Below, one piece after another: positions 1 to 64,000 of a stretch of 64,000 bases of DNA (position 1 is its first letter; the number at the start of each line of letters is the position of its first letter). The DNA lies in NCBI RefSeq assembly GCF_026000375.1, contig NZ_AP026708.1, positions 2,640,001-2,704,000 on the forward strand. The letters are read 5' to 3'. The position numbers and the translations under genes were made by a program. Under the pieces are notes generated by a model, which saw only the letters and a list, made by a program, of their open reading frames with translations, ran no database searches and had not been told where the DNA came from. The DNA is from Pseudodesulfovibrio portus. Lineage in GTDB: Bacteria; Desulfobacterota; Desulfovibrionia; Desulfovibrionales; Desulfovibrionaceae.

Positions 1-2
1 GC

Positions 3-170
3 GTGTCCGGCGTCTACTTCGCCGCCCTGCTGGTGGAAAACGAAATCCGCGACCAGTGGGACGTCAAGTTCGACGGCCTGGTCCTCGACTTCAACCGCAC
101 GCTCTATCTTGACCCCGAGGTGACCCAGGTTCCCCTGGCTTCCAACGTCAAGATCGCGCCGAAAAAATAG
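3..170 (+). CDS. echD: Ech hydrogenase subunit EchD, C-terminal fragment
   Basis: Only the last 55 codons are present; the gene enters from the left edge of the window. The visible tail (VSGVYFAALLVENEIRD and then a segment ending in KIAPKK) is soluble in character. It sits 9 bases before echE, the position of EchD, the NuoC-like subunit of the membrane-bound Ech hydrogenase. The assignment rests mainly on gene order, because too little protein is visible for a family call on its own. Confidence 0.6.
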   Translation: MSGVYFAALLVENEIRDQWDVKFDGLVLDFNRTLYLDPEVTQVPLASNVKIAPKK

Positions 171-179
171 GGGGCTGAA

Positions 180-1259
180 ATGGCTACTACCGTAATTCCC
201 TTCGGCCCGCAGCATCCCGTCCTCCCGGAGCCGGTCCACCTGACCCTCAAGGTGGAGGACGAGATCGTCAAAGAGGCCATCCCCGCGCTGGGCTACGTCC
301 ACCGCGGCCTGGAGAAGCTGGCCGACATCCGCGACTTCCACCAGATGATCACCGTGTGCGAGCGCGTCTGCGGTATCTGCTCCATGATCCACGGCGCCTG
401 CTACTCGCAGTCCATCGAGGAACTCATGGGCATCGAGATCACCGACCGCGCCAAGCTTTTGCGGGTCATCTGGAGTGAGCTGCACCGCACCCACTCCCAC
501 CTGCTGTGGCTGGGCCTCTTTGCCGACGCCTTCGGCTTCGAGTCCCTGTTCATGCAGTTCTGGAAGATTCGCGAGCGCATCATGGACATCAACGAGGCAA
601 CCGCAGGTTCCCGCGTCATCGTGTCCGTGAACGTCATCGGCGGCGTGCGCGCCGACCTCTCTCCCGATCAGATCCGCTGGATTCTGTCCGAGATCGACAT
701 CGTGGAGAAGGAGACCAAGGCGCTGCAGGACACCATCATGAACGACTACTCGGTCAAGGCCCGCACCGTTGACGTCGGCGTCCTGACCTACGACCAGGCC
801 TACGAACTCGGCGCGGCAGGCCCGACCCTGCGCGGTTCCGGCGTGGCCCAGGACATGCGCATGCTCGGCTACGGCGGTTACGAGTTCCTGGACTTCGAAC
901 CGGTCGTGGAGACCTCCGGCGACTGCTGGGCGCGTTCCACGGTCCGTTTCCGCGAAGTGCTCCAGTCCATCGACCTGGTCCGTCAGGCCATCTCCAAGCT
1001 CCCCGAGGGCGAGCTGGCAGTCAAGGTCAAGGGCAACCCGCCCGAGGGCGAGGTCTACCACCGGGTGGAGCAGCCGCGCGGCGAGTGCGTCTACTACATC
1101 CGCGGCAACGGCACCAAGCATCTGGACCGCTTGCGTATCCGCACCCCCACGTTCGCCAACATCCCGCCGCTTCTGGCGATGATGCCCGGGTGCGAACTGG
1201 CCGACGTGCCGGTCAACGTCCTGTCCATCGACCCGTGCATCAGCTGCACGGAACGCTAG
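180..1259 (+). CDS. echE: Ech hydrogenase large [NiFe] subunit EchE
   Basis: Catalytic subunit of the energy-converting Ech hydrogenase, which couples ferredoxin oxidation/reduction with H2 to ion movement across the membrane from the cytoplasmic side. The two nickel-binding cysteine pairs are visible: C64-G-I-C67 within ERVCGICSMIHG, and C353-x2-C356 within DPCISCTER close to the C-terminus. At 359 residues it has the short size of group 4 (Ech/Nuo-D-like) large subunits rather than periplasmic uptake enzymes. The protein ends three residues after the last cysteine, so there is almost no C-terminal extension to be cleaved by a maturation protease; this is common in EchE. A GGGG-rich ribosome site precedes the ATG. 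It is followed 9 bases later by echF in the same operon. Confidence 0.95.
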   Translation: MATTVIPFGPQHPVLPEPVHLTLKVEDEIVKEAIPALGYVHRGLEKLADIRDFHQMITVCERVCGICSMIHGACYSQSIEELMGIEITDRAKLLRVIWSELHRTHSHLLWLGLFADAFGFESLFMQFWKIRERIMDINEATAGSRVIVSVNVIGGVRADLSPDQIRWILSEIDIVEKETKALQDTIMNDYSVKARTVDVGVLTYDQAYELGAAGPTLRGSGVAQDMRMLGYGGYEFLDFEPVVETSGDCWARSTVRFREVLQSIDLVRQAISKLPEGELAVKVKGNPPEGEVYHRVEQPRGECVYYIRGNGTKHLDRLRIRTPTFANIPPLLAMMPGCELADVPVNVLSIDPCISCTER

Positions 1260-1268
1260 GAGGTTCCC

Positions 1269-1649
1269 ATGCTGTTTACACCCACAGTCGTCAAGAACCT
1301 GCTCAAGAAGCCCGCGACCCGCAACTATCCGTTCGTGGTCCGCGAGCCGTTCCCCAACTTCCGGGGCGAGTTGGTCATCGACATCGACAAGTGCATCTTC
1401 TGCGGCATGTGCTCACGCAAGTGCCCCAGCCAGTGCATCACCGTGGACAAAGAGAAGGGCACCTGGTCCTGCGACCTGCACGCCTGCATCTCCTGCGGCT
1501 ACTGCCGCGACCACTGCCCGACCAAGTGCCTGACCATGAAGGACACGCACCGCAAGCCGCTCACCGAGCGGACCGTCTGGGTCGAGCAGGGCACGCCGCC
1601 CAAGCCCAAGAAGAAAAAAGCCCCCGCCGAGAAGAAGGACGACGAATAG
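1269..1649 (+). CDS. echF: Ech hydrogenase ferredoxin-like subunit EchF
   Basis: Polyferredoxin subunit that passes electrons between soluble ferredoxin and the small subunit of Ech. Two [4Fe-4S] motifs of the CxxCxxCxxxCP type are visible: C42, C45, C48, C52 and C73, C76, C79, C83, with extra cysteines at 56, 68 and 87. The C-terminal 20 residues are lysine-rich (KPKKKKAPAEKKDDE) and probably flexible. A strong AGGAGG site lies just before the ATG, overlapping the end of echE. It is the last gene of the ech operon and is followed by a terminator 24 bases downstream. Confidence 0.95.
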   Translation: MLFTPTVVKNLLKKPATRNYPFVVREPFPNFRGELVIDIDKCIFCGMCSRKCPSQCITVDKEKGTWSCDLHACISCGYCRDHCPTKCLTMKDTHRKPLTERTVWVEQGTPPKPKKKKAPAEKKDDE

Positions 1650-1673
1650 CCTTCCCTCGTGAGGAATAGACAG

Positions 1674-1710
1674 GAAGCCCCGGAGAGCGATCTCCGGGGC
1701 TTCTTCTTTT
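1674..1710 (+). terminator. Rho-independent terminator of the ech operon
   Basis: A perfect 13-bp stem (GAAGCCCCGGAGA with its complement) is closed by a GCGA tetraloop and followed by a T-rich run (TTCTTCTTTT). It ends the ech transcript. Confidence 0.93.
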
Positions 1711-1957
1711 GCTTCCGCGCTCGCGGCGTCGGGGAAAAGGGGGAGCGGGCGTTTGGCATGGCATGGCGGGGCGGCTCGCCGTCGGTCGCCTCCGGCACCC
1801 TGATCGCTCACGGTTTGTATCGGGGGAGGGCGGTAACAGGTCCGTTTTTTTCGGAATCCTGCATTGTGTTTGCGATCGGTTTGGTATAGGCTTTCGTAAT
1901 ATTTACGTATGAATGAATGTTGCATGTCGAGGGTGACATCCTATAGCGAGGTTTGAG
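1711..1957. other. Intergenic stretch between ech terminator and secreted protein gene
   Basis: About 250 bases with no convincing ORF. The last 100 bases are AT-richer than the surroundings and must hold the promoter of the downstream gene, but no good -35/-10 pair with standard spacing could be picked by eye. Confidence 0.4.
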
Positions 1958-2596
1958 ATGAAGAAAATTTGTGCGTTGATCATGCTTGTCATGCTGAGCC
2001 TGCCGTGCGCGGCGCAGGCCTATTACTTCGAGGTGACGTATTTCAACTCGACCTCGGACGCCCTGTCCAACAATGCATCCTGGGACACCCATGGCGACCA
2101 GGTGGATTTCGTGGCAAACGGCATGGATTCCGACAGCAGCTACAGCGGACAGGTCACGGCCCAATTCGTCCTGTACTCGGACTATGGCCGCAACATCGTC
2201 ACCGGCGTGAACGCCACCCTGACGGACATCTCCAACTACTTCGCCTACACGCCGGACACGCCCTACCTGTCCGTGACCAGCACGTTCGATCTTTCCGAGC
2301 CCATGGGAGAGTGGGTTTCCGTGCTGTCGGATACCTACTCCGAAGAGATTTCCGCCGGGGGCAGCTCCCTGTCGGCGACCAGCCTCGAGTATTACGACCT
2401 GATGCTCATCACCGGCATGACGTACCAGCTGGTGTTCACCTATGAGAGCATGTCGACCGGCCCGTTCTCGACGGCCAACCGGGAGATTTCCATCGACATC
2501 AATCAGGAAGACATGCCCACGCCCATCCCCGGCGCTGTCTGGCTGCTGGGCACCGGCCTGGTCGGCCTGGTCGGCCTGCGCAGGAAGCTCGGTTAG
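1958..2596 (+). CDS. Secreted protein with PEP-CTERM-like C-terminal anchor, function unknown
   Basis: A 212-residue protein with a clear signal peptide (MKKICALIMLVMLSLPCAAQA, cut probably after the second AQA-like motif). The body is rich in Ser, Thr, Tyr and Asp and poor in Lys, like many exported beta-rich proteins. The C-terminus has a short Pro-Gly motif (PTPIPGAVWLL), a hydrophobic helix (LGTGLVGLVGL) and a basic end (RRKLG). That is the tripartite layout of the PEP-CTERM / VPxPGAxWL sorting signals handled by exosortase-type systems in deltaproteobacteria. No enzymatic motif was recognised. The start is supported by a GAGG about 6 bases upstream. It is a single-gene unit with its own terminator. 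The exosortase, if present, is outside this window. Confidence 0.7.
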   Translation: MKKICALIMLVMLSLPCAAQAYYFEVTYFNSTSDALSNNASWDTHGDQVDFVANGMDSDSSYSGQVTAQFVLYSDYGRNIVTGVNATLTDISNYFAYTPDTPYLSVTSTFDLSEPMGEWVSVLSDTYSEEISAGGSSLSATSLEYYDLMLITGMTYQLVFTYESMSTGPFSTANREISIDINQEDMPTPIPGAVWLLGTGLVGLVGLRRKLG

Positions 2597-2618
2597 CCCT
2601 TTCCGGAACAAATGAAAC

Positions 2619-2649
2619 AAAACCCCGACTCCTTGGAGCCGGGGTTTTT
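2619..2649. terminator. Bidirectional intrinsic terminator
   Basis: The stem AAAACCCCG/CGGGGTTTT with a partly paired CTCC..GGAG top has A and T runs on both sides, so it can stop the secreted-protein transcript from the left and the chemoreceptor transcript from the right. Confidence 0.85.
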
Positions 2650-2682
2650 CGTGTCCATGATAGGCCGTTATAGCATGGGCGG

Positions 2683-4683
2683 CTAGAACTTCTCGAAGTC
2701 GTTGTCGTCCGAGTCGTACAGTTCCAGGTCTATGCCGCCCTCGTCCGGTTGCGAAGTGGCTTGGGGCAGCGGTTGCGGGGGGCGGGCCGGGGCCATGCGG
2801 GTGGTCGTGGTCGGGGGCCGTTGCGTCCTGCGGCGGCCCTGGGTCTGGTTTACCTTGAAGAAGGAGATGATCTGCTGCAAACCATGTGCTTGGTTGGCCA
2901 GATCCGCCGAAGTGGAGGCCATCTCCTCGGAAGCCGAGGCATTTTGCTGGACCACCTGGTCGAGTTGCTGCAGGGCTGAATTGATCTGCTCGGCCCCGGT
3001 GTACTGCTCGTTGCCCGCCGTTGTAATTTCCTGGATCAGTTCGGCGGTCTTCTCGATGTCCGGGACCATTTCCTTGAGCAGGGTACCCGCCTTTTCGGCT
3101 ACCTCCATACTTGAGGACGAGAGTTCGCTGATCTCGGCGGCGGCTTGGCCGCTTCGTTCCGCCAGCTTGCGTACCTCTGCGGCGACCACCGCGAAGCCTT
3201 TGCCGTGCTCCCCTGCGCGGGCTGCTTCGATGGCCGCGTTCAGGGCGAGCAGGTTGGTCTGTCGGGCGATCTCCTCGACGATGGATATCTTTTCCGCGAT
3301 TTCGCGCATGGCCGACACGGTTTCGGTGACGGCCGTACCGCCCACTTTGGCGTTTTCGGCCGCCTTGGTGGCGATGCGATCGGTCTCCTGTGCATTCTCG
3401 GCATTGGCCCGGATGTTGGAGGTCATTTCCTCCATGGAGGCGGAAACCTCTTCCAGAGACGCGGCCTGCTTGGTCGCGCCGTCCGACAGGGATGCCGACG
3501 TGCCGGAGAGTTCCTCGCTGCCCGAGGCCACGTGCTCACTGCCGACGGCCACCTGGGCTACGATGTCGGAGAGCTTGTCGCACATGGTGTTGAAGGCCCG
3601 GAACATCGTGCCCATGTCGTCCTTGCGGTCTGCGGCCAGACGGGAGGTGTAGTCCCCTCCGACCGCCAGGTTCAGGACCCTCACGATTTCACCCAGCGGA
3701 CGGATGAGCAGGCCATTCATGTAGAACCACATGAGTACACCGATGACCGCCAGGGCGAGGAGGGAGAGAAGAGTGGCATTGATGGCGTTCGACCAGACCG
3801 GGGCCATTATTTCTGCGGTTTCGATCAGGGCGATGAACTTCCATTTGAGGACCGGTGAAGTGTGGACGACCGCCTTGTGCGCCACGCCGCTGATGTCTCC
3901 ATCTAGGGAACCGCCGGCCATGACAAAGGCCTTGCTGTACAGCTCGTCGCCCAATTCTTCGACATTCTTGAAGTTGTTGTCGGGGGTCCTGGGGTCGGCG
4001 ATGACCACGCCGTCGTCCTGGATCATCATGACGTAGCCGGTCTCGCCCAGTTTGACCTGCTCGATGAGCTTGGTGAGCTGCGCCAGGGAAATGTCCATGG
4101 CCGTTACGCCCACGACCCCGCCGTCGGCGAGCACGGCCTTGCCCGTGCTGACCATGGCGTCGCCGGTTGTGGACACGTACGCCTTGGATATGACGGGCTT
4201 GCCGGGATTGTCGGCAGCCGCCTTGTACCAGGGACGCTTGCGAGGGTCATAGCCTGCGGGCATGAGGTCGTCCCCGCCTATGATGAAGCCCCCTTTGCTG
4301 GTGCCCACGTAGCAGTCCTTGTAACTTGGGTGGGACTTGAGGATCATCTGGTAGAAACCTCGAATATCCCTGCCTAGGGGGTCTTCAGGGCCGGGATCGT
4401 TGGTCGGGTATTCCATGTTCGGATCAAGGAAATTGCCCTGGATCTCTTCCACCCGTTTGGCCCTGGGATCTTCGGCCATCATGACCGTGTTGTTCAGGGC
4501 TTCCTGCATATATGTGGCGATGGTGCCGTCGATGTGTTCTAACTGTCCCGCCGCCGAGGAGGTGCTGTACTCCACGGAGTCGTTGTAAATGGAGGTCAGG
4601 CTGACGGAAAGGATCGAAACACAGAGCAGAACGAGCGCTGCGGTAAACGAAACGAGAATTTTGGTTCGGACACTCAAAGTCAT
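2683..4683 (-). CDS. Methyl-accepting chemotaxis protein with Cache sensor
   Basis: Transmembrane chemoreceptor of 666 residues. Order: first membrane helix (about 10-30), a roughly 270-residue periplasmic double-Cache-like domain with the typical segment [20 protein letters not shown], a second membrane helix (about 300-322), HAMP, then the cytoplasmic signalling hairpin with the strongly conserved tip [20 protein letters not shown]. The C-terminus is Pro/Gln-rich and ends DDNDFEKF. The start at 4683 was chosen because AAAGGAGGG lies 6 bases before it; an upstream in-frame ATG 12 codons earlier lacks a ribosome site. The Cache domain suggests small organic acids or amino acids as ligands, but the ligand cannot be read from the sequence. 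Confidence 0.93.
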
Positions 4684-4825
4684 TGAGCCCTCCTTTTTAG
4701 TAATGAATGTCTTGAACAAAAATAAGATTGATCATGTCGGTGTACCATTATTAATGTGAGGTACGGCGTTGTTTGGTTTCCCGCGCTTGGCTTGCGGGGC
4801 GAAATTGCGTAACGTGCCATTCCTC
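4684..4825. other. Divergent promoter region, chemoreceptor / ispG
   Basis: About 140 bases separate the divergent chemoreceptor and ispG. The left half is AT-rich (including ATTATTAATG) and probably contains both promoters. No palindromic operator was noticed. Confidence 0.35.
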
Positions 4826-5893
4826 ATGGAACGGAAGCAGACAAGAGTGGTGAACGTGGGCGCCGTGGGCATCGGCGGAGACAACCCCGTGCGGGTCCAG
4901 TCCATGTGCAACACCGATACCCGCGACGTGTTGTCCACGGTGGCGCAGATCAACCGGCTGGCCGAGGCAGGGTGCGAGATCGTGCGTCTGGCCGTGCCCG
5001 ACGACAAGGCCGCCTCGGTGCTGGCGGACATCCGCCGGGAGTCGCCGGTGCCGCTCATCGCGGACATCCATTTCGACTACCGGCTGGCCCTGGCCGCCGT
5101 GGAGGCGGGATTTGACGGGCTGCGCATCAACCCCGGCAACATCGGGGACGAGCGCAAGGTGGACGCCGTGGTGCGGGCCGCCCAGGGGGCGAAGCTCCCC
5201 ATCCGCATCGGCGTCAACGGCGGGTCCCTGGAAAAGGACCTGCTCCGCCAGTACGGCGGGCCCACGCCCGAGGCCATGGTCGAGTCCGGGTTGCGCCATG
5301 TGGCCATGCTGGAAAAGCGCGGTTTCCATGACATCAAGATTTCGCTTAAGACCTCGTCGGTCATGAAAACCATCGCCGCCTACCGGCTCATGAGCGACAA
5401 GGTGGATTACCCGCTGCACATCGGCATCACCGAGGCCGGGACCCTGGTGCGCGGAGCGGTCAAATCCGCCGTGGGCCTCGGCATCCTGCTTCATGAGGGC
5501 ATCGGCGACACTCTGCGCGTTTCCCTGACCCATGACCCGGTGGCCGAGATCGGCGTGGCCTATGAAATCCTGCGCGCCCTGAACCTGCGCGAACGCGGCC
5601 CGGAGATCATCTCCTGCCCCACCTGCGGGCGTACGGAGATCGGGCTCATCGAGCTGGCCGAGCAGGTGGAGGAAGCGTTGCGCGGGGTGGAGGACGTCTT
5701 CACCGTGGCCGTCATGGGGTGCGTGGTCAACGGGCCGGGCGAGGCGAAAGAGGCGGATATAGGCATTGCCGGGGGCCGTGACCTGGGCATCATCTTCCGC
5801 AAGGGCGAGGTGGTGCGCAAGGTCAAGGGCAACGAGAACCTGCTGCCCGAGTTCATGAAAGAGATAGAGAAATTTCTCGAAGAAAGGAGATAA
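4826..5893 (+). CDS. ispG: 4-hydroxy-3-methylbut-2-enyl diphosphate synthase (flavodoxin/ferredoxin type) IspG
   Basis: Sixth-step MEP pathway enzyme that reductively opens MEcPP to HMBPP using a [4Fe-4S] cluster in the cytoplasm. The N-terminal TIM-barrel signature [12 protein letters not shown]-like segment (here [12 protein letters not shown]) and the C-terminal cluster region [12 protein letters not shown], with [16 protein letters not shown] after it, are all present. Length, 355 residues, fits the short bacterial form. The start is uncertain: the ATG at 4826 gives the usual N-terminus, while the frame stays open to a TTG at 4769; neither has a strong ribosome site. It is followed after 2 bases by proS, so the two are surely co-transcribed. 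Confidence 0.95.
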
Positions 5894-5895
5894 GA

Positions 5896-7638
5896 GTGCG
5901 GCTTTCCAAGTATTACGTTCCGACCCTCAAGGAGGACCCGGCCGACGCCGAGGTCGTTTCCCACAAGCTTCTGATGCGCGCGGGCATGATCCGCAAGCTG
6001 ACCAGCGGCATTTACAACTACCTGCCGCTTGGGCTGCGGTCCATCAACAAGGTGGCCAAGATCGTGCGCGAGGAGATGGACCGGGCCGGGGCCATGGAAG
6101 TCCTGCTGCCCACGGTCCAGCCCGCCGACCTGTGGAAGGAGACCGGCCGCTGGGAGTACTACGGCAAGGAACTGCTCCGGTTCAAGGACCGGCACGACCG
6201 CGACTACTGCCTCGGACCCACCCACGAAGAGGTCATCACCGACCTGGTGCGCGGCGAGATCAAGTCCTACAAACAGCTGCCCGTCAACCTGTACCAGGTC
6301 CAGACCAAGTTCCGCGACGAGATCCGTCCCCGGTTCGGCCTCATGCGCGGCCGCGAGTTCATCATGAAGGACGCCTACTCCTTCGACAAGGACGAGGAAG
6401 GCGCGGAAAAATCCTATTTCGACATGTTCGAGGCGTACAAGGCCGCGTTCTCCCGCATCGGCCTGCGCTTCAAGCCGGTTCAGGCGGACTCCGGGGCCAT
6501 CGGCGGCGACTTCTCCCACGAGTTCATGGTCCTGGCCGATACCGGCGAGGACACCATCGCCTCCTGCAGGTCCTGCGAGTTCGGTGCCAACCTGGAAAAG
6601 GCCAAGGTGGCCGTACCCGACGGCCCGGACATGACGGGCGCGGGCTGCCCGGCCATGGAAGACGTGGCCACCCCCGGCGCGCACACCGTGGAAGAGGTCT
6701 GCGATTTCCTGTCCATCACCCCGGACAAGCTGATCAAGACGCTTCTTTTCGTGGTGGACGGCAAGCCCGTGGCCGGTCTGGTGCGCGGCGACCGTGAGCT
6801 GAACGACATCAAGCTGCGCAATCTGGTGGGCGGCAACGAGATCGAATTCGCCGACGAGGCCCTGGTCGGGAAGCTGACCAACGCCCCGATCGGGTTCGCC
6901 GGTCCCGCAGGCCTGGACAAGGACGTTCCCGTCTACGCCGACAGCGAACTCAAGCTCGCCACCGACTGGGTGGCCGGGGCCAACAAGGGCGACACCCACG
7001 TCACCCACCTGTCCCTGGGCCGTGACTGTGCCGTGGCCGAATACGCCGACCTGCGCGTCATCGAGCCCACCGATCCCTGCCCGGAATGCGGCGGCGCCAT
7101 CGAGTTCACCAAGGGCATCGAGGTGGGGCACGTGTTCAAGCTCGGCCTCAAGTATTCCGAGAAGATGGAAGCCACCTTCCTGGACGAGAACGGCAAGACC
7201 AGGCCCATGGTCATGGGCTGCTACGGCATCGGCGTGTCCCGCATCGTGGCCTCGGCCATCGAGCAGAACTATGATGAGAACGGCTGCATCTTCCCGCCGT
7301 CCATCGCCCCGTTCGAGGTCTGCCTGATCTCGCTCGGCGGCAAGGACCAGGACGTGGCCGACAAGGCCGAGGAGCTGTACGCCGAGATCATGAAGATGGG
7401 CGTGGACGCGGCCTTCGACGACCGCAAGGAACGCCCGGGCGTCAAGTTCGCCGAGGCCGATCTCATCGGCTACCCCATGCAGCTCGTGCTGGGCGGCAAG
7501 GGGCTCAAGAGCGGCATCATCGAAGCCAAGGACCGCAAGACCGGCGAAAAGATCGAGCTGCCCCTCGACGGTTTCGCCGAGGCCTTCGCCTCCTGGCGCA
7601 AGCAGATCTGGAATAATTGGGGCCTGAGCATAGACTAG
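5896..7638 (+). CDS. proS: Prolyl-tRNA synthetase, bacterial type with editing domain
   Basis: Charges tRNA-Pro in the cytoplasm. At 580 residues it is the long bacterial ProRS. The N-terminal class II core carries [14 protein letters not shown] and [18 protein letters not shown]. The middle part (about 230-390) is the INS/YbaK-like editing insert that removes Ala-tRNA-Pro. The C-terminal anticodon-binding domain starts near residue 470 and has [18 protein letters not shown]. The start is GTG at 5896, with AAAGGAGA 8 bases upstream inside the end of ispG. A terminator follows 25 bases after the stop. Confidence 0.97.
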
Positions 7639-7663
7639 GTTCCGTACGTATAGTGGTTTTATA

Positions 7664-7695
7664 CCCCCGGCGCGGAACACCGCGCCGGGTTTTTT
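7664..7695 (+). terminator. Rho-independent terminator after proS
   Basis: A perfect 10-bp stem CCCGGCGCGG / CCGCGCCGGG with an AACA loop is followed directly by six T. Confidence 0.92.
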
Positions 7696-7699
7696 GTTT

Positions 7700-7811
7700 G
7701 CCTCCGGCGGCCGGGGGAAGGGGAGGAAAAACCTTTCGAGAAAGGTTCTTTCCTCCCCTTCCCCCGGACCCCCATCCCCTCCTTTTCCAAATCTTTTTGG
7801 GGCGCTTCGCG
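7700..7811 (+). repeat. GC-rich palindromic interspersed repeat, copy 1
   Basis: The element starts GCCTCCGGCGGCC, runs through a large hairpin (GGGGGAAGGGGAGG against CCTCCCCTTCCCCC, with the inner palindrome AACCTTTCGAGAAAGGTT), continues with GGACCCCCATCCCCTCC and ends near CTTTTTGG and GCTTCGCG. The same order of blocks recurs inverted at 8649-8764 and in shortened form at 58763-58810. It lies between the proS terminator and the LysE gene. Confidence 0.85.
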
Positions 7812-7959
7812 AGGTGGGGGACGTGGTCGACGGACTTCGCCGAAGGCGCGACAAAAAGCTTTGGAAGGGGAGTCCAGAGGCATCCCCCCTGCTTTCCGGT
7901 TGAAGCGTGTGGTTGGGGGTGGTAGGTTGCAACTGACCGGATATTTTAAGGAGAGAACA

Positions 7960-8574
7960 ATGACACTTGAAAGCGGCATCGCGTTGGCTCTGGCCACCCT
8001 GGTCTTCGCACTGATTCCCGGGCCTGGCATTTCCGCCGTGGTGGCTCAGTCCCTGGCGCGCGGCTTCAAGGCCGGGGCGTCCTTCACCGCCGGGCTGGCC
8101 TGCGGCGATACCATCTATCTGCTGACGGCCCTGTTCGGCATGGGCTGGGTGGCCTCGCAGATCGGCCCGTATTTCGTGATCCTCAAGTGGGCGGGCGCGG
8201 CCTATCTCGTCTACCTCGGCGTCCGTTGCTGGCTGGCCACTCCCCCGGCGGGCAACACCACGGCCTGCGTGGAGCCGGTGAACGCGGGCCGCAGCTACCT
8301 GGCCGGCCTGTGCGTGACTGCGGGCAACCCCAAGGCCATCGCCTTCTATTGCGGGTTCCTGCCCGGTTTCGTGGACATGCAGGCCCTGACCCCCAAGGAT
8401 ATCGTGCTGGTGGTCTCCATCATCCTGCCCATCATCTTCTCGGTGCCCATGGGCTACGCCTGGCTGGCCTCGCGCGGCCGCAGCGCCATACGCTCCACCA
8501 AACTGTGGAAGGCCATGAACCGGACCGCCGGAACCGTCATGATCGGCGCGGGCGTGGCCGTGGCGTCCAAGTAG
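7960..8574 (+). CDS. LysE/RhtB family amino-acid exporter
   Basis: Inner-membrane exporter of 204 residues with about six hydrophobic segments. The N-terminal family signature is plain: ALIPGPGISAVVAQSLARG, followed by GLACGDTIYLL. RhtB/LysE proteins pump out amino acids such as homoserine, threonine or lysine; the substrate here cannot be told. The start at 7960 was preferred over an open frame reaching 7861 because AAGGAGAG is 6 bases upstream and the signature aligns as in the family. It is a single gene between two copies of the GC-rich repeat. Confidence 0.88.
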   Translation: MTLESGIALALATLVFALIPGPGISAVVAQSLARGFKAGASFTAGLACGDTIYLLTALFGMGWVASQIGPYFVILKWAGAAYLVYLGVRCWLATPPAGNTTACVEPVNAGRSYLAGLCVTAGNPKAIAFYCGFLPGFVDMQALTPKDIVLVVSIILPIIFSVPMGYAWLASRGRSAIRSTKLWKAMNRTAGTVMIGAGVAVASK

Positions 8575-8648
8575 GCTTTGTCTTTTCCGCGATTTTGATT
8601 ACCCTGCAACAATAACAAGAAACAACAGCGCCCCCGCCCCGCACCGCC

Positions 8649-8764
8649 CGCGAAGCGGATATAAAAAGTTTAGGAAAGGAGAGGGGATGGGGGTCCGGGG
8701 GAAGGGGAGAGGGACAACCCTTTTCAAAGGGGTTCCCTCTCCCCTTCCCCCGGCCGCCGGAGGC
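8649..8764 (-). repeat. GC-rich palindromic interspersed repeat, copy 2 (inverted)
   Basis: Read on the minus strand this matches copy 1 block by block: GCCTCCGGCGGCCGGGGGAA, a large hairpin with an inner A/T-containing palindrome, GGACCCCCATCCCCTC, then CTTTTT and GCTTCGCG. The plus-strand end of the element (CCGGAGG) supplies the ribosome-binding site of xseA, 6 bases before its TTG start. Confidence 0.85.
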
Positions 8765-8769
8765 ATCCC

Positions 8770-10188
8770 TTGTCCAATATCCTGACCGTTTCCGAACTCA
8801 CCAAGTCCGTCAAGTCCCTGCTTGAGGCGGAGTTCCCGTTCGTGTGGGTACGCGGGCAGGTGACCAATCTGGCGCGGCCCGCTTCGGGGCACGTGTATTT
8901 CACGCTCACCGACGGGGACGCGGCCCTGTCCGTTGTCTGGTTCAAGTCGTCGCAGAGTTCCGCCGTGCCCGTGGACAAGGGCGGGGACAAGGTCAATCCG
9001 CTCACCGGCGAGATCGAGGAGGAGCAGGGCAAGACCGCGCTGACCGGCTCTGCCGTGGAGGACGGCATGGAGGTGCTGTGCGCGGGCAGGCTCAACGTGT
9101 ACGAGCCGCGCGGCCAGTACCAGTTGGTGGCCGAGCTGGTCCAGGACCAGGGCGTGGGCGACCTGGCCGTGGCCTTTGAGGCGCTCAAGAAGAAGCTGGC
9201 CGAGAAAGGATATTTCGACGAGGACCGCAAGATAGCTGTCCCGGGCGATCCCAAGCGAGTGGCGGTGATCACGTCCGCTTCGGGCGCGGCCATCCGGGAT
9301 TTCCTGCGTATCGCCGATACGCGCGGCACCGGCGCGGAGATTCGCATCTACCCGACGCTGGTCCAGGGTGACCATGCACCGGAGAAGATAGCGGCGGCGC
9401 TGGATGCGGCGGACGCGGACGACTGGGCCGAGGTGGCCGTGCTCATTCGCGGCGGCGGGTCGCTGGAGGACCTGTGGGCCTTCAACACCGAGCCCGTGGC
9501 CGACGCCATCTACCGGGCACGCCTGCCGGTGGTTTCCGGTATCGGGCACGAGCCGGACGTGACCATCGCCGACTTCGTGGCCGACCGGCGCGCGGCCACG
9601 CCGAGCCACGCGGCCCAGGAGCTGTGGCCCCGGCGCGAGACCCTGGCGCAAAGGGTGGACGTGCTGGACATGAATCTCGGCCGCGCCTACGTCAATTGGC
9701 TGGCGGGCAAGGGTGCCGGCTTCGAGCATCTGCGCAAGGCGCTCATCTGGCTGTCGCCCGGGCGGCGGCTGGAGCGCATGGAGGATCGGTTCACGGCGCT
9801 CATGGCCCGGCTGGGGGGGGCGGGACTGGATCATTATTTCGAGCGGGCCGAAGAGGCCGTGCGGGCAGCGGACAGGCTGAACCGGTCGTTCGGGCCGGGG
9901 AGGATGGACGGGCTGTCCGGCGACCTGGCCGGGCTGGGCCGTCGGCTGTCCCAGGCCGCCCTGCGGGAGAACGAGTCCAGGGCGCGCGATTTCGAATTGC
10001 TGCGCGCGTCCCTGAACGGGCTCGATCCCGAGGGGCCGTTGGAGCGCGGGTACGCATTGGTGCGCGTGGGCAAGACCGGCGGATTCCTGCGCGACCCGAA
10101 AGAGGTGACGAAGGGCGACGCTCTTGATATCAGGGTGAAGCACGGGCATGTGGCCGCAACGGTCGCGGATCCGAAAAAAGACGCATAG
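8770..10188 (+). CDS. xseA: Exodeoxyribonuclease VII large subunit
   Basis: Large subunit of the single-strand-specific exonuclease VII that trims DNA during repair. It begins with the OB-fold domain (ILTVSELTKSVKSLLE, PFVWVRGQVTNLARP) and continues with the catalytic core (RVAVITSASGAAIRDFL, RGGGSLEDLWAFNTEPVA, VSGIGHEPDVTIADFVADRR), then a helical C-terminal part. At 472 residues it has normal length. The start is TTG, chosen because the OB domain begins there and GGAGG sits 6 bases before it, at the very end of the repeat element. xseB lies about 2 kb downstream, after two peptidase genes, rather than adjacent. Confidence 0.95.
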   Translation: MSNILTVSELTKSVKSLLEAEFPFVWVRGQVTNLARPASGHVYFTLTDGDAALSVVWFKSSQSSAVPVDKGGDKVNPLTGEIEEEQGKTALTGSAVEDGMEVLCAGRLNVYEPRGQYQLVAELVQDQGVGDLAVAFEALKKKLAEKGYFDEDRKIAVPGDPKRVAVITSASGAAIRDFLRIADTRGTGAEIRIYPTLVQGDHAPEKIAAALDAADADDWAEVAVLIRGGGSLEDLWAFNTEPVADAIYRARLPVVSGIGHEPDVTIADFVADRRAATPSHAAQELWPRRETLAQRVDVLDMNLGRAYVNWLAGKGAGFEHLRKALIWLSPGRRLERMEDRFTALMARLGGAGLDHYFERAEEAVRAADRLNRSFGPGRMDGLSGDLAGLGRRLSQAALRENESRARDFELLRASLNGLDPEGPLERGYALVRVGKTGGFLRDPKEVTKGDALDIRVKHGHVAATVADPKKDA

Positions 10189-10196
10189 GGGTTTTG

Positions 10197-11186
10197 ATGA
10201 AACGGCTTGTTCTCCTTTTGGCTCTGGTCCTTTCCCTGACATTGCCGTTGGTTCCGGTATCGGTTCCGGCCCAGGATTTCGGTCTCGAGGAGGGCGACGA
10301 CGTGGGCGTGGTCCTGCCCGCCGACGCCGTGGCCGCCGAATCCGCCGCGTCAGCGGTCTCCGTGGAATCGGCCCTGGTCCTGGCCGCGCCCGGCAAGGTT
10401 GAGATCGGCCAGCCCTTTCTGGTGCGGCTGACCTCGGACCAGCCCCTTGAATCCGTTTCCATCCACTGGCTGGGCAAGGAGGTGGTGCCGTCCATCTCGG
10501 TCTGGAACAACCGCCACATCGCCCTGGCCATGCTCGGCACCGACGTCATCGACGCCAGGGCGGGCAAACAGGAGTTGACCGTCATCGCCTCGGTGGACGG
10601 CAAGGAGAACACCCTGCGCAGGGCCGTGCAGGTGCGCACCAAGAAGTATCCCAAGCAGGAATTGACCCTGCCGCCCTCCATGGTCACGCCGCCGCAGGAG
10701 GTCTACGACCGCATCGCCGCCGAGCGCGAACTGACCGCGGCGGCCAAGAACACGATCTCCGCCCAGCGGTTGTGGCGGCTGCCCCTGCTGCGCCCGGTGG
10801 ACGGGGACATGACCAGCGCCTACGGATTGCAGCGCATATTGAACGGCACGCCCAAGAACCCGCATCGGGGCAACGACATGCGTTCGCCCATGGGCAACCC
10901 GGTCAAGGCGGCGGCCGACGGCGTGGTCATCCTGGTGGGCGACCACTACTATGCGGGCAACTCCGTGTACATCGACCACGGCAACGGCGTGGTGACCATG
11001 TATTTCCACCTGTCCAAGCCCATCGTGAAACAGGGCGACAAGGTGCAGCGGGGCCAGGCCATAGGCCTGTCGGGTATGTCCGGCCGGGCCACGGGGCCGC
11101 ACCTGCATTTTTCCGTGTCCGTGCTCGGCAAGCTCGTGGACCCGGAGCCGTTGTTCGAGAACACCGTGGACAAGATGATCCAGTAA
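10197..11186 (+). CDS. Secreted M23 (LytM-type) peptidase, first of a tandem pair
   Basis: A 329-residue exported protein with a signal peptide (MKRLVLLLALVLSLTLPLV). About 170 residues of beta-rich linker precede the C-terminal LytM domain. Zinc ligands are in place: HRGND (H-x3-D), then HGNGVVTMYFHLS, and HLHFS (HxH). Such enzymes cut peptidoglycan cross-bridges or, when in envelope complexes, activate amidases. It starts 8 bases after xseA, so it is read in the same operon. The next gene is a paralogue with the same layout. Confidence 0.87.
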   Translation: MKRLVLLLALVLSLTLPLVPVSVPAQDFGLEEGDDVGVVLPADAVAAESAASAVSVESALVLAAPGKVEIGQPFLVRLTSDQPLESVSIHWLGKEVVPSISVWNNRHIALAMLGTDVIDARAGKQELTVIASVDGKENTLRRAVQVRTKKYPKQELTLPPSMVTPPQEVYDRIAAERELTAAAKNTISAQRLWRLPLLRPVDGDMTSAYGLQRILNGTPKNPHRGNDMRSPMGNPVKAAADGVVILVGDHYYAGNSVYIDHGNGVVTMYFHLSKPIVKQGDKVQRGQAIGLSGMSGRATGPHLHFSVSVLGKLVDPEPLFENTVDKMIQ

Positions 11187-11199
11187 CCCGCCGAACGTC

Positions 11200-12102
11200 A
11201 TGACAAGATATTCCCTGTTCCGCCGCTGTGTCGCGGTCGTTTTCCTGTGCATGCTCCTGACCGGCCCGGCCCTGGCCCGGCCTCGTCCCATGGTCGATGT
11301 CCGGGTCCCGGAAGCCGCCGGGGTGGGCAAGCCGTTCCTGGCCGTAATCGAGTCCTGGTATCCCCTTGAGAACGTCCGCGTCCGCTGGAACGGCGTCGAG
11401 GTATGTCCCGAGGTTTCCCTCGACAGGGAAAAGTACGTGGCCCCGGTGCTGCTCGGCATCGGCCTGCGCGGTGAGACCGGGACCTATCCCATCGAGGTCA
11501 CGGCCTCGATCTGGGGGCATGAACGCACTTTTTCCACGGACTTGACGATCATTGAATCCGCCTGGGGGAGCGAGACCCTGCGGGTGGACCCCAAGATGGT
11601 CACGCCGCCGCCAGAGGCCATGGCCCGCATCGAACGGGAGCGGGAGCTGATCACGGCGGCGATCAACATCGTCTCCGATGTCCGCTACTGGACCATGCCG
11701 TTTTCCCGTCCGGCCAAGGGCAGGATGCTCAGCCGCTTCGGCCTGCATCGCGTGTTCAACGGCCACACCAGGAGCCGCCACACCGGTTTGGACTTTCGCG
11801 CCTGGCTCGGCACGCCGCTGTATGCCATGGCTGCGGGCCGGGTTGTCCTGACGGGCAGCTTCTACTATGCTGGCAACAGTGTGCTCATCGATCACGGCAA
11901 CGGCCTGGTCTCCCTGTCCGCGCACATGTCCAAAATCCTGGTCAGGGAGGGGGACATGGTGGAGGCCGGACAGACTATCGGATTGTCCGGGGCCACGGGC
12001 AGGGTGACCGGCGCACACCTGCACCTGGCGGTTTTCGTCCAGGGACAGGTGGTGGACCCGGAGCTGTTCTTCACCGGCGAAATCGAAAGTATTTTTAATT
12101 AA
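11200..12102 (+). CDS. Secreted M23 (LytM-type) peptidase, second of a tandem pair
   Basis: A 300-residue exported protein with signal peptide (SLFRRCVAVVFLCMLLTGPALA). It has the same plan as the gene before it: a beta-rich N-terminal part with the shared motif GKPFLAVIESWYPLENV, the conserved connector DPKMVTPPPEAMARIEREREL, and a C-terminal LytM domain with HTGLDFRA, HGNGLVSLSAHMS and HLHLAV. All zinc ligands are kept, so both copies may be active. The pair is clearly a gene duplication. Gap to the first copy is 13 bases. No terminator was found before xseB. Confidence 0.87.
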   Translation: MTRYSLFRRCVAVVFLCMLLTGPALARPRPMVDVRVPEAAGVGKPFLAVIESWYPLENVRVRWNGVEVCPEVSLDREKYVAPVLLGIGLRGETGTYPIEVTASIWGHERTFSTDLTIIESAWGSETLRVDPKMVTPPPEAMARIERERELITAAINIVSDVRYWTMPFSRPAKGRMLSRFGLHRVFNGHTRSRHTGLDFRAWLGTPLYAMAAGRVVLTGSFYYAGNSVLIDHGNGLVSLSAHMSKILVREGDMVEAGQTIGLSGATGRVTGAHLHLAVFVQGQVVDPELFFTGEIESIFN

Positions 12103-12217
12103 AAGTAATATATTCCAGTCAGTAATAGATTGCTTGAAATGATCAATCAGGAATAATGACACCAGGAGCCGGCGGCGCGATACCTATCGTCCAGAGCCGG
12201 TTCAACGGAGTGAATCC

Positions 12218-12451
12218 ATGGCAAAAGATACATTTGAGAGCCGCCTGGAGCGGTTGAAGGACGTGGTCGAGAAGCTGGAGCGCGGCGACCTGCCCCTGGA
12301 AGAGGGCGTGGCCCTGTACAAAGAGGGGCTGGAGCTGGTCAAGGCGTGCGGCAAGCAGCTGGAAAGCGCCCGGCACGAGGTCAAGATCGTGTCCGAGGGG
12401 CTGGTCCGGGAATTCGAGGCCCTCGAGGCCCTCGGCGACGACACGGAGTAA
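12218..12451 (+). CDS. xseB: Exodeoxyribonuclease VII small subunit
   Basis: A 77-residue protein of the XseB family, which packs along the large subunit. Typical features are FESRLERLKDVVEKLERGDLPLEEGVALYKEGLELV and a coiled-coil-prone character. It is followed 4 bases later by the polyprenyl synthase gene, the usual xseB-ispA-dxs order in many proteobacteria. Confidence 0.94.
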   Translation: MAKDTFESRLERLKDVVEKLERGDLPLEEGVALYKEGLELVKACGKQLESARHEVKIVSEGLVREFEALEALGDDTE

Positions 12452-12455
12452 GAAC

Positions 12456-13355
12456 ATGACCATCAAGGAACAACTGGCCGTGCGCGCGGCAAGGGTCGAG
12501 GATTTCCTGGTCCTGTGCATGCGGGATCGGGGTATCCCGGAGCGGCTGCTCAGGTCCATGGAGTACTCGCTGCTGGCGGGCGGAAAGCGGCTGCGCCCGG
12601 TGCTGATGCTGTCGTGGGCCGGGCTGCTCGGCAGCGAGGGGGTCACGGACAGGATCATGCCCTTTGCGGCCTCCCTCGAGTGTATCCACACCTATTCCCT
12701 CATCCACGACGACCTGCCCGCAATGGACGACGACGACCTGCGGCGGGGCAGGCCGTCCAACCACAAGCAGTTCGACGAGGCCACGGCCATCCTGGCGGGC
12801 GACGGGCTGCTCACCGAGGCCTTCGGGCTGATGAGCGCCGCGTCCATCGTCAACGGGCTGCCTGCGGACCGCGTGCTCAGGGCCGTCTTCGTGCTTGCCA
12901 AGGCGGCGGGCGCGGGCGGCATGGTCGGCGGCCAGGCCGTTGACATGGAGTTGACCGGTTGCACCGACGTGCCGCTCGACGACCTGCGCACCATGCACGC
13001 CATGAAGACCGGCGCGCTCATCACCGCAGCCTGCGAGTGCGGGGCCATCCTGGCGGGCGCCGGGGACGCGGACGTGGAGAACGCCCGCGAGTTCGGGCGC
13101 AACATCGGCGTGGCCTTCCAGATCGTGGACGACGTCCTGGACGTGGTCAGCGACACCGAGACCCTTGGCAAGCCCGCAGGAAGCGACGAGGCCATGGGCA
13201 AGTCCACCTACCCCTCGCTCATGGGGCTGGAGAAGAGCAAGTCGCTGGCCTCGGACTATGTTGAAATCGCACTGACGCGCCTTTCCGGATACTATGGGGC
13301 CGAGCAGGAATTCCTCTGGCAATTGGCCCGATACATAGTGGACAGGGTTTACTGA
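12456..13355 (+). CDS. ispA: Polyprenyl diphosphate synthase (farnesyl/geranylgeranyl type)
   Basis: Cytoplasmic prenyltransferase that joins IPP units to an allylic diphosphate. The first Asp-rich motif is DDLPAMDDDDLRRGRPSNH, the second is QIVDDVLDVVSD, and GGKRLRPVL binds IPP. The 299-residue length fits IspA-type enzymes. Placement between xseB and dxs supports farnesyl diphosphate synthase; a geranylgeranyl product cannot be excluded from sequence alone. Confidence 0.92.
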   Translation: MTIKEQLAVRAARVEDFLVLCMRDRGIPERLLRSMEYSLLAGGKRLRPVLMLSWAGLLGSEGVTDRIMPFAASLECIHTYSLIHDDLPAMDDDDLRRGRPSNHKQFDEATAILAGDGLLTEAFGLMSAASIVNGLPADRVLRAVFVLAKAAGAGGMVGGQAVDMELTGCTDVPLDDLRTMHAMKTGALITAACECGAILAGAGDADVENAREFGRNIGVAFQIVDDVLDVVSDTETLGKPAGSDEAMGKSTYPSLMGLEKSKSLASDYVEIALTRLSGYYGAEQEFLWQLARYIVDRVY

Positions 13356-13376
13356 TTGAACTAATCTTTCCCGTCT

Positions 13377-15275
13377 ATGATCAACGATCCGAAGAAGACA
13401 GCCATCCTGTCCAAGATACGGCGGCCCGGCGACGTGCGCGCCCTGGAGACCGACCAGATAGACGTCCTCGCGAGCGAGCTCCGGGATGTCATCATCAGCC
13501 AGGTGTCCTGCCACGGCGGCCATCTGGCTCCCTCCCTTGGCGTCATCGAACTGACCCTGGCCCTGTTCCGTTCCTTTGACCTGGAGCGTGACAAGCTCGT
13601 CTGGGACGTGGGCCATCAGGCCTATGCCCACAAGCTGTTGACCGGCCGGGCGGACCGATTCTCCACCCTGCGCCAGAAGGACGGCCTCAGCGGCTTCCCG
13701 CGTCTGGCCGAGTCGGAGTACGACCACTTCGGCGTGGGCCACTCCTCCACCTCCATTTCCGCTGCGCTGGGCATGGCCATGGCCCGCGACCTCAAGGGCG
13801 AGGACCACGAGGTGGTGGCCGTCATCGGCGACGGCTCCCTGACCGCCGGGCTGGCCTTCGAGGGCTTGAACCAGGCGGGCGACCTGGGCCGCAAGATGGT
13901 GGTGGTCCTGAACGACAACGAGATGTCCATCTCCAAGAACGTGGGTGCCCTGTCGCAGTTCCTGTCGCGCAAGATGACCACCCCGTTCCTGCAGCGGCTC
14001 AAGGCCGACGTGGAAGGGCTGCTCGGCACCATTCCCAAGATCGGCGACGACCTGGCCGGGTATGCCAAGCGGTACGGCGACTCCGTCAAGTCCTTCTTCA
14101 CGCCCGGCATCCTGTTCGAGGCCTTCCACTTCACCTACGTCGGCCCCATCGACGGCCACGACACGGCCCAGATGGTCAAGGTCTTCGAGGAGATCAAGAA
14201 GCTCAAGAAGCCGGTGCTCGTGCACGTCATGACCAAGAAGGGCAAGGGATACCAGCCCGCCGAGTGCGACCCGTCCCACTATCACGGGGTGGGCAAGTTC
14301 ATCCCCGAGACCGGGTTGGCGCGCAAGTTCTCCGGCTCGGGCCTGCCGTCCTACACGTCCATCTTCGGGTCCACGCTCTGCGCCCTGGCCGACAAGGACG
14401 AGAAGATCGTGGCCATCACCGCGGCCATGCCCGAGGGCACTGGCACCGAATGTTTCCACCAGCGGTTCCCGGAGCGGTTCGTGGACGTGGGCATCTGCGA
14501 GCAGCACGCGGTGACGTTCGCCGCAGGGCTGGCCACCCAGGGATACAAACCGGCGGTGGCCATCTATTCCACCTTCCTGCAGCGCGCCTACGACCAGATC
14601 GTGCACGACGTCTGCCTGCAGAACCTGAACGTGAATTTCTTCCTGGACCGCGGCGGCCTGGTCGGCGAGGACGGGGCCACCCACCATGGCGTGTTCGACA
14701 TGAGTTTCCTGCGCCACATCCCCAATCTGGTGGTCATGGCCCCCAAGGACGAGGCCGAGCTGGCCCAGATGATGGCCACGGCGTTCGCCCATGACGGGCC
14801 GTGCGCCATGCGCTACCCGCGCGGCACCGGCGTCGGGGCCAAGGTGTCGGAGAACCCGCGCAGGATCGCCATAGGCAAGGGCGAACTGGTGCACGACGGC
14901 GAGGACGCGGTGATCGTCACCCTGGGCTCCCGCGTGTACCCGGCCATGGAAGCGGCCATGGAGCTGGAAAAAACCGGCCTTTCCGTGGCCGTGTTCAACT
15001 CCCGCTTCGTCAAGCCCCTGCCCGCAAAGCAGCTCCTGGAACTGGCCGGTCGCTTCGACCGCATCCTGCTCCTCGAGGAAAACGCTCAGGCGGGCGGCTT
15101 CGGCTCCGCCGTGCTGGAAATGCTCAACGAGGAAAACGTCCTGTCGGGCAAGCGCGTCCACCAGTTGGCCATTCCCGACGAGTTCATCGAGCACGGCACC
15201 CAGAAGGAACTGCGCGCCATGTTGGGAATCGACAAGGCGGGCATAAAGAAAGCGGTCAAGAAGCTCTGTAAGTAG
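13377..15275 (+). CDS. dxs: 1-deoxy-D-xylulose-5-phosphate synthase
   Basis: First enzyme of the MEP pathway; condenses pyruvate and glyceraldehyde 3-phosphate with thiamine diphosphate. The 632-residue protein has the N-terminal HLAPSLGVIELTLAL segment, the thiamine-diphosphate motif GDGSLTAG with NDNEMSISKN, the DRGGLVGEDGATHHGVFD segment in the pyrimidine-binding domain and a C-terminal transketolase-like domain. It starts 21 bases after ispA and ends the operon, with a terminator shortly after the stop. Confidence 0.97.
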   Translation: MINDPKKTAILSKIRRPGDVRALETDQIDVLASELRDVIISQVSCHGGHLAPSLGVIELTLALFRSFDLERDKLVWDVGHQAYAHKLLTGRADRFSTLRQKDGLSGFPRLAESEYDHFGVGHSSTSISAALGMAMARDLKGEDHEVVAVIGDGSLTAGLAFEGLNQAGDLGRKMVVVLNDNEMSISKNVGALSQFLSRKMTTPFLQRLKADVEGLLGTIPKIGDDLAGYAKRYGDSVKSFFTPGILFEAFHFTYVGPIDGHDTAQMVKVFEEIKKLKKPVLVHVMTKKGKGYQPAECDPSHYHGVGKFIPETGLARKFSGSGLPSYTSIFGSTLCALADKDEKIVAITAAMPEGTGTECFHQRFPERFVDVGICEQHAVTFAAGLATQGYKPAVAIYSTFLQRAYDQIVHDVCLQNLNVNFFLDRGGLVGEDGATHHGVFDMSFLRHIPNLVVMAPKDEAELAQMMATAFAHDGPCAMRYPRGTGVGAKVSENPRRIAIGKGELVHDGEDAVIVTLGSRVYPAMEAAMELEKTGLSVAVFNSRFVKPLPAKQLLELAGRFDRILLLEENAQAGGFGSAVLEMLNEENVLSGKRVHQLAIPDEFIEHGTQKELRAMLGIDKAGIKKAVKKLCK

Positions 15276-15291
15276 TTCGAACAAAAACCAA

Positions 15292-15327
15292 TAAAAAAGG
15301 GCCGTTCCATCAGGAGCGGCCCTTTTT
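15292..15327. terminator. Intrinsic terminator after dxs
   Basis: A 10-bp stem GGGCCGTTCC / GGAGCGGCCC with ATCA loop, preceded by six A and followed by five T. It can act for dxs and, in reverse, for the convergent SEC-C gene. Confidence 0.9.
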
Positions 15328-15361
15328 CATCAACAAACGCGCCGTGATCGCAGGTCGCGGC

Positions 15362-15850
15362 CTAGCGTCCGCAGCACTTCTTGAATTTCTTGCCCGACCC
15401 GCACGGGCAGGGCTCGTTGCGGCCGATCTTGCGTTCCTTGCGGATCGGCGGGCCTGAGACCATCTGGCCGTCAACGTAGAGCCACTTGCCGTCCTCGGAG
15501 CGGAACTCGCTGCGTTCGCGGTGGGTCATGGTCTCGCCGTCGACGGCGTAGGTGGCCGAGAACTCGACGATGCCCGCCTCATCTCCGGGCTGTCCGGCCC
15601 AGGTGTCGTGGATTTCGAGCCCGAGCCATTCGGCGGTCTCGGCCCATTCGCGCACGGACTTCTCGTCGTGGCCCTCCCGGGCCTCGGGGGCCAGGGTGTC
15701 GTGCAGGTAGTCGATCTCCTTGAACACGTAGGCGGAGTAACGGGAGCGCATCAGCGCTTCGGCCGTGGGCGCATCGGCCTGGCCGGAAAGATATTGTCTG
15801 CAGCACTTGGCGGCTTCGAGACCGGAGCCGCAGGGGCAATCGTTGGACAT
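15362..15850 (-). CDS. YchJ-like protein with two SEC-C zinc motifs
   Basis: A 162-residue cytoplasmic protein with a SEC-C motif at each end (N-terminal [14 protein letters not shown]-terminal [13 protein letters not shown]) around a compact NTF2-like middle with the YchJ-type segment [24 protein letters not shown] motifs bind zinc and are known from SecA and many small accessory proteins; the function of YchJ proteins is unknown. The start at 15850 was chosen from a GAGGTG 6 bases before the ATG; the frame is open upstream but that part is antisense to the next gene. Confidence 0.9.
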
Positions 15851-15953
15851 GGGACACCTCGTTTGGTTTGGTGTGGCGGATTGTATGGAAAACGGCATGC
15901 GTGTCAACCTGTATGTGGTTGCATGCCCCTGCCGGGCATGGCAGGGTGCCCTC

Positions 15954-16382
15954 ATGTTTCGCATCACCGACAGGGTCGTCATCCCCTTTGATGAGATCCG
16001 TTTCATCACCAGCCGCAGCTCCGGGCCGGGCGGCCAGCACGTGAACACCACGGACACGCGGGTCACGCTGCTGTTCGACGTGGACAACTCCCCCAGCCTG
16101 ACCGAATTGCAGAAGGTGGCGGTCAAGGGCAAGCTCAAGCGCCGCATCGACAAGCGGGGCGTGCTCCGGGTGACCAGCCAGAAATTCCGCAGCCAGAAAT
16201 CCAACAAGGATTCGGCCATAGAGCGTTTCATCGAGCTGATGCAATGGGCGCTCAAGCCGGTGACCAAGCGCAAGGAAACGCGCGTTCCCCATTCCGCCAA
16301 GCGCAAGCGGCTGGACCGCAAGAAGCAGACGGCGGCCCGCAAGAGGGATCGCAGGATGCCGGACACCTCCGGCGAATACTAG
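15954..16382 (+). CDS. arfB: ArfB-like peptidyl-tRNA hydrolase (RF-1 domain)
   Basis: A 142-residue protein with the release-factor GGQ motif in [16 protein letters not shown] and a long, very basic C-terminal tail ([19 protein letters not shown]). This is the layout of ArfB/YaeJ, which enters stalled ribosomes with its basic tail and hydrolyses the peptidyl-tRNA. The ATG at 15954 gives the typical N-terminus; the frame extends upstream but without family similarity. The ribosome site is weak (AGGG). Divergent from the SEC-C gene. Confidence 0.88.
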
Positions 16383-16383
16383 C

Positions 16384-17373
16384 CTATTTCTTGAGCGCCG
16401 CTTTCAGGTAGCTCTCGCCCAGTTCCGTGCCCGCGTAGGCCTCGGCCAGATGCAGGTAAATGACCTTGAGGTGCCTGGCGTGGATGCGCGGGGCGTTGTC
16501 CCGGCGCGCTCTCGTCAGTGCCGGGTCGATGGCGTCCATGGCCTTGAGCAGGGTCTCGGCGCGGTGGCGGGGGCGGTGGCCGGCGTTGATCTCGGCCAGC
16601 CCTGCGGCGGCGAGATTCGTCCGGAGGTCGTCGTCGGCGAGCAGTCCGCAGACGATCTCCACCAGCCGGTCCATGTCGTCCAGGGGATAGGTGGCGAAGT
16701 GAACGCCGTCCTCGAAGAGCAGGGACTGGCCGTGCCCGACCTCGGGCGTGACCAGGCAGGAGCCCGTGGCCAGGGCCTCGAACACGCGAAAGTTGAGGTC
16801 TCCCTTCTCCGCATAATTGAGCACCACGCGAGCGCGCGGGAACAACTCCCCGAACGTGCCCTGACGCACCTCCAGGTTGGGCAGGCGGGCCTTCAATTCC
16901 TTCAGGAACTCATGGCGCACGGGCGTGGTCTCCCGGTCCACGTTGCCCACGAAGAGCAGGTCCCATTCCTTGACGGGCGGCGTCTCCGGCGGTTGCTCGT
17001 CACGCAGGGGATAGGGCGGCAGCCAGATGACCTGGTCGTGGTTGAGCCGCTGGCGGAAGCGGGGCATGTGGTCGCGCAGGGACACGGCGGCGAGGTCGAA
17101 TGCCTGGGCGTACATCGGATACCAGGAGTGGATGTGGGAGTCGATGGCGTAGAAGGCCGTGGCGCAGGGGTACTCCTCGATGCCGATGAGCGGCGGCGGG
17201 ATGGACCGGTCCGCATAGAGCACGATGTCGGGTTCGCCGTCGCAGTGTTCGGCGATGTCGTCCCAGGTAAGGACCGTGGGTTCGCAGAGCGGGATGTTGA
17301 TTACGTCGAAGCCCAGCTCGCGGGTGTGGTGCGGCCGGAAATAGTAACCGCCGATCCAGGCGATCCGCTTCAC
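16384..17373 (-). CDS. CgeB-like glycosyltransferase family protein
   Basis: A 329-residue cytoplasmic protein resembling the CgeB/DUF3880-type glycosyltransferases: an N-terminal Rossmann half with [21 protein letters not shown], a central [12 protein letters not shown], and a C-terminal GT4-like half with [19 protein letters not shown] and [16 protein letters not shown]. The donor and acceptor are unknown. It lies 3 bases after the kinase/methyltransferase gene and is therefore almost certainly translated from the same message. The neighbouring ArfB gene converges and ends 1 base away. Confidence 0.78.
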
Positions 17374-17376
17374 CGG

Positions 17377-18591
17377 CTAGGCCTCCTTCCGGGCCATGTG
17401 CAGCACACGGCGGGGGCCGATGCATGATTGGTGACGGTGGGACGGGATGTTCCGCCTGAGCTTGAACCCCTGGCGCGTGCCCTCGGCGATGATGAACGGC
17501 AGTTGCGATTCGCCCACTTCAAGGATGCACTCGTTGCAGTGCTCGAACATGATTTGGGTGGTCAGCTCGAACCTGCCCGTCCTGTGCAGGACGTTGAGGG
17601 CCATGATGATGTCGTATTTCTGCCTGAGCGGGGTGGTGATGTCGTAGATCATGAAATGGCAGCCGGCCCCTTTGACCGAGGCCAGGTAGTTGGCCAGGTC
17701 CACGGCCCCCTGGTCCACGTCCAGACCCACGCCCGTGGCACCGCGCTCCTCGGCCTTGAAGGTGTAGTAGCCGTGCATGCAGCCGTAGTCGCACAGGGTC
17801 TTGCCCGCGAAGTCCACGCCGAGTTTCAGGATGTTCTCCCAGGCCAGGGGCGACTGGGTGAAGCCGGGCACCAGGATGCGGCCCCGGTACTCGATGGTCT
17901 GGTAAAAGGGGTTGAAGGATTCGGCCTCGGCAATGGCCTTGAACACGTCGCGGTCCGCTTCGGGCACGCCCGGGTGGACCGCGTTCCGGTTTTCCTCGGC
18001 CCATTGCAGGATGGGCTCCCCGTCGGCGACCTCCGCGAAACCGGGCAGGATCGGCTCCAGGGTCTCGCAGAAACGGTTTTTCCTGACGGCTTCCAGGGCT
18101 CCCTGGCCGCCCTTGATGTTCTTCTTGGCGTTCCGGATCTTGCGCAGCAGGAACCGGTCCATGCGGACCTGGCGGGGCGGGTTGAGATAGAAGCACTGCA
18201 CGATGGTGAACGGGGAATACAGGTCGTTGACCACCTGCATGAAGGCCTGGAAGATATGCGGGTGGCTCACGCGGCAGCCTTCGAGCACGATGTTTCCGTA
18301 CCGGTTGGCGCGGAGGAACCGGGCAAACGCCTTGGTGTAGTCGGCGTAGGTCTTGGGGTCGCGGACGGCCTCGATGTCGCCGCCGTATTGCTTTGCGATG
18401 GCGGGATTGATGCCGTCCAGCTGGAGTCGCAGATAGCCGTGCTCATCGGCAAGTTTGTCCATCACATAGGATTTGCCCGCTGCCGGCGGACCGGCCACGA
18501 TGATGATCTTGGGGCTGAACTCGTACACCTTGCCTGATCGGGGGGGATTCGGAATCTCGGCGGTGCGTGTGGTGGTCTGCTCATCTTTCAT
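17377..18591 (-). CDS. Fusion of P-loop kinase and SAM-dependent methyltransferase
   Basis: A 404-residue protein with two parts. Residues about 25-200 form a small-molecule-kinase or zeta-toxin-like P-loop domain with Walker A GPPAAGKS (34-41), an Asp-containing stretch LRLQLDGINPAIAKQYGGD, and a basic lid region (RMDRFLLRKIRNAKKN). Residues about 240-400 look like a class I methyltransferase with the motif LCDYGCMHGYYTFKAEERG, GVGLDVDQGAVDLANY and IIMALNVLHRTG. A phosphorylation and a methylation step on one chain, followed by a glycosyltransferase gene, suggest modification of a saccharide or lipid-linked glycan; that is inference. The start at 18591 has GGAG 8 bases upstream; an earlier in-frame start is possible. 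Confidence 0.75.
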   Translation of the reverse strand: MKDEQTTTRTAEIPNPPRSGKVYEFSPKIIIVAGPPAAGKSYVMDKLADEHGYLRLQLDGINPAIAKQYGGDIEAVRDPKTYADYTKAFARFLRANRYGNIVLEGCRVSHPHIFQAFMQVVNDLYSPFTIVQCFYLNPPRQVRMDRFLLRKIRNAKKNIKGGQGALEAVRKNRFCETLEPILPGFAEVADGEPILQWAEENRNAVHPGVPEADRDVFKAIAEAESFNPFYQTIEYRGRILVPGFTQSPLAWENILKLGVDFAGKTLCDYGCMHGYYTFKAEERGATGVGLDVDQGAVDLANYLASVKGAGCHFMIYDITTPLRQKYDIIMALNVLHRTGRFELTTQIMFEHCNECILEVGESQLPFIIAEGTRQGFKLRRNIPSHRHQSCIGPRRVLHMARKEA

Positions 18592-18812
18592 GAAACGGCT
18601 CCGTATGTGCTGAACGCCGCCGTGCGGGACGGTGTGGCGCATCCAAATGGATTCATTATGCTTTTTTATTTCGTCTCGACGCGGTGGAAAACCGCCTCAC
18701 TGCCGGAACGTCAAAAGACCGGCAAAGACACGGCGTTTTTTACCCGTTCAGGAGATAATTGCACGTTACATGCCAGACAAGGCCCGTGCGGGCGGCGCGG
18801 GAAATCGGGGGG
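18592..18812. other. Intergenic stretch upstream of the kinase/methyltransferase gene
   Basis: About 220 bases with an AT-rich core (around 18650-18680) that is likely to hold the minus-strand promoter for the kinase/methyltransferase operon. No ORF or strong terminator was seen for the exonuclease gene that ends at its right border. Confidence 0.3.
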
Positions 18813-19427
18813 TCAGATCAGGCCGAGTTCGTCCAGGGCCAGATAGAGCTGGCGGCTGATCCAGGCGTCGGTGGCCGCATAGTTGACCTGCTGCGGGGTG
18901 AGCTGGTCCTTGGCCCAGTTGGAACATTGGGCGGACTTGGAGATGCGGAAGCCGAGCAGGTTGGCGGCCATGTTGCGCAATCCGTAGGTCTGCAGGCCGT
19001 GGTTGGCGGTGATGTCCGAGAGGTCCACGAATCCGCTCGGCTTGAACCGGGAGTGCTTTTGCAGGCCGAGGATGTCGTCGCGCACGGCCACGCCGGTCTT
19101 GATCACGGATCTGCTCGCCAGGATGCGGCACAAGTCTTCGGTAAAGGGCAGGATATTCAACTGGATGACGTAGGCACACTCGGCAGTGGCCAGCTGGAGC
19201 AGGGCGGGCGGCCCGGGCTTCTTGCCTTTCTTGAACACGGGCCGGGTCTCGGTGTCGAAGCCGAGCAGGGGGTCCCTGCCCATTTCCTTCACGGCCTTGG
19301 CGAGCTGCTTCTCGGTGCGGACGACTTTGATTTCCCCCTCGTAGCGGCGCAGGGGAAGGGCGTTGATCTCTTCTTTGCTGAAGGAGCGCAGGTATTGGTC
19401 GGGTATGTCGATGGTGTCCGTGGTCAT
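18813..19427 (-). CDS. RNase D-like 3'-5' exonuclease (DEDDy)
   Basis: A 204-residue protein consisting of one DEDD exonuclease domain. Metal-binding acids are visible as FDTET (motif I), GVAVRDDILGL (motif II region) and YAATDAW (motif III, Y-x3-D, the DEDDy subtype). It lacks the HRDC domains of full-length RNase D, so it belongs to the short single-domain exonucleases common in bacteria; RNA or DNA could be the substrate. The downstream neighbour is a separate unit. It follows the lipoprotein gene by about 80 bases on the same strand. Confidence 0.87.
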   Translation of the reverse strand: MTTDTIDIPDQYLRSFSKEEINALPLRRYEGEIKVVRTEKQLAKAVKEMGRDPLLGFDTETRPVFKKGKKPGPPALLQLATAECAYVIQLNILPFTEDLCRILASRSVIKTGVAVRDDILGLQKHSRFKPSGFVDLSDITANHGLQTYGLRNMAANLLGFRISKSAQCSNWAKDQLTPQQVNYAATDAWISRQLYLALDELGLI

Positions 19428-19509
19428 GCAAAAATGGCTGTTCGTGTTTGAGTTGGGGGATGGTTGTACATTCCGCGCCGTTCGTCAAGTCCGGCGGTGC
19501 CGGACCGTA

Positions 19510-20160
19510 CTATTGGCCCGTGTCCCTGGACGCGCTGCACGGTTTCTTGTTGCGCCGCCACCAGAAGGTCCCGCTGCACCGTTCGGTGACCGGCATGATC
19601 GTGTTGGGCGAGAGGGTCAGGCGTATGTCCTCGACGATCTGTTTCTGCACGCTCTCTTCCAGGATGTCCGCCGTGCGGTCGAGGTCCGCGTCGTACTGCA
19701 GCCCGGCCAGCTGGACCTGAGCAATCTCGAACACCATGCGCACCGGAGGCAGTCCCTCCAGGAACAGGGCGAGGTTGCCGATCGCCTTGTCCCGGTCCCC
19801 CAAACGGGCGTGGGCCAGGGCCGTGAACAGGTCCGCCTCCCAGATGCGCTCGCCGGTGCGGCGCGCGGAGGCCATGGACGCGATGCACTTCTCGAACCGT
19901 CCGGCGAAATAGTTGGCCATGCCCGCCTTGACGCGGCTTGACGGGTATTGGGCCACCCGACTCGGCTGGTCCGCTTCAAGCGCCTTGGCATAGTAGTCGG
20001 CGGCGTCAGCGAAGTAGCCGACGGCCTGGTCCGTCCGGAGGGTGGTGTAGGCCAGCCAGGCGCGCTCGAAGTTCTTGTCCGCCGTCTTCACGGGGGGCGT
20101 GGAGCAGGCCGCGAGCAGGGCGGCCGCCAGGATCAATGCGGGGATGATGTGTCTGTTCAT
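19510..20160 (-). CDS. Predicted lipoprotein with TPR-like helices
   Basis: A 216-residue protein with a lipobox (LILAAALLAAC, lipidated cysteine at about residue 19). The mature part is helical and repeat-like (ERAWLAYTTLRTDQAVGYFADAA, VKAGMANYFAGRFEKCIASM, ADLFTALAHARLGDRDKAIGNL), which fits tetratricopeptide-type helices. No catalytic motif was seen. It starts 11 bases after the stop of the unknown protein gene at 20172-20918, so the two share an operon. The end (RCSGTFWWRRNKKPCSASRDTGQ) is unusually basic and Cys-containing for an outer-envelope lipoprotein. Confidence 0.72.
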   Translation of the reverse strand: MNRHIIPALILAAALLAACSTPPVKTADKNFERAWLAYTTLRTDQAVGYFADAADYYAKALEADQPSRVAQYPSSRVKAGMANYFAGRFEKCIASMASARRTGERIWEADLFTALAHARLGDRDKAIGNLALFLEGLPPVRMVFEIAQVQLAGLQYDADLDRTADILEESVQKQIVEDIRLTLSPNTIMPVTERCSGTFWWRRNKKPCSASRDTGQ

Positions 20161-20171
20161 GGTTTCCCGGT

Positions 20172-20918
20172 TCAGGGCATGTACGCCCTGGCGATGCGGA
20201 AGATGTCGTCGTAGGCGAGCTTTTCACGGATGCCCAGGGCCATTTCAAGGGCCATGTCCATCTTGCGCTCGGTGCGGGTGATGACCCGGTCGCGGATGTT
20301 TTCCAGGTGGTTGGCCAAGAAGTCCGATTCGAAATTGTCCATGGCCAGCGACACGCCCTCGGAAAAGAAGCGGGACCCGAGGTGGGGGATGAATTTTTCC
20401 AGGCTGTCCTTGCCTTCGCGCCGGGCGAACATGACGAAGAACAGGAGCTTGACCAGCAGCCGGTCGGCCTGGAGCTTGTGGTCCACGGACAAGAGCGTGT
20501 TCAGGTCCACCCCGGCGGGCTTGATGGCGTCGAACATGGCCGTGGCCATGTCGAAGGCGCGGTCTTCGGTCATGAGCGGGTGGGCGAACTTGGAGTCCAT
20601 GCGGACCAGCGTGATGCGCGGGTTTTCGCCCGAGGCGATGGCGTAGACGGCCAGCCGCATGAGGTCGATCTTGGTCCGGTAGTCGTCGAGGAGGATGTCC
20701 TTCCTGGCCAGGGTCAGCCGCCGCACGCGGGAAACGTCCAGGCCGGAAAAGGCCGTCTCCAGCAGGTGGAGGATGAACGGTTCGTCCGTCCCGGCGATCT
20801 CCTCGTCCAGGATGGCCCGGCCCTTTTTGGCGTCCATGATCTTCTTGATGGACAGCCAGTAGGCGGCCAGCCCCTCTTCGGGCATTTCGAGTATGTCGAG
20901 TTCCTGCGGCTTTTCCAT
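20172..20918 (-). CDS. Protein of unknown function, helical, cytoplasmic
   Basis: A 248-residue protein without signal peptide or membrane helix. It is strongly charged and helical (EKPQELDILEMPEEGLAAYW, RRLTLARKDILLDDYRTK, NIRDRVITRTERKMDMALEM). No family was recognised. Codon use and GC content look like those of its neighbours, so it is probably a native core gene. It is divergent from lgt with about 120 bases between and precedes the lipoprotein gene. Weak ribosome site before the ATG. Confidence 0.65.
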   Translation of the reverse strand: MEKPQELDILEMPEEGLAAYWLSIKKIMDAKKGRAILDEEIAGTDEPFILHLLETAFSGLDVSRVRRLTLARKDILLDDYRTKIDLMRLAVYAIASGENPRITLVRMDSKFAHPLMTEDRAFDMATAMFDAIKPAGVDLNTLLSVDHKLQADRLLVKLLFFVMFARREGKDSLEKFIPHLGSRFFSEGVSLAMDNFESDFLANHLENIRDRVITRTERKMDMALEMALGIREKLAYDDIFRIARAYMP

Positions 20919-21037
20919 GTCGGTGACTTTTTGGGGGTTGACGGGGCCATGGGAAAAGGGACACCCTGTCCACTGCGCGCACCGTAACCGATTTTTTCAA
21001 AGAAAACAAAGACGCACCTGCATATGGAGCCCCCCGA

Positions 21038-21820
21038 ATGCTCGAATATCCGCAATTCGATCCGGTCATGATTCATATCGGCCCGCTGGCCCTGCGCTGG
21101 TACGGCATGATGTACGTCTTCGGCATCCTGTCCGGCTGGCTGCTGGGCCGGTACCGGGCCAAGAAGCCGTGGAACAAGCTGACCCCCGCACTGGTGGACG
21201 ATTTCGTGACCTGGGCCATTCTCGGCGTGGTCCTGGGCGGCCGCATCGGGTACGTGCTCTTCTACAACCTCGCCCACTACATCGAACAGCCGCTCAAGGT
21301 CTTCGCCATCTGGGAAGGGGGCATGTCCTTCCACGGCGGGCTCATCGGCGTGCTCCTGGTCATCTGGCTCTTCGGTCGGGCCAACAACATGTCCTTCCCG
21401 GAAATGGGCGACTTCGTTTCCCCGCTCATTCCGCCGGGCCTCTTTTTCGGCCGCATCGGCAACTTCATCAACGGAGAGCTGTGGGGGCGGTACACCGACC
21501 ACCCGTTCGGCATGATCTTTCCCGGTGCGGGCACCATGCCCCGCCACCCGTCCCAGCTCTACGAGGCCGCGCTGGAAGGAGCGGTTTTGTTCGTCCTGGT
21601 CTGGTGGTATTCGGCCAAGCCCCGGCCCGCCGGGTGCGTGGGCGCGCTCTTCCTCCTCGGCTACGGCCTGTTCCGTTTCGCGGTGGAGTTCGCCCGTCAG
21701 CCCGACGCCCAGTTGGGGTTCGTGGCCCTCAGCTGGATGACCATGGGCCAGATACTGTGCATCCCGATGATTTTGTTTGGTGCATCCTGGCTTTTGTATG
21801 CGTATATTTTGAAGAAGTAG
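21038..21820 (+). CDS. lgt: Prolipoprotein diacylglyceryl transferase
   Basis: Inner-membrane enzyme that moves diacylglycerol from phosphatidylglycerol to the lipobox cysteine of prolipoproteins. The 260-residue protein has seven or so membrane segments and the family signatures GGRIGYVLFYNL, MSFHGGLIG and GRIGNFINGELWGR (the Lgt signature). The C-terminus ends with a hydrophobic helix and KK. It is a single-gene unit; a repeat-rich stretch follows. Confidence 0.96.
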   Translation: MLEYPQFDPVMIHIGPLALRWYGMMYVFGILSGWLLGRYRAKKPWNKLTPALVDDFVTWAILGVVLGGRIGYVLFYNLAHYIEQPLKVFAIWEGGMSFHGGLIGVLLVIWLFGRANNMSFPEMGDFVSPLIPPGLFFGRIGNFINGELWGRYTDHPFGMIFPGAGTMPRHPSQLYEAALEGAVLFVLVWWYSAKPRPAGCVGALFLLGYGLFRFAVEFARQPDAQLGFVALSWMTMGQILCIPMILFGASWLLYAYILKK

Positions 21821-21842
21821 GCGGGTTCCGATAGCGGGCCGC

Positions 21843-21922
21843 CTGCACAATTTTTCGGGCAAAATCATCCTCAACGTAGAAGGCTACGCCTGCGGTGATT
21901 TTGCCCGAAGAAATTGCACATG
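21843..21922. repeat. Composite hairpin (REP-like unit)
   Basis: Arms of about 26 bases (TGCACAATTTTTCGGGCAAA and its partner TTTGCCCGAAGAAATTGCAC) flank an inner small hairpin CGTAGAAGGCTACG. There is no T-run, so it is not an obvious terminator, although it is the only strong hairpin after lgt. Confidence 0.75.
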
Positions 21923-22195
21923 CGACCCACTCTCGAAACCCTAATCGCGTTGAGGGAGAGCGTCCTTCGAGTAGGAAACTGCTCCGTAAGGGACGGTGCG
22001 CGTTGACCCGCTGTCGGGTGCCCTTGGCACCCGAATCGCTTTAGCTGGATGGAGTGGGCTTGTTGGCAACTGTCCGGTTTTTGTTCGCCTGCGTTTATAT
22101 TCTCCTGATTAAGAGTGGCGTAGAGAGCCGCACACACCTCTCCCTTAACGCCCTTAGGCTTGTGAGAGTGGTGCAGCTGTGCAATTTCTCCGGCG
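21892..22195. repeat. Long imperfect inverted repeat, arms 21892-21960 and 22139-22195
   Basis: The left arm (containing CCGAAGAAATTGCACATG, then CACTCTCGAAACCCTAATC and GAGGGAGAG) matches the complement of the right arm (CTCTCCCTTAACGCCCTTAG, then GAGTGGTGCAGCTGTGCAAT). The arms enclose about 175 bases without a gene. Confidence 0.65.
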
Positions 22196-22210
22196 CAGCC
22201 GTACCGCAGT

Positions 22211-22286
22211 CGTATCCCAATACGGCGAGGACAGCGGCCAAGCCGGAAAATTGTGCAGATGCGCCGCTATCGCAAGCCGACGACCG
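22211..22286. repeat. 76-bp tandem direct repeat, unit 1
   Basis: The unit starts CGTATCCCAATACGGCGAGG and ends AAGCCGACGACCG. It differs from unit 2 by a single base (TTGTG against TTCTG). The two units are separated by 7 bases, giving an 83-bp period. The CGTAT/ATACG start can form a small hairpin. Confidence 0.9.
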
Positions 22287-22293
22287 GAGACAC

Positions 22294-22369
22294 CGTATCC
22301 CAATACGGCGAGGACAGCGGCCAAGCCGGAAAATTCTGCAGATGCGCCGCTATCGCAAGCCGACGACCG
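22294..22369. repeat. 76-bp tandem direct repeat, unit 2
   Basis: Second copy of the unit. Its last 20 bases code for the C-terminal residues (VVGLR and stop) of the minus-strand glutamine cyclotransferase-like gene, so the repeat overlaps the end of that gene. Confidence 0.9.
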
Positions 22370-23138
22370 TGGGAATCGCGATCTCGAACACCTTGTCCCA
22401 GTGTTTGCCGGTGACGTAGAGGCGGCGGGTCCCAGCGTCGTAGGCGATGCCGTTGGCCACGCCGGATCGGGGGTCGAGGCGGTCCCGGAGGGCGGAGAGG
22501 TCCATGGTGGTGCGGACCTCGCCGGTCTGCGGGTCGATGATCACGATTTTGTCGGATTTCCAGATGTTGGCGTAGATGAATCCCTCGACATATTCCAGCT
22601 CGTTGAGCATGGGGACCGGTCTGCCCGCGTCCGTGACTTCGAGCGTCCGGACCAGGGTGAAGCTCTCCGGGGAGTGGAAGCGGAGGATGGACGTTCCCGA
22701 GGACAGGATGAAGAACCGCCTGTCCACGGTCAGCCCCCATCCTTCGTGGTAGAGCCCCCGGCCCCGGTAGGCGAAGTGGCCCGACTGGCGGAGATTGTCG
22801 AGGGAATGGACGAACCCGGTGCCGGACTGCCAGGTGAGCAGGCGCAAGGAGTCCCTGAACGGGGCGATGCCCTCGGCGAAGTACTCGGTGTCGATGGGAT
22901 GGGTGAGCAGGACCCGGCCGGTCCGCGGATCGGATTTGATGAGGAAGGACTTGTTGTAGCCGCCCGAGGATTCGTAGAACACGTTGTCCCGGATGAAGAA
23001 CCCCTGGGTCGAGGTGTCGGTGTCGTGGGGGAATTCGGCCAGGACCACGCAGGGCATCACCGGTGCCCCGGCCTGTGCCGGGAGCGTCATGAGCGCGAAT
23101 ATGAGCGCGATTCGTATGAGTCGGATGCAGCGGCGCAC
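22350..23138 (-). CDS. Glutamine cyclotransferase-like secreted protein
   Basis: A 262-residue exported protein with a signal peptide (IRIALIFALMTLPAQA) and the five-bladed propeller features of the glutamine cyclotransferase family: STQGFFIRDNVFYESSGGYN, YHEGWGLT, LNELEYVEGFIYANIW and LYVTGKHWDKVFEI. The family cyclises N-terminal glutamine to pyroglutamate; whether this bacterial member does so is not known. The start is GTG at 23138, supported by AGGAGGGACC directly before it. The last five codons lie in a 76-bp repeat, so the native end of the gene may have been replaced. Confidence 0.85.
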   Translation of the reverse strand: MRRCIRLIRIALIFALMTLPAQAGAPVMPCVVLAEFPHDTDTSTQGFFIRDNVFYESSGGYNKSFLIKSDPRTGRVLLTHPIDTEYFAEGIAPFRDSLRLLTWQSGTGFVHSLDNLRQSGHFAYRGRGLYHEGWGLTVDRRFFILSSGTSILRFHSPESFTLVRTLEVTDAGRPVPMLNELEYVEGFIYANIWKSDKIVIIDPQTGEVRTTMDLSALRDRLDPRSGVANGIAYDAGTRRLYVTGKHWDKVFEIAIPTVVGLR

Positions 23139-23204
23139 GGTCCCTCCTGAAGCGTAGCGGAATTTCGCAGGAAACCGCGCCCGGGTCAAGAGGGCCTGAA
23201 TCCG

Positions 23205-23831
23205 TTATCCCTTTACCGCCCGCAGGCCGCCCAGTGAGAATTTCGTCACGTGATCCACGAAGTCGTCGAGGATGCCGTCCACGGCCGGGCGGTGGGGAGT
23301 GAGGCGGTCCAGGATGGGTTGGATCAGCAGGTGGTCGAGCATCATGGCCCAGATGTTGGAACTGCAGTAGGCCAGGGTGGTTTTCGGCGTGTCCGGGCCC
23401 AGGATGTCGGCCAGGATGGAGCGCAGTTCGTTGGCCCTGGGCTGGACCTGGTGCTGGACGATGATATCCAGGTTTTGGCTCGGCTTGGCCATTTCCCGCA
23501 GGAAGATGGCCCAGTGCTGGGCGATGGTGTCGCTGCCCCGTTCGTAGATGTCGCTGACCAGGCCCCGGATGAATTCCCGCAGCCGGTCTTCCGGCGACAG
23601 GCTGGGCGATTCCTGGGCCTGCCATTCCTTGCCCGTGGGAAAGATTTCCTCCAGCACGGCCGCGTACAGCCCGTCCTTGCTGCCGTAGTGATAATTGACG
23701 GCCGCGACGTTGGCCTTGGCCCGCCCGCAGATGTCGCGTACGGTGGCCGAGTCGAATCCTTTTTCGGCGAAAACAGCAATCGCTGCGGCCAAAAGTGCGG
23801 TTTTGGTATTGACGTCGGAGGAATCGTTCAT
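23205..23831 (-). CDS. TetR-family regulator with CecR-type C-terminal domain
   Basis: A 208-residue repressor. The N-terminal helix-turn-helix is typical (TKTALLAAAIAVFAEKGFDS, ATVRDICGRAKANVAAVNYHYGSKDGLY). The C-terminal part with IAQHWAIFLREMAKPSQNLD resembles the CecR (YbiH) group, whose members control export and envelope genes; that comparison is from memory. Its start at 23831 faces ispH, and a 22-bp palindrome lies between the two genes at 23866-23887, a likely binding site. The ribosome site is weak. The gene ends about 65 bases before the cyclotransferase-like gene on the same strand. Confidence 0.88.
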   Translation of the reverse strand: MNDSSDVNTKTALLAAAIAVFAEKGFDSATVRDICGRAKANVAAVNYHYGSKDGLYAAVLEEIFPTGKEWQAQESPSLSPEDRLREFIRGLVSDIYERGSDTIAQHWAIFLREMAKPSQNLDIIVQHQVQPRANELRSILADILGPDTPKTTLAYCSSNIWAMMLDHLLIQPILDRLTPHRPAVDGILDDFVDHVTKFSLGGLRAVKG

Positions 23832-23865
23832 AACATATCCCGGTATGATTTCAGAGTGTCGAGCT

Positions 23866-23887
23866 GCTTGAAACAACTGTTTCAAGC
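23866..23887. promoter_or_regulatory. Candidate TetR operator
   Basis: GCTTGAAACA-AC-TGTTTCAAGC is a perfect palindrome of two 10-base arms around 2 bases. It lies 35 bases upstream of the TetR gene and 83 bases upstream of ispH, the usual place for an autoregulatory TetR site. Confidence 0.75.
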
Positions 23888-23969
23888 ATATTCATAACCC
23901 CACCGGTTCCGTCAAGTATATTTTCGGATCGGGATGCCCTGACAGGGCGGATTTCAAGGAGGGCGGAGC

Positions 23970-24818
23970 GTGGAAGTCGTGCTCGCCGAAACGGCTGGAT
24001 TCTGCATGGGCGTGGCCCTGGCCCTGAACCGACTGGACAAGTTGGTGGAAAGCGCCGATGGCCGCCCCATCTACATTCTCGGTCCCATCATCCACAACCC
24101 GCAGGTCCTGAAGCGGTACGCGGAAAAGGGCGTGGTCATGGTCGACCGTCCTGACCAGGTGCCGGGCGGGGCCTATGTGGTCATCCGCGCCCACGGCATC
24201 ACCCGCCAGGTGGAGGATTCCCTGCGCGGGCGCGACGTGAGGATCAAGGACGCCACCTGTCCCAAGGTCAAGAAGGCGCAGCTGCTCATCCGCCGTCACA
24301 CCGACGAAGGCAGCGAGCTCCTGCTTTACGGCGAGGCGGACCACCCCGAGGTGGCCGGGCTGGTGAGCTACGCGGCCAACGGATTTTACGTCTTCGGCTC
24401 AGAGGAGGAGCTCCTGGCCCGCGCCCTGTCTCCGGACAAGCGCTACATTTTGGCGGCACAGACCACCCAGGACCGGGTGCTCTTCGACCGCATCGCGGCC
24501 CGGTTGACCGGTGACGAGAACCTGGACGTGACCGTGCTCCACACCATCTGCGACGCCACCAAGCTCCGCCAGGCCGAGGCAAAGGAACTGGCGGCCTCCG
24601 TGGATTACATGGTCGTGGTCGGCGGCTACAACTCCGGCAACACCCGTCGCCTGGCCCAGGTGGTCACCGATGCGGGCACTCCCTGCCGTCACATCGAGAC
24701 CATTGAAGACCTCGACCTGGACGAACTCTCCGGCCATACCCGAGTAGGGGTCACCGCCGGGGCGTCCACCCCCAGGAGGCTCATAGACGAGGTCCTCGGT
24801 CGCCTCGAATCTCTCTGA
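23970..24818 (+). CDS. ispH: 4-hydroxy-3-methylbut-2-enyl diphosphate reductase IspH
   Basis: Last MEP pathway enzyme; an oxygen-sensitive [4Fe-4S] protein that reduces HMBPP to IPP and DMAPP in the cytoplasm. The three cluster cysteines are in GFCMGV, DATCPKV and TICDAT. Other family blocks are GPIIHNPQVL, IRAHG, YGEADHPEV, VVVGGYNSGNT and VGVTAGASTP. Length 282 is normal. The start is GTG at 23970 with AAGGAGGGC upstream. The divergent TetR gene and the palindrome between them suggest regulated expression, which is unusual for this enzyme. Confidence 0.96.
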   Translation: MEVVLAETAGFCMGVALALNRLDKLVESADGRPIYILGPIIHNPQVLKRYAEKGVVMVDRPDQVPGGAYVVIRAHGITRQVEDSLRGRDVRIKDATCPKVKKAQLLIRRHTDEGSELLLYGEADHPEVAGLVSYAANGFYVFGSEEELLARALSPDKRYILAAQTTQDRVLFDRIAARLTGDENLDVTVLHTICDATKLRQAEAKELAASVDYMVVVGGYNSGNTRRLAQVVTDAGTPCRHIETIEDLDLDELSGHTRVGVTAGASTPRRLIDEVLGRLESL

Positions 24819-25374
24819 TTTCAAGCCAGCTCTTTCAAATACGCGCAGCCCGTGCTTCGTAAGTTTTCGCAAGGCGAAAATGGAGAAGCCGCTCTTTTTG
24901 CCGGGGGCGGTCCAGCTCCAAGGCGCAAGAACGAAGCTGTGGCCTCCCACAGCGAGTTCGCAGCAACGCAGGAGATGGGCCGTCCCCGGCAAAAAGAGCA
25001 GGGGCCAGGCGGTTCCGGAGAGGTGTACTCGGAAGCTGACCCTGGCCCCATGCACTACAAGGTGGCGCGCGCATCCCGGCCGCCGTGCGGTCCCTCCGAT
25101 CCGGGCAGTGGAGGGCGATGATCGGGAGACGCGGCCGTTTCCCTGCGTGATGCGCGGCAACCCAACCGTGAGAGTGTTGCCGTTGTGCGGTGCATTGCAC
25201 ACCGTTTGCCGCCATGATAACCGGTATTATACCTCATGGTATTATTATCGGACCTGAGCGCGCATAAAAATGGCGGCGGTGCCTGACCGGGGGGAAAAGC
25301 TGGCCGCTTGAGACCGGTTTGCGGTCCGCGTACCCTGTGGTTCATGGTCCGAGAAAGACAATCAGGAGTATTGT
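24819..25374. other. Long intergenic region upstream of moaE
   Basis: About 555 bases without a supported gene. It contains a small hairpin TTTTCGC-AAG-GCGAAAA at 24864-24880, a large cruciform at 24890-25000 and a hairpin GGCAAC/GTTGCC at 25156-25181. The last 150 bases turn AT-rich and hold the promoter of moaE. The repeated GGTATTAT near 25223-25245 may be part of it. The ribosome site CAGGAG lies 8 bases before moaE. Confidence 0.45.
24890..25000. repeat. Large cruciform-forming element
   Basis: Outer arms GCTCTTTTTGCCGGGG (24891-24906) and CCCCGGCAAAAAGAGC (24984-24999) are perfect complements over 16 bases and continue imperfectly for about 12 more (CGGTCCAGCTCC against GGAGATGGGCCG). 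The centre is a 7-bp hairpin GCTGTGG-CCTC-CCACAGC. It may be a mobile palindrome or a structured RNA. Confidence 0.8.
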
Positions 25375-25737
25375 ATGGATATCAATAAAGCATTGGAAGA
25401 ATTGAAAAAAGAGCCTGGATTTTCCGACAACGTGGGCATGGTGCTCGTTCACAACGGCATTGTTCGCGGCTGGTCCCGCAAGGATCGCAGCGAGGTGGTG
25501 GCCATCGAGATCACCCCGGATCGGGAAAAGATGGAAGAGATCCGCAAGGAGATCGAGGCCCGTGAAGGCATTTTCAGGGCCAAGGCCCATGCCAACTCCG
25601 GACGGATGCAGCCCGGCGACGACGTGCTGTTCCTGATCGTGGCGGGCGACATCCGCGAAAACGTCAAGGCCGCCCTGGCCGATTTTCTCGATCGGGTCAA
25701 GGCCGAGGCCGTGACCAAGAAAGAAATCTTTGCCTAG
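25375..25737 (+). CDS. moaE: MoaE-like molybdopterin synthase catalytic subunit
   Basis: A 120-residue cytoplasmic protein of the MoaE family, which together with MoaD turns cyclic pyranopterin monophosphate into molybdopterin. Family-like stretches are GAIVRGWSR-like (here HNGIVRGWSRKDRSEVVAIE), GDDVLFLIVAGDIRENVKAALADFL and the end KKEIF. The usual HRxG and PIWKKE motifs are changed to HANSGRM and AVTKKEIF, so it is a divergent member. It is 8 bases before moaA in a clear two-gene operon, which supports the assignment. Strong CAGGAG ribosome site. Confidence 0.75.
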   Translation: MDINKALEELKKEPGFSDNVGMVLVHNGIVRGWSRKDRSEVVAIEITPDREKMEEIRKEIEAREGIFRAKAHANSGRMQPGDDVLFLIVAGDIRENVKAALADFLDRVKAEAVTKKEIFA

Positions 25738-25745
25738 AAGGTCAG

Positions 25746-26753
25746 ATGATCGCCCCTCTTGAAGACTCCCACGGTCGCGCTGTCAGCTACATGCGGATCA
25801 GCGTGACCGACCGCTGCAACCTGCGATGCACCTACTGCGCCGGCGAAGGAATGGAGTTCATTCCGCATCCCGACATCCTCCGCTACGAGGAGATCATGGA
25901 CCTCATCTCCATGTCCCGGAACCTGGGCGTGCAGAAGGTCCGTTTCACCGGGGGCGAACCGTTCGTGCGCAAGGGGTTTGCCGACTTCATGGTGGCCGCT
26001 GCAGGGCGTTTCCCGGAGATCGACATGTGCGTGACCACCAACGCCACGCTCATCGGCGAGCACGTGGAGGGGCTGGCCCGGGCGGGCATCCGGCGGGTGA
26101 ACATCTCGCTGGACACCATGGACCGGAGCAAATACGAGCGGATCACCGGGCGGGACCAGTTCCTGACCGTGCGAGAGAACATCGACCGCTGTCTGGACGC
26201 GGGCATGGCGCTCAAGGTCAACGCCGTGGCCATGAAGGGCGTGAACGACGACGAGATGGGCGACTTCGTGGAATTTGCCGCGCGCAGGGCGCTGGATTTC
26301 CGGTTCATCGAATTCATGCCCGTGGGCCTGGAGACCGGTTGGGACGACTCCCTGGTCTGGACCGCCGACGACATCCTGGCCGAGGCCGGCAAATACGCGA
26401 ACCTGAGCCCTGTGACCGGCGAGGGGCAGCGACGGCGCGGCCCGGCCCGCATGTACGACATCGAAGGCGGCAAGGGCCGCATCGGCCTGATCACCCCCTA
26501 CACCAATCATTTCTGCGCCACCTGCAACCGGCTGCGCATCACTTCGGACGGCATGCTGCGCACCTGTCTCTTCTCTGACAAGGTGTACCGGCTGCGTCCC
26601 GCTTTGCGCCATCCCCGCCTCAACGTGGACGCCGTGGAGCGCATCATCCGCGCCGCCGGGCGGTCCAAGCCCATCGGCCACGAACTGCTCGAGCGCATGT
26701 CCGCCGGGCAGGAGGGCGTGTGCAGCACCCGCATGGCCTCCATCGGGGGCTAG
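25746..26753 (+). CDS. moaA: GTP 3',8-cyclase MoaA (radical SAM)
   Basis: First enzyme of molybdenum-cofactor synthesis, converting GTP to 3',8-cyclo-GTP. The radical SAM cluster is C24-x3-C28-x2-C31 (CNLRCTYC), followed by FTGGEPFVRKG. The C-terminal second [4Fe-4S] cluster uses FCATCNRLRITSDGMLRTCL. The protein ends with the family's di-glycine (SIGG), which is needed for activity. Length 335. It follows moaE by 8 bases and a perfect terminator closes the operon. Molybdenum or tungsten cofactor is needed in such organisms for formate dehydrogenases. Confidence 0.96.
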   Translation: MIAPLEDSHGRAVSYMRISVTDRCNLRCTYCAGEGMEFIPHPDILRYEEIMDLISMSRNLGVQKVRFTGGEPFVRKGFADFMVAAAGRFPEIDMCVTTNATLIGEHVEGLARAGIRRVNISLDTMDRSKYERITGRDQFLTVRENIDRCLDAGMALKVNAVAMKGVNDDEMGDFVEFAARRALDFRFIEFMPVGLETGWDDSLVWTADDILAEAGKYANLSPVTGEGQRRRGPARMYDIEGGKGRIGLITPYTNHFCATCNRLRITSDGMLRTCLFSDKVYRLRPALRHPRLNVDAVERIIRAAGRSKPIGHELLERMSAGQEGVCSTRMASIGG

Positions 26754-26784
26754 GCACCGAAGGGCTATGCCCGCATACGATCGC

Positions 26785-26816
26785 AAAGAGCCTCACCCGA
26801 TCGGGTGAGGCTCTTT
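26785..26816. terminator. Bidirectional intrinsic terminator between moaA and the AsmA-like gene
   Basis: A perfect 32-base palindrome, AAAGAGCCTCACCCGA with its complement, flanked by A and T runs. It serves the two convergent genes. Confidence 0.93.
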
Positions 26817-26855
26817 TTCTGAGTCCACTCGGAACCATGTTCCGGGTTGTCGAAT

Positions 26856-29800
26856 CTAATTGATCCCCAGATCCGCGCGGTGGGCGGGAACCCCTGTCCT
26901 GCCCTTCCGGTCCTCGCGGTCCAGGAGGAAGACCCGTTCCGCCAGGGCCGGGTTGCGCTCGACGATGTAGCTCTTGACGGCGTTGGCCCGCCGCATGGCC
27001 AGCTCGTGCAGGAGCGTGTCGGTGATGACGATGCGGTCGCGGATGAATTTCTCCATGACCTCCACGGGCTGCTCGTCCACCATGAACAGGGTGGTGGGGC
27101 GCACGCCCTCCTCGTCCGGTTCGTCGGCGTAGGCTTCGAACAGGTATTCCTCGTACTCTTCCGGCTTGACCACCATGTCGTCCACCGTGGTCTCGGCCCG
27201 GACCGAACGGGGCTGGTCGAGGTATTTCTGTTCCTTGATCTTGCGCTCGAAGATGACCTGGGCCAGGCCGTTGGCGTCTGCCGCGGGGTCGATGACGCCG
27301 TCCACTTCGAGCTTGAGCCTGTCGCGCTCGGTCAGGGCCTTGATGACGGTCGCCATTTTGGCCTCGCCGTTTTGGTCCAGCCGGGCGCGGCCCGGTTCGA
27401 AGACCACGAAGTCCATGTTTTCCCCGCCGCCGCCGAAGATGGAGCCGATCAGGGTGAACGGGGAAGCCAGGGCCTTGAAGAGCATGCTGACGATGGCCCG
27501 GAACACGATGCCGCCGATGCGGAAGTTGGGGTCGTCCAGCCTTCCGGTGATGGGCAGGTCGAGTTCCAGGTCGCCGTTGTCGTCCTGGAGCAGGGCCAGG
27601 CCGAACTTCACCGGCACGTTGGGCGCGTCGGGGCGCTTGTCCTTGGGGCCGAGGACCAACTGCTCGATGAAGAACTTGTTCCTGGCGTCGAGTTTCCAGT
27701 CCTCGGTCTTGAAGGTCACGTCCGCATAGAGCCGCCCCTTCTCGATGGGGTAGGCCAGGTTCTTGACGGTGTAGGGCGTAAGCGGCACGAGCTCCATGCC
27801 GTTCACCGAGAGAGAGAGGTCCGAATAGATGGGCGTGACAACCGGGTTGAGCACTCCGGTGACGGACACGGGCGTGGGGCCGATCTCCGCCGTGAAATCG
27901 ATCTTCGGGCGTGCCTCGACGGTCCGGCCGATGTCGGTCAGGGTGAGGGTCATCTTTCCGACCTCGTTGGTGAACAGGGGATGGACGCTGGCGTCGCGGA
28001 AGTGGAGGGTGCCGTTTTTCATGGAGACCCTGCCGATGTCCAGCCGGGCGAACAGGGGCGTCTCGTCGGCCTTTCCCCCGCTGTCGTCGGCAGTGGCGGC
28101 TGCGGACGCTTTCTTTTTTTCGGCCTGTTCCTTTTTGGCGTTTTCCTCTGTCATGGGCGGCGGTTCGGGCAGGCGAAGGGCGCGCCGGATGTTGAGCCGC
28201 CCGTTCTCGGCGTATTCCACCAGCGCGCGAGGCCCGTCCAGGTTGATCTCGCTGATGACCAGCTCAAGAGGCTCGTTCCTGAAATCGATGGACTTGATGT
28301 CGAGCCGGTCCAGGCCGACGAATTCCGTGTCCGCGAAGGTTGTCTTCATGGACAGCCCGGCCAGGGCCGCGTCGCCCTTGACCGAGACCCGTGGCGTTGC
28401 GCCGTGGCTGAAGGAGTATTCGAGGTTGGCGTAGGTCCTGCCCTTGGCGAAGAGCAGCTCCGTGGTGTCGGCCAGGTAGGCGTCAAGGGGGCGCAGGCCG
28501 AAATCGGTCAGCGTGAAGCGGCCGCGGGCCGTGATCGGGTCGAGGGTGGCCTTGCCCTGTGTGGCAAACGAGCCGCCCCCGGTCCAGGTCCCGACGGCCG
28601 AGTAGGGGGAGGACGCCCCGTCCTCTGTCGAGAGGTCCTTGAGATCAAGCTTGAACCGGCGGATGCCCAGGCTGGCCCTGTTGCGGGGCACCCGGTCCAG
28701 GAAGGTGAAGGCGCCGTCCTCGACCGACACGTTCCTGATGCGCGCGTTCCAGCCGTTCGCGACGGGCGCGGGGGCTTCGGCCTCGGGCTGCGGGGCCGGT
28801 TCCCGGGCGTCTTCGGGAGTGAAGAGGGTTTGGAGGTCTATTTTTCCGTCGCGCTCCCGGGTCACGGTGACCATCGGCCCGGTGACGGCCACTTTGTCCA
28901 CGTCCACGGATTTTCCGGCCAGGTCCAGGGTCGCGCCGGACGCGTTCAGGGCCGCCAGCGTCACGCTCGGCTCCTTGGCGTCTGGTTTGCGGGCCGCAAG
29001 GTCCGTCAGGGACACCGCCCCGCCCGTGATCTTCATGTCCGGCCTGCCGTCCTCCATGGCAAAGGCCACGTCCGCGCTTGCAGCCAGCACGCCGGAATCC
29101 ACGGCCAGGGGCTGGGCCTCGGCGAGATAGGGGGTGAAATCGGGCAGGGACAGGTTCTCGACCGTGACTTTGGCGTGGGCCAGCAGCGGTTCCAGGGTGG
29201 CCGTGCCCTTGACCGAGAGCCGTTCGGCAGAGCCGACGGACGCTTCGAAGGAGCCGGGGGTGCCGCCGCGCGAGGCCATCTCCGCGCCCGTGACTTCGAG
29301 GTTGCCGAAGGTGCGCGTATAGCCTCCGGGGACGGCCCGGTCGATCCATTCCACGGAGCCGTTGCGGAGTTCCACGCGGTGGAAATCCACCCGGAAGGGC
29401 GCGCCGCCGTTTTCGACGCCGTCGCCTTCTTCCACGGTTTCCCCTTCCCCGGCCTGGAAGTATCCGCCCCAGTTGACGCTGCCACCGGGTGCCCGGACGA
29501 CCTTGAAATACGGGTCCTGCATGGCGACCCGCTTCAATGCCAGGAAGTTGTCCTTGAGGGAGAAACGCTCGATGTCGAAGGCCAGTTCCTTCACCCGGAT
29601 CACGGTCCCTTCCTGCGGGTCTTCCAGTTCGAGGTCGGTGAGCTTGCCGCCTCCTCCCAGGAAAAGGCTCATGGCGTGGGCGTCGGGGCGCTGGAAAAAG
29701 AGGGAAATGTCCGAGGTGAAACGGCCGTTCTTGAGCGTGAGCGGCGTCTGGACGGGCACGTAGCGCCAGTACTGGTCCAGGGAAATGTCCACGGCCCCGA

Positions 29801-30494
29801 GTTCGAATTCGGTGAGCAGGGTCCGGTCGAAGGGCAGGGTGCGGCCCTTGAGTTCCACCGGATCGCCGTTGACCACGGCGGTGAACTTGGGCTGGGTGAA
29901 TTCCTTTTCCCGGCCTTCAATGCTGGAGGTGAACGGCACGCGCATGTTGATGTCGGATATGACGTGGCGCTTGTCGTGCACCCGGTCGTCGAAGACGAGG
30001 CTGGCGTTGGTCAACTCGAAATCATACAGGGCAAAGGGGAAGACCGCGTCTTCCCGTTCGCGGGGATCGCCCCCGTCCTGCCCGTCGTCCATGAGGTCCG
30101 ACACCGAGAAGTGCCCGTTTCCGTGGAAGGTGATGTCCAGGGCCAGGTCCTTGAGGTGGAGATAGGAAATGACGGGCGCGAAATGCCACAGGGTGGAGAC
30201 GGACGGGGACGCGATGATCTTTCCGGCGGAGATCAGGTCGCCTTCGCCGTCCAGTTTGCTCACGGCCAGCCCGGTGACCTCCAGGTGGAGCAGAAGCGGG
30301 TTGAAGTAGACCTCCCCGACCCGTGCGGGCCGGTTGAGGTTCCGGCTCAACTGGGTGACCAGCACGTCCTTGAGTATGGGCGGGAGCGCGAAGAAGCCGA
30401 AGAGGACATAGCAGACAAAGGCGGCCAGCAGCCAGAACCCCCATCGCCGGAGCCTGGGGGTGGCAAAGGGAATCTTGTCGAGGAATTTCAACAT
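26856..30494 (-). CDS. Large AsmA/DUF748-family envelope protein
   Basis: A 1212-residue protein with one N-terminal membrane helix (WGFWLLAAFVCYVLFGFFAL) and a very long periplasmic part built from repeated beta-rich blocks, each with phrases such as GPMVTVTRERDGKIDLQTLF and GRLNIRRALRLPEP. The segment near residues 980-1080 (DLPITGRLDDPNFRIGGIVF) is typical of DUF748 and AsmA-like proteins, which are thought to be bridge-like lipid carriers or envelope-biogenesis factors. The C-terminal part has an OmpA-like rhythm (IRDRIVITDTLLHELAMRRANAVKSYIVE). The start at 30494 has AGGAG 6 bases upstream; the frame extends 78 codons further without signal. It stands alone. Confidence 0.86.
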   Translation of the reverse strand: MLKFLDKIPFATPRLRRWGFWLLAAFVCYVLFGFFALPPILKDVLVTQLSRNLNRPARVGEVYFNPLLLHLEVTGLAVSKLDGEGDLISAGKIIASPSVSTLWHFAPVISYLHLKDLALDITFHGNGHFSVSDLMDDGQDGGDPREREDAVFPFALYDFELTNASLVFDDRVHDKRHVISDINMRVPFTSSIEGREKEFTQPKFTAVVNGDPVELKGRTLPFDRTLLTEFELGAVDISLDQYWRYVPVQTPLTLKNGRFTSDISLFFQRPDAHAMSLFLGGGGKLTDLELEDPQEGTVIRVKELAFDIERFSLKDNFLALKRVAMQDPYFKVVRAPGGSVNWGGYFQAGEGETVEEGDGVENGGAPFRVDFHRVELRNGSVEWIDRAVPGGYTRTFGNLEVTGAEMASRGGTPGSFEASVGSAERLSVKGTATLEPLLAHAKVTVENLSLPDFTPYLAEAQPLAVDSGVLAASADVAFAMEDGRPDMKITGGAVSLTDLAARKPDAKEPSVTLAALNASGATLDLAGKSVDVDKVAVTGPMVTVTRERDGKIDLQTLFTPEDAREPAPQPEAEAPAPVANGWNARIRNVSVEDGAFTFLDRVPRNRASLGIRRFKLDLKDLSTEDGASSPYSAVGTWTGGGSFATQGKATLDPITARGRFTLTDFGLRPLDAYLADTTELLFAKGRTYANLEYSFSHGATPRVSVKGDAALAGLSMKTTFADTEFVGLDRLDIKSIDFRNEPLELVISEINLDGPRALVEYAENGRLNIRRALRLPEPPPMTEENAKKEQAEKKKASAAATADDSGGKADETPLFARLDIGRVSMKNGTLHFRDASVHPLFTNEVGKMTLTLTDIGRTVEARPKIDFTAEIGPTPVSVTGVLNPVVTPIYSDLSLSVNGMELVPLTPYTVKNLAYPIEKGRLYADVTFKTEDWKLDARNKFFIEQLVLGPKDKRPDAPNVPVKFGLALLQDDNGDLELDLPITGRLDDPNFRIGGIVFRAIVSMLFKALASPFTLIGSIFGGGGENMDFVVFEPGRARLDQNGEAKMATVIKALTERDRLKLEVDGVIDPAADANGLAQVIFERKIKEQKYLDQPRSVRAETTVDDMVVKPEEYEEYLFEAYADEPDEEGVRPTTLFMVDEQPVEVMEKFIRDRIVITDTLLHELAMRRANAVKSYIVERNPALAERVFLLDREDRKGRTGVPAHRADLGIN

Positions 30495-30803
30495 GCTCAA
30501 CTCCTGCCGCTGCTTGTTGTTGTCCGCATGACCTGATCCTAATCCAAAACTGCCGGGCCTTCCATTATTTCGGCAAACCTCTTCCCGTCCGGATTGTTGC
30601 AGTTTCGGGCGATTCGGGTCGAAAACGTGCTTTATGACGGAGAAACGGGGCATTTTGTACCGATTCCCGGTTTTTATTGCCTTTATGTTCACAATCATTG
30701 TACTTTGACGACAAGCCAAGGATTCCACGCGCCGCCGTGCGCGGGACCGCCCCGCAATAATGTCCTGAACGAGCCGGGCCGAACACCGAGACGGAGCAAA
30801 GCG
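30495..30803. other. Divergent promoter region, AsmA-like gene / sensor kinase
   Basis: About 310 bases without a supported gene. The centre (30600-30720) is AT-richer than the flanks. No clear operator was seen. Confidence 0.35.
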
Positions 30804-32528
30804 ATGTCAGATGTCACTTACTACCAGGGGCTTGTCAAAAGCATGATGTTCACCATCATACTGGTTTCCTTTGCCCCTCTCCTGATCATCGTCCTCATCG
30901 CCGGATACCAGTACAGCGTGGTCTACGAGGAAAAGGTGGAGGCCCACCTGCGTGAGCTGGTGCTCAAGCACGATCAGTCAGTGGACAGTTATCTCAAAGA
31001 GAAGGTCGCGGAAATACAGGTTTTTTCCGAGATCATGGACATCGACGCCCTGTCCGACCAGACACGGCTCGAGGCCCTGCATGACGCCCTGGTGCGGGGG
31101 CACGGCAATGTTTTCGTGGACCTCGGGCTGATCAACAGCGAAGGGGTCCAGGTGGCCTACTCCGGCCCGTACAAGCTCCAGGGCGTGGACTACTCGGATG
31201 AGGGATGGCTCAGGGAGGTCCGGGAGCGGAGCGTGCACGTGTCCGACGTGGGGCTGGGGCTCAGGGGCGTGCCGCACTTCACCATCTCCCTCAGGCTCGA
31301 AGCGGACGGACGCGAGTGGTTCCTGCGCACCACGCTGGATTTCATCGCCTTCAACAAGCTGGTGGAGGACATCCGCATCGGCGAGACCGGCATGGCCTAC
31401 ATCATCAACCGGCAGGCGGAGTTCCAGACCACGCCGCGCCGGGACATGACCGGCGAGATTCCCCTGTTGCGCGAGCTCATTCGCTCGCCCAGCTCCGAAA
31501 TGGCCCAGGGCCGGGCGTCCATGAGCATCCGGACCAACCCCGCCAACGGGCGCGAGACCATTTTCGTGACCAGCCCCATCAAAAACGGGGAGTGGCTCCT
31601 GGTCTACCAGCAGGAGTCGGCCGACGCCTATTCCGACCTCAACCGTTCCCGCAACCTGGCCCTGGTGGTCCTGCTCCTGGGCGGCATAGCCATCACGGTC
31701 ATGGCCTACCTCATGAGCCGCCGCATGGCCCGCAGGATCGAGCATGCGGACCTGGACAAGGAGATCATGAACGAGCAGGTCATCGAGGCGGGCAAGCTGG
31801 CCAGCGTGGGCGAGCTGGCCGCAGGCATCGCCCACGAGATCAACAACCCGGTGGCCATCATGGTGGAGGAGGCCGGGTGGATTCAGGACCTGCTGGAAGA
31901 GGGGCTGTCCAAGAGCGACAACGAGCGCGAGGTGCAGCGGGCCCTGAACCAGATCCGCACCCAGGGCGGGCGGTGCAAGGAGATCACCCACAAGCTCCTC
32001 AGTTTCGCCCGCAAGATCGACCCCACGGTCAAGTATTTCTGTCTCAACGAAATGGTCCACGAGATCGTGGCCCTGTCCGAGCAGCGGGCCAAGTACGCCA
32101 ACGTGGTCATCGAGACCAGCCTGGCGGACAACATCCCCCCGCTGGAGGCGAGCCCTTCCGAGATGCAGCAGGTCTTTTTGAACCTGGTCAACAACGCCAT
32201 CGACGCCATGGACCCGGGCGGGGGCAATCTCGACATCAGCTCCCGGGTGGAAGGCGACCAGGTGCTGGTGGCCATCAGCGACACAGGCTGCGGCATTCCC
32301 AAGGCCAACCTGCCGCGCATCTTCGACCCGTTCTTCACCACCAAGCCGGTGGGCAAGGGGACCGGGCTCGGCCTGTCCATCATCTACGGCATCATCAACA
32401 AGATGGGCGGGACCATTTCCGTGAATTCCGCAGTGAACCAAGGGACCACCTTCACCCTCCGGCTTCCGGCGGGCAAGGTGGATGAAGGCGTCGCGTGCAA
32501 CGTGCCCGGCGCAGGAGGGGCGGCCTGA
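30804..32528 (+). CDS. Membrane sensor histidine kinase with Cache-type sensor
   Basis: A 574-residue kinase. A membrane helix (about 15-37), a periplasmic Cache-like domain of about 240 residues (IRIGETGMAYIINRQAEFQT is typical), a second helix (about 285-305), then HisKA with the phosphorylated H344 in GIAHEINNPVAIM and a HATPase domain with NLVNNAIDAMDPG, DTGCGIPKANLPRIFDPFFT and GTGLGLSIIYGI. The start at 30804 has GGAG 8 bases upstream; the frame extends further but the membrane helix fits this start. It heads a five-gene run with three receivers and a PEP-synthase-like protein. Confidence 0.93.
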   Translation: MSDVTYYQGLVKSMMFTIILVSFAPLLIIVLIAGYQYSVVYEEKVEAHLRELVLKHDQSVDSYLKEKVAEIQVFSEIMDIDALSDQTRLEALHDALVRGHGNVFVDLGLINSEGVQVAYSGPYKLQGVDYSDEGWLREVRERSVHVSDVGLGLRGVPHFTISLRLEADGREWFLRTTLDFIAFNKLVEDIRIGETGMAYIINRQAEFQTTPRRDMTGEIPLLRELIRSPSSEMAQGRASMSIRTNPANGRETIFVTSPIKNGEWLLVYQQESADAYSDLNRSRNLALVVLLLGGIAITVMAYLMSRRMARRIEHADLDKEIMNEQVIEAGKLASVGELAAGIAHEINNPVAIMVEEAGWIQDLLEEGLSKSDNEREVQRALNQIRTQGGRCKEITHKLLSFARKIDPTVKYFCLNEMVHEIVALSEQRAKYANVVIETSLADNIPPLEASPSEMQQVFLNLVNNAIDAMDPGGGNLDISSRVEGDQVLVAISDTGCGIPKANLPRIFDPFFTTKPVGKGTGLGLSIIYGIINKMGGTISVNSAVNQGTTFTLRLPAGKVDEGVACNVPGAGGAA

Positions 32529-32566
32529 CGGGCCGACGGGCAGGACGGGCAAACCAGGAGGTATTC

Positions 32567-32998
32567 ATGCCTGCGAACATTCTTCTCGTGGACGATGAAC
32601 AGGGTTTCGTGGAGACCCTGGCAAAACGGGTGGCCAATCGGGGACTGACCGTGCATACCGCCATGAGCGGGCAGGAGGCCATCGACTTCCTGGCCGGGAA
32701 CCACTCGGTGGACGTGGTGGTCATGGACGTGAAGATGCCCGGAATCGACGGCACCGAGGCGCTGAAGCTCATCAAGAACGCGCACCCGCTGGTCGAGGTC
32801 ATCATGCTCACCGGGCACGCCACCGTGGAGTCCGCCATCGAGGGCATGAAGTCCGGGGCCTTCGACTACCTGATGAAACCGGCCGAGCTGGAGGACTTGC
32901 TGGCCAAGGTCAATGAGGCGTACGACAAGAAGCAGACGCACGAGACCAAGATCCTTGAGGCGCGGGCGCGGCATATCGTCCTGCGCAGGGGGGATTAG
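32567..32998 (+). CDS. Single-domain response regulator 1
   Basis: A 143-residue CheY-like receiver without output domain. Acidic pocket LVDDEQ, phospho-acceptor Asp in VVVMDVKMPG, Thr in MLTGHA and Lys in YLMKPAELEDLL are all present. The C-terminal 30 residues are charged and helical. AGGAGG lies 5 bases before the ATG. It follows the kinase gene by 38 bases, so it is a likely direct partner. Confidence 0.92.
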   Translation: MPANILLVDDEQGFVETLAKRVANRGLTVHTAMSGQEAIDFLAGNHSVDVVVMDVKMPGIDGTEALKLIKNAHPLVEVIMLTGHATVESAIEGMKSGAFDYLMKPAELEDLLAKVNEAYDKKQTHETKILEARARHIVLRRGD

Positions 32999-33032
32999 CG
33001 GTGAGCCGGTGTGCGCAGCGGGGTATCGAACC

Positions 33033-33404
33033 ATGAGCGAAACGCCTATCCGGGTTCTTCTGGTGGATGATGAAGTCGGCTTCCTGGAGGTCATGAGCAA
33101 GCGGCTGGGGCGGCGCGGGGTGCGCGTCACTCCTGTGGCCAGCGGCACCGAGGCCATCCGGGTGCTCAGGGGAAGCGATTTCGACGCGGCCATTCTGGAT
33201 CTCAAGCTCGAGGATATGGACGGCATCGAGATTTTGCATATATTCAAGAAGATGGTGCCGGACATGCCGGTCATCATGCTCACGGGCCACGGCTCGGAAC
33301 AGGCGGCCAGGGAGGGCATGCAGTCCGGTGCCTTCGACTACCTGCTCAAGCCGTGCGAACTGGAAGAACTGCTGGACAAGGTGCACAAGGCCGTCGGCAG
33401 ATAG
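33033..33404 (+). CDS. Single-domain response regulator 2
   Basis: A 123-residue CheY-like receiver. LVDDEV, the Asp in AAILDLKLEDMDG, MLTGHG and YLLKPCELEELL mark the active site. It is the most divergent of the three (LKLEDMDG in place of VKMPGMDG after the Asp) and carries a Cys next to the conserved Lys-Pro. The ribosome site is weak. It lies 34 bases after receiver 1. Confidence 0.9.
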   Translation: MSETPIRVLLVDDEVGFLEVMSKRLGRRGVRVTPVASGTEAIRVLRGSDFDAAILDLKLEDMDGIEILHIFKKMVPDMPVIMLTGHGSEQAAREGMQSGAFDYLLKPCELEELLDKVHKAVGR

Positions 33405-33425
33405 GCAAGAAAAACGGAGAAACGT

Positions 33426-33836
33426 ATGGCCGGTATCACTGTGCTTCTCGTGGACGACGAGGAGTCATTTCGAAGAACGCTGGGCAAGCGGCTGGACAAG
33501 CGCGGATTTGTCGTGGAGGAAGCCGGGACGGGCGAGGAGGCGCTGGAGAAGATCGCCGCCGCAGCGCCCGACGTCATCCTGCTCGACGTCAAGATGCCGG
33601 GCATGGACGGGTTGACCGCCCTGCACAAGATCAAGGCCATGGAGCCGCTTGTGGAGGTCATCATGCTCACGGGTCACGCCTCCATGGAGATCGCCATCCG
33701 GGGCATGGAACTCGGCGCGTTCGACTACCTGATGAAGCCCGTGGAGTTCGAGGAGCTGCTGTACAAGCTGGAGGACGCGGCCAAGCGAAAGCAGCATCAG
33801 GAGAGCCGCATCGAAGCCCGGACCCACTCCCAGTAG
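33426..33836 (+). CDS. Single-domain response regulator 3
   Basis: A 136-residue CheY-like receiver close in sequence to receiver 1: LVDDEESFRRTLGKRLDKRG, the Asp in VILLDVKMPGMDG, MLTGHASMEIAI and YLMKPVEFEELL. The C-terminal 25 residues are basic/acidic and helical. ACGGAGAAACGT precedes the start. It lies 21 bases after receiver 2, and about 100 bases before the phosphotransfer gene. Confidence 0.92.
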   Translation: MAGITVLLVDDEESFRRTLGKRLDKRGFVVEEAGTGEEALEKIAAAAPDVILLDVKMPGMDGLTALHKIKAMEPLVEVIMLTGHASMEIAIRGMELGAFDYLMKPVEFEELLYKLEDAAKRKQHQESRIEARTHSQ

Positions 33837-33935
33837 CGGGCCCGACGTGTCGTATTTTCCCGGCGACGGGCGCGAAGCCCGTCGCCGTTTCTCATGGATC
33901 GCCAATGTGCGTGATAGCCGGAAAAAGGTGGTGTG

Positions 33936-36524
33936 ATGGGGTGGTTTGACTGGCTGCCGTGGAAGAAACGGGAACGGACTCCGGAAGAGATCGCCGAGAT
34001 CCGCCGGACGTTTGCCGTCCGCTATGACCATTTCCGCCTGCTCATCCAGGCCAACACCCGCGCCCACGAGCTGATAGGCGAGCTGGAAGAGGCGTTGCGC
34101 GGGTTCACGCCCTACGGCATGCAGTACGTGCAGACCCTGTGCACGCGCATCTCCACCTCCATATACAAGATGGTCCGCCACCTGGGCGAACTGAATCCCA
34201 AGGGGCAGGCCGAACTGAACCGGGCCATGGAGTCCATCAACGAGAAGATCATGGCCGTGCTCATCCCGGAGGAGCACCCGGAATCAGGCCAGCCGGTCAT
34301 CGACCTGGCCCGTGTGGGGCGCGACCACGCGGACCTGTGCGGACCCAAGATGGCCATGCTGGGCGAGGCGGGGAGCAAGCTGGGCCTGACCATCCCGGCC
34401 GGTTTCGTCATCACCGTGGCCGCCTACCGCCGGTTCATGCAGGCGGGCGGCATCGGCGGCGAGATCGACCGGCTGATCACGGCCACGGACGAGAACGACC
34501 GGGCCGCCGTGTTCAAGACCTCGGCGGACATCATGCAGCTGATAATGGACACGCCCGTGCCGAGCGACCTGGCCGAGGCCATCCTCGGGGCCTATGACGC
34601 CCTGTCCGTGGAACTCGAGCGGCAGCCGGAGCTGGCCGTGCGTTCGAGCGCCCTGGGCGAGGACGCCGAGGGGTCCTCCTTTGCCGGGCAGTATCGGTCC
34701 GTGCTCAACGTGGACCGTGGCTCGCTGATCGATGCCTATCGGGAGGTGGTGGCTTCCAAGTATTCCCGCCAGGCCATGGCCTACCGTATGAATCACGGCA
34801 TTCCGGACACGGACGTGGCAATGAGCGTGGGCTGCATGACCATGGTGGGCGCCGCGGCAGGCGGCGTGGCCTATTCCCGCAGCCCGGTCAACGTGCGCGA
34901 CGACCATGTCTCCATCCACTCGGTCTGGGGGCTGCCCAAGCCCGTGGTCGACGGCACGGCCGAGACAGATGAATTTCACGTCAGCCGCAACCCGCTGGCA
35001 GTGAGCTGGAGCGTGGTGGCCGACAAGACGGTCATGTTCGTGTGCGGCGATGACGAGGGCGTCTGCCGGGAGGACCTTGCCGAGGACCGGATGAAGGCCC
35101 CCTCCCTGACCGAGGAGCAGGCCCTGGCCGTGGCCCGCGAGGCCATCCGCATCGAGGAGCATTTCGGCACGCCCCAGGACATCGAGTGGGCCATGGACAT
35201 GGACGGCGGCTTCCACCTGCTGCAATGCCGCCCGCTCATGCAGGTGTCTGCGGACGATGCGCCCGGAGCCGGCAAGGCGGAGCGCGGGGACTCTGCGCTG
35301 CCCGAGCCGGTCCTGTCCGGCGGGCGCGTGGCCAGCCCGGGCGTGGGCGTCGGACCGGCGTACACCCTGCGCAAGGACGTGGACGCGCTTACCTTCCCGG
35401 ACGGCGGGGTGATGATCATCAAGCAGGCGTTGCCCAGCCGGGCTGCGTTGCTCGACCGGTGCAGCGCGGTCGTCGCCGAGCAGGGGGGAATGGCCGGGCA
35501 CCTGGCCAACGTGGCCCGCGAGTTCGGCGTCCCGGCCCTGTTCGGGCTCAAGGGCGCGGTGGGACATTTCGAGAACGGGACCATCCTGACGGTGGATGCG
35601 GACGGGCGGAGCGTCTACCGGGGCGCGGTGGAATCCCTGCTGGTGGAACGGCCACGGCAGCGCGTCATGCAGGGCAGCCAGGTGCACGCCGCCCTCAGGC
35701 AGGCGGCCCGGCACATCGTCCGGCTCAACCTGACCAACCCGGAGTCACCGGAGTTCCGGCCTGAAAAGTGCCGGACCCTGCACGACGTCATGCGCTACTG
35801 CCACGAGAAGGCGGTGTCCGAGATGTTCGAGTTCGGCACCAACGAGGACTTCATCGAGGCCGCGTCCCGCCAACTCATCTGCGGGGTGCCCAAGCAGTTC
35901 TGGATACTCAACCTGGACGACGGGTTCGCCCCTGAGACACGCGAGCGCACCGACCGGTGCGTACTCCTGGAACAGGTCGAGTCCTATCCCATGCAGGCGT
36001 TGTGGGCGGGCATGCAGGCCGTGCCGTGGGAGGGGCCGCCCCCGGTGCACGCGCGCGGGTTGATGTCGGTCATGTTCGAGGCCACCACCAACCCGAACCT
36101 GGTCACGGCGGCAGGCTCTCACTACACCCAGAAAAACTATTTCATGGTCTCGAAGAATTACTGCGCGCTCCAGTCCCGTTTCGGTTTCCATTACTGCGGG
36201 GTGGAGTCACTGGTCTCGGACCGGATCAGCGAGAACTATGCCAGCTTCCAGTTCAAGGGCGGGGCCGCCAATGCCGAGCGCCGTATCCTGCGCGCCCGGT
36301 TCGTGGGCGATCTGCTTGAGGAATTCGACTTCCGCGTCCGGGTGCGGGAGGACAACCTGGTCGCCCGCGTGGAGGGGCTGGCCCGCGAGTCCATGGGCAA
36401 GCGATTGAAAATCCTTGGCTACCTGATCACCCACACCCGTCAGCTGGACATGATCATGACCGACAAGGCGGCCGTGAAGCGGCGTCGGGAACGATTCCTC
36501 AAGGATTTCGAGATGTTTAATTAA
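33936..36524 (+). CDS. PEP-synthase-like phosphotransfer protein with unknown C-terminal domain
   Basis: An 862-residue cytoplasmic protein. About 110 helical residues come first, then (about 125-440) an ATP-grasp domain like the N-terminus of PEP synthase/PPDK (LGEAGSKLGLTIPAGFVITV, RSSALGEDAEGSSFAGQYRS, IEWAMDMDGGFHLLQCRPL), then the swivelling phosphohistidine domain with H522 in AEQGGMAGHLANVAREFGVP. The PEP/pyruvate barrel that would complete a PEP synthase is missing; instead there are about 280 residues of unknown type (KNYFMVSKNYCALQSRFGFH). It should form a phospho-His from ATP and pass it to an unknown acceptor. The start at 33936 has AAGGTGG upstream. Confidence 0.85.
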   Translation: MGWFDWLPWKKRERTPEEIAEIRRTFAVRYDHFRLLIQANTRAHELIGELEEALRGFTPYGMQYVQTLCTRISTSIYKMVRHLGELNPKGQAELNRAMESINEKIMAVLIPEEHPESGQPVIDLARVGRDHADLCGPKMAMLGEAGSKLGLTIPAGFVITVAAYRRFMQAGGIGGEIDRLITATDENDRAAVFKTSADIMQLIMDTPVPSDLAEAILGAYDALSVELERQPELAVRSSALGEDAEGSSFAGQYRSVLNVDRGSLIDAYREVVASKYSRQAMAYRMNHGIPDTDVAMSVGCMTMVGAAAGGVAYSRSPVNVRDDHVSIHSVWGLPKPVVDGTAETDEFHVSRNPLAVSWSVVADKTVMFVCGDDEGVCREDLAEDRMKAPSLTEEQALAVAREAIRIEEHFGTPQDIEWAMDMDGGFHLLQCRPLMQVSADDAPGAGKAERGDSALPEPVLSGGRVASPGVGVGPAYTLRKDVDALTFPDGGVMIIKQALPSRAALLDRCSAVVAEQGGMAGHLANVAREFGVPALFGLKGAVGHFENGTILTVDADGRSVYRGAVESLLVERPRQRVMQGSQVHAALRQAARHIVRLNLTNPESPEFRPEKCRTLHDVMRYCHEKAVSEMFEFGTNEDFIEAASRQLICGVPKQFWILNLDDGFAPETRERTDRCVLLEQVESYPMQALWAGMQAVPWEGPPPVHARGLMSVMFEATTNPNLVTAAGSHYTQKNYFMVSKNYCALQSRFGFHYCGVESLVSDRISENYASFQFKGGAANAERRILRARFVGDLLEEFDFRVRVREDNLVARVEGLARESMGKRLKILGYLITHTRQLDMIMTDKAAVKRRRERFLKDFEMFN

Positions 36525-36549
36525 TGTTGGTGGTGACGCTTGATTGGTG

Positions 36550-36587
36550 GCAGTTGAATTCGTTTTGCGACTTCAACTGCTTTTTTT
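36550..36587 (+). terminator. Rho-independent terminator after the phosphotransfer gene
   Basis: Stem GCAGTTGAA / TTCAACTGC with a 13-base loop (partly paired TTCG..CGA) and seven T. The T-run is also the outer end of the foldback element that follows. Confidence 0.9.
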
Positions 36588-37292
36588 GGTGTGGGCGCAT
36601 TCGCGTTCAGCTTCATTCGTTCTCCTTTTGGAGTGTTCCGCCACTACGGCGGCCCTGTTTTTGGCTGGCGCCCCAAAAATAGGGGAAAAAGGGCGCTTTT
36701 TGGGCTAGCTCGCGCTGTCAGGCCCAAGAGCCTGTAGGCGACGTTGCTGCCCGTCTGCAAACCTTCCTTTGGCAGGGTCGACGGGCTACGCAAGTCGCCC
36801 GGAACAGGCTCTAGGGCCTGACAGCGGATTGTCCGCCATTATCGAAAGACTCGCTCATCTCCAACGGGCGCACCTAAAGGATCGTATGCTCAAACAATCA
36901 GGGTTTGCATCAGCCCTTGATTGCGACCTAGAAACCGACAGCGAGGGGCGGCGGCTCCCGTGAGGCGACACGATAATTTTCCAGGGAGAATCGTTTAAGG
37001 GAGAGGAAGCGCGTGCCAATCCCCAGGGATGGGAGCCGTCCCGAGTTGATCGGATTCTTGCCGCGATCTTGGGGGCGGCCAAATTTGCCAAGCGCACTTT
37101 TTGCTTACTTTTTGGGGCGCCTAGCCACAAATCCGCAGGACAGCGGATTTGGAGCGCGCCTGGCAAGGCGCGACCCCGAAGGGGTGAGGGCCATGGACGG
37201 CCCGAATCAAAAAGTCAGCCGCTGTAAAAGCGGAACACAAAGTAAGGAGAACGAATGAAGCTGAACGCGAATGCGCCCACAACAAAAAAAGC
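36579..37292. repeat. Foldback element with about 49-bp terminal inverted repeats
   Basis: The ends 36579-36627 and 37244-37292 are complementary over about 49 bases with one mismatch, including the 37-base perfect core GTGGGCGCATTCGCGTTCAG... . Inside are nested inverted repeats: GGCTGGCGCCCCAAAAA (36663-36679) with TTTTTGGGGCGCCTAGCC (37109-37126), and CGCTGTCAGGCCC (36713-36725) with GGGCCTGACAGCG (36814-36826) plus GAGCCTGT/ACAGGCTC and GGCGAC/GTCGCC. A hairpin AAATCCGC/GCGGATTT lies at 37129-37150. No transposase or other gene is supported inside. It sits exactly between two converging terminators. Confidence 0.85.
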
Positions 37293-37317
37293 CCCGGAAG
37301 GAATATCCTTCCGGGGC
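37284..37317 (-). terminator. Rho-independent terminator of the tmc operon
   Basis: On the minus strand: stem GCCCCGGAAGGA with its complement, a 3-base loop and seven T. It overlaps the outer end of the foldback element. Confidence 0.92.
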
Positions 37318-37342
37318 TGTTTCTATCGGTAGAACCGAATGG

Positions 37343-37741
37343 TTACTTCACGTGGCACTCGCCACAGGCCACGGGGCCCTTGCCCTGTGTCTCGTGGCAG
37401 GTGATGCACTGCCCGTGATAGGCGCGCATGAGCGGGGTGCCGCCGTCGGTGCGTTCCACCTCGTGGCAGGAGGAGCAGGCTTCGCCCTCGGAGGATTCCT
37501 CGAGGTTCTGCGTGCCGTCGTCGTTCCTGGAGTGGTGGCAGACCACGCAGTCTTCCAGCTCGGCCTTCTCGTTGTGCGCGTCATGCTCGAAGGCGGCCTG
37601 GGGCCGTTCCAGCTTGGCGAACGCGTCCACCGGGATGTGGGTCATGTCGTCCTGGGAATAGGCGACCGGAGCCATGTAGGCGATGACCAGCGCGATGATG
37701 GTCAACATGGAGGCCGCGAGTTTCAGCGTATTCTTTTTCAT
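37343..37741 (-). CDS. tmcA: Tetraheme cytochrome c3 of the Tmc complex (TmcA)
   Basis: A 132-residue periplasmic cytochrome with a signal peptide (residues 1-29) and four CxxCH heme sites: C65-C68-H69, C89-C92-H93, C112-C115-H116 and C126-C129-H130. The mature size of about 100 residues fits type II cytochrome c3, which takes electrons from periplasmic hydrogenase via type I c3 and gives them to TmcB/C. It is the last gene of the tmc operon, 9 bases after tmcB. Confidence 0.93.
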
Positions 37742-37750
37742 GGCGTCCTC

Positions 37751-39070
37751 CTAGAGTTCCGGTTTTTCCATCAGTTCGTAGATGATGTCGCCGATGAACT
37801 TACCGTGCATGCCGAGATCATAGTAACCGATGATGTCTTCAATGCCGCCGTGGCAGTTGTGGCACGGGATGACCACGTCCTTGACGCCGGTGGCCTTGAG
37901 CTGTTCGGCCTTGACCCGGTTGCCCGTCATGCGGGTGTTCTTGAACGGCGGACCGCAGTTGATGACGCCGCCGCCCGCGCAGCAGCAGTAGTTGTGCTCG
38001 CGGTTGGGGGTCATTTCCACGACCTCTTCGCACAGGAAGTGAACCACGTCGCGCAGCTTGTCCATGAGGCCCCGGCCGCGGATGATGTTGCACGGGTCCT
38101 GGATGGTGACGGGCTTCTCGTACTTGTGGGTGATCTTGATCTTGTTGTCGCGGATCAGTTCCCAGTAGAAGTCGATGGCGTGGATGACCGGGACGGGCAT
38201 CTTCTTGTGGCCGAGCCAGCGGTTGCCCATGTCGTAGACAGAGCGGAAGGCGTGGCCGCATTCGCCCATGACGATGCGCTTGACGCGCAGCTTCTGGGCC
38301 GATTCGTAGTGGGCGCGTTTCAGGCGGCCCATGTTCTCGAAGTCGCCGACGAACATGCACATGTCCGAGTTGTCCCAACCCGGATGGGAGGGCATGGTCC
38401 AGTCGCAACCGGCTGCGTTCATGATGGCGGCGGCCTGGTAGATGAGCTGGGTCCGGAACTTGGGTTCCGGGGCGATGACCGAGTAGTAGATATCGGCGCC
38501 TTCCTTGTCCAGCGGGATGCGCAGGTCAGGGAATTCGTCGCGGGCTTCGTCTTCCTGCCACTGCAGGGAGTCGATCCACTCGTCGTCCTTGACCCACATC
38601 TGGTTCATGGTGGAGGAGTGGGAGTGGGCGGTGTCGCGGATGTACTGCGGGACAACGTCCAGCAGGTAGCAGATGCGGCGGACCATGGACATTATGTAGC
38701 CGGTGTCGATGCCGATGGGACAGTAGTGAGCGCACCGCTTGCACAGGTTGCATTCGGTGTAGGCCATCTGCGCCATCTCGTAGATGCGCTGGGGTTCGAC
38801 CTTGCCCTTCTTTTCCATCAGTTCATACATGGTCTCCGTGGCCTTGTTGACCGGCGAGTAGCTCGGGTCCTGGTCGTGGGACATGTAGTAGTGGCAACCC
38901 TGGGAGCAGAGGCCGCAACGCATGCAGGTCTCTTTGTATGCCCTGAGTTTGGCGCCGGTTTCGCCTTTGAGCATCTGGTTGACCACTGTCTCGATTTTCT
39001 CGGTGGTCAATCCGGCAACGCCGGCCTCAAGGCCGACATCGGATATGATTCTGTCAGCAATGTGACTCAT
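37751..39070 (-). CDS. tmcB: Tmc complex iron-sulfur subunit (HdrD/CCG-type) TmcB
   Basis: A 439-residue cytoplasmic-side subunit. Two ferredoxin-type motifs (CMRCGLCSQGCHYY near residue 46 and CNLCKRCAHYCPIG near 105) are followed by two cysteine-rich CCG-like regions (HNYCCCAGGG and CHNCHGG), as in HdrD and DsrK. Such subunits carry out disulfide/thiol or electron-transfer chemistry at [4Fe-4S] clusters. Context with tmcA and tmcC fixes the assignment. Ribosome site before ATG 39070 is present (CGAGGTAC). Confidence 0.92.
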   Translation of the reverse strand: MSHIADRIISDVGLEAGVAGLTTEKIETVVNQMLKGETGAKLRAYKETCMRCGLCSQGCHYYMSHDQDPSYSPVNKATETMYELMEKKGKVEPQRIYEMAQMAYTECNLCKRCAHYCPIGIDTGYIMSMVRRICYLLDVVPQYIRDTAHSHSSTMNQMWVKDDEWIDSLQWQEDEARDEFPDLRIPLDKEGADIYYSVIAPEPKFRTQLIYQAAAIMNAAGCDWTMPSHPGWDNSDMCMFVGDFENMGRLKRAHYESAQKLRVKRIVMGECGHAFRSVYDMGNRWLGHKKMPVPVIHAIDFYWELIRDNKIKITHKYEKPVTIQDPCNIIRGRGLMDKLRDVVHFLCEEVVEMTPNREHNYCCCAGGGVINCGPPFKNTRMTGNRVKAEQLKATGVKDVVIPCHNCHGGIEDIIGYYDLGMHGKFIGDIIYELMEKPEL

Positions 39071-39103
39071 TATTCGTACCTCGCGTTACTGTGATGGTTT
39101 GGC

Positions 39104-39763
39104 CTACCAGTCATTGGCATGGCGAACGCCGCCGAATTCCGATCCCATGTACGCCCTGGTGAACAGGACGAACAGCGCGTGGCTCAGGCGGGTGAACGGG
39201 ATCAGTGCGATCAGCAGTTCAGCGCTCAGCACGTGCAGGATGGTCATCAGGAGAACCGGGCCGATCTGGTGATAGGCCAGGACGCCGGTGATGAACGGCA
39301 GGATGACGAGGATCAGGGCAAACCAATCCTGGCAACGGGTGACTCCCTTGACGTGGGGCAGGGAGAGCCGACGATAGGCGAAGACCGCACAGCCCGCGAT
39401 GGCCACGAAGCTGACGATGTCGCCGAAAGCGGTCGGCAGGCTCGGGATGGAGATGCCGAAGTTCATGTCCCACAGGACCACGTGCGCGTTCAGGAACACC
39501 GCCACCAGAAGGAAGGCGATGTGGAACACGAAGGTGGTGACAGTCATCAGGGGATCGGATTTCCAGCCTTGGGACTTGAAGGGGACCATCCAGGCGAGGA
39601 TGGACCGCAGTCCGTAGAACCAGCTCATGTAAGCCAGGGAGGAGCCGTCCTTGGCCTTGGCCAGCGCGTACATGCTGACCAGACGGTAGACGGACCCTAT
39701 GATGAAGATGCCGAAGGCGATCCAAGCCAGGGGGCCGGTGACGAAAGAATATAAGGATGTCAT
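39104..39763 (-). CDS. tmcC: Tmc complex membrane subunit TmcC
   Basis: A 219-residue integral membrane protein with about five hydrophobic helices (WIAFGIFIIGSVYRLVSMYA, FVFHIAFLLVAVFLNAHVVL, FGDIVSFVAIAGCAVFAYRR, WFALILVILPFITGVLAYHQ and ILHVLSAELLIALIPFTRL). The histidines in these helices (FHIAF, LNAHVV, LAYHQ, LHVLSAE) fit heme b ligands, like NarI/DsrM. It links periplasmic TmcA to cytoplasmic TmcB. GGAGGGAG precedes the start. Confidence 0.9.
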   Translation of the reverse strand: MTSLYSFVTGPLAWIAFGIFIIGSVYRLVSMYALAKAKDGSSLAYMSWFYGLRSILAWMVPFKSQGWKSDPLMTVTTFVFHIAFLLVAVFLNAHVVLWDMNFGISIPSLPTAFGDIVSFVAIAGCAVFAYRRLSLPHVKGVTRCQDWFALILVILPFITGVLAYHQIGPVLLMTILHVLSAELLIALIPFTRLSHALFVLFTRAYMGSEFGGVRHANDW

Positions 39764-39778
39764 TGCGTCTCCCTCCGC

Positions 39779-41038
39779 CTAGAATTGGGCCACGTCGGCA
39801 ACGATGCGGACATAGCTGTTGTTTTCGATGGCGCGGATCAGCACCTTGGTGCCGTCCTCGTTGAAGACCGGGGGCCACGCCTGGTCGAAGTCGCGCTCGT
39901 AAGCCTTGCCGTTGACCAGGATGCGGCGCTTGCCGTCCTTTTCCACCATGCAGGCCACGTTCTTGGAATCGGCAGAGAAGGCGACAGGCCAGGCCATGTC
40001 GTATGTGCCGGTCCAGGCGGTGCCGTCCACAACGATCTTGAAGTTCTCGTTGTACTCGCTGGTCAGCAGCCCGGCACGGGTGCCGTCGGGGCTGACGACC
40101 AGGTCGTTGGCGGTGGGGTAGGTTTCGCTCCAGGGGGCGTTGTTCCTGCATGCGGTGAACTGCCCGTAGCTGGTGGCCACCACGGCCCACAGGTTGTCGC
40201 CGGAAGCGTCGTACTGCAATTCCAGACACTGGATGTAACGCGGTTCCCAGATGAACGCGCCGTCCTTGGCCACGCCCCACTTGCCGCCTTCGCGGGCCGG
40301 GGCGGCCACGGAGTCGTCCTTGGGGTTGAAGACCGGTTCCCAGACCTGGTTGAAGGTCTTGGTCCAGGGCACGTCGTCCACGGCGATGGTGTTGTCGTAG
40401 ACGGTGACGCGGACCTGCGCGGCGACCTTGTCGCCGGCATCGTTGAACCGCGGCGTCCAGATGTTGACGTACATGTTGTCCCAGGGCTTGCCGTCCACGA
40501 CCACGGAGTAAGCGCCGCTCTTGAAAGCTTCGAGGTCGGCTGCGGCCATTGACTTGACCTGGGCCACGCCTGCCGTGTGGGCGCCGTCTTTCGACAGCGC
40601 GGGCTGGCTGAGGTTCTCATAGAGGTTTTCCCACGGCTCGCCGTTGACGCACATGCCGTACTGTTCCATGGACTTGTACATGGTTGCGAACGTGGAACCG
40701 TCTTCGCTGATCAGCGTGTCCCAGACGTAGTCCGTGGCTTCGCCGACAGATTCACCGTCCGCAAACAGAGCCCATTCCATGTCCTGCTGACAGATGGCGG
40801 TCAGCCGTCCGTCCGGAGAAAACTTCGGATACCAGATCTTTTCGAACGTGGCTTCCCAAACTGTGTTGTTGGTACGAATGGAGAATTCGCCGTCGCCGAC
40901 CTTGACGATTGCGGCGATGGTTTCACCGTCAGGAGAGACATACGGCTCTTCCTGCCATTCGTGTCCATCGAGAGGGGAGAGGGACTCAACGACCGTTTTC
41001 TGGCCGATTTCCCAATCCCAAGAGGAGATTTTTCCCAT
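39779..41038 (-). CDS. tmcD: Tmc complex subunit TmcD (WD40-like repeat protein)
   Basis: A 419-residue protein without signal peptide. It has regularly spaced repeats of the type VSPDGETIAAIVKVGDGEFS and FSPDGRLTAICQQDMEWALF, each followed by WD or WE-containing strands, so a beta-propeller is likely. It is the first gene of the tmc operon here (order D-C-B-A). Ribosome site AAGGGGGTG. The role of TmcD in electron transfer is unknown; it is known as a regular part of the complex's gene cluster. Confidence 0.88.
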   Translation of the reverse strand: MGKISSWDWEIGQKTVVESLSPLDGHEWQEEPYVSPDGETIAAIVKVGDGEFSIRTNNTVWEATFEKIWYPKFSPDGRLTAICQQDMEWALFADGESVGEATDYVWDTLISEDGSTFATMYKSMEQYGMCVNGEPWENLYENLSQPALSKDGAHTAGVAQVKSMAAADLEAFKSGAYSVVVDGKPWDNMYVNIWTPRFNDAGDKVAAQVRVTVYDNTIAVDDVPWTKTFNQVWEPVFNPKDDSVAAPAREGGKWGVAKDGAFIWEPRYIQCLELQYDASGDNLWAVVATSYGQFTACRNNAPWSETYPTANDLVVSPDGTRAGLLTSEYNENFKIVVDGTAWTGTYDMAWPVAFSADSKNVACMVEKDGKRRILVNGKAYERDFDQAWPPVFNEDGTKVLIRAIENNSYVRIVADVAQF

Positions 41039-41610
41039 AGCACCCCCTTATGTTGTGACACCGCTTCGCGGGAGAAACGGCAATACGTGACCCGCAGTGC
41101 GCGGGTCGAGTCAATCAACGCGGGGTCGCGATCGTCATGAAACGGCGTATGGGCCATCCCGGTCAGGTCATCGTCTGCAGGCAACCCTCGGGCAACGCAT
41201 CGGCGAAGCCTCCGGGACGCTCAAACTCCGAGGGATGACCCGCAAGCAGGTTCATGAAACCCGTCTAGAACGATCTTCCCATGTTCTCGTTCGTGACGAT
41301 TTCGACACCCAAGGATTTGAGGCGGCTCTGGCGGCGACCGCCGCCTTGTACCAATGTGCATCCCTTCCCAAAGTGCACCCTCAATTCCGTTGCTGTAACC
41401 AGCTGATGGCAATGTTCAGGGCCAGCTTCCGACATGGTAAAATGCTTGATTTTACTAGCATTTATCGGTTGCCATCGGCCCATGGAACAAAGACATGGTT
41501 CTGTATAAACACACGAAAAGGAAATAGTCCATATTTTTCACAGATAAATGGGTATTCCAGACCGGATAGGTATGTTTTGTTCAGGATGAAGTCGGCTGCC
41601 GGGCGGAAGG
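41039..41610. other. Intergenic region upstream of tmcD, no gene supported
   Basis: About 570 bases. The left part must carry the tmc promoter on the minus strand. ORFs of 60-220 codons can be drawn on both strands, but none has a ribosome site, a family match or the codon pattern of the neighbours. A GGCGGC-GACC-GCCGCC hairpin lies near 41326-41345. The right third (41440-41600) is clearly more AT-rich than the rest of the window and may be remnant DNA. Confidence 0.35.
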
Positions 41611-41643
41611 AAAAAAGGCGCCGCCCGGGTGGAGGGCGGCGCC
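41611..41643 (-). terminator. Rho-independent terminator of the tad operon
   Basis: On the minus strand: perfect 10-bp stem GGCGCCGCCC / GGGCGGCGCC with a 7-base loop and six T. Confidence 0.92.
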
Positions 41644-41670
41644 GTGCGGATGGATGCGTGCGCGTGCTGG

Positions 41671-42843
41671 TTACATCCGGCTCGAGTCGAGCAGAATCCG
41701 GCTCATGCGCAGCAGGCATTCGGTGCTGTCGGTCGGGTCCGGCTCCACGGCCAGGGTGTTCATGAACCGCGCGGAAACGTTGCCCGTGCTGTCCACGTCT
41801 TCGATGAAAAACGCGCCCAGTTCGTAGATGATGAGGGAGTTTCTCCCTCCGGATGGCGGGTCGCGCGGATCGTAGAACGAGATGATGATGACCCTGGGGC
41901 TGTCCAGGGGGTCGGGGTAGGAGCTTCCTTCCACGGAGTTGGTGGAGGTGTCCCAGCGGGCATAGGGGTCCATGCCGATGAGGGTGTTTGCCCCGGCCTT
42001 GACCGGTCCGGCGGAATTGCCCGGCTCTATGAGCAGCTCGTCGCCGGGTTCCACGGTGGCTTCGCTGTTGGAGCCGGTGCATCCTTCGATGTTCTCCTTG
42101 ACCATGGCCGCGCCGGTGGTGGGAACTCCCTTGTTCAGGGGGGGCAGGTCCACCAGGTTGTACTGGCCCGGGGCGATGGCCAGGCTCGGGTCGCCGGGCT
42201 TGATGATGATCCGGGTGCCCACGTCCTCCTGGGAGTATCCCTGGACCACCACGCTGTCCAACTCCTGCAGGCTCTCGATATCCAGCTCGCCGTTCCGGTA
42301 GTACTTTGTGCCGGGTGCGGCCTCGTCGTCCCAGGTGAACTTGGTGGGCACCACGAAGGGCTTGACGCACTTGGATGAGCAGATGCCCACAATGCCTGCG
42401 CGGGAGACCGCCGAGATGTCCATGGCGGGAACGTTTACGGCCTTGCCGAAATAGAGCGGGAAGGCGTTTTCGCGCTCACCGCTGAGGGTGACGGTCACTT
42501 CCACCTGGTTGGGGTTTTCCTCGTCCGGGACGCCGTCCTTGAGGAAGACGATGTCCGTATCCTGCAGGGCGACGCCGGGCACGTCCGCGTCCTGGAGGTT
42601 CCGGGCGGCATACCGGGTGACGATGGCCCGGAGCTTTGCAAAGTCCCTGCCTTCGGCCAGCAGCGAATTGGCCCCGGCCAGCGCTCCCGCGTCGGCGGCT
42701 GTCTGGAGGGCGCTGTGCTTGAGGTAGGCCCGCCCCAGGTCAACGGCCAGGGCGGTCAGTCCCATCAGGGCCGCCAGGCTCAGGCTGACCATGACGGTGG
42801 CCGATCCGTTCCGGTCGGCGAAGAGATTTCGGATATGTGTCAT
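41671..42843 (-). CDS. tadG: TadG-like pilus/secretion-associated protein
   Basis: A 390-residue protein with the TadG N-terminal signature: a basic start, then GSATVMVSLSLAALMGLTALAVDLGRAYL and ALQTAADAGALAGANSL. The rest is extracytoplasmic with a cysteine pair (GICSSKC) and low-complexity loops. TadG-type proteins act with Flp pili of the Tad system. The start at 42843 was chosen from GGAG about 9 bases upstream. It is the third gene of the tad unit, 7 bases after the second. The rest of the Tad machinery is not in this window. Confidence 0.85.
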   Translation of the reverse strand: MTHIRNLFADRNGSATVMVSLSLAALMGLTALAVDLGRAYLKHSALQTAADAGALAGANSLLAEGRDFAKLRAIVTRYAARNLQDADVPGVALQDTDIVFLKDGVPDEENPNQVEVTVTLSGERENAFPLYFGKAVNVPAMDISAVSRAGIVGICSSKCVKPFVVPTKFTWDDEAAPGTKYYRNGELDIESLQELDSVVVQGYSQEDVGTRIIIKPGDPSLAIAPGQYNLVDLPPLNKGVPTTGAAMVKENIEGCTGSNSEATVEPGDELLIEPGNSAGPVKAGANTLIGMDPYARWDTSTNSVEGSSYPDPLDSPRVIIISFYDPRDPPSGGRNSLIIYELGAFFIEDVDSTGNVSARFMNTLAVEPDPTDSTECLLRMSRILLDSSRM

Positions 42844-42850
42844 GGCGGGA

Positions 42851-43240
42851 TTACTCCATCTTGGCATAGGCAACGACGCCCATCCCGTTGGGCAGGAGGC
42901 GCTCCCAGGGATAAACCGTGCTGTCTGTGAAATTGTAACTGAGGGCGATCGAGACCTCCTGGCCGAAGCCCGGCTCTTCTACTCCGTGCTCGACGGTGAC
43001 CGTCAAGTTGTCGGTTGTCAGGCCTTCGGCGCGGACATAGTCGAGCACCCGGGTCACCGGGTCGTCGCCACGCGAGGCCAGGACCACGCCTTCGCGCGCG
43101 GCCCGGGTGAGCACCTGGTTCATGTCGATGAGCCGGGCCGCGTCCCATACCCCTGCCAGCAGCGGGACCAGCAGCATGGACATGAGCAGGGCGAACTCGA
43201 TGACGGCGCTGCCGTTTCTGGTCTGGTCGTTCTTTCTCAT
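42851..43240 (-). CDS. tadE: TadE-like pseudopilin 2
   Basis: A 129-residue protein with a TadE domain: short basic leader (MRKNDQTRNG), then SAVIEFALLMSMLLVPLLAGVWDAARLI with the conserved Glu five residues into the hydrophobic stretch, as in prepilin peptidase substrates. The remaining 90 residues are extracytoplasmic. It starts 2 bases after the preceding TadE gene. TadE and TadF are minor pilins of the Flp pilus. Confidence 0.87.
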   Translation of the reverse strand: MRKNDQTRNGSAVIEFALLMSMLLVPLLAGVWDAARLIDMNQVLTRAAREGVVLASRGDDPVTRVLDYVRAEGLTTDNLTVTVEHGVEEPGFGQEVSIALSYNFTDSTVYPWERLLPNGMGVVAYAKME

Positions 43241-43242
43241 GG

Positions 43243-43641
43243 CTATCTCTCGTGCGTCATGACGGCCGTGGCCGAAATCGGCTTGTTCCCCCCGAGGGAG
43301 GGGACGATGTTTCCCAGGACATAGAACTCGAACGGTACGGTGACCGTGACGTCCACCGGCTGTTCCGGCTCGCGGTCGCCGACCGTGACTTCGGATAGCG
43401 TGCCGAGCCCTGCGGCGGCGAGTTCCTCGGCCACCACGGTCTTCACCTGTTCGACGGTGGGTTCGTGCAGAATGGCCATGCGCGCGCCTTCAAAGGCGGC
43501 GTCCCGGACCACGCTTCGCGTCCAGTAGAGCCTGGAGGCATCCATGATGCCCGTCAGGAGCAGCATGAATATGGGCAGCACCAGCGCCATCTCCACCGCG
43601 GCCATTCCGCGTCTTTTCCGGTTGTTGCGTGAACTTTGCAT
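43243..43641 (-). CDS. tadE: TadE-like pseudopilin 1
   Basis: A 132-residue protein with basic leader (MQSSRNNRKRRG) and the TadE stretch MAAVEMALVLPIFMLLLTGIMD, again with the Glu at the fifth place of the mature protein. The C-terminal part is extracytoplasmic. First gene of the tadE-tadE-tadG unit. The start at 43641 has AGGAG 7 bases upstream. A sigma-54-type promoter lies about 50 bases upstream. Confidence 0.88.
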   Translation of the reverse strand: MQSSRNNRKRRGMAAVEMALVLPIFMLLLTGIMDASRLYWTRSVVRDAAFEGARMAILHEPTVEQVKTVVAEELAAAGLGTLSEVTVGDREPEQPVDVTVTVPFEFYVLGNIVPSLGGNKPISATAVMTHER

Positions 43642-43690
43642 CGTGTACTCCTGTGACGGTGCAACGGGCACCATAGCTGCCCTGAAAACA

Positions 43691-43706
43691 AGCAAGTGGC
43701 GTGCCA
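43691..43706 (-). promoter_or_regulatory. Sigma-54 (RpoN)-type promoter of the tad genes
   Basis: On the minus strand TGGCACGCCACTTGCT matches the -24/-12 consensus TGGCAC-N5-TTGC[A/T] exactly. The -12 element is about 50 bases before the tadE start, which leaves a leader of about 40 bases. The 100 bases upstream (43710-43810) are AT-rich, suitable for an enhancer-binding protein. Confidence 0.85.
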
Positions 43707-43883
43707 TCAAAAAAAGCTAAAAAAAGTTACCAACAGTCTTTAATTGCTGTGTTTATTTTTGTGACCAAAGTGGATTTCCATTCGTATGGCCGCAGCCGAC
43801 TCAATTATTAATGGAGTAAATTCGAAGGGGAAAATCCATAATTCCTGGTATCGAGGAGGGGCTTTCTTGGGGGCGGGAACACG

Positions 43884-43912
43884 AAAAAGGGCGGCCCGAA
43901 CGGGGCCGCCCT
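43884..43912 (-). terminator. Rho-independent terminator after the second chemoreceptor
   Basis: On the minus strand: stem GGGCGGCCC / GGGCCGCCC with a 5-base loop and a run of five T. Confidence 0.9.
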
Positions 43913-43934
43913 GTGTGTATTGGATAGGGTAGGA

Positions 43935-46085
<2,151 letters not shown>

Positions 46086-46141
46086 TTAGGCGTATCCTGT
46101 CGGCAGGAATCGAACTCTACGACAAGCTTATGAGGTGAATT

Positions 46142-46447
46142 ATGAAAAAGGTGTTTGCTGTTTTGACCCTGGTGCTCTGTTTCGGCGTGACTGCGGCTTT
46201 TGCCGTGGATGGTGCCGGGCTGTACAAGACCCGCTGTGCCAAATGCCATCGGGACGGAAGCGAATCGTCCAATGCCGGAGGCGGCGTGGTGCTCAAGGGT
46301 CAGTCGGCCGACGAAATCGAGATGAAGCTCAACGGATATGTCGACGGCTCCTACGGCGGGAAGAAAAAGGCGCTCATGTCCCGCATGGTGGCCAAGCTGT
46401 CCGCCGAAGAGATCAAGGCCCTGGCCGCGCACATCGGTTCTCTCTAG
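46142..46447 (+). CDS. Cytochrome c553-like monoheme cytochrome
   Basis: A 101-residue periplasmic cytochrome with signal peptide (MKKVFAVLTLVLCFGVTAAFA), one heme site CAKCH and a downstream Met ligand candidate in KALMSRMVAKLS. The mature size (about 80 residues) fits cytochrome c553 of Desulfovibrio. It heads the oxidase cluster and is the probable electron donor to subunit II. GAGGTG lies 6 bases before the start. Confidence 0.92.
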   Translation: MKKVFAVLTLVLCFGVTAAFAVDGAGLYKTRCAKCHRDGSESSNAGGGVVLKGQSADEIEMKLNGYVDGSYGGKKKALMSRMVAKLSAEEIKALAAHIGSL

Positions 46448-46456
46448 GGACCGGCC

Positions 46457-47353
46457 GTGCGCGCGCTGATAGCATCTGCCGTTCTTGTCGCCCTGCTGGC
46501 CGCCCATGGTTGGGCGGTCGGCGTGGGCGAGTCCGCCCAAATGGGGGACATGACGCATGAGGCCATGGACGGAACCATGGATCATTCGGAGCCCGGCATG
46601 GAATCCATGGACGAGGCGGATCACGACCATGAACGGATGATGGAGGAGACCGAGGAGGCGGGGCTGCCCGTGGGCGTCGAGGAAAAGCTCGGCAACCTGC
46701 TCCCGTCGGTTGAGTTCACCGACTCCGAAGGCAATCGCGTCAACCTGCGCGAGCTTGCCGACATCCCGATGATCCTTTTGCCCATCTATTACCGATGCCC
46801 GGACGTCTGCAACATGCTCCAGGGGTCCATGGCCTCCATCCTGCCTGACGTGAAGCTTACGCCCGGCAAGGAGATCAGGGTGGTCTCCCTGAGCTTCGAT
46901 CCGCGCGAGACCCCCAAGGACGCGGCCCGCGCCAAGCGCAACTACACGGCCATTTCCGGGGACGGGTTCCCGCCGGAGCAGTGGACGTTCCTCACCGGCG
47001 ACGAGCAGGCCATCGACGCCGCCCTGGATTCCATCGGCTACACCGTGCAGAAGCAGGGCGGCCTGTGGGCCCATCCCGTGGCGGCCATCGCCGTCGCACC
47101 CGGCGGCAAGGTGGTCCGCTACCTCTACGGCACCACCTTCCTTCCTTTCGACATCACCATGGCGGGCATGGAAGCGGCCCAGGGCAAGACCGGCCTGTCG
47201 GTCAAGCGGCTGCTTTCCTACTGCTACAACTACGACCCCCAGGGACGGCGCTACGTCTTCGACATCCTGCGCGTCTCGGGGTACTCCATTCTGGGCTTTA
47301 TCGTCATATTCGCGGCCTGGTTGTTTTTCGGAGGCAGGAAGAAGGAGCGGTAG
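46457..47353 (+). CDS. SCO1/SenC-type copper chaperone for cytochrome oxidase
   Basis: A 298-residue exported protein. After the signal peptide comes a Met/His/Asp-rich stretch (MTHEAMDGTMDHSEPGMESM, DEADHDHERMM) likely to bind copper, then the SCO thioredoxin fold with the copper pair C114-x3-C118 in YRCPDVCNM and its later His partner in LWAHPVAAIAV. A C-terminal membrane helix (YSILGFIVIFAAWLFFGG) anchors it. Such proteins load the CuA site of subunit II. The start is GTG; it ends on the base before coxA. Confidence 0.92.
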   Translation: MRALIASAVLVALLAAHGWAVGVGESAQMGDMTHEAMDGTMDHSEPGMESMDEADHDHERMMEETEEAGLPVGVEEKLGNLLPSVEFTDSEGNRVNLRELADIPMILLPIYYRCPDVCNMLQGSMASILPDVKLTPGKEIRVVSLSFDPRETPKDAARAKRNYTAISGDGFPPEQWTFLTGDEQAIDAALDSIGYTVQKQGGLWAHPVAAIAVAPGGKVVRYLYGTTFLPFDITMAGMEAAQGKTGLSVKRLLSYCYNYDPQGRRYVFDILRVSGYSILGFIVIFAAWLFFGGRKKER

Positions 47354-48961
47354 ATGGCAGTAGATGCCGGGTTCATGACTCCGGGCAACAGGTCCTGGGT
47401 CCGCGAGTGGCTGTTCACAATCGACCACAAGCGCATAGGCATGCTCTATCTGTGGTCCGTGCTCGCCTTTTTCACGGTGGGCGTCTTCCTCGGCCTGATC
47501 ATCCGGCTCGAGCTCTTCCGCCCGGGCGAGGACTTCGTGGGCCCCCAGGCCTACAACGCCATCTTCACCCTGCACGGTGTGATCATGATCTTCCTGGTGG
47601 TCATCCCGTCCATCCCGGCGGCCTTCGGCAACATCTTCCTGCCCCTGCAGCTGGGGGCCGAGGACGTGGCCTTCCCGCGCCTGAACATGTTTTCCTTCTG
47701 GCTCTACGTCATCGGCGGGGGCACGGCCCTGGTCTCGCTGTTCACCGGCGGGGGCGCGCCGGACACGGGCTGGACCTTCTACGTGCCGTTTTCGGCCCAG
47801 ACGACCACCAACGTGTCGGCGGCCGTGGCCGGGGTGTTCATCCTCGGCTTCTCGTCCATCCTGACCGGGCTCAATTTCATCGTCACCATCCACCGGCTGC
47901 GCGCGCCGGGGCTGACGTGGACGCGGCTGACCCTGTTCGCCTGGTCGCTGTACGCCACGGCCTGGATTCAGGTGCTGGCCACGCCCATCCTGTCCATCAC
48001 CGTGGTGCTCATCGTCCTTGAGCGGATGCTGGGCATGGGCATCTTCGACCCGGCCCGGGGCGGCGACCCGATTCTCTACCAGCACCTGTTCTGGATTTAC
48101 TCCCACCCGGCGGTGTACATCATGATCCTGCCCGCCATGGGCGTGATCTCGGACATCATCCCGGTCTTCTGCCGCAAGTCCATCTTCGGCTACAAGACCA
48201 TCGTGGGCTCGTCCCTGGCCATCGCCTTTGCCGGGTCCCTGGTCTGGGCGCACCACATGTTCGTCTCCGGCATGTCCGACACGGCGGTCATGGTCTTCTC
48301 GCTCCTGACCTTCATCGTGGCCGTGCCATCGGCGGTCAAGGTCTTCAACTGGCTGTCCACCATGTACAAGGGGTCCATCCGGCCCGAGCCGCCGCTGATC
48401 TACGCCCTGGGCTTCATCTTCCTGTTCGCCATGGGCGGCATCACCGGGCTGGTTCTCGGTTCCGCGGGCACGGACATGCACGTGCACGACACCTACTTCG
48501 TGGTCGGCCATTTCCACTACGTCATCTTCGGCGGCACGGGTTTCGGCATGTTCGCGGCCATCCACTACTGGTTCCCCAAGATGTACGGCCGCATGTACGA
48601 CAGGAAACAGGCGACCATCGCCGCCGTCCTGCTCGTCATCGGCCTGAACGGCCTGTATTTTCCCATGTATCTGCTGGGGCTGGCCGGAATGCCGCGCCGC
48701 TACTACGACTACCTGCCCCAGTTCACGGAGCTGCACCAGTACTCCACCTACGGCTCGTGGATCACCTTCGCGGGCCTGGCGCTCATGATCTACAACCTGA
48801 TCCGCTCCCGGTACAGGGGGCCCGAGGCCGAGCGCAACCCGTGGCAGGCGGCCACCCTGGAATGGACCCTGCCGTCCCCGCCGCCCACGCACAACTTCGA
48901 CAGGGAGCCCGTGGTCACCCATGGCCCCTATGACTTCGGCGAGGTGCGGGACCATGACTGA
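47354..48961 (+). CDS. coxA: Cytochrome c oxidase subunit I
   Basis: Catalytic subunit of a heme-copper oxidase, 535 residues with 12 or so helices. Heme a / a3 and CuB ligands are visible in FTLHGVIMIFLVV, IYSHPAVYIMILPAMG (CuB His; the following YxxH-like Tyr region), WAHHMFVSG and VHDTYFVVGHFHYVIFGG. The E in the D-channel is replaced in SHPAVYI (PEVYI in mitochondrial type), which points to a type A2-like or related form with a YS motif. The gene directly follows SCO and overlaps the start of subunit III by 8 bases. Confidence 0.94.
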   Translation: MAVDAGFMTPGNRSWVREWLFTIDHKRIGMLYLWSVLAFFTVGVFLGLIIRLELFRPGEDFVGPQAYNAIFTLHGVIMIFLVVIPSIPAAFGNIFLPLQLGAEDVAFPRLNMFSFWLYVIGGGTALVSLFTGGGAPDTGWTFYVPFSAQTTTNVSAAVAGVFILGFSSILTGLNFIVTIHRLRAPGLTWTRLTLFAWSLYATAWIQVLATPILSITVVLIVLERMLGMGIFDPARGGDPILYQHLFWIYSHPAVYIMILPAMGVISDIIPVFCRKSIFGYKTIVGSSLAIAFAGSLVWAHHMFVSGMSDTAVMVFSLLTFIVAVPSAVKVFNWLSTMYKGSIRPEPPLIYALGFIFLFAMGGITGLVLGSAGTDMHVHDTYFVVGHFHYVIFGGTGFGMFAAIHYWFPKMYGRMYDRKQATIAAVLLVIGLNGLYFPMYLLGLAGMPRRYYDYLPQFTELHQYSTYGSWITFAGLALMIYNLIRSRYRGPEAERNPWQAATLEWTLPSPPPTHNFDREPVVTHGPYDFGEVRDHD

Positions 48962-49550
48962 GCACAGGGACTACCATGGCGCCAAGATGGGCATGTGGCT
49001 CTTCCTGTTTACGGAAGTGCTGCTCTTCGGCGGGCTGTTCGTGCTGTTTTCGGTCACCTTCGGACGGTTCCCGCAGGAATTCCACGAGGCGAGCCAACTG
49101 CTCGACGTGACCATGGGCACCACCAACACCGTGGTGCTGATCACCTCGAGCCTGTTCGCGGCCCTGGCCGTGACCGCGCTGCAAAAGGGCGACAGGAGGC
49201 TGGCCGAAATATTCATCGGCCTGACCGTGCTCCTGGCCTGCTGCTTCCTGGTGATCAAGTACTTTGAGTGGACCCACAAGTTCCACGTGGGCATCTATCC
49301 CGGCTCGGCGGCCATTGCGGACTGGGCTCCCGGAAAGCAGGCGTTCTTCTCCCTGTACTACACCATGACCGGGCTGCACGGGCTGCACGTCGTCATCGGC
49401 ATGGCCGTCTTCGGCTGGGTGTGGATGCAGATCAGGGTGGAAAAGTGCACGCCGGAATATTTCGTGGCCCTGGAAAACGCAGGCCTGTACTGGCATCTGG
49501 TGGACCTGATCTGGATTTATCTTTTTCCGCTTTATTACCTTATTACCTAG
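48954..49550 (+). CDS. coxC: Cytochrome c oxidase subunit III
   Basis: A 198-residue membrane protein with five helices: KMGMWLFLFTEVLLFGGLFV, TNTVVLITSSLFAALAVTAL, YYTMTGLHGLHVVIGMAVFG and the end GLYWHLVDLIWIYLFPLYYL, which are the standard family blocks. The start at 48954 overlaps the end of coxA by 8 bases; an open frame begins earlier but inside coxA. Confidence 0.94.
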   Translation: MTEHRDYHGAKMGMWLFLFTEVLLFGGLFVLFSVTFGRFPQEFHEASQLLDVTMGTTNTVVLITSSLFAALAVTALQKGDRRLAEIFIGLTVLLACCFLVIKYFEWTHKFHVGIYPGSAAIADWAPGKQAFFSLYYTMTGLHGLHVVIGMAVFGWVWMQIRVEKCTPEYFVALENAGLYWHLVDLIWIYLFPLYYLIT

Positions 49551-49561
49551 TGGGGGCTGTC

Positions 49562-49849
49562 ATGAACGAACAGACACGGCATCACGGCCCCGGCTACGGG
49601 GTGTTCGTCGGAATCTGGGGCGCACTCATGGCGCTCACGGCGGTCACGGTCTGGGTGGCTGGGGTCGACCTCGGCTTCCTGAACGTGGTCGTCGCCCTGT
49701 CCGTGGCCTCGGTCAAGGCGTCCCTGGTGGTCTTCATCTTCATGCACCTCAAGTACGAGAACCTGACGCTCAAGCTCATGGTCCTCACGGCCTTTGTCAT
49801 CCTGGCCATCTTCATAGGCCTCACCTTTTTCGACACGGCGTACAGGTAA
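49562..49849 (+). CDS. coxD: Cytochrome c oxidase subunit IV (prokaryotic type)
   Basis: A 95-residue membrane protein with three helices. It carries the family block ASVKASLVVFIFMHLKYEN and the end LTFFDTAYR. It helps in assembly or stability of the oxidase. It lies between subunit III and subunit II genes, with gaps of 11 and 4 bases. GGGGGCT lies before the ATG. Confidence 0.9.
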   Translation: MNEQTRHHGPGYGVFVGIWGALMALTAVTVWVAGVDLGFLNVVVALSVASVKASLVVFIFMHLKYENLTLKLMVLTAFVILAIFIGLTFFDTAYR

Positions 49850-49853
49850 GCCC

Positions 49854-51104
49854 ATGTATCCACAGGTATTCTCGGCAGCACAACAGGTGGACAAGGCGTT
49901 CCTGATCATCTTCGGATTCGCCGTGCTCGTCCTGCTGGCCGTGACCGTGGCCATGGTCTGGTTCCTGTGGCGCTATCACTACAAGCGCAACCCCGTGGCC
50001 ACGGACATCAAGGGCAGCGTGCTGCTGGAAGTGGTCTGGACGGTGTTGCCCCTGGTCATCGTCATGGGGCTGTTCTGGACCGGCTGGACCAGCTTCCAGG
50101 CCATGCGCTCCATACCGGAAAACGCCATGGTAGTCGGCGTTGAAGGGCGCATGTGGTCGTGGAAGTTCACCTATGAGAACGGCAAGACATCTTCGGAGCT
50201 GGTGGTGCCCGTGAACCGGCCCATCCGGTTGGAGCTGACCTCCCGCGACGTCATCCACTCCCTGTACATACCGGCCATGCGCGTCAAGTGGGACCTGGTG
50301 CCCGGCATGGACACCGAGGCGTGGTTCCAGTCCGACAGGGAGGGCGAGTTCGATATCTTCTGTGCCGAATACTGCGGCCTCAAGCACGCGAACATGATCA
50401 CCCTGCTCAAGGTGGTCACCCAGGAGGAGTTCGACGGCTGGCTCGAAGGGACGCCCGATGAACCGGGCGGCAAGCCGCGCGGCCTGGCCCTGATGGAGGA
50501 ATACGGTTGCTTTGACTGCCATGCCATGGACGGGACCGCCGACGTGGCGCCGCCTCTCGACGGCATCGGCGGCACGGACCGACCCGTGGTCCTCCCTGAC
50601 GGCACGGCCCGGACCTTCAAGGCCAACGCCGCCTATCTGAAGACGTCCATCCTCAACCCCGGCGCCGCCATGGTGGAGGGGTGGGGCGACGAGATGCCGC
50701 CCTACGAGGGGGACCTGAGCGAGGAGGACGCCGACGCCATCGTCAATTACCTGCTCGGCCTGGACGAGTCGGGCAATCCGCTGGCGGCCCCGCCGCATCC
50801 GGGCGAGACCCTTGCCGACGAGCAGGGGTGCTTCGGTTGCCACACCGCCACGGGCGAGGACGACGTGGGCCCGACCTTCCTCGGCCTGTTCGGGACCCGG
50901 CGCACGGTCACGGACGCGGACGGCAACAATCCCCGGACCGTCGCCGTGGACGAGGACTATTTGCGCCGGGCGATCATCGCCCCCTCGGACACTATCCCTG
51001 AAGGATTCGAAGACGCGATGCCCGCCTATGACGATCTGGCCCCGGAAACGCTTGAAGGGTTGATCCGGTACATTGAATCCCTCGGTTCCGGAGGGGATCA
51101 GTGA
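49854..51104 (+). CDS. coxB: Cytochrome c oxidase subunit II with two fused cytochrome c domains
   Basis: A 416-residue subunit. Two N-terminal membrane helices, then the CuA cupredoxin domain (MWSWKFTYENG, the His in DVIHSLYIPAMRVKWDLVPG, then C170-x3-C174 in CAEYCGLKHANM). This is followed by two class I cytochrome c domains with CxxCH at C219-C222-H223 and C326-C329-H330. Normal caa3 subunit II has one such domain, so the second is an addition. Electrons should flow from c553 through hemes c to CuA. The last 4 bases overlap ctaB. Confidence 0.94.
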   Translation: MYPQVFSAAQQVDKAFLIIFGFAVLVLLAVTVAMVWFLWRYHYKRNPVATDIKGSVLLEVVWTVLPLVIVMGLFWTGWTSFQAMRSIPENAMVVGVEGRMWSWKFTYENGKTSSELVVPVNRPIRLELTSRDVIHSLYIPAMRVKWDLVPGMDTEAWFQSDREGEFDIFCAEYCGLKHANMITLLKVVTQEEFDGWLEGTPDEPGGKPRGLALMEEYGCFDCHAMDGTADVAPPLDGIGGTDRPVVLPDGTARTFKANAAYLKTSILNPGAAMVEGWGDEMPPYEGDLSEEDADAIVNYLLGLDESGNPLAAPPHPGETLADEQGCFGCHTATGEDDVGPTFLGLFGTRRTVTDADGNNPRTVAVDEDYLRRAIIAPSDTIPEGFEDAMPAYDDLAPETLEGLIRYIESLGSGGDQ

Positions 51105-51928
51105 GCAACGACCTGATCCGGCTCATCCGACCCCGCGTCAGCCTGGCCGTGGCCGCCGGGACCCTGTTCGGCGCGCTCTATCACGGCACCGGAGGGCTTG
51201 CGCCCTGGTTCGCGTCGGCGGGAGCTTTCCTGCTCTGTTCCGGCTGCTCCGTCCTGAATCAGGTTCAGGAACGCGATCGGGACCGGCGCATGGAACGGAC
51301 CATGGACCGCCCGCTGGCAAGCGGGCAAATGCCGGTGCGCAGGGGCGGCGTCCTGGCCGTCGCCCTGGCCCTGGCCGGATTGGGCCTGTTTTTCCAAACC
51401 GGCGGCTGGCCGTTGCTGGCGCTTGGTTTGGGGATCGTTCTCGTCTACAATGGAATTTACACCCCGCTCAAGCCGGTGACCCCCCTGGCCCTGCTGGCGG
51501 GCGGATTCGCCGGGGCCGTGCCGCCCCTTGCAGGCTGGTTGGCCGTTGGCGGGAGTGCGGGCGACCCGCGCATCCTGTCGGTGACCACCATCTTCTATCT
51601 CTGGCAGGTGCCACATTTCTGGCTGCTGGCCGAGAAGCACCGTCGGGATTACGAGCGGGCCGGGTTCGCCTTGCTCCACGCGGCCCTGCCCGAAGGCTTC
51701 CGGCATCGTCTCATGGGCGTCTGGGTGGGGGCGTATTTCGTGGGGCTTGGCTGTCTGGCCTGGCTGGCCGGGGCCGGGGCCCTGCGTCTTGTGGTGCCGC
51801 CCGGGATGATGCTGGTCGGCGGACTGGCCGTGGGCTGCGCCGTGACCCGGCGTTGGCGGTTCGCTTCGGCGGCCATGCATGCGTCGTTGCCCATGGGGCT
51901 GCTGCCCCTTTTGATGAACGGAACATGA
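51101..51928 (+). CDS. ctaB: Protoheme IX farnesyltransferase (heme O synthase)
   Basis: A 275-residue membrane prenyltransferase of the UbiA family that attaches farnesyl to heme b on the way to heme o/a. The Asp-rich motif is NQVQERDRDRRMERTMDRPL, and the second one is in YNGIYTPLKP. About seven helices are visible. It starts with GTG overlapping the stop of coxB. A heme A synthase gene is not seen in this window. Confidence 0.93.
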   Translation: MSNDLIRLIRPRVSLAVAAGTLFGALYHGTGGLAPWFASAGAFLLCSGCSVLNQVQERDRDRRMERTMDRPLASGQMPVRRGGVLAVALALAGLGLFFQTGGWPLLALGLGIVLVYNGIYTPLKPVTPLALLAGGFAGAVPPLAGWLAVGGSAGDPRILSVTTIFYLWQVPHFWLLAEKHRRDYERAGFALLHAALPEGFRHRLMGVWVGAYFVGLGCLAWLAGAGALRLVVPPGMMLVGGLAVGCAVTRRWRFASAAMHASLPMGLLPLLMNGT

Positions 51929-51944
51929 CAGGTTGGTGCCCGAT

Positions 51945-52373
51945 ATGATGCTCTGGATACACCCGATACTGCAATCCGCGGCCCTGCTCCTGGGGACCTA
52001 TGTCCTGTACATGGGATACTGCCGGTTCTGCTTCCAACATCTCGGGAAGAAGGCGGTCTTCAACTGGAAACGGCACGTCTTCCTGGGCAAGGTCGCGGTC
52101 TGGCTCTGGCTGGCGGGGTTGGTGTTCGGCATTTACGCCACCCGGATGTCCTGGGGGACCCTTGGGCTGACCGGGGCCCATTACACCATCGGCCTGGCCA
52201 TGCTGCCGTTTCTCGCGGTCAGCCTGATCACCGGCTACATGCTGCAGAAACCCAGCGGCAAGCGGCCGAGGCTGGCCCTGACCCACGGTTCGGCCAACGC
52301 CATCCTCTATCTCATGGCCCTGTTCCAGACATGGTCCGGCATCGAGGCGGTCCGGCTGTTGCTGCTGGAATGA
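51945..52373 (+). CDS. Small membrane protein of the oxidase cluster (DUF4079-like, tentative)
   Basis: A 142-residue protein with four hydrophobic helices ([60 protein letters not shown] and [20 protein letters not shown]). The histidines at helix ends ([28 protein letters not shown]) look like heme b ligands, as in cytochrome b561-like and DUF4079 proteins; the family name is tentative. It is the last gene before the terminator, so it probably supports oxidase assembly or electron delivery. Two ATG starts, at 51945 and 51948, are possible. Confidence 0.7.
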
Positions 52374-52393
52374 CCGTCCCTGCGCCCGGCGTC

Positions 52394-52428
52394 AAAAAAG
52401 GCCGCCCCGAAATGGGGTGGCCTTTTTT
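52394..52428. terminator. Bidirectional intrinsic terminator between oxidase and xylose transport operons
   Basis: Stem GGCCGCCCC / GGGGTGGCC (one G-T pair) with a GAAAT loop, flanked by six A and six T. Confidence 0.93.
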
Positions 52429-52445
52429 GGCTTTGCCGCAAGGCG

Positions 52446-53201
52446 TTACGCGGCTTTCGGCTCCGGGTTCTTGCCCAGGATGATCATGCCGAGGACCTCG
52501 TCCTTGGTCACGTCGCAGGTGCGCCGGGTGCCCACGAGCTTGCCGTTCTTGATCACGGAGATCCGGTCGGCCAGGTCGAACACGTCGTGCAGGTCGTGGG
52601 AGATGAGGAAGATGCCGATGCCCTCGCTCTTGAGCTGCTTGATCAGCTCGGCCACCATGGCGGTCTCGTGCGGGCCCAATGCCGCCGTGGGCTCGTCCAT
52701 GATCAGTATCTTGGCGTTGAAGTAGATGGCCCGGGCAATGGCCACGGACTGGCGCTGGCCGCCGGACATGTTGCGTACCGGGTCCTTGATGTTGGTGAAG
52801 TTAGGGTTGAGGCGGTGGATGATCTCCCGCGCCTCGTTCTCCATGCGGTCGTCGTCGAGGGTGCCGTATTTGGTCATCAACTCGCGGCCCAGGAAGAGGT
52901 TGGCCGGTGCGTCCAGGTTGTCCGACAGGGCGAGGGTCTGGTAGATGCACTCGATGCCGTACTTGCGCGCGTCCCGCGGCTGCTTGATGATCGCCTTCTC
53001 GCCGTTGATGAGGATGGTGCCCTCGTCGGCGGGAATGGCCCCGGACAATGCCTTCATGAGCACGGTCTTGCCCGCGCCGTTGTGCCCCACCACGCCGACC
53101 ACTTCGCCGGGCATGAGGTCGATGGTCACGTTCTTGACCGCGTGCACGCCGCCGAATCGCTTGGATATGTGGCGCATTTCAACAAGTGGTGTCTGACCCA
53201 T
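52446..53201 (-). CDS. xylG: Sugar ABC transporter ATP-binding protein, xylose type
   Basis: A 251-residue ATPase with one cassette: Walker A GHNGAGKT, signature [10 protein letters not shown], Walker [13 protein letters not shown] and the switch HDLHDVFD. The E. coli XylG and RbsA have two cassettes in one chain of about 500 residues; this single-domain form should work as a homodimer, as in FrcA-type fructose transporters. It is the last gene of the xylFHG operon, 9 bases after xylH, with AGGAG before its start. Confidence 0.9.
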
Positions 53202-53210
53202 GATGCGCTC

Positions 53211-54434
53211 CTATCTCCTGTTCTTGTTGTAGACCACGTCGAACCAGACGGCCACGATGAGGACCAGTCCGATGACCACCTGCCGCATGGCGCTGGACAC
53301 GCCGAGCAGGACCATGCCCGACTCCAGCGACTGCATGATCAGCGCGCCGAGGATGGCTCCGACGATGGAACCGACGCCGCCCGCCAGGGATGTGCCGCCG
53401 ATGACCGCCGCCGCGATGACGTTGAGTTCGGCCATCATGCCCATGGAGTTCGCGCCCGCGTTGAGCCGGGCCGTGGTGATGACCGCCGCCACTCCGCAGA
53501 GCAGCCCCATGACGCCGAAGATGTACATGGTCACGCGGGGCACGTTGATGCCGGACAGTTCCGCCGCCTCCGGGTTGCCGCCGATGGCGAACACGTAGCG
53601 GCCGAACTTGGTGACCTTGGCCAGCAGGGTCATGGCGAAGACCACGCCGATGAGGATGAGCACCGGGATGGGGATGCCGCGCGGAATCTCGGTGCGCGGC
53701 TTGTAGTAGGAGTTCATGACCATGACGAAGCCGCAGATGAAGCCGATGGACACGGTCAGGATCAGGATTTCCGCCCACCATGCCTTGGGCTTGCAGCCGT
53801 ATCGCAGACACCGTGAGCGTCCCCTGAAGGTGCCCATGACGAGCAGTGCGATGCAGACGATGCCGAAAATCCAGCTGCCCGTGGCCCCGATGGAGCCGTC
53901 GATGCCGCCGCCCAGGAGCTGGTAGGTCTTGTCCATGGGCGCGACCGTGCGGCCGTCCGTCACCAGGTAGGCCGCCCCGCGGAAGACGAGGAGCCCGCCC
54001 AGGGTGACCACGAAGGCGGGCACGCCGCGAAAGGCGATCCACCATCCCTGCCACAGGCCGATCAGCGCGCCGAGGAGCAGGCCGCAAAGGACCGTGGTCG
54101 GCCAGTTCCAGGCCGCGCCCAGTGTGAAGACGTGGACCTGCAGAAAGGCGATGGCCATGCCGGTGAAGCCCATTACCGAGCCCACGGAGAGGTCGATGTG
54201 CCGGGCCACGATGACCAGCACCATGCCCGTGGCCATGATGCCGACCACAGAGGTCTGCACGGCCAGGTTGTACATGTTCCGGGCCGTGAAGAAGATCCCG
54301 TCGGTGAAAATATTGAGTGTGATCCAGATGACGAGCAGCGCGCCGATCATGGCGAGCATGCGGGTGTCGATTTCGAGTTCGTGGCAGAACCGCTCGAAAA
54401 GGGAGAGTTTGCTCTCTTGTGCTTGGGGTTTCAT
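53211..54434 (-). CDS. xylH: Sugar ABC transporter permease, xylose type
   Basis: A 407-residue inner-membrane permease with about ten helices and the family block NVIAAAVIGGTSLAGGVGSIVG plus SVGSVMGFTGMAIAFLQ near the N-terminal third. It belongs with the RbsC/XylH permeases. It lies 132 bases after xylF, with a hairpin in between, and 9 bases before xylG. Confidence 0.92.
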   Translation of the reverse strand: MKPQAQESKLSLFERFCHELEIDTRMLAMIGALLVIWITLNIFTDGIFFTARNMYNLAVQTSVVGIMATGMVLVIVARHIDLSVGSVMGFTGMAIAFLQVHVFTLGAAWNWPTTVLCGLLLGALIGLWQGWWIAFRGVPAFVVTLGGLLVFRGAAYLVTDGRTVAPMDKTYQLLGGGIDGSIGATGSWIFGIVCIALLVMGTFRGRSRCLRYGCKPKAWWAEILILTVSIGFICGFVMVMNSYYKPRTEIPRGIPIPVLILIGVVFAMTLLAKVTKFGRYVFAIGGNPEAAELSGINVPRVTMYIFGVMGLLCGVAAVITTARLNAGANSMGMMAELNVIAAAVIGGTSLAGGVGSIVGAILGALIMQSLESGMVLLGVSSAMRQVVIGLVLIVAVWFDVVYNKNRR

Positions 54435-54517
54435 AGGCCGCCTGTCCTGAAGAGGTTACCGTGTACCATGACCATACCGCGAATCCGACTCCCGGGGAAG
54501 TGGCCGGCGGGTATGGA

Positions 54518-54545
54518 AAGGGGACGCCCCGGAGGGCGTCCCCTT
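54518..54545 (-). promoter_or_regulatory. Intercistronic hairpin between xylF and xylH
   Basis: Stem AAGGGGACGCCC / GGGCGTCCCCTT with a CGGA-type loop and no T-run. It lies 22 bases after the xylF stop. Such hairpins after a binding-protein gene commonly protect its mRNA, or cause partial termination, so that more binding protein than permease is made. Confidence 0.75.
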
Positions 54546-54566
54546 GAATCTTATCCGATCAGGTGG

Positions 54567-55589
54567 CTACGGGCACTGGCCCTCGACGCCCTGGCAGAGG
54601 ACGTCCTTGGAGATCCAGCCTGCGTCCACGACGACGTTCAGGTTGTCCTTGGTGACGGGGACAGGGGCGAGAAGGATGGCGTCCATCTCGATGCCCTTGG
54701 CGCCGCCGGACCACTTGATGGTGCCTTCGGGTTTCTTGCCGCTGGCCAGTTCCACGGCGATCTTTGCCGCAGCCTTGCCCAGTTCGCGGGCGTCTTTCCA
54801 TACGGAGACGGTCTGAGTGCCGCGGGCAACGCGGTTCAGGGCGGCATGGTCGCCGTCCTGGCCGGAGACCGGGGTGATGCCTTCCATGCCCTGAGCGGTC
54901 AGGGCGGCAACGACGCCGCCGGCGGTGCCGTCATTGGAGGCCACGACCGCGTCGATCTTGTTGTTGGCGGCGGTCAGGATCTGTTCCATGTTGCGCTGGG
55001 CGACTTCGGGCTTCCAGCCTTCGGTGCCCTGTGCGGCCACGTTTTTGATCTTGCCGGCCTTGATGGCCTCGTCCAGGACTTCCAACTGGCCTTCATACAG
55101 GAATTCGGCGTTGGGATCGGTGGGCGCGCCCTTGATGAAGGCGTAGTTGCCTTCGGGTTTCACGGCGAACACGGCGCGGGCCTGCATGCGGCCCACTTCC
55201 TTGTTGTCGAAGGTCAGGTAGAAGACACCGGTTTTTTCGATGAGGCGGTCGTAGCCGACCACGGGCAACCCTTCGGCCTCGGCCTTGGCGACCGCGGGCA
55301 GGACGGCATCGGCGTCCCAGGCCAGCACGATCAGGGCGTTGGCGCCGCGGGCGATCAGGTTCTCGATGTCGGCGATCTGCTTTTCAGCGGAGGCCTGGGC
55401 GTCGGCCATGATGTACTTGGCGCCCATTTTTTCGAGCTGGCCCTTGATGGCCGCTTCATCGGTCTTCCAACGTTCTTCCTGGAAATTGGACCAGGACACA
55501 CCGACAATCAGGTCCTTGGCCACGGCGCTGGTGCCGAAGGCAAGGATCATGACGGCTGCAACCGTCAGCAGAGCAAGACGTTTAAACAT
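54567..55589 (-). CDS. xylF: Periplasmic xylose-binding protein
   Basis: A 340-residue exported protein with signal peptide ([20 protein letters not shown]). It follows the XylF pattern: [40 protein letters not shown] and the ending [20 protein letters not shown]. It delivers sugar to the XylH/XylG transporter. Ribosome site AAGGAGG is very strong. The divergent xylR gene and the downstream xylA-xylB support xylose as the ligand. Confidence 0.92.
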
Positions 55590-56171
55590 GTGGATTCCTC
55601 CTTACCACAAAATGATGTGTACAATCCCCGACCCATTCCGCGCCGGGTGTTTTCCCCGCAGTTTCGCCCTTATATGCCCTTGAAAGAAAAGGGCATCCGC
55701 AACAGGCACGAAACGCGGGACTGCAACCCGATCCACACACTTCCCCTGCGGGGTGGACCATGCCGCATGGTAATGGAAACCCTGACAAAAAAATAACCGC
55801 TTGGCAAGAATTAATTTTCTCATTGAACTATCATGCCGACGGGCAATGCGGGGTCCTGTCGCGTTCTAAAAATGTTTATGCTATCTGGTCAGTATATTTT
55901 GATATATATCGTCCAAATGCGAAAGCCGTGGAAGCCTATTGTCTGTACAGTGCAAGAATTTCAAAATGTTGCGTTTCCTTGCCAACAGGTTGTAACCCTG
56001 CTAAATGATGCAGTGATACCAAAATACCTTTTGTTGTCTTTACGGCTTTGTGTTGTGGTAATATGCTAGGATAATTTGTTATATTTTAATTTCAAGACAT
56101 GAATTTTGTTTTGTTGATCGGCCAATGGGTCGGGTTTAATGTTTTATGAGTAAATTAAAGCAGGGTCAGGA
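55590..56171. other. Regulatory region between xylF and xylR
   Basis: About 580 bases without a supported gene, much of it AT-rich (55800-56160). It must hold the xylF promoter and the xylR promoter. A hairpin ATGCCCTT/AAGGGCAT lies at 55674-55696 in the xylF leader. The strongly AT-rich stretch near 55890-55915 (with TATATTTTGATATATATCG) is a candidate promoter or operator. No match to a known ROK or CRP site could be read with confidence. Confidence 0.4.
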
Positions 56172-57383
56172 ATGAAGGCTGCCAATCGTGATTTCACCCG
56201 CGCCATGAACCAGTTCAACATATTGAACACCATTCGTGAGGTCGGCCGCATATCCAGGGTGGAAATTGCCGAAAAAACCGGCCAGAGCCGGGCGTCCGTA
56301 ACCAATATCACCGCCGCCATGATCCGCGAGGGCATCATCCGCGAGGAGCCGTGCCGGTGCACGCCGTCGCGCGGGCGCAAGCGGATCATGCTGGTGCTCA
56401 ACCCCGAGGCCGCCTACGTGGTCGGCGTCAAGATTTCCGCCTTCCAGGTCAGTTTCGCGGTGGTGGACTTTATCGGCGACGTCAAATCTTCTCTGGTCAT
56501 GCCCATCCGCGTCAGCGAGCGTGACGAGGAGACGGTGGCCGACTTCATCGAGGACGGCGTTCGCCATTGCGTGGAAGATGCCAGGCTGAGCATGGAGGAC
56601 ATATCCGGCTGCGGCATCGGGGTGTCCGGGTTCGTGGACTCGGCGGCGGGAAAATGTCTGTGGACGCCGCTCAAGGATGGAACCAGCCACATCCGCAGCA
56701 TGGTCGCCCGGCGGCTGGGCGTTGACACCTACATCGAGAACGACGCCAACTCCGTGACCGTGGCCTCCCAGTGGTTCGGCCAGGGCAAGGGGATCGACAA
56801 CTTTCTGGTGGTCACCGTGGAGCACGGCGTGGGCATGGGCATCGTTGTGGACGGCAAGCTGTATCGCGGCGCCACGGGCATCGGCGCGGAGTTCGGCCAT
56901 GTGGTCCTGGTGCCCGACGGCGAGCCCTGCCGGTGCGGCAAGCGGGGGTGCGTGGAGGCGTACGCCTGCGACGGCAACATCCTGCGGCGGGCCAGGGGGG
57001 TCCTGTCCCGGCGGCGTGGCGGCAAGCTCGATCTCGACCGGCTGACCATCGAGGACGTGACCCGGATGGCCAAGGACGGCGATGCGGGCTTGCGCAGGAT
57101 TTTCCGGGAGGGAGGGACCATCCTCGGCCAGGGCATTGCCGGGCTGATCCAGATTTTCAACCCGGAACGGGTCATCGTCACCGGTGAGGGCGTGCGCGCC
57201 GGGGACCTGGTCTTCGGTCCCATGCGCCGGGCCGTGAAGAAATATCTCAACAAGGAACAGGCCGCAGTGACCCGGATCGTCGTCCAGGAATGGAACGACT
57301 TCGACTGGGCGCGCGGGGCCGCCGGGTTTGTCCTGAGCGAGCTGTACAAGTCGCCGTTGGACAGGACCCGCCTTGCAAAATGA
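56172..57383 (+). CDS. xylR: ROK-family transcriptional regulator of xylose genes
   Basis: A 403-residue ROK regulator. The N-terminal winged helix is plain (NQFNILNTIREVGRISRVEI, AEKTGQSRASVTNITAAMIR). The C-terminal sugar-kinase-like part has the ROK features: GIGVSGFVDSAAG, ENDANSVTVASQWFG, GATGIGAEFGHVVLVPDG and the zinc motif CRCGKRGCVEAYA. It probably binds xylose or a derivative and controls xylFHG and xylAB. It starts divergently from xylF and is followed 69 bases later by xylA. Confidence 0.92.
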   Translation: MKAANRDFTRAMNQFNILNTIREVGRISRVEIAEKTGQSRASVTNITAAMIREGIIREEPCRCTPSRGRKRIMLVLNPEAAYVVGVKISAFQVSFAVVDFIGDVKSSLVMPIRVSERDEETVADFIEDGVRHCVEDARLSMEDISGCGIGVSGFVDSAAGKCLWTPLKDGTSHIRSMVARRLGVDTYIENDANSVTVASQWFGQGKGIDNFLVVTVEHGVGMGIVVDGKLYRGATGIGAEFGHVVLVPDGEPCRCGKRGCVEAYACDGNILRRARGVLSRRRGGKLDLDRLTIEDVTRMAKDGDAGLRRIFREGGTILGQGIAGLIQIFNPERVIVTGEGVRAGDLVFGPMRRAVKKYLNKEQAAVTRIVVQEWNDFDWARGAAGFVLSELYKSPLDRTRLAK

Positions 57384-57400
57384 CATGTCGTTGTTGTTGG

Positions 57401-57412
57401 TGATTGTAATCA
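57401..57412. promoter_or_regulatory. Short palindrome before xylA, possible operator
   Basis: TGATTGTAATCA is a perfect 12-base palindrome 41 bases before xylA, in an AT-rich gap. It could be part of a binding site, but it is short. Confidence 0.3.
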
Positions 57413-57452
57413 AAGATCAATGAAATCAATAAAATGAAGAGCGAGGTATGCA

Positions 57453-58760
<1,308 letters not shown>

Positions 58761-58762
58761 GT

Positions 58763-58810
58763 TGCCTCCGGACCCCCATCCCATCTCCTTTCCTAAACTT
58801 TTTGGTGCGC
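58763..58810 (+). repeat. GC-rich interspersed repeat, copy 3 (shortened)
   Basis: GCCTCCGG is joined directly to ACCCCCATCCCATCTCCTTT and CCTAAACTTTTTGG. It thus lacks the central hairpin found in the copies at 7700 and 8649 but keeps both ends. It lies between xylA and xylB. Confidence 0.8.
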
Positions 58811-58870
58811 CGCCAGTCAGGGGAAAGGGGATCGAAACCACGAGTCGGCGGCGGGGAGTGTGTGACTTCC

Positions 58871-60376
58871 ATGAGTGAACTGTACATAGGCATCGACTCG
58901 GGGACCCAGGGGACCAAAGGGGTGATCCTGGATGGTGAAAGCGGCGATATCCTGGATGAGGCGTACGCCCCCCACGGGCTGCTGGAAGACAATGCGGGCA
59001 TGCGCGAGCAGCACCCGTCCTGGTGGCTGACCGCCTGCCACGCCGTCATCTCCCGGCTGATTTCCGGCCCCAGGGTCGACCCGTCCTTGGTGCGGGGCAT
59101 CGGCGTGTCGGGCCAGCAGCACGGGTTCGTGCCCCTGGACGCGGCGGGCGAGGTCATCCGCCCGGCCAAGCTGTGGTGCGACACCGCCACCACGGCCCAG
59201 TGCGCGGCGATCACCGAGCGGATGGGCGGGCCCGAAGCCGTGATGAACGCCATCGGCAACTCCGTGGCCGCCGGGTTCACCGCTTCCAAGGTGGTCTGGC
59301 TCAAGGATAACGAGCCGGAGAATTACGACCGGTTGGCCACCATCCTGCTGCCCCACGACTACATCAATTTCTGGCTCACCGGCGAGCGGCGCACCGAATG
59401 CGGCGACGCCTCGGGCACGGCCTTTTTCGACGTCAAGCGGCGGGCGTGGAGCGGCGAGCTCCTGGACGCCATGGACCCGTCCGGCAAACTGACCGCCTGC
59501 CTGCCCGAGCTCATCGAATCCGACCAGCCCGTGGGGGTGGTCAGGCCGGAACTGGCCGGGGAATTCGGTTTTGCGGACGACGTGCTGGTCTCCAGCGGCG
59601 GCGGCGACAACATGATGGCCGCCATCGGCACCGGCAACGTGGTGCCCGGCCAGGTCACCGCCTCCCTGGGCACATCGGGCACCATCTACGCCTATTCCGA
59701 GACCCCGGTGGTTGACCCCAGGGGGGAACTGGCCGCGTTCTGTTCCTCTTCGGGCGGCTGGCTGCCCCTGGTCTGCACCATGAACGTGACCGTGGCCACG
59801 GAGCTGACCCGCAACTTGCTTGAACTGAGCACCAGTCGCCTCAACGAGATGGCTGAGTCGGCCGGGCCGGGCAGCGGCGGCCTGCTGCTGTTGCCGTATT
59901 TCAACGGCGAGCGCACTCCTGCCCTGCCGGGTGCCACGGCCTCCCTGCACGGCATGAATTCCACCAATTACACGCCGCAGAACATGTGCCGCGCGGCCAT
60001 GGAAGGCGCGACCTTCGGGCTCCGGTACGGCATGGACGTCATGCAGCGACTGGGCCTGGAACCTTCCGAGATCAGGCTGGTGGGGGGCGGGGCCAGGTCC
60101 GCATTGTGGCGGCAGATCGTGGCGGACATCCTGGGGTGTCCCGTGCTCAGGCCCCGGGTCGAGGAGGCCGGCGCGTTGGGAGCGGCCATCCAGGCCGTCT
60201 GGTGCGTGAAGACCGACCGGGGCGAGAGGGTCTCCCTGCCCGAACTCGCGGCCCGGTACGTGACCATGGACCTCACGGGCGGGGCCGAGCCCGATTCGGC
60301 CCGCAAAGGATTGTATGAAGACATCTACGGTCGTTATCTGCTGCTGGACAAGGCCCTGCGGTCCATGAACGAATGA
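58871..60376 (+). CDS. xylB: Xylulokinase
   Basis: Phosphorylates D-xylulose to xylulose 5-phosphate. FGGY-family kinase of 501 residues: N-terminal LYIGIDSGTQGTKGVI, GVSGQQHGFVPLD, SLGTSGTIYAYS and the C-terminal signature region EIRLVGGGARSALWRQIVADI. The start is uncertain: ATG at 58871 fits the family, GTG at 58862 is possible, and the GGGGAG site is 12 or 3 bases away. Terminated by a strong hairpin. It closes the xylose route to the pentose phosphate pathway. Confidence 0.95.
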   Translation: MSELYIGIDSGTQGTKGVILDGESGDILDEAYAPHGLLEDNAGMREQHPSWWLTACHAVISRLISGPRVDPSLVRGIGVSGQQHGFVPLDAAGEVIRPAKLWCDTATTAQCAAITERMGGPEAVMNAIGNSVAAGFTASKVVWLKDNEPENYDRLATILLPHDYINFWLTGERRTECGDASGTAFFDVKRRAWSGELLDAMDPSGKLTACLPELIESDQPVGVVRPELAGEFGFADDVLVSSGGGDNMMAAIGTGNVVPGQVTASLGTSGTIYAYSETPVVDPRGELAAFCSSSGGWLPLVCTMNVTVATELTRNLLELSTSRLNEMAESAGPGSGGLLLLPYFNGERTPALPGATASLHGMNSTNYTPQNMCRAAMEGATFGLRYGMDVMQRLGLEPSEIRLVGGGARSALWRQIVADILGCPVLRPRVEEAGALGAAIQAVWCVKTDRGERVSLPELAARYVTMDLTGGAEPDSARKGLYEDIYGRYLLLDKALRSMNE

Positions 60377-60398
60377 ATCGGGAAAGATCGAGGTTCAG

Positions 60399-60432
60399 GC
60401 CCTGCGCGGGAGTGCCCGCGCAGGGCTTTTTT
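60399..60432 (+). terminator. Rho-independent terminator after xylB
   Basis: Perfect 12-bp stem GCCCTGCGCGGG / CCCGCGCAGGGC with AGTG loop and six T. Confidence 0.94.
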
Positions 60433-60541
60433 GCGTCGGTGGTGTGAAACCGGTGAAATGTGCGATTCAAGTTGCCAGAAAGCACCATATCTCGCATCAT
60501 GTATGGAGAGAAACTCCAACCGAAATACCAAAGGCAAGATC

Positions 60542-61081
60542 ATGAAGAAATTGATTCTGACCATGACTATATTAACGCTCCTGGCGGTCCCGGCCCTGGC
60601 CCTGGACGTTTTCCCCGACCTGGAACTCACCGGCAGCCTGACTGCCGAGCAGGCGGCCCATCTCGGTGTCGAGACCGCACCCCTCAAAGTGTCGGACATC
60701 AAGGGCGACTACCTCCTGGTTGAGGTGTTCAGCCTGTATTGTCCCATCTGCCAGAGAGATGCGCCTGAAGTGAACGCCCTGCGGCGCGCGCTCGCGGCCT
60801 CGGATGTCGGGTCGGCCATCAGGTTCATCGGCATAGGCGCGGGCAACACGCCGTTCGAGATCAACTTCTACGCCAAGAAGTACGAGGCTGATTTTCCCTT
60901 GTTCCACGACGAGGATTTCGTGGCCCACAAGGCTTTGGAAAACGTCGGCACCCCGGCCTTTTATCTGGTGGACCTCAAGGCGGGCCTGAAACTGATCTTC
61001 TTCCATGAAGGGGAGATGGACGACCACAAGGTGATGCTTGATTCCTTGCTCAAGGCCGTCAGGGAGAACGGGAGGGAATGA
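60542..61081 (+). CDS. Exported thioredoxin-fold protein (TlpA/redoxin-like)
   Basis: A 179-residue periplasmic protein with signal peptide (KKLILTMTILTLLAVPALA). The thioredoxin-like active site is CPIC in EVFSLYCPICQRDAPEVNAL, with the cis-Pro in NVGTPAFYLVD. A partner role in reducing or oxidising thiols of exported proteins is likely; the exact partner is unknown. The stop overlaps the start of the next gene, a peroxiredoxin-like protein, so the two are translationally coupled. The ATG at 60542 has AAGGC/AAGATC upstream, a moderate site. Confidence 0.85.
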   Translation: MKKLILTMTILTLLAVPALALDVFPDLELTGSLTAEQAAHLGVETAPLKVSDIKGDYLLVEVFSLYCPICQRDAPEVNALRRALAASDVGSAIRFIGIGAGNTPFEINFYAKKYEADFPLFHDEDFVAHKALENVGTPAFYLVDLKAGLKLIFFHEGEMDDHKVMLDSLLKAVRENGRE

Positions 61082-61656
61082 TCATGCGTTTTGTTCTGAC
61101 TGTTTATCTGGTTCTTCTGTTCGCCGTGCCCCAGGCCGGGGCCATGGATCATGTCTACGCCCCCCATGGCCTTAAACCCGTGGACTCGGCGCTCAAGGTG
61201 GCCGTGGGCGACGAAGCGCCCGATTTCGAGCTGCCCGCGCTGGCGGGCGGCAAGGTCCGGCTGAGCGATTTCAGGGGCAGGAAGAACGTGGTCCTGTCCT
61301 TTGTCCCGGCCGCCTGGACCCCGGTCTGCTCGGACCAGTGGCCGGGCTACAACGCCGCCCTGGATCTCTTTCGGCAGTATGACGCGGAATTGATCGGCAT
61401 CTCCGTGGACAACACGCCGAGCCAGTTCGCCTGGGTCGAGGCGATGGGCGGACTCGACTTCACGGTCCTGTCCGACTTCTGGCCCCACGGGGCGGTGGCC
61501 CGGACCTACGGCATCCTGCGCACGGACGGCACGGCGGAGCGGGCCCTGGTGGTCATCGACAGGCAGGGGATCATCCGCTTCGTTCACGTCGGCGACATCA
61601 ACAAGCGGCCCGATCTGGGCATGTTGGTGGAGGAACTGGATAAGCTTCCGAAATAA
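61078..61656 (+). CDS. Exported AhpC/TSA-type peroxiredoxin
   Basis: A 192-residue protein with signal peptide (RFVLTVYLVLLFAVPQAGA). The peroxidatic cysteine lies in AAWTPVCSDQWPGYN (family PxxxT..C). Peroxiredoxins reduce hydrogen peroxide and organic peroxides with electrons from a thiol partner. Here the preceding CPIC protein is the obvious candidate reductant in the periplasm. No second (resolving) cysteine is visible, so it should be a 1-Cys enzyme. Two starts are possible, 61078 (overlapping the previous stop) and 61084. Confidence 0.85.
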   Translation: MIMRFVLTVYLVLLFAVPQAGAMDHVYAPHGLKPVDSALKVAVGDEAPDFELPALAGGKVRLSDFRGRKNVVLSFVPAAWTPVCSDQWPGYNAALDLFRQYDAELIGISVDNTPSQFAWVEAMGGLDFTVLSDFWPHGAVARTYGILRTDGTAERALVVIDRQGIIRFVHVGDINKRPDLGMLVEELDKLPK

Positions 61657-61662
61657 GATCGT

Positions 61663-62379
61663 CTACTGTGATCCCAGCGCTTCGTTTTCATTGTCGAAGA
61701 GGTCGGCCAGCTGGGTGATCCCCACCGAGGCGAACACGGCCTTGAAGTTGCTGGACAGCCCGGCCAGGACCACGTGTAAGCCCCTGGCCCGGTTTCCGGA
61801 GAGCAGCTCCTTGAGTCCGGTTATGCCCGCCCCGTTGATGGAGGCGTTCTCGTCGAAATCGATGAGGATGGTCGGCTTGCCCATTTTCACGGCCTTGTCG
61901 AAAGCCTCGTTCAGGTGGGGGATGGTGTGGGCGGTGACGTTGCCGCGCACGCCCACCACTGCGGCTGCGGGTCGCTCTTCCAGGGTTATCTGCTCTTCCT
62001 CGCTGCGGGCGATGGCCAGCCGTTCCCGTGCCCGTTCCAGGGCCTTTTCCAGGGCCTCCCGCTGGAGGGGCTTGTTGATGAAGTCCGTGGCGTCCAGGTT
62101 GAGCGCCTGGATGGCCAGATCCATGTCGCCGTGGCCGGTGATGACGATGACCTCGGTGTGCGGGTTGACCGCCTTGATCCGTTTCAGGACCTCGATGCCG
62201 TCCATGACGGGCATCTTGATGTCGGTCAGCACCAGCCAGGGGGAATGTTCCCTGAACACGTCCACGCCCATTTGTCCGTTCTCGGCGGTCAGCACCTCGT
62301 AGCCGTAGGCCGACAGCAGCAGGCTGAACATCTTCAGTGTGGGTTGTTCGTCGTCTATGACCAGAATCTTGGTTGTCAT
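61663..62379 (-). CDS. Response regulator with receiver and STAS domains
   Basis: A 238-residue protein. Receiver domain (1-125): VIDDEQ, the Asp in LVLTDIKMPVMDG, VITGHGDMDLAI and FINKPLQREAL. A charged helix follows (KALERARERLAIARSEEEQI), then (about 140-235) a STAS-like domain with VVGVRGNVTAHTIPHLNEAF, ILIDFDENASINGAGITGLK and GLHVVLAGLSSNFKAVFASV. STAS domains act in anti-sigma antagonist or stressosome-type switches, and the conserved Ser/Thr spot carries SINGAG. It overlaps the kinase gene stop by 4 bases, so kinase and regulator are a pair. Confidence 0.9.
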   Translation of the reverse strand: MTTKILVIDDEQPTLKMFSLLLSAYGYEVLTAENGQMGVDVFREHSPWLVLTDIKMPVMDGIEVLKRIKAVNPHTEVIVITGHGDMDLAIQALNLDATDFINKPLQREALEKALERARERLAIARSEEEQITLEERPAAAVVGVRGNVTAHTIPHLNEAFDKAVKMGKPTILIDFDENASINGAGITGLKELLSGNRARGLHVVLAGLSSNFKAVFASVGITQLADLFDNENEALGSQ

Positions 62380-64000
62380 GCAGTGCCTCCTCGCACTCCT
62401 GGAGCCGGGAATTCCATCCTGAAGATGGTGCCTTTGCCCTTTTCGCTCCTGATGCGGATTTCCCCGCCGTAATCCTTTACGATGCCGTAGGTGATGGCCA
62501 GGCCCAGGCCCATGCCCTGGCCCGCTTCCTTGGTGGTGAAGAACGGTTCGAAAATCTTGTGTCGGTCGTCCCTGTCTATGCCCGTGCCCGTGTCCTCGAT
62601 TTCCGCGTAGACCAGGTGGTTGTCGATGCCGGTGCGGATGGAGATGCGCCGTTCCGAATCCGGGTCCCGCGAGGATTTGTCATTGATGGCGTCGCGGGCG
62701 TTGGCAACGAGGTTGAAGACCACCTGCTGCAACCGGTTGGAATGGGCCTGGACCGGGGGCAGCCCTTCGCCGAGTTTCAGGTCGAAGGTGATGTTGTCCA
62801 GCTCGAACTGCCGCCGGAGCATGGACAGTACCGCCTTGATGGGCTGGTTGAGGTCCACGGATTCCTCCAGCATGTCGGATTTCCGGCTGAAGGAGCGCAG
62901 GGTGTCGATGATCTCCGCGGCGCGGTCCACCTGGGTGGAAATCTCGTTGACGACCTCCCGGAAGTGGGCCTTGGGGATTTCCATGCCCTCGTCCTGGGCC
63001 AGGGCCAGGAACTCGCTGCCCAGCTTGATGGCATTGAGCGGCTGGTTGATCTCATGGGCCACGCCTGCGGACATTTCACCCAGGGACTTCATCTTTCCCG
63101 CCTGGATGAGCTGGGCGTCCTTCTCGATGAGTTGGGTGATGTCCGTGACCGCGATGATGATGGCGTGGCGGCCCCGGTAGGAGATGGGGCAGGCGTGCAT
63201 GTTCACGAAGAACGGCTCGCCGTCCTTCTTGTAGTGGATGAGTTTGGGGAAGTACACGCACCCGCCGCCGCCCTCGGTGAAGTAGTCCAGGCACCCGCCG
63301 TTGTGGTCCGGGCCGAGCTCCAGGAATTTCATGCCGATGAGCTCTTTCTTGGTGTGCCCGTAGAGTTCCAGGGTGCGCGGGTTGGCGTCGCGGATTTCGC
63401 CCGTGGTGCAGTCCACCACGAAGATCGGGTCCGGGCCGGAGTCGAACAGAGAGCGGTATTTCTCCTCGGACTCGCGGAGTCGGCGCCGGTAGAGCTTGAT
63501 GGACCAGACCATGTTGCGGAAGGAATCGCCCAGCTGGACCACCTCGTCGCCCTTGTGCTTGCGGTAGAACGCGCAGTCCGCGCAGGTCCGGTGCAGGTCC
63601 TCCGGCCGTTCCTCGCCCCGGGATTGGTCGAAGTGCCAGCAGGGCAGGTCCGTGTTGGTGAAGGCGGGGCATTTGGAGGTGTCCCAGTCCTCGTCGCCGA
63701 AGTGCAGCGGGGTGTCGAAATTGCCCCGGCTGATCTCGTCGGACAACCGCGTCAGGTCGGATACGGGCTTGGTGATGTACTTGGAGAGCCAGGAACTCAG
63801 GAAGATGGTGATCAGGACCACCGCCGAAATGAAACCGAGGAATGCGACCCGCAGCTTGCCCACCAGGGCGTCGATGTGGCTCTTGTTCAGACCCACATGG
63901 ACCGTGCCGATGGGGTACAGCCCCTCGTGGATGCCCGCCGCAAGGTCATAAATCTGCTGGCCGTGGAGTTCCACCAGCTTGATGGAGGTGTTCTGTCCCG
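62376..64000 (-). CDS. Sensor histidine kinase with Cys-cluster, HAMP and PAS, 5' end outside the window
   Basis: The reading frame stays open to the window edge, so the N-terminus is missing; at least 541 residues are present. Order: end of a periplasmic sensor, membrane helix ([19 protein letters not shown]), HAMP ([20 protein letters not shown]), a short segment with four cysteines ([14 protein letters not shown] and, later, [10 protein letters not shown]), PAS ([20 protein letters not shown]), HisKA with [16 protein letters not shown], and HATPase ([46 protein letters not shown]). The cysteine segment between HAMP and PAS may bind metal, heme or an iron-sulfur cluster. It is coupled to the receiver-STAS gene. 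Confidence 0.92.

Follow-up and report, generated by a model that had tools for sequence, protein, structure and literature searches.

The stretch of DNA analysed here (the window) comprises 64,000 nucleotides of Pseudodesulfovibrio portus (NZ_AP026708.1, positions 2,640,001 to 2,704,000), whose genome is a single contig of 3.40 Mb and whose nearest named relatives among the matches listed are Desulfovibrionaceae and Pseudodesulfovibrio MAGs. The locus under study encodes a histidine kinase, three receivers and an 862-aa phosphotransfer protein, for which we use the working name PPSL. Its features are as follows.

30804–32528, + strand: membrane histidine kinase, 574 aa (dCache_1, HisKA, HATPase_c; from Pfam and translation)
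32567–32998, + strand: single-domain receiver a, 143 aa (PF00072, E = 2e-29)
33033–33404, + strand: single-domain receiver b, 123 aa from the ATG at 33033 (PF00072, E = 4.6e-28, scanned with one extra leading residue)
33426–33836, + strand: single-domain receiver c, 136 aa, adjoining PPSL (PF00072, E = 5.3e-33)
33861–33887, + strand: 11-bp perfect hairpin followed by TTTCTC, a possible terminator or attenuator (terminator scan)
33936–36524, + strand: PPSL, 862 aa (Pfam, AlphaFold2 model, conservation)
34287–35255, + strand: ATP-grasp part of PPSL, with K138, R236, D415, E417, Q430 and R432 (PPDK_N, alignment to PEP synthase and rifampin phosphotransferase, conservation)
35304–35633, + strand: swivelling phospho-His domain of PPSL, with H522 (PF00391, structural alignment)
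35673–36521, + strand: new C-terminal domain of PPSL, with invariant H616-D617, H623, H752, R786 and D838 (no Pfam or PDB match; conservation)

The initial annotation had placed a Cache kinase, three lone receivers and the 862-aa protein here; all five ORFs are open and Pfam agrees with these assignments. The kinase matches dCache_1 (E = 1.9e-15), HisKA (E = 3.5e-8) and HATPase_c (E = 8.4e-29), and by reading the Asp, Thr and Lys residues are kept in each of the three Response_reg receivers; in Pfam terms, the components of a two-component system are present. The genes lie on the + strand with intergenic gaps of 38, 34, 21 and 99 bp from the kinase through receivers a, b and c to PPSL. The suggestion that they form one operon-like unit is qualified by the hairpin in the 99-bp gap before PPSL: PPSL may be partly uncoupled from the upstream genes. 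In many relatives this gap is the position of a TauE-type transporter and a small membrane protein, TM236, and the nearest relative (L075) has, read by eye, a similar gap hairpin of different bases. The terminator scan of the region found seven candidates vs 5.2 in shuffled sequence, which is near chance, and the fold of the whole 99-bp gap is not unusual (z = -0.45). The idea of a TauE-TM236 remnant in the gap, a matter of sequence reading alone, was dropped. No Rfam family reached its gathering threshold between 30500 and 37500.

Between PPSL and tmcA lies an intergenic element of about 700 bp (36579–37292) with 75-bp terminal inverted repeats that are 87% alike. It contains no long ORF of note and matches 59 stretches of the genome, including five other near-full-length copies at 78–85% identity, as in a MITE-like family. 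A tmcA-D-like operon follows on the - strand (37343–41038), convergent with PPSL; going by its gene names, it is the presumed tmcABCD electron-transfer operon. PPSL also lies near tmc genes in L037, L061, L062, L066 and L076, with different intervening content. DVU0258–DVU0262 of Desulfovibrio vulgaris may be the neighbours of tmc in that species, and a search of open-licence literature for these locus tags returned no papers. At the end of the window are a second kinase (62376–63974) and a receiver protein (61663–62379; - strand), unlinked to PPSL.

PPSL consists of an N-terminal helical domain (residues 1–117), an ATP-grasp part (118–440), a swivelling phospho-His domain (457–566) and a C-terminal domain (580–862). 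Pfam assigns PPDK_N (PF01326) to residues 133–440 (E = 1.4e-88) and PEP-utilizers (PF00391) to 487–556 (E = 8e-15), which upholds the initial assignment of a PEP-synthase-type ATP-grasp and His domain with H522, and finds nothing else at E ≤ 1. The AlphaFold2 model of the protein, built on 66 sequences, has a mean pLDDT of 85.5 and shows three helices at residues 16–109. Among 65 PPSL proteins, K138 is kept in 59, R236 in 63, D415 in 60, E417 and Q430 in 61 each, R432 in 64 and H522 in 63. The same residues are kept in 80 or 81 of the 81 proteins from the best 80 named loci (H522 in 80 of 81). PPSL thus retains the conserved residues of a predicted ATP-binding and phospho-His module, with roles that we presume from work on PEP synthase and PPDK and from the alignment.

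The known proteins closest to this module differ from PPSL in distinct ways. PEP synthase (PpsA) has the ATP-grasp part and the swivelling His domain in the same order, and structure 2ols aligns with PPSL residues ~116–564 at Z = 39.5 over 359 residues (rmsd 4.2). However, PPSL lacks the PEP/pyruvate barrel and has instead the helical N-terminus and the new C-terminal domain; a Gly directly precedes the catalytic His in 46 of 65 PPSLs, and PPSL scores far below the PEP synthase cut-offs (PRK06464, 318.7 bits over residues 120–604 vs 598; TIGR01418, 311.4 vs 739.75). Rifampicin phosphotransferase (Rph) likewise combines an ATP-grasp part and a His domain without a PEP barrel and passes the phosphoryl group to another acceptor; it aligns with residues ~116–564 at Z = 40.2 over 422 residues (rmsd 3.2). 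Its domain order is nevertheless ATP-RIF-His, with the His domain last and the acceptor domain between, whereas the His domain of PPSL is central, and PPSL reaches 212.6 bits with NF041857 against a cut-off of 999. The His domain itself aligns with 2e28 (VIA-align Z = 18.6, 114 residues, rmsd 1.6), and shares its fold with enzyme I of the PTS and its nitrogen-branch relative (2wqd; Z = 16.7, 113 residues, rmsd 2.0). In enzyme I, a phospho-His swivelling domain feeds the regulation of transport. PPSL differs from it in having an ATP-grasp part, not PEP, as the presumed phosphoryl source and in lacking the enzyme I barrel.

The C-terminal ~280 residues had been described as being of unknown type, and the HMM search of residues 580–862 against Pfam was indeed empty: the window PPSL matched no family at E ≤ 1 in this part, and the PEP/pyruvate barrel PF02896 gave no match at E ≤ 1 anywhere in the protein. 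Across 20 relatives, three Pfam families each matched a single member weakly (best E = 0.057), and the profile of the domain gave a single match to PDB sequences (E = 1.7). Folded alone by AlphaFold2 (287 residues, 78 sequences; pLDDT 82.6), the domain is modelled as helices and antiparallel strands. In agreement with the initial annotation, a PEP/pyruvate barrel was rejected on two grounds, the missing PF02896 match and a model that is not an alternating eight-fold barrel. Foldseek found no convincing relative of the model (best E = 0.022), and the best VIA-align score was Z = 5.5 over 105 residues (rmsd 4.3). Matches to the folds of T4 MotA, type III chaperones, arginine kinase (67 residues) and DCoH were set aside as below the tool's meaningful level. 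The searched copy of Pfam has no name for the predicted domain and the PDB no match to it, and a missing match does not amount to proof of a new fold.

H616, D617, H623, H752, R786 and D838 are each present in 65 of 65 PPSLs. Such invariant residues look active-site-like rather than like a docking face, and rifampin phosphotransferase is close in structure to the ATP-grasp and His parts (Z value above); both points would suit a reading in which PPSL is a metabolic enzyme that phosphorylates the imported (or exported) molecule itself in the style of that enzyme, the C-terminal domain binding the molecule. We consider this unlikely in view of the transporter and mutant data described below.

The C-terminal domain was matched in 58 of 148 genomes sampled over Desulfobacterota, with up to 12 matches per genome. 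The named set (the best 80 of a longer list of matches, and our sole view of taxa beyond the phylum) covers Desulfovibrionaceae, Syntrophobacteraceae, Desulfobacterales, Desulfacinum, Desulfomonile, Desulfarculus and two 'Myxococcales' MAGs. Several natural variants occur within the family. Directly after TauE-TM236 in L205 (genome G188; 8174–9346, - strand), a 390-aa protein has lost the ATP-grasp and His module, while profiles still recognise its helical N-terminus (E = 1.2e-6) and its C-terminal domain (E = 3.8e-67); judged from its sequence, it is a natural deletion of the putative phosphotransfer module. A PPSL copy in a TauE-PhnD-HK neighbourhood (L198, G041) has a decayed ATP-grasp part and no His domain. 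The loss of H616 and H623 from both proteins is no more than suggestive of H522 being coupled to the HD-R-HE motif of the C-terminal domain; strict coupling was rejected because L134 and two tandem copies have lost H522 and kept the motif. These tandem partners (G054_2569497 and G033_1315743) have lost their ATP-site residues together with H522. Tandem PPSL pairs or triplets were seen at L169/L170, L171/L206, L194 and L196, each with one copy whose ATP-site residues are decayed, which suggests active/inactive pairs. Beside TM236-TauE in L174 (G143; 8215–10786, - strand), PPSL is split over two frames (ORFs of 634 and 177 aa) by either a frameshift or a sequencing error. The scanned loci contain 184 PPSL ORFs that score above 150 bits, and among these there was no REC-PPSL gene fusion of the kind that would have been direct evidence for contact.

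We took a census of the neighbourhoods of all PPSL copies in 18 hand-picked PPSL-bearing genomes, mostly of few contigs (68 rows representing 67 genes), and compared them with 20 control regions hand-chosen at round coordinates, not at random, in 10 of the 18 genomes. A TauE/SafE or Na+:sulfate-type (DASS) transporter was encoded within 8 kb of 47 of the 67 PPSL genes (41 TauE, 6 DASS), within 6 kb of 42, within 3 kb of 26 and within 1 kb of 14, vs 1 of 20 controls within 8 kb, with TauE and DASS profiles that were built from PPSL loci and thus favour matches there. A receiver or kinase lay within 1 kb of 44, within 3 kb of 52 and within 8 kb of 58 PPSL genes; among the controls this was so for 1 of 20 within 1 kb and 2 of 20 within 8 kb. 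Fisher tests at 8 kb, which treat related genes as independent, gave p = 1.4e-7 for the transporter and p = 3.5e-10 for the receiver or kinase. Hence a link of the PPSL family to anion transporters (TauE/TSUP and DASS) is well supported, and the phosphotransfer gene regularly occurs with kinase and receivers. Neither of the two findings that would have spoken against the initial annotation, a C-terminal barrel or a phosphotransfer gene regularly lacking kinase and receivers beside it, emerged.

The census also bears on whether the kinase and receivers are mere neighbours of a PPSL that is a housekeeping relative of PEP synthase. Twenty of the 67 genes, the window copy included, had no transporter detected within 8 kb; five of these twenty had no detected neighbour of the system at all, neither transporter nor two-component gene, and together with the hairpin between receiver c and PPSL they speak for chance adjacency. 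Against it stand the receiver or kinase counts at 1 kb in PPSL and control regions and the missing barrel, and we regard such adjacency as very improbable.

Four kinds of neighbourhood were distinguished: the common order HK-RECs-TauE-TM236-PPSL; REC-RECCBS-DASS-Yip1-REC-PPSL-HK; TauE-membrane protein-PhnD-HK-REC-PPSL-DSP phosphatase; and a shorter TauE (~350 aa) with REC and PPSL. Among the 49 named loci whose upstream sequence extends for at least 5.5 kb, a set chosen for likeness to the window PPSL, TauE and TM236 lie directly upstream of PPSL in 36, and a receiver and a kinase are also present in the same direction in 27. TM236 is a small membrane protein of ~236 aa whose two ends contain hydrophobic stretches and which matches no Pfam family above the cut-off. 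It occurs in 37 of the 148 genomes of the phylum, and each of these 37 belongs to the 58 that have PPSL (hypergeometric 3e-20, phylogeny ignored). A kinase and a larger, NtrC-length receiver protein are found near the set in many loci. In a DASS-type locus (L035; 11407–12348, - strand), a receiver is fused to CBS domains. Since CBS domains often bind adenine nucleotides, this receiver would fit a PPSL that makes AMP.

The contexts were further mapped on a tree of 65 PPSLs (quick search, SH-aLRT), from which, as from the residue counts over 65 proteins, G188 C32 and G041 C1:1373812, the kinase-less and the degenerate protein, were left out for want of a full-length ORF and in which G038_3361049, with an in-frame TGA, was kept as is. 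The context labels required 21 changes vs 39 when shuffled, with 2 changes for the PhnD/DSP kind and 3 for the DASS kind; as inferred from this tree, some PPSL clades follow the transporter type. The TauE-TM236 label alone was not more clustered than expected (10 changes vs 11.3 by chance), because copies without TauE-TM236 lie among copies with it. The window PPSL sits among the TauE-TM236 PPSLs (smallest starred sets of 4, 7 and 17 rows) and outside the PhnD/DSP clade.

No ORF of the 64-kb window matched TauE, DASS, TM236, PhnD or DSP. The genome nevertheless has three PPSL copies; one of the other two lies beside a DASS permease, and the third beside TauE, PhnD and a DSP phosphatase (L036/L161), where the DSP-type phosphatase ORF overlaps the end of the PPSL ORF. 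A TauE-TM236 pair with its own kinase and three receivers is found 46 kb downstream (L159). This locus (6807–14868) holds a second HK-REC-REC-REC cassette, TauE-TM236, and a kinase with an NtrC-length receiver protein; the cassette is possibly an old duplication of that in the window. TM236 is encoded elsewhere in the genome in all eight genomes whose window-kind PPSL is not beside TauE-TM236 (G000, G086, G075, G106, G049, G023, G072 and G101; five of these PPSLs were placed by the tree, whereas for G086, G049 and G023 the placement used gene order and identity alone). Because TM236 is carried by 15 of the 16 genomes searched (G013 lacks it), this result fits a partner in trans and does not prove it. 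The pair 46 kb downstream, of the kind that partners the window PPSL clade elsewhere, is likely to be the transporter in this genome. The transporters were invisible to the initial annotation because the window has none and the lineage carries TauE-TM236 elsewhere.

Published genetics of a related gene set bear on its function. The 'nitrate cluster' of D. vulgaris and D. alaskensis (DVU0251–DVU0245; Korte and co-workers, PMC4001038) comprises by annotation TauE, a hypothetical protein, a PtxB/PhnD-like protein, a kinase, a receiver, a PPDK/PEP-utilising gene and a DSP phosphatase, in the same order as the third copy of the P. portus genome (L036/L161). Annotation and gene order, rather than sequence, place DVU0246 in the PPSL family, and its PPSL would fall in a different clade from that of the window, whose set differs in having three receivers and no PhnD or DSP. 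Searches of open-licence literature found no gene set of this kind beyond the nitrate cluster. In that study, D. vulgaris transposon mutants in DVU0251 (TauE), DVU0250, DVU0247 (receiver) and DVU0246 (PPDK/PEP-utilising) grew alike with and without 100 mM nitrate, whereas the DVU0245 (phosphatase) mutant and the control were inhibited by 100 mM nitrate. All cluster genes in Table 3 of that paper, phosphatase included, had positive fitness in nitrate in D. alaskensis, so that phosphatase mutants are resistant in that species but not in D. vulgaris. For DVU0250 the results from pooled and from single mutants are in partial disagreement, and the kinase gene of the D. vulgaris cluster is annotated as a pseudogene. 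The authors proposed a leaky thiosulfate transporter and, in the parts covered, gave the PPDK-like protein no role (PMC4001038).

The published data show that the nitrate sensitivity conferred by the transporter depends on the receiver as well as on the PPSL-type gene (PMC4001038). If the order of transcription is that of the matching loci, with DVU0251 at its start, DVU0245 is the one cluster gene after DVU0246, and polarity therefore does not explain the effect of DVU0246. Passage of nitrate through the transporter, or else expression of the transporter, would thus seem to require the PPSL-type protein itself. The available data fit the latter as well (PMC4001038), and PPSL and the receivers may act on transcription of the transporter operon rather than on transport, with PPSL producing a small signal, for instance. 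Besides the kinase and NtrC-length receiver protein near the set in many loci, the nitrate resistance that also follows loss of the Rex regulator (PMC4001038) would agree with this view. However, the window receivers have no output domain, no DNA-binding domain was found in PPSL with Pfam and NCBIfam, and the kinase and NtrC-length pair, where present, could fill that role; we rate transcriptional control as improbable. As for PPSL as an enzyme acting on the transported molecule, the overlapping phosphatase ORF of the third copy speaks for it. However, nitrate, an unlikely native substrate, became non-toxic once the PPSL-type gene was hit (PMC4001038), and no enzyme acting after entry would be needed for that. 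In addition, the associated transporters come from unlike families (TSUP and DASS), and the variant without the kinase part of PPSL adjoins TauE-TM236 (L205).

We favor instead, at a probability of about one half, a reading in which the window unit supplies the signalling and phosphotransfer side of a system for anion transport: His-phosphotransfer driven by ATP, under the control of kinase and receivers, would license an anion transporter. The set would probably switch anion transport on and off. The kinase would sense a periplasmic ligand through its Cache domain and, as gene adjacency suggests, phosphorylate the lone receivers. Since these have no output domain, they would work through contact with another protein, the adjacent PPSL being the simplest candidate and its helical N-terminus a possible site. 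PPSL would take a phosphoryl group from ATP onto H522 and pass it on to an acceptor bound at the C-terminal domain; candidates for this acceptor are the transporter or its small partner, a receiver and a small molecule, and the transfer would make the anion transporter competent. The data show the components, how well they are conserved, the linkage of their genes and, for a sister cluster, a joint phenotype; the receiver–PPSL contact, the acceptor step and the direction of the signal are parts that we infer. The initial annotation had proposed ATP-driven phosphotransfer under kinase and receiver control. That proposal is partly supported: the barrel is absent, the ATP-grasp and His residues are conserved, and kinase and receivers are regular neighbours. 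What has changed is that the family is now tied to anion transporters.

More tentatively, and at distinctly lower odds, the locus may represent a phosphorelay of an undescribed kind, in which a sensor kinase and output-less receivers gate a phospho-His protein fed by ATP, and the new C-terminal domain of this protein acts directly as the switch of a secondary anion carrier. Such a system would be PTS-like but run on ATP, widespread in sulfate reducers and matched to carriers of at least two unrelated families. The gene set is built from known parts, and its new points are the C-terminal domain and the tie to anion transport.

How sulfate reducers choose anions and control their uptake is poorly known. 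In a 2018 survey, TSUP proteins were present in 44 of 44 genomes and function predictions were judged 'not feasible' (PMC5840216). If the favored reading is true, such carriers would gain a regulator, and an explanation would be offered for the unexplained nitrate genetics, which have a bearing on the treatment of oil reservoirs with nitrate (PMC4001038). The analysis also defines a protein domain that is widespread, has no name and contains invariant residues, and an ATP-fed His-phosphate route would join the mechanisms already known for the switching of secondary carriers in bacteria.
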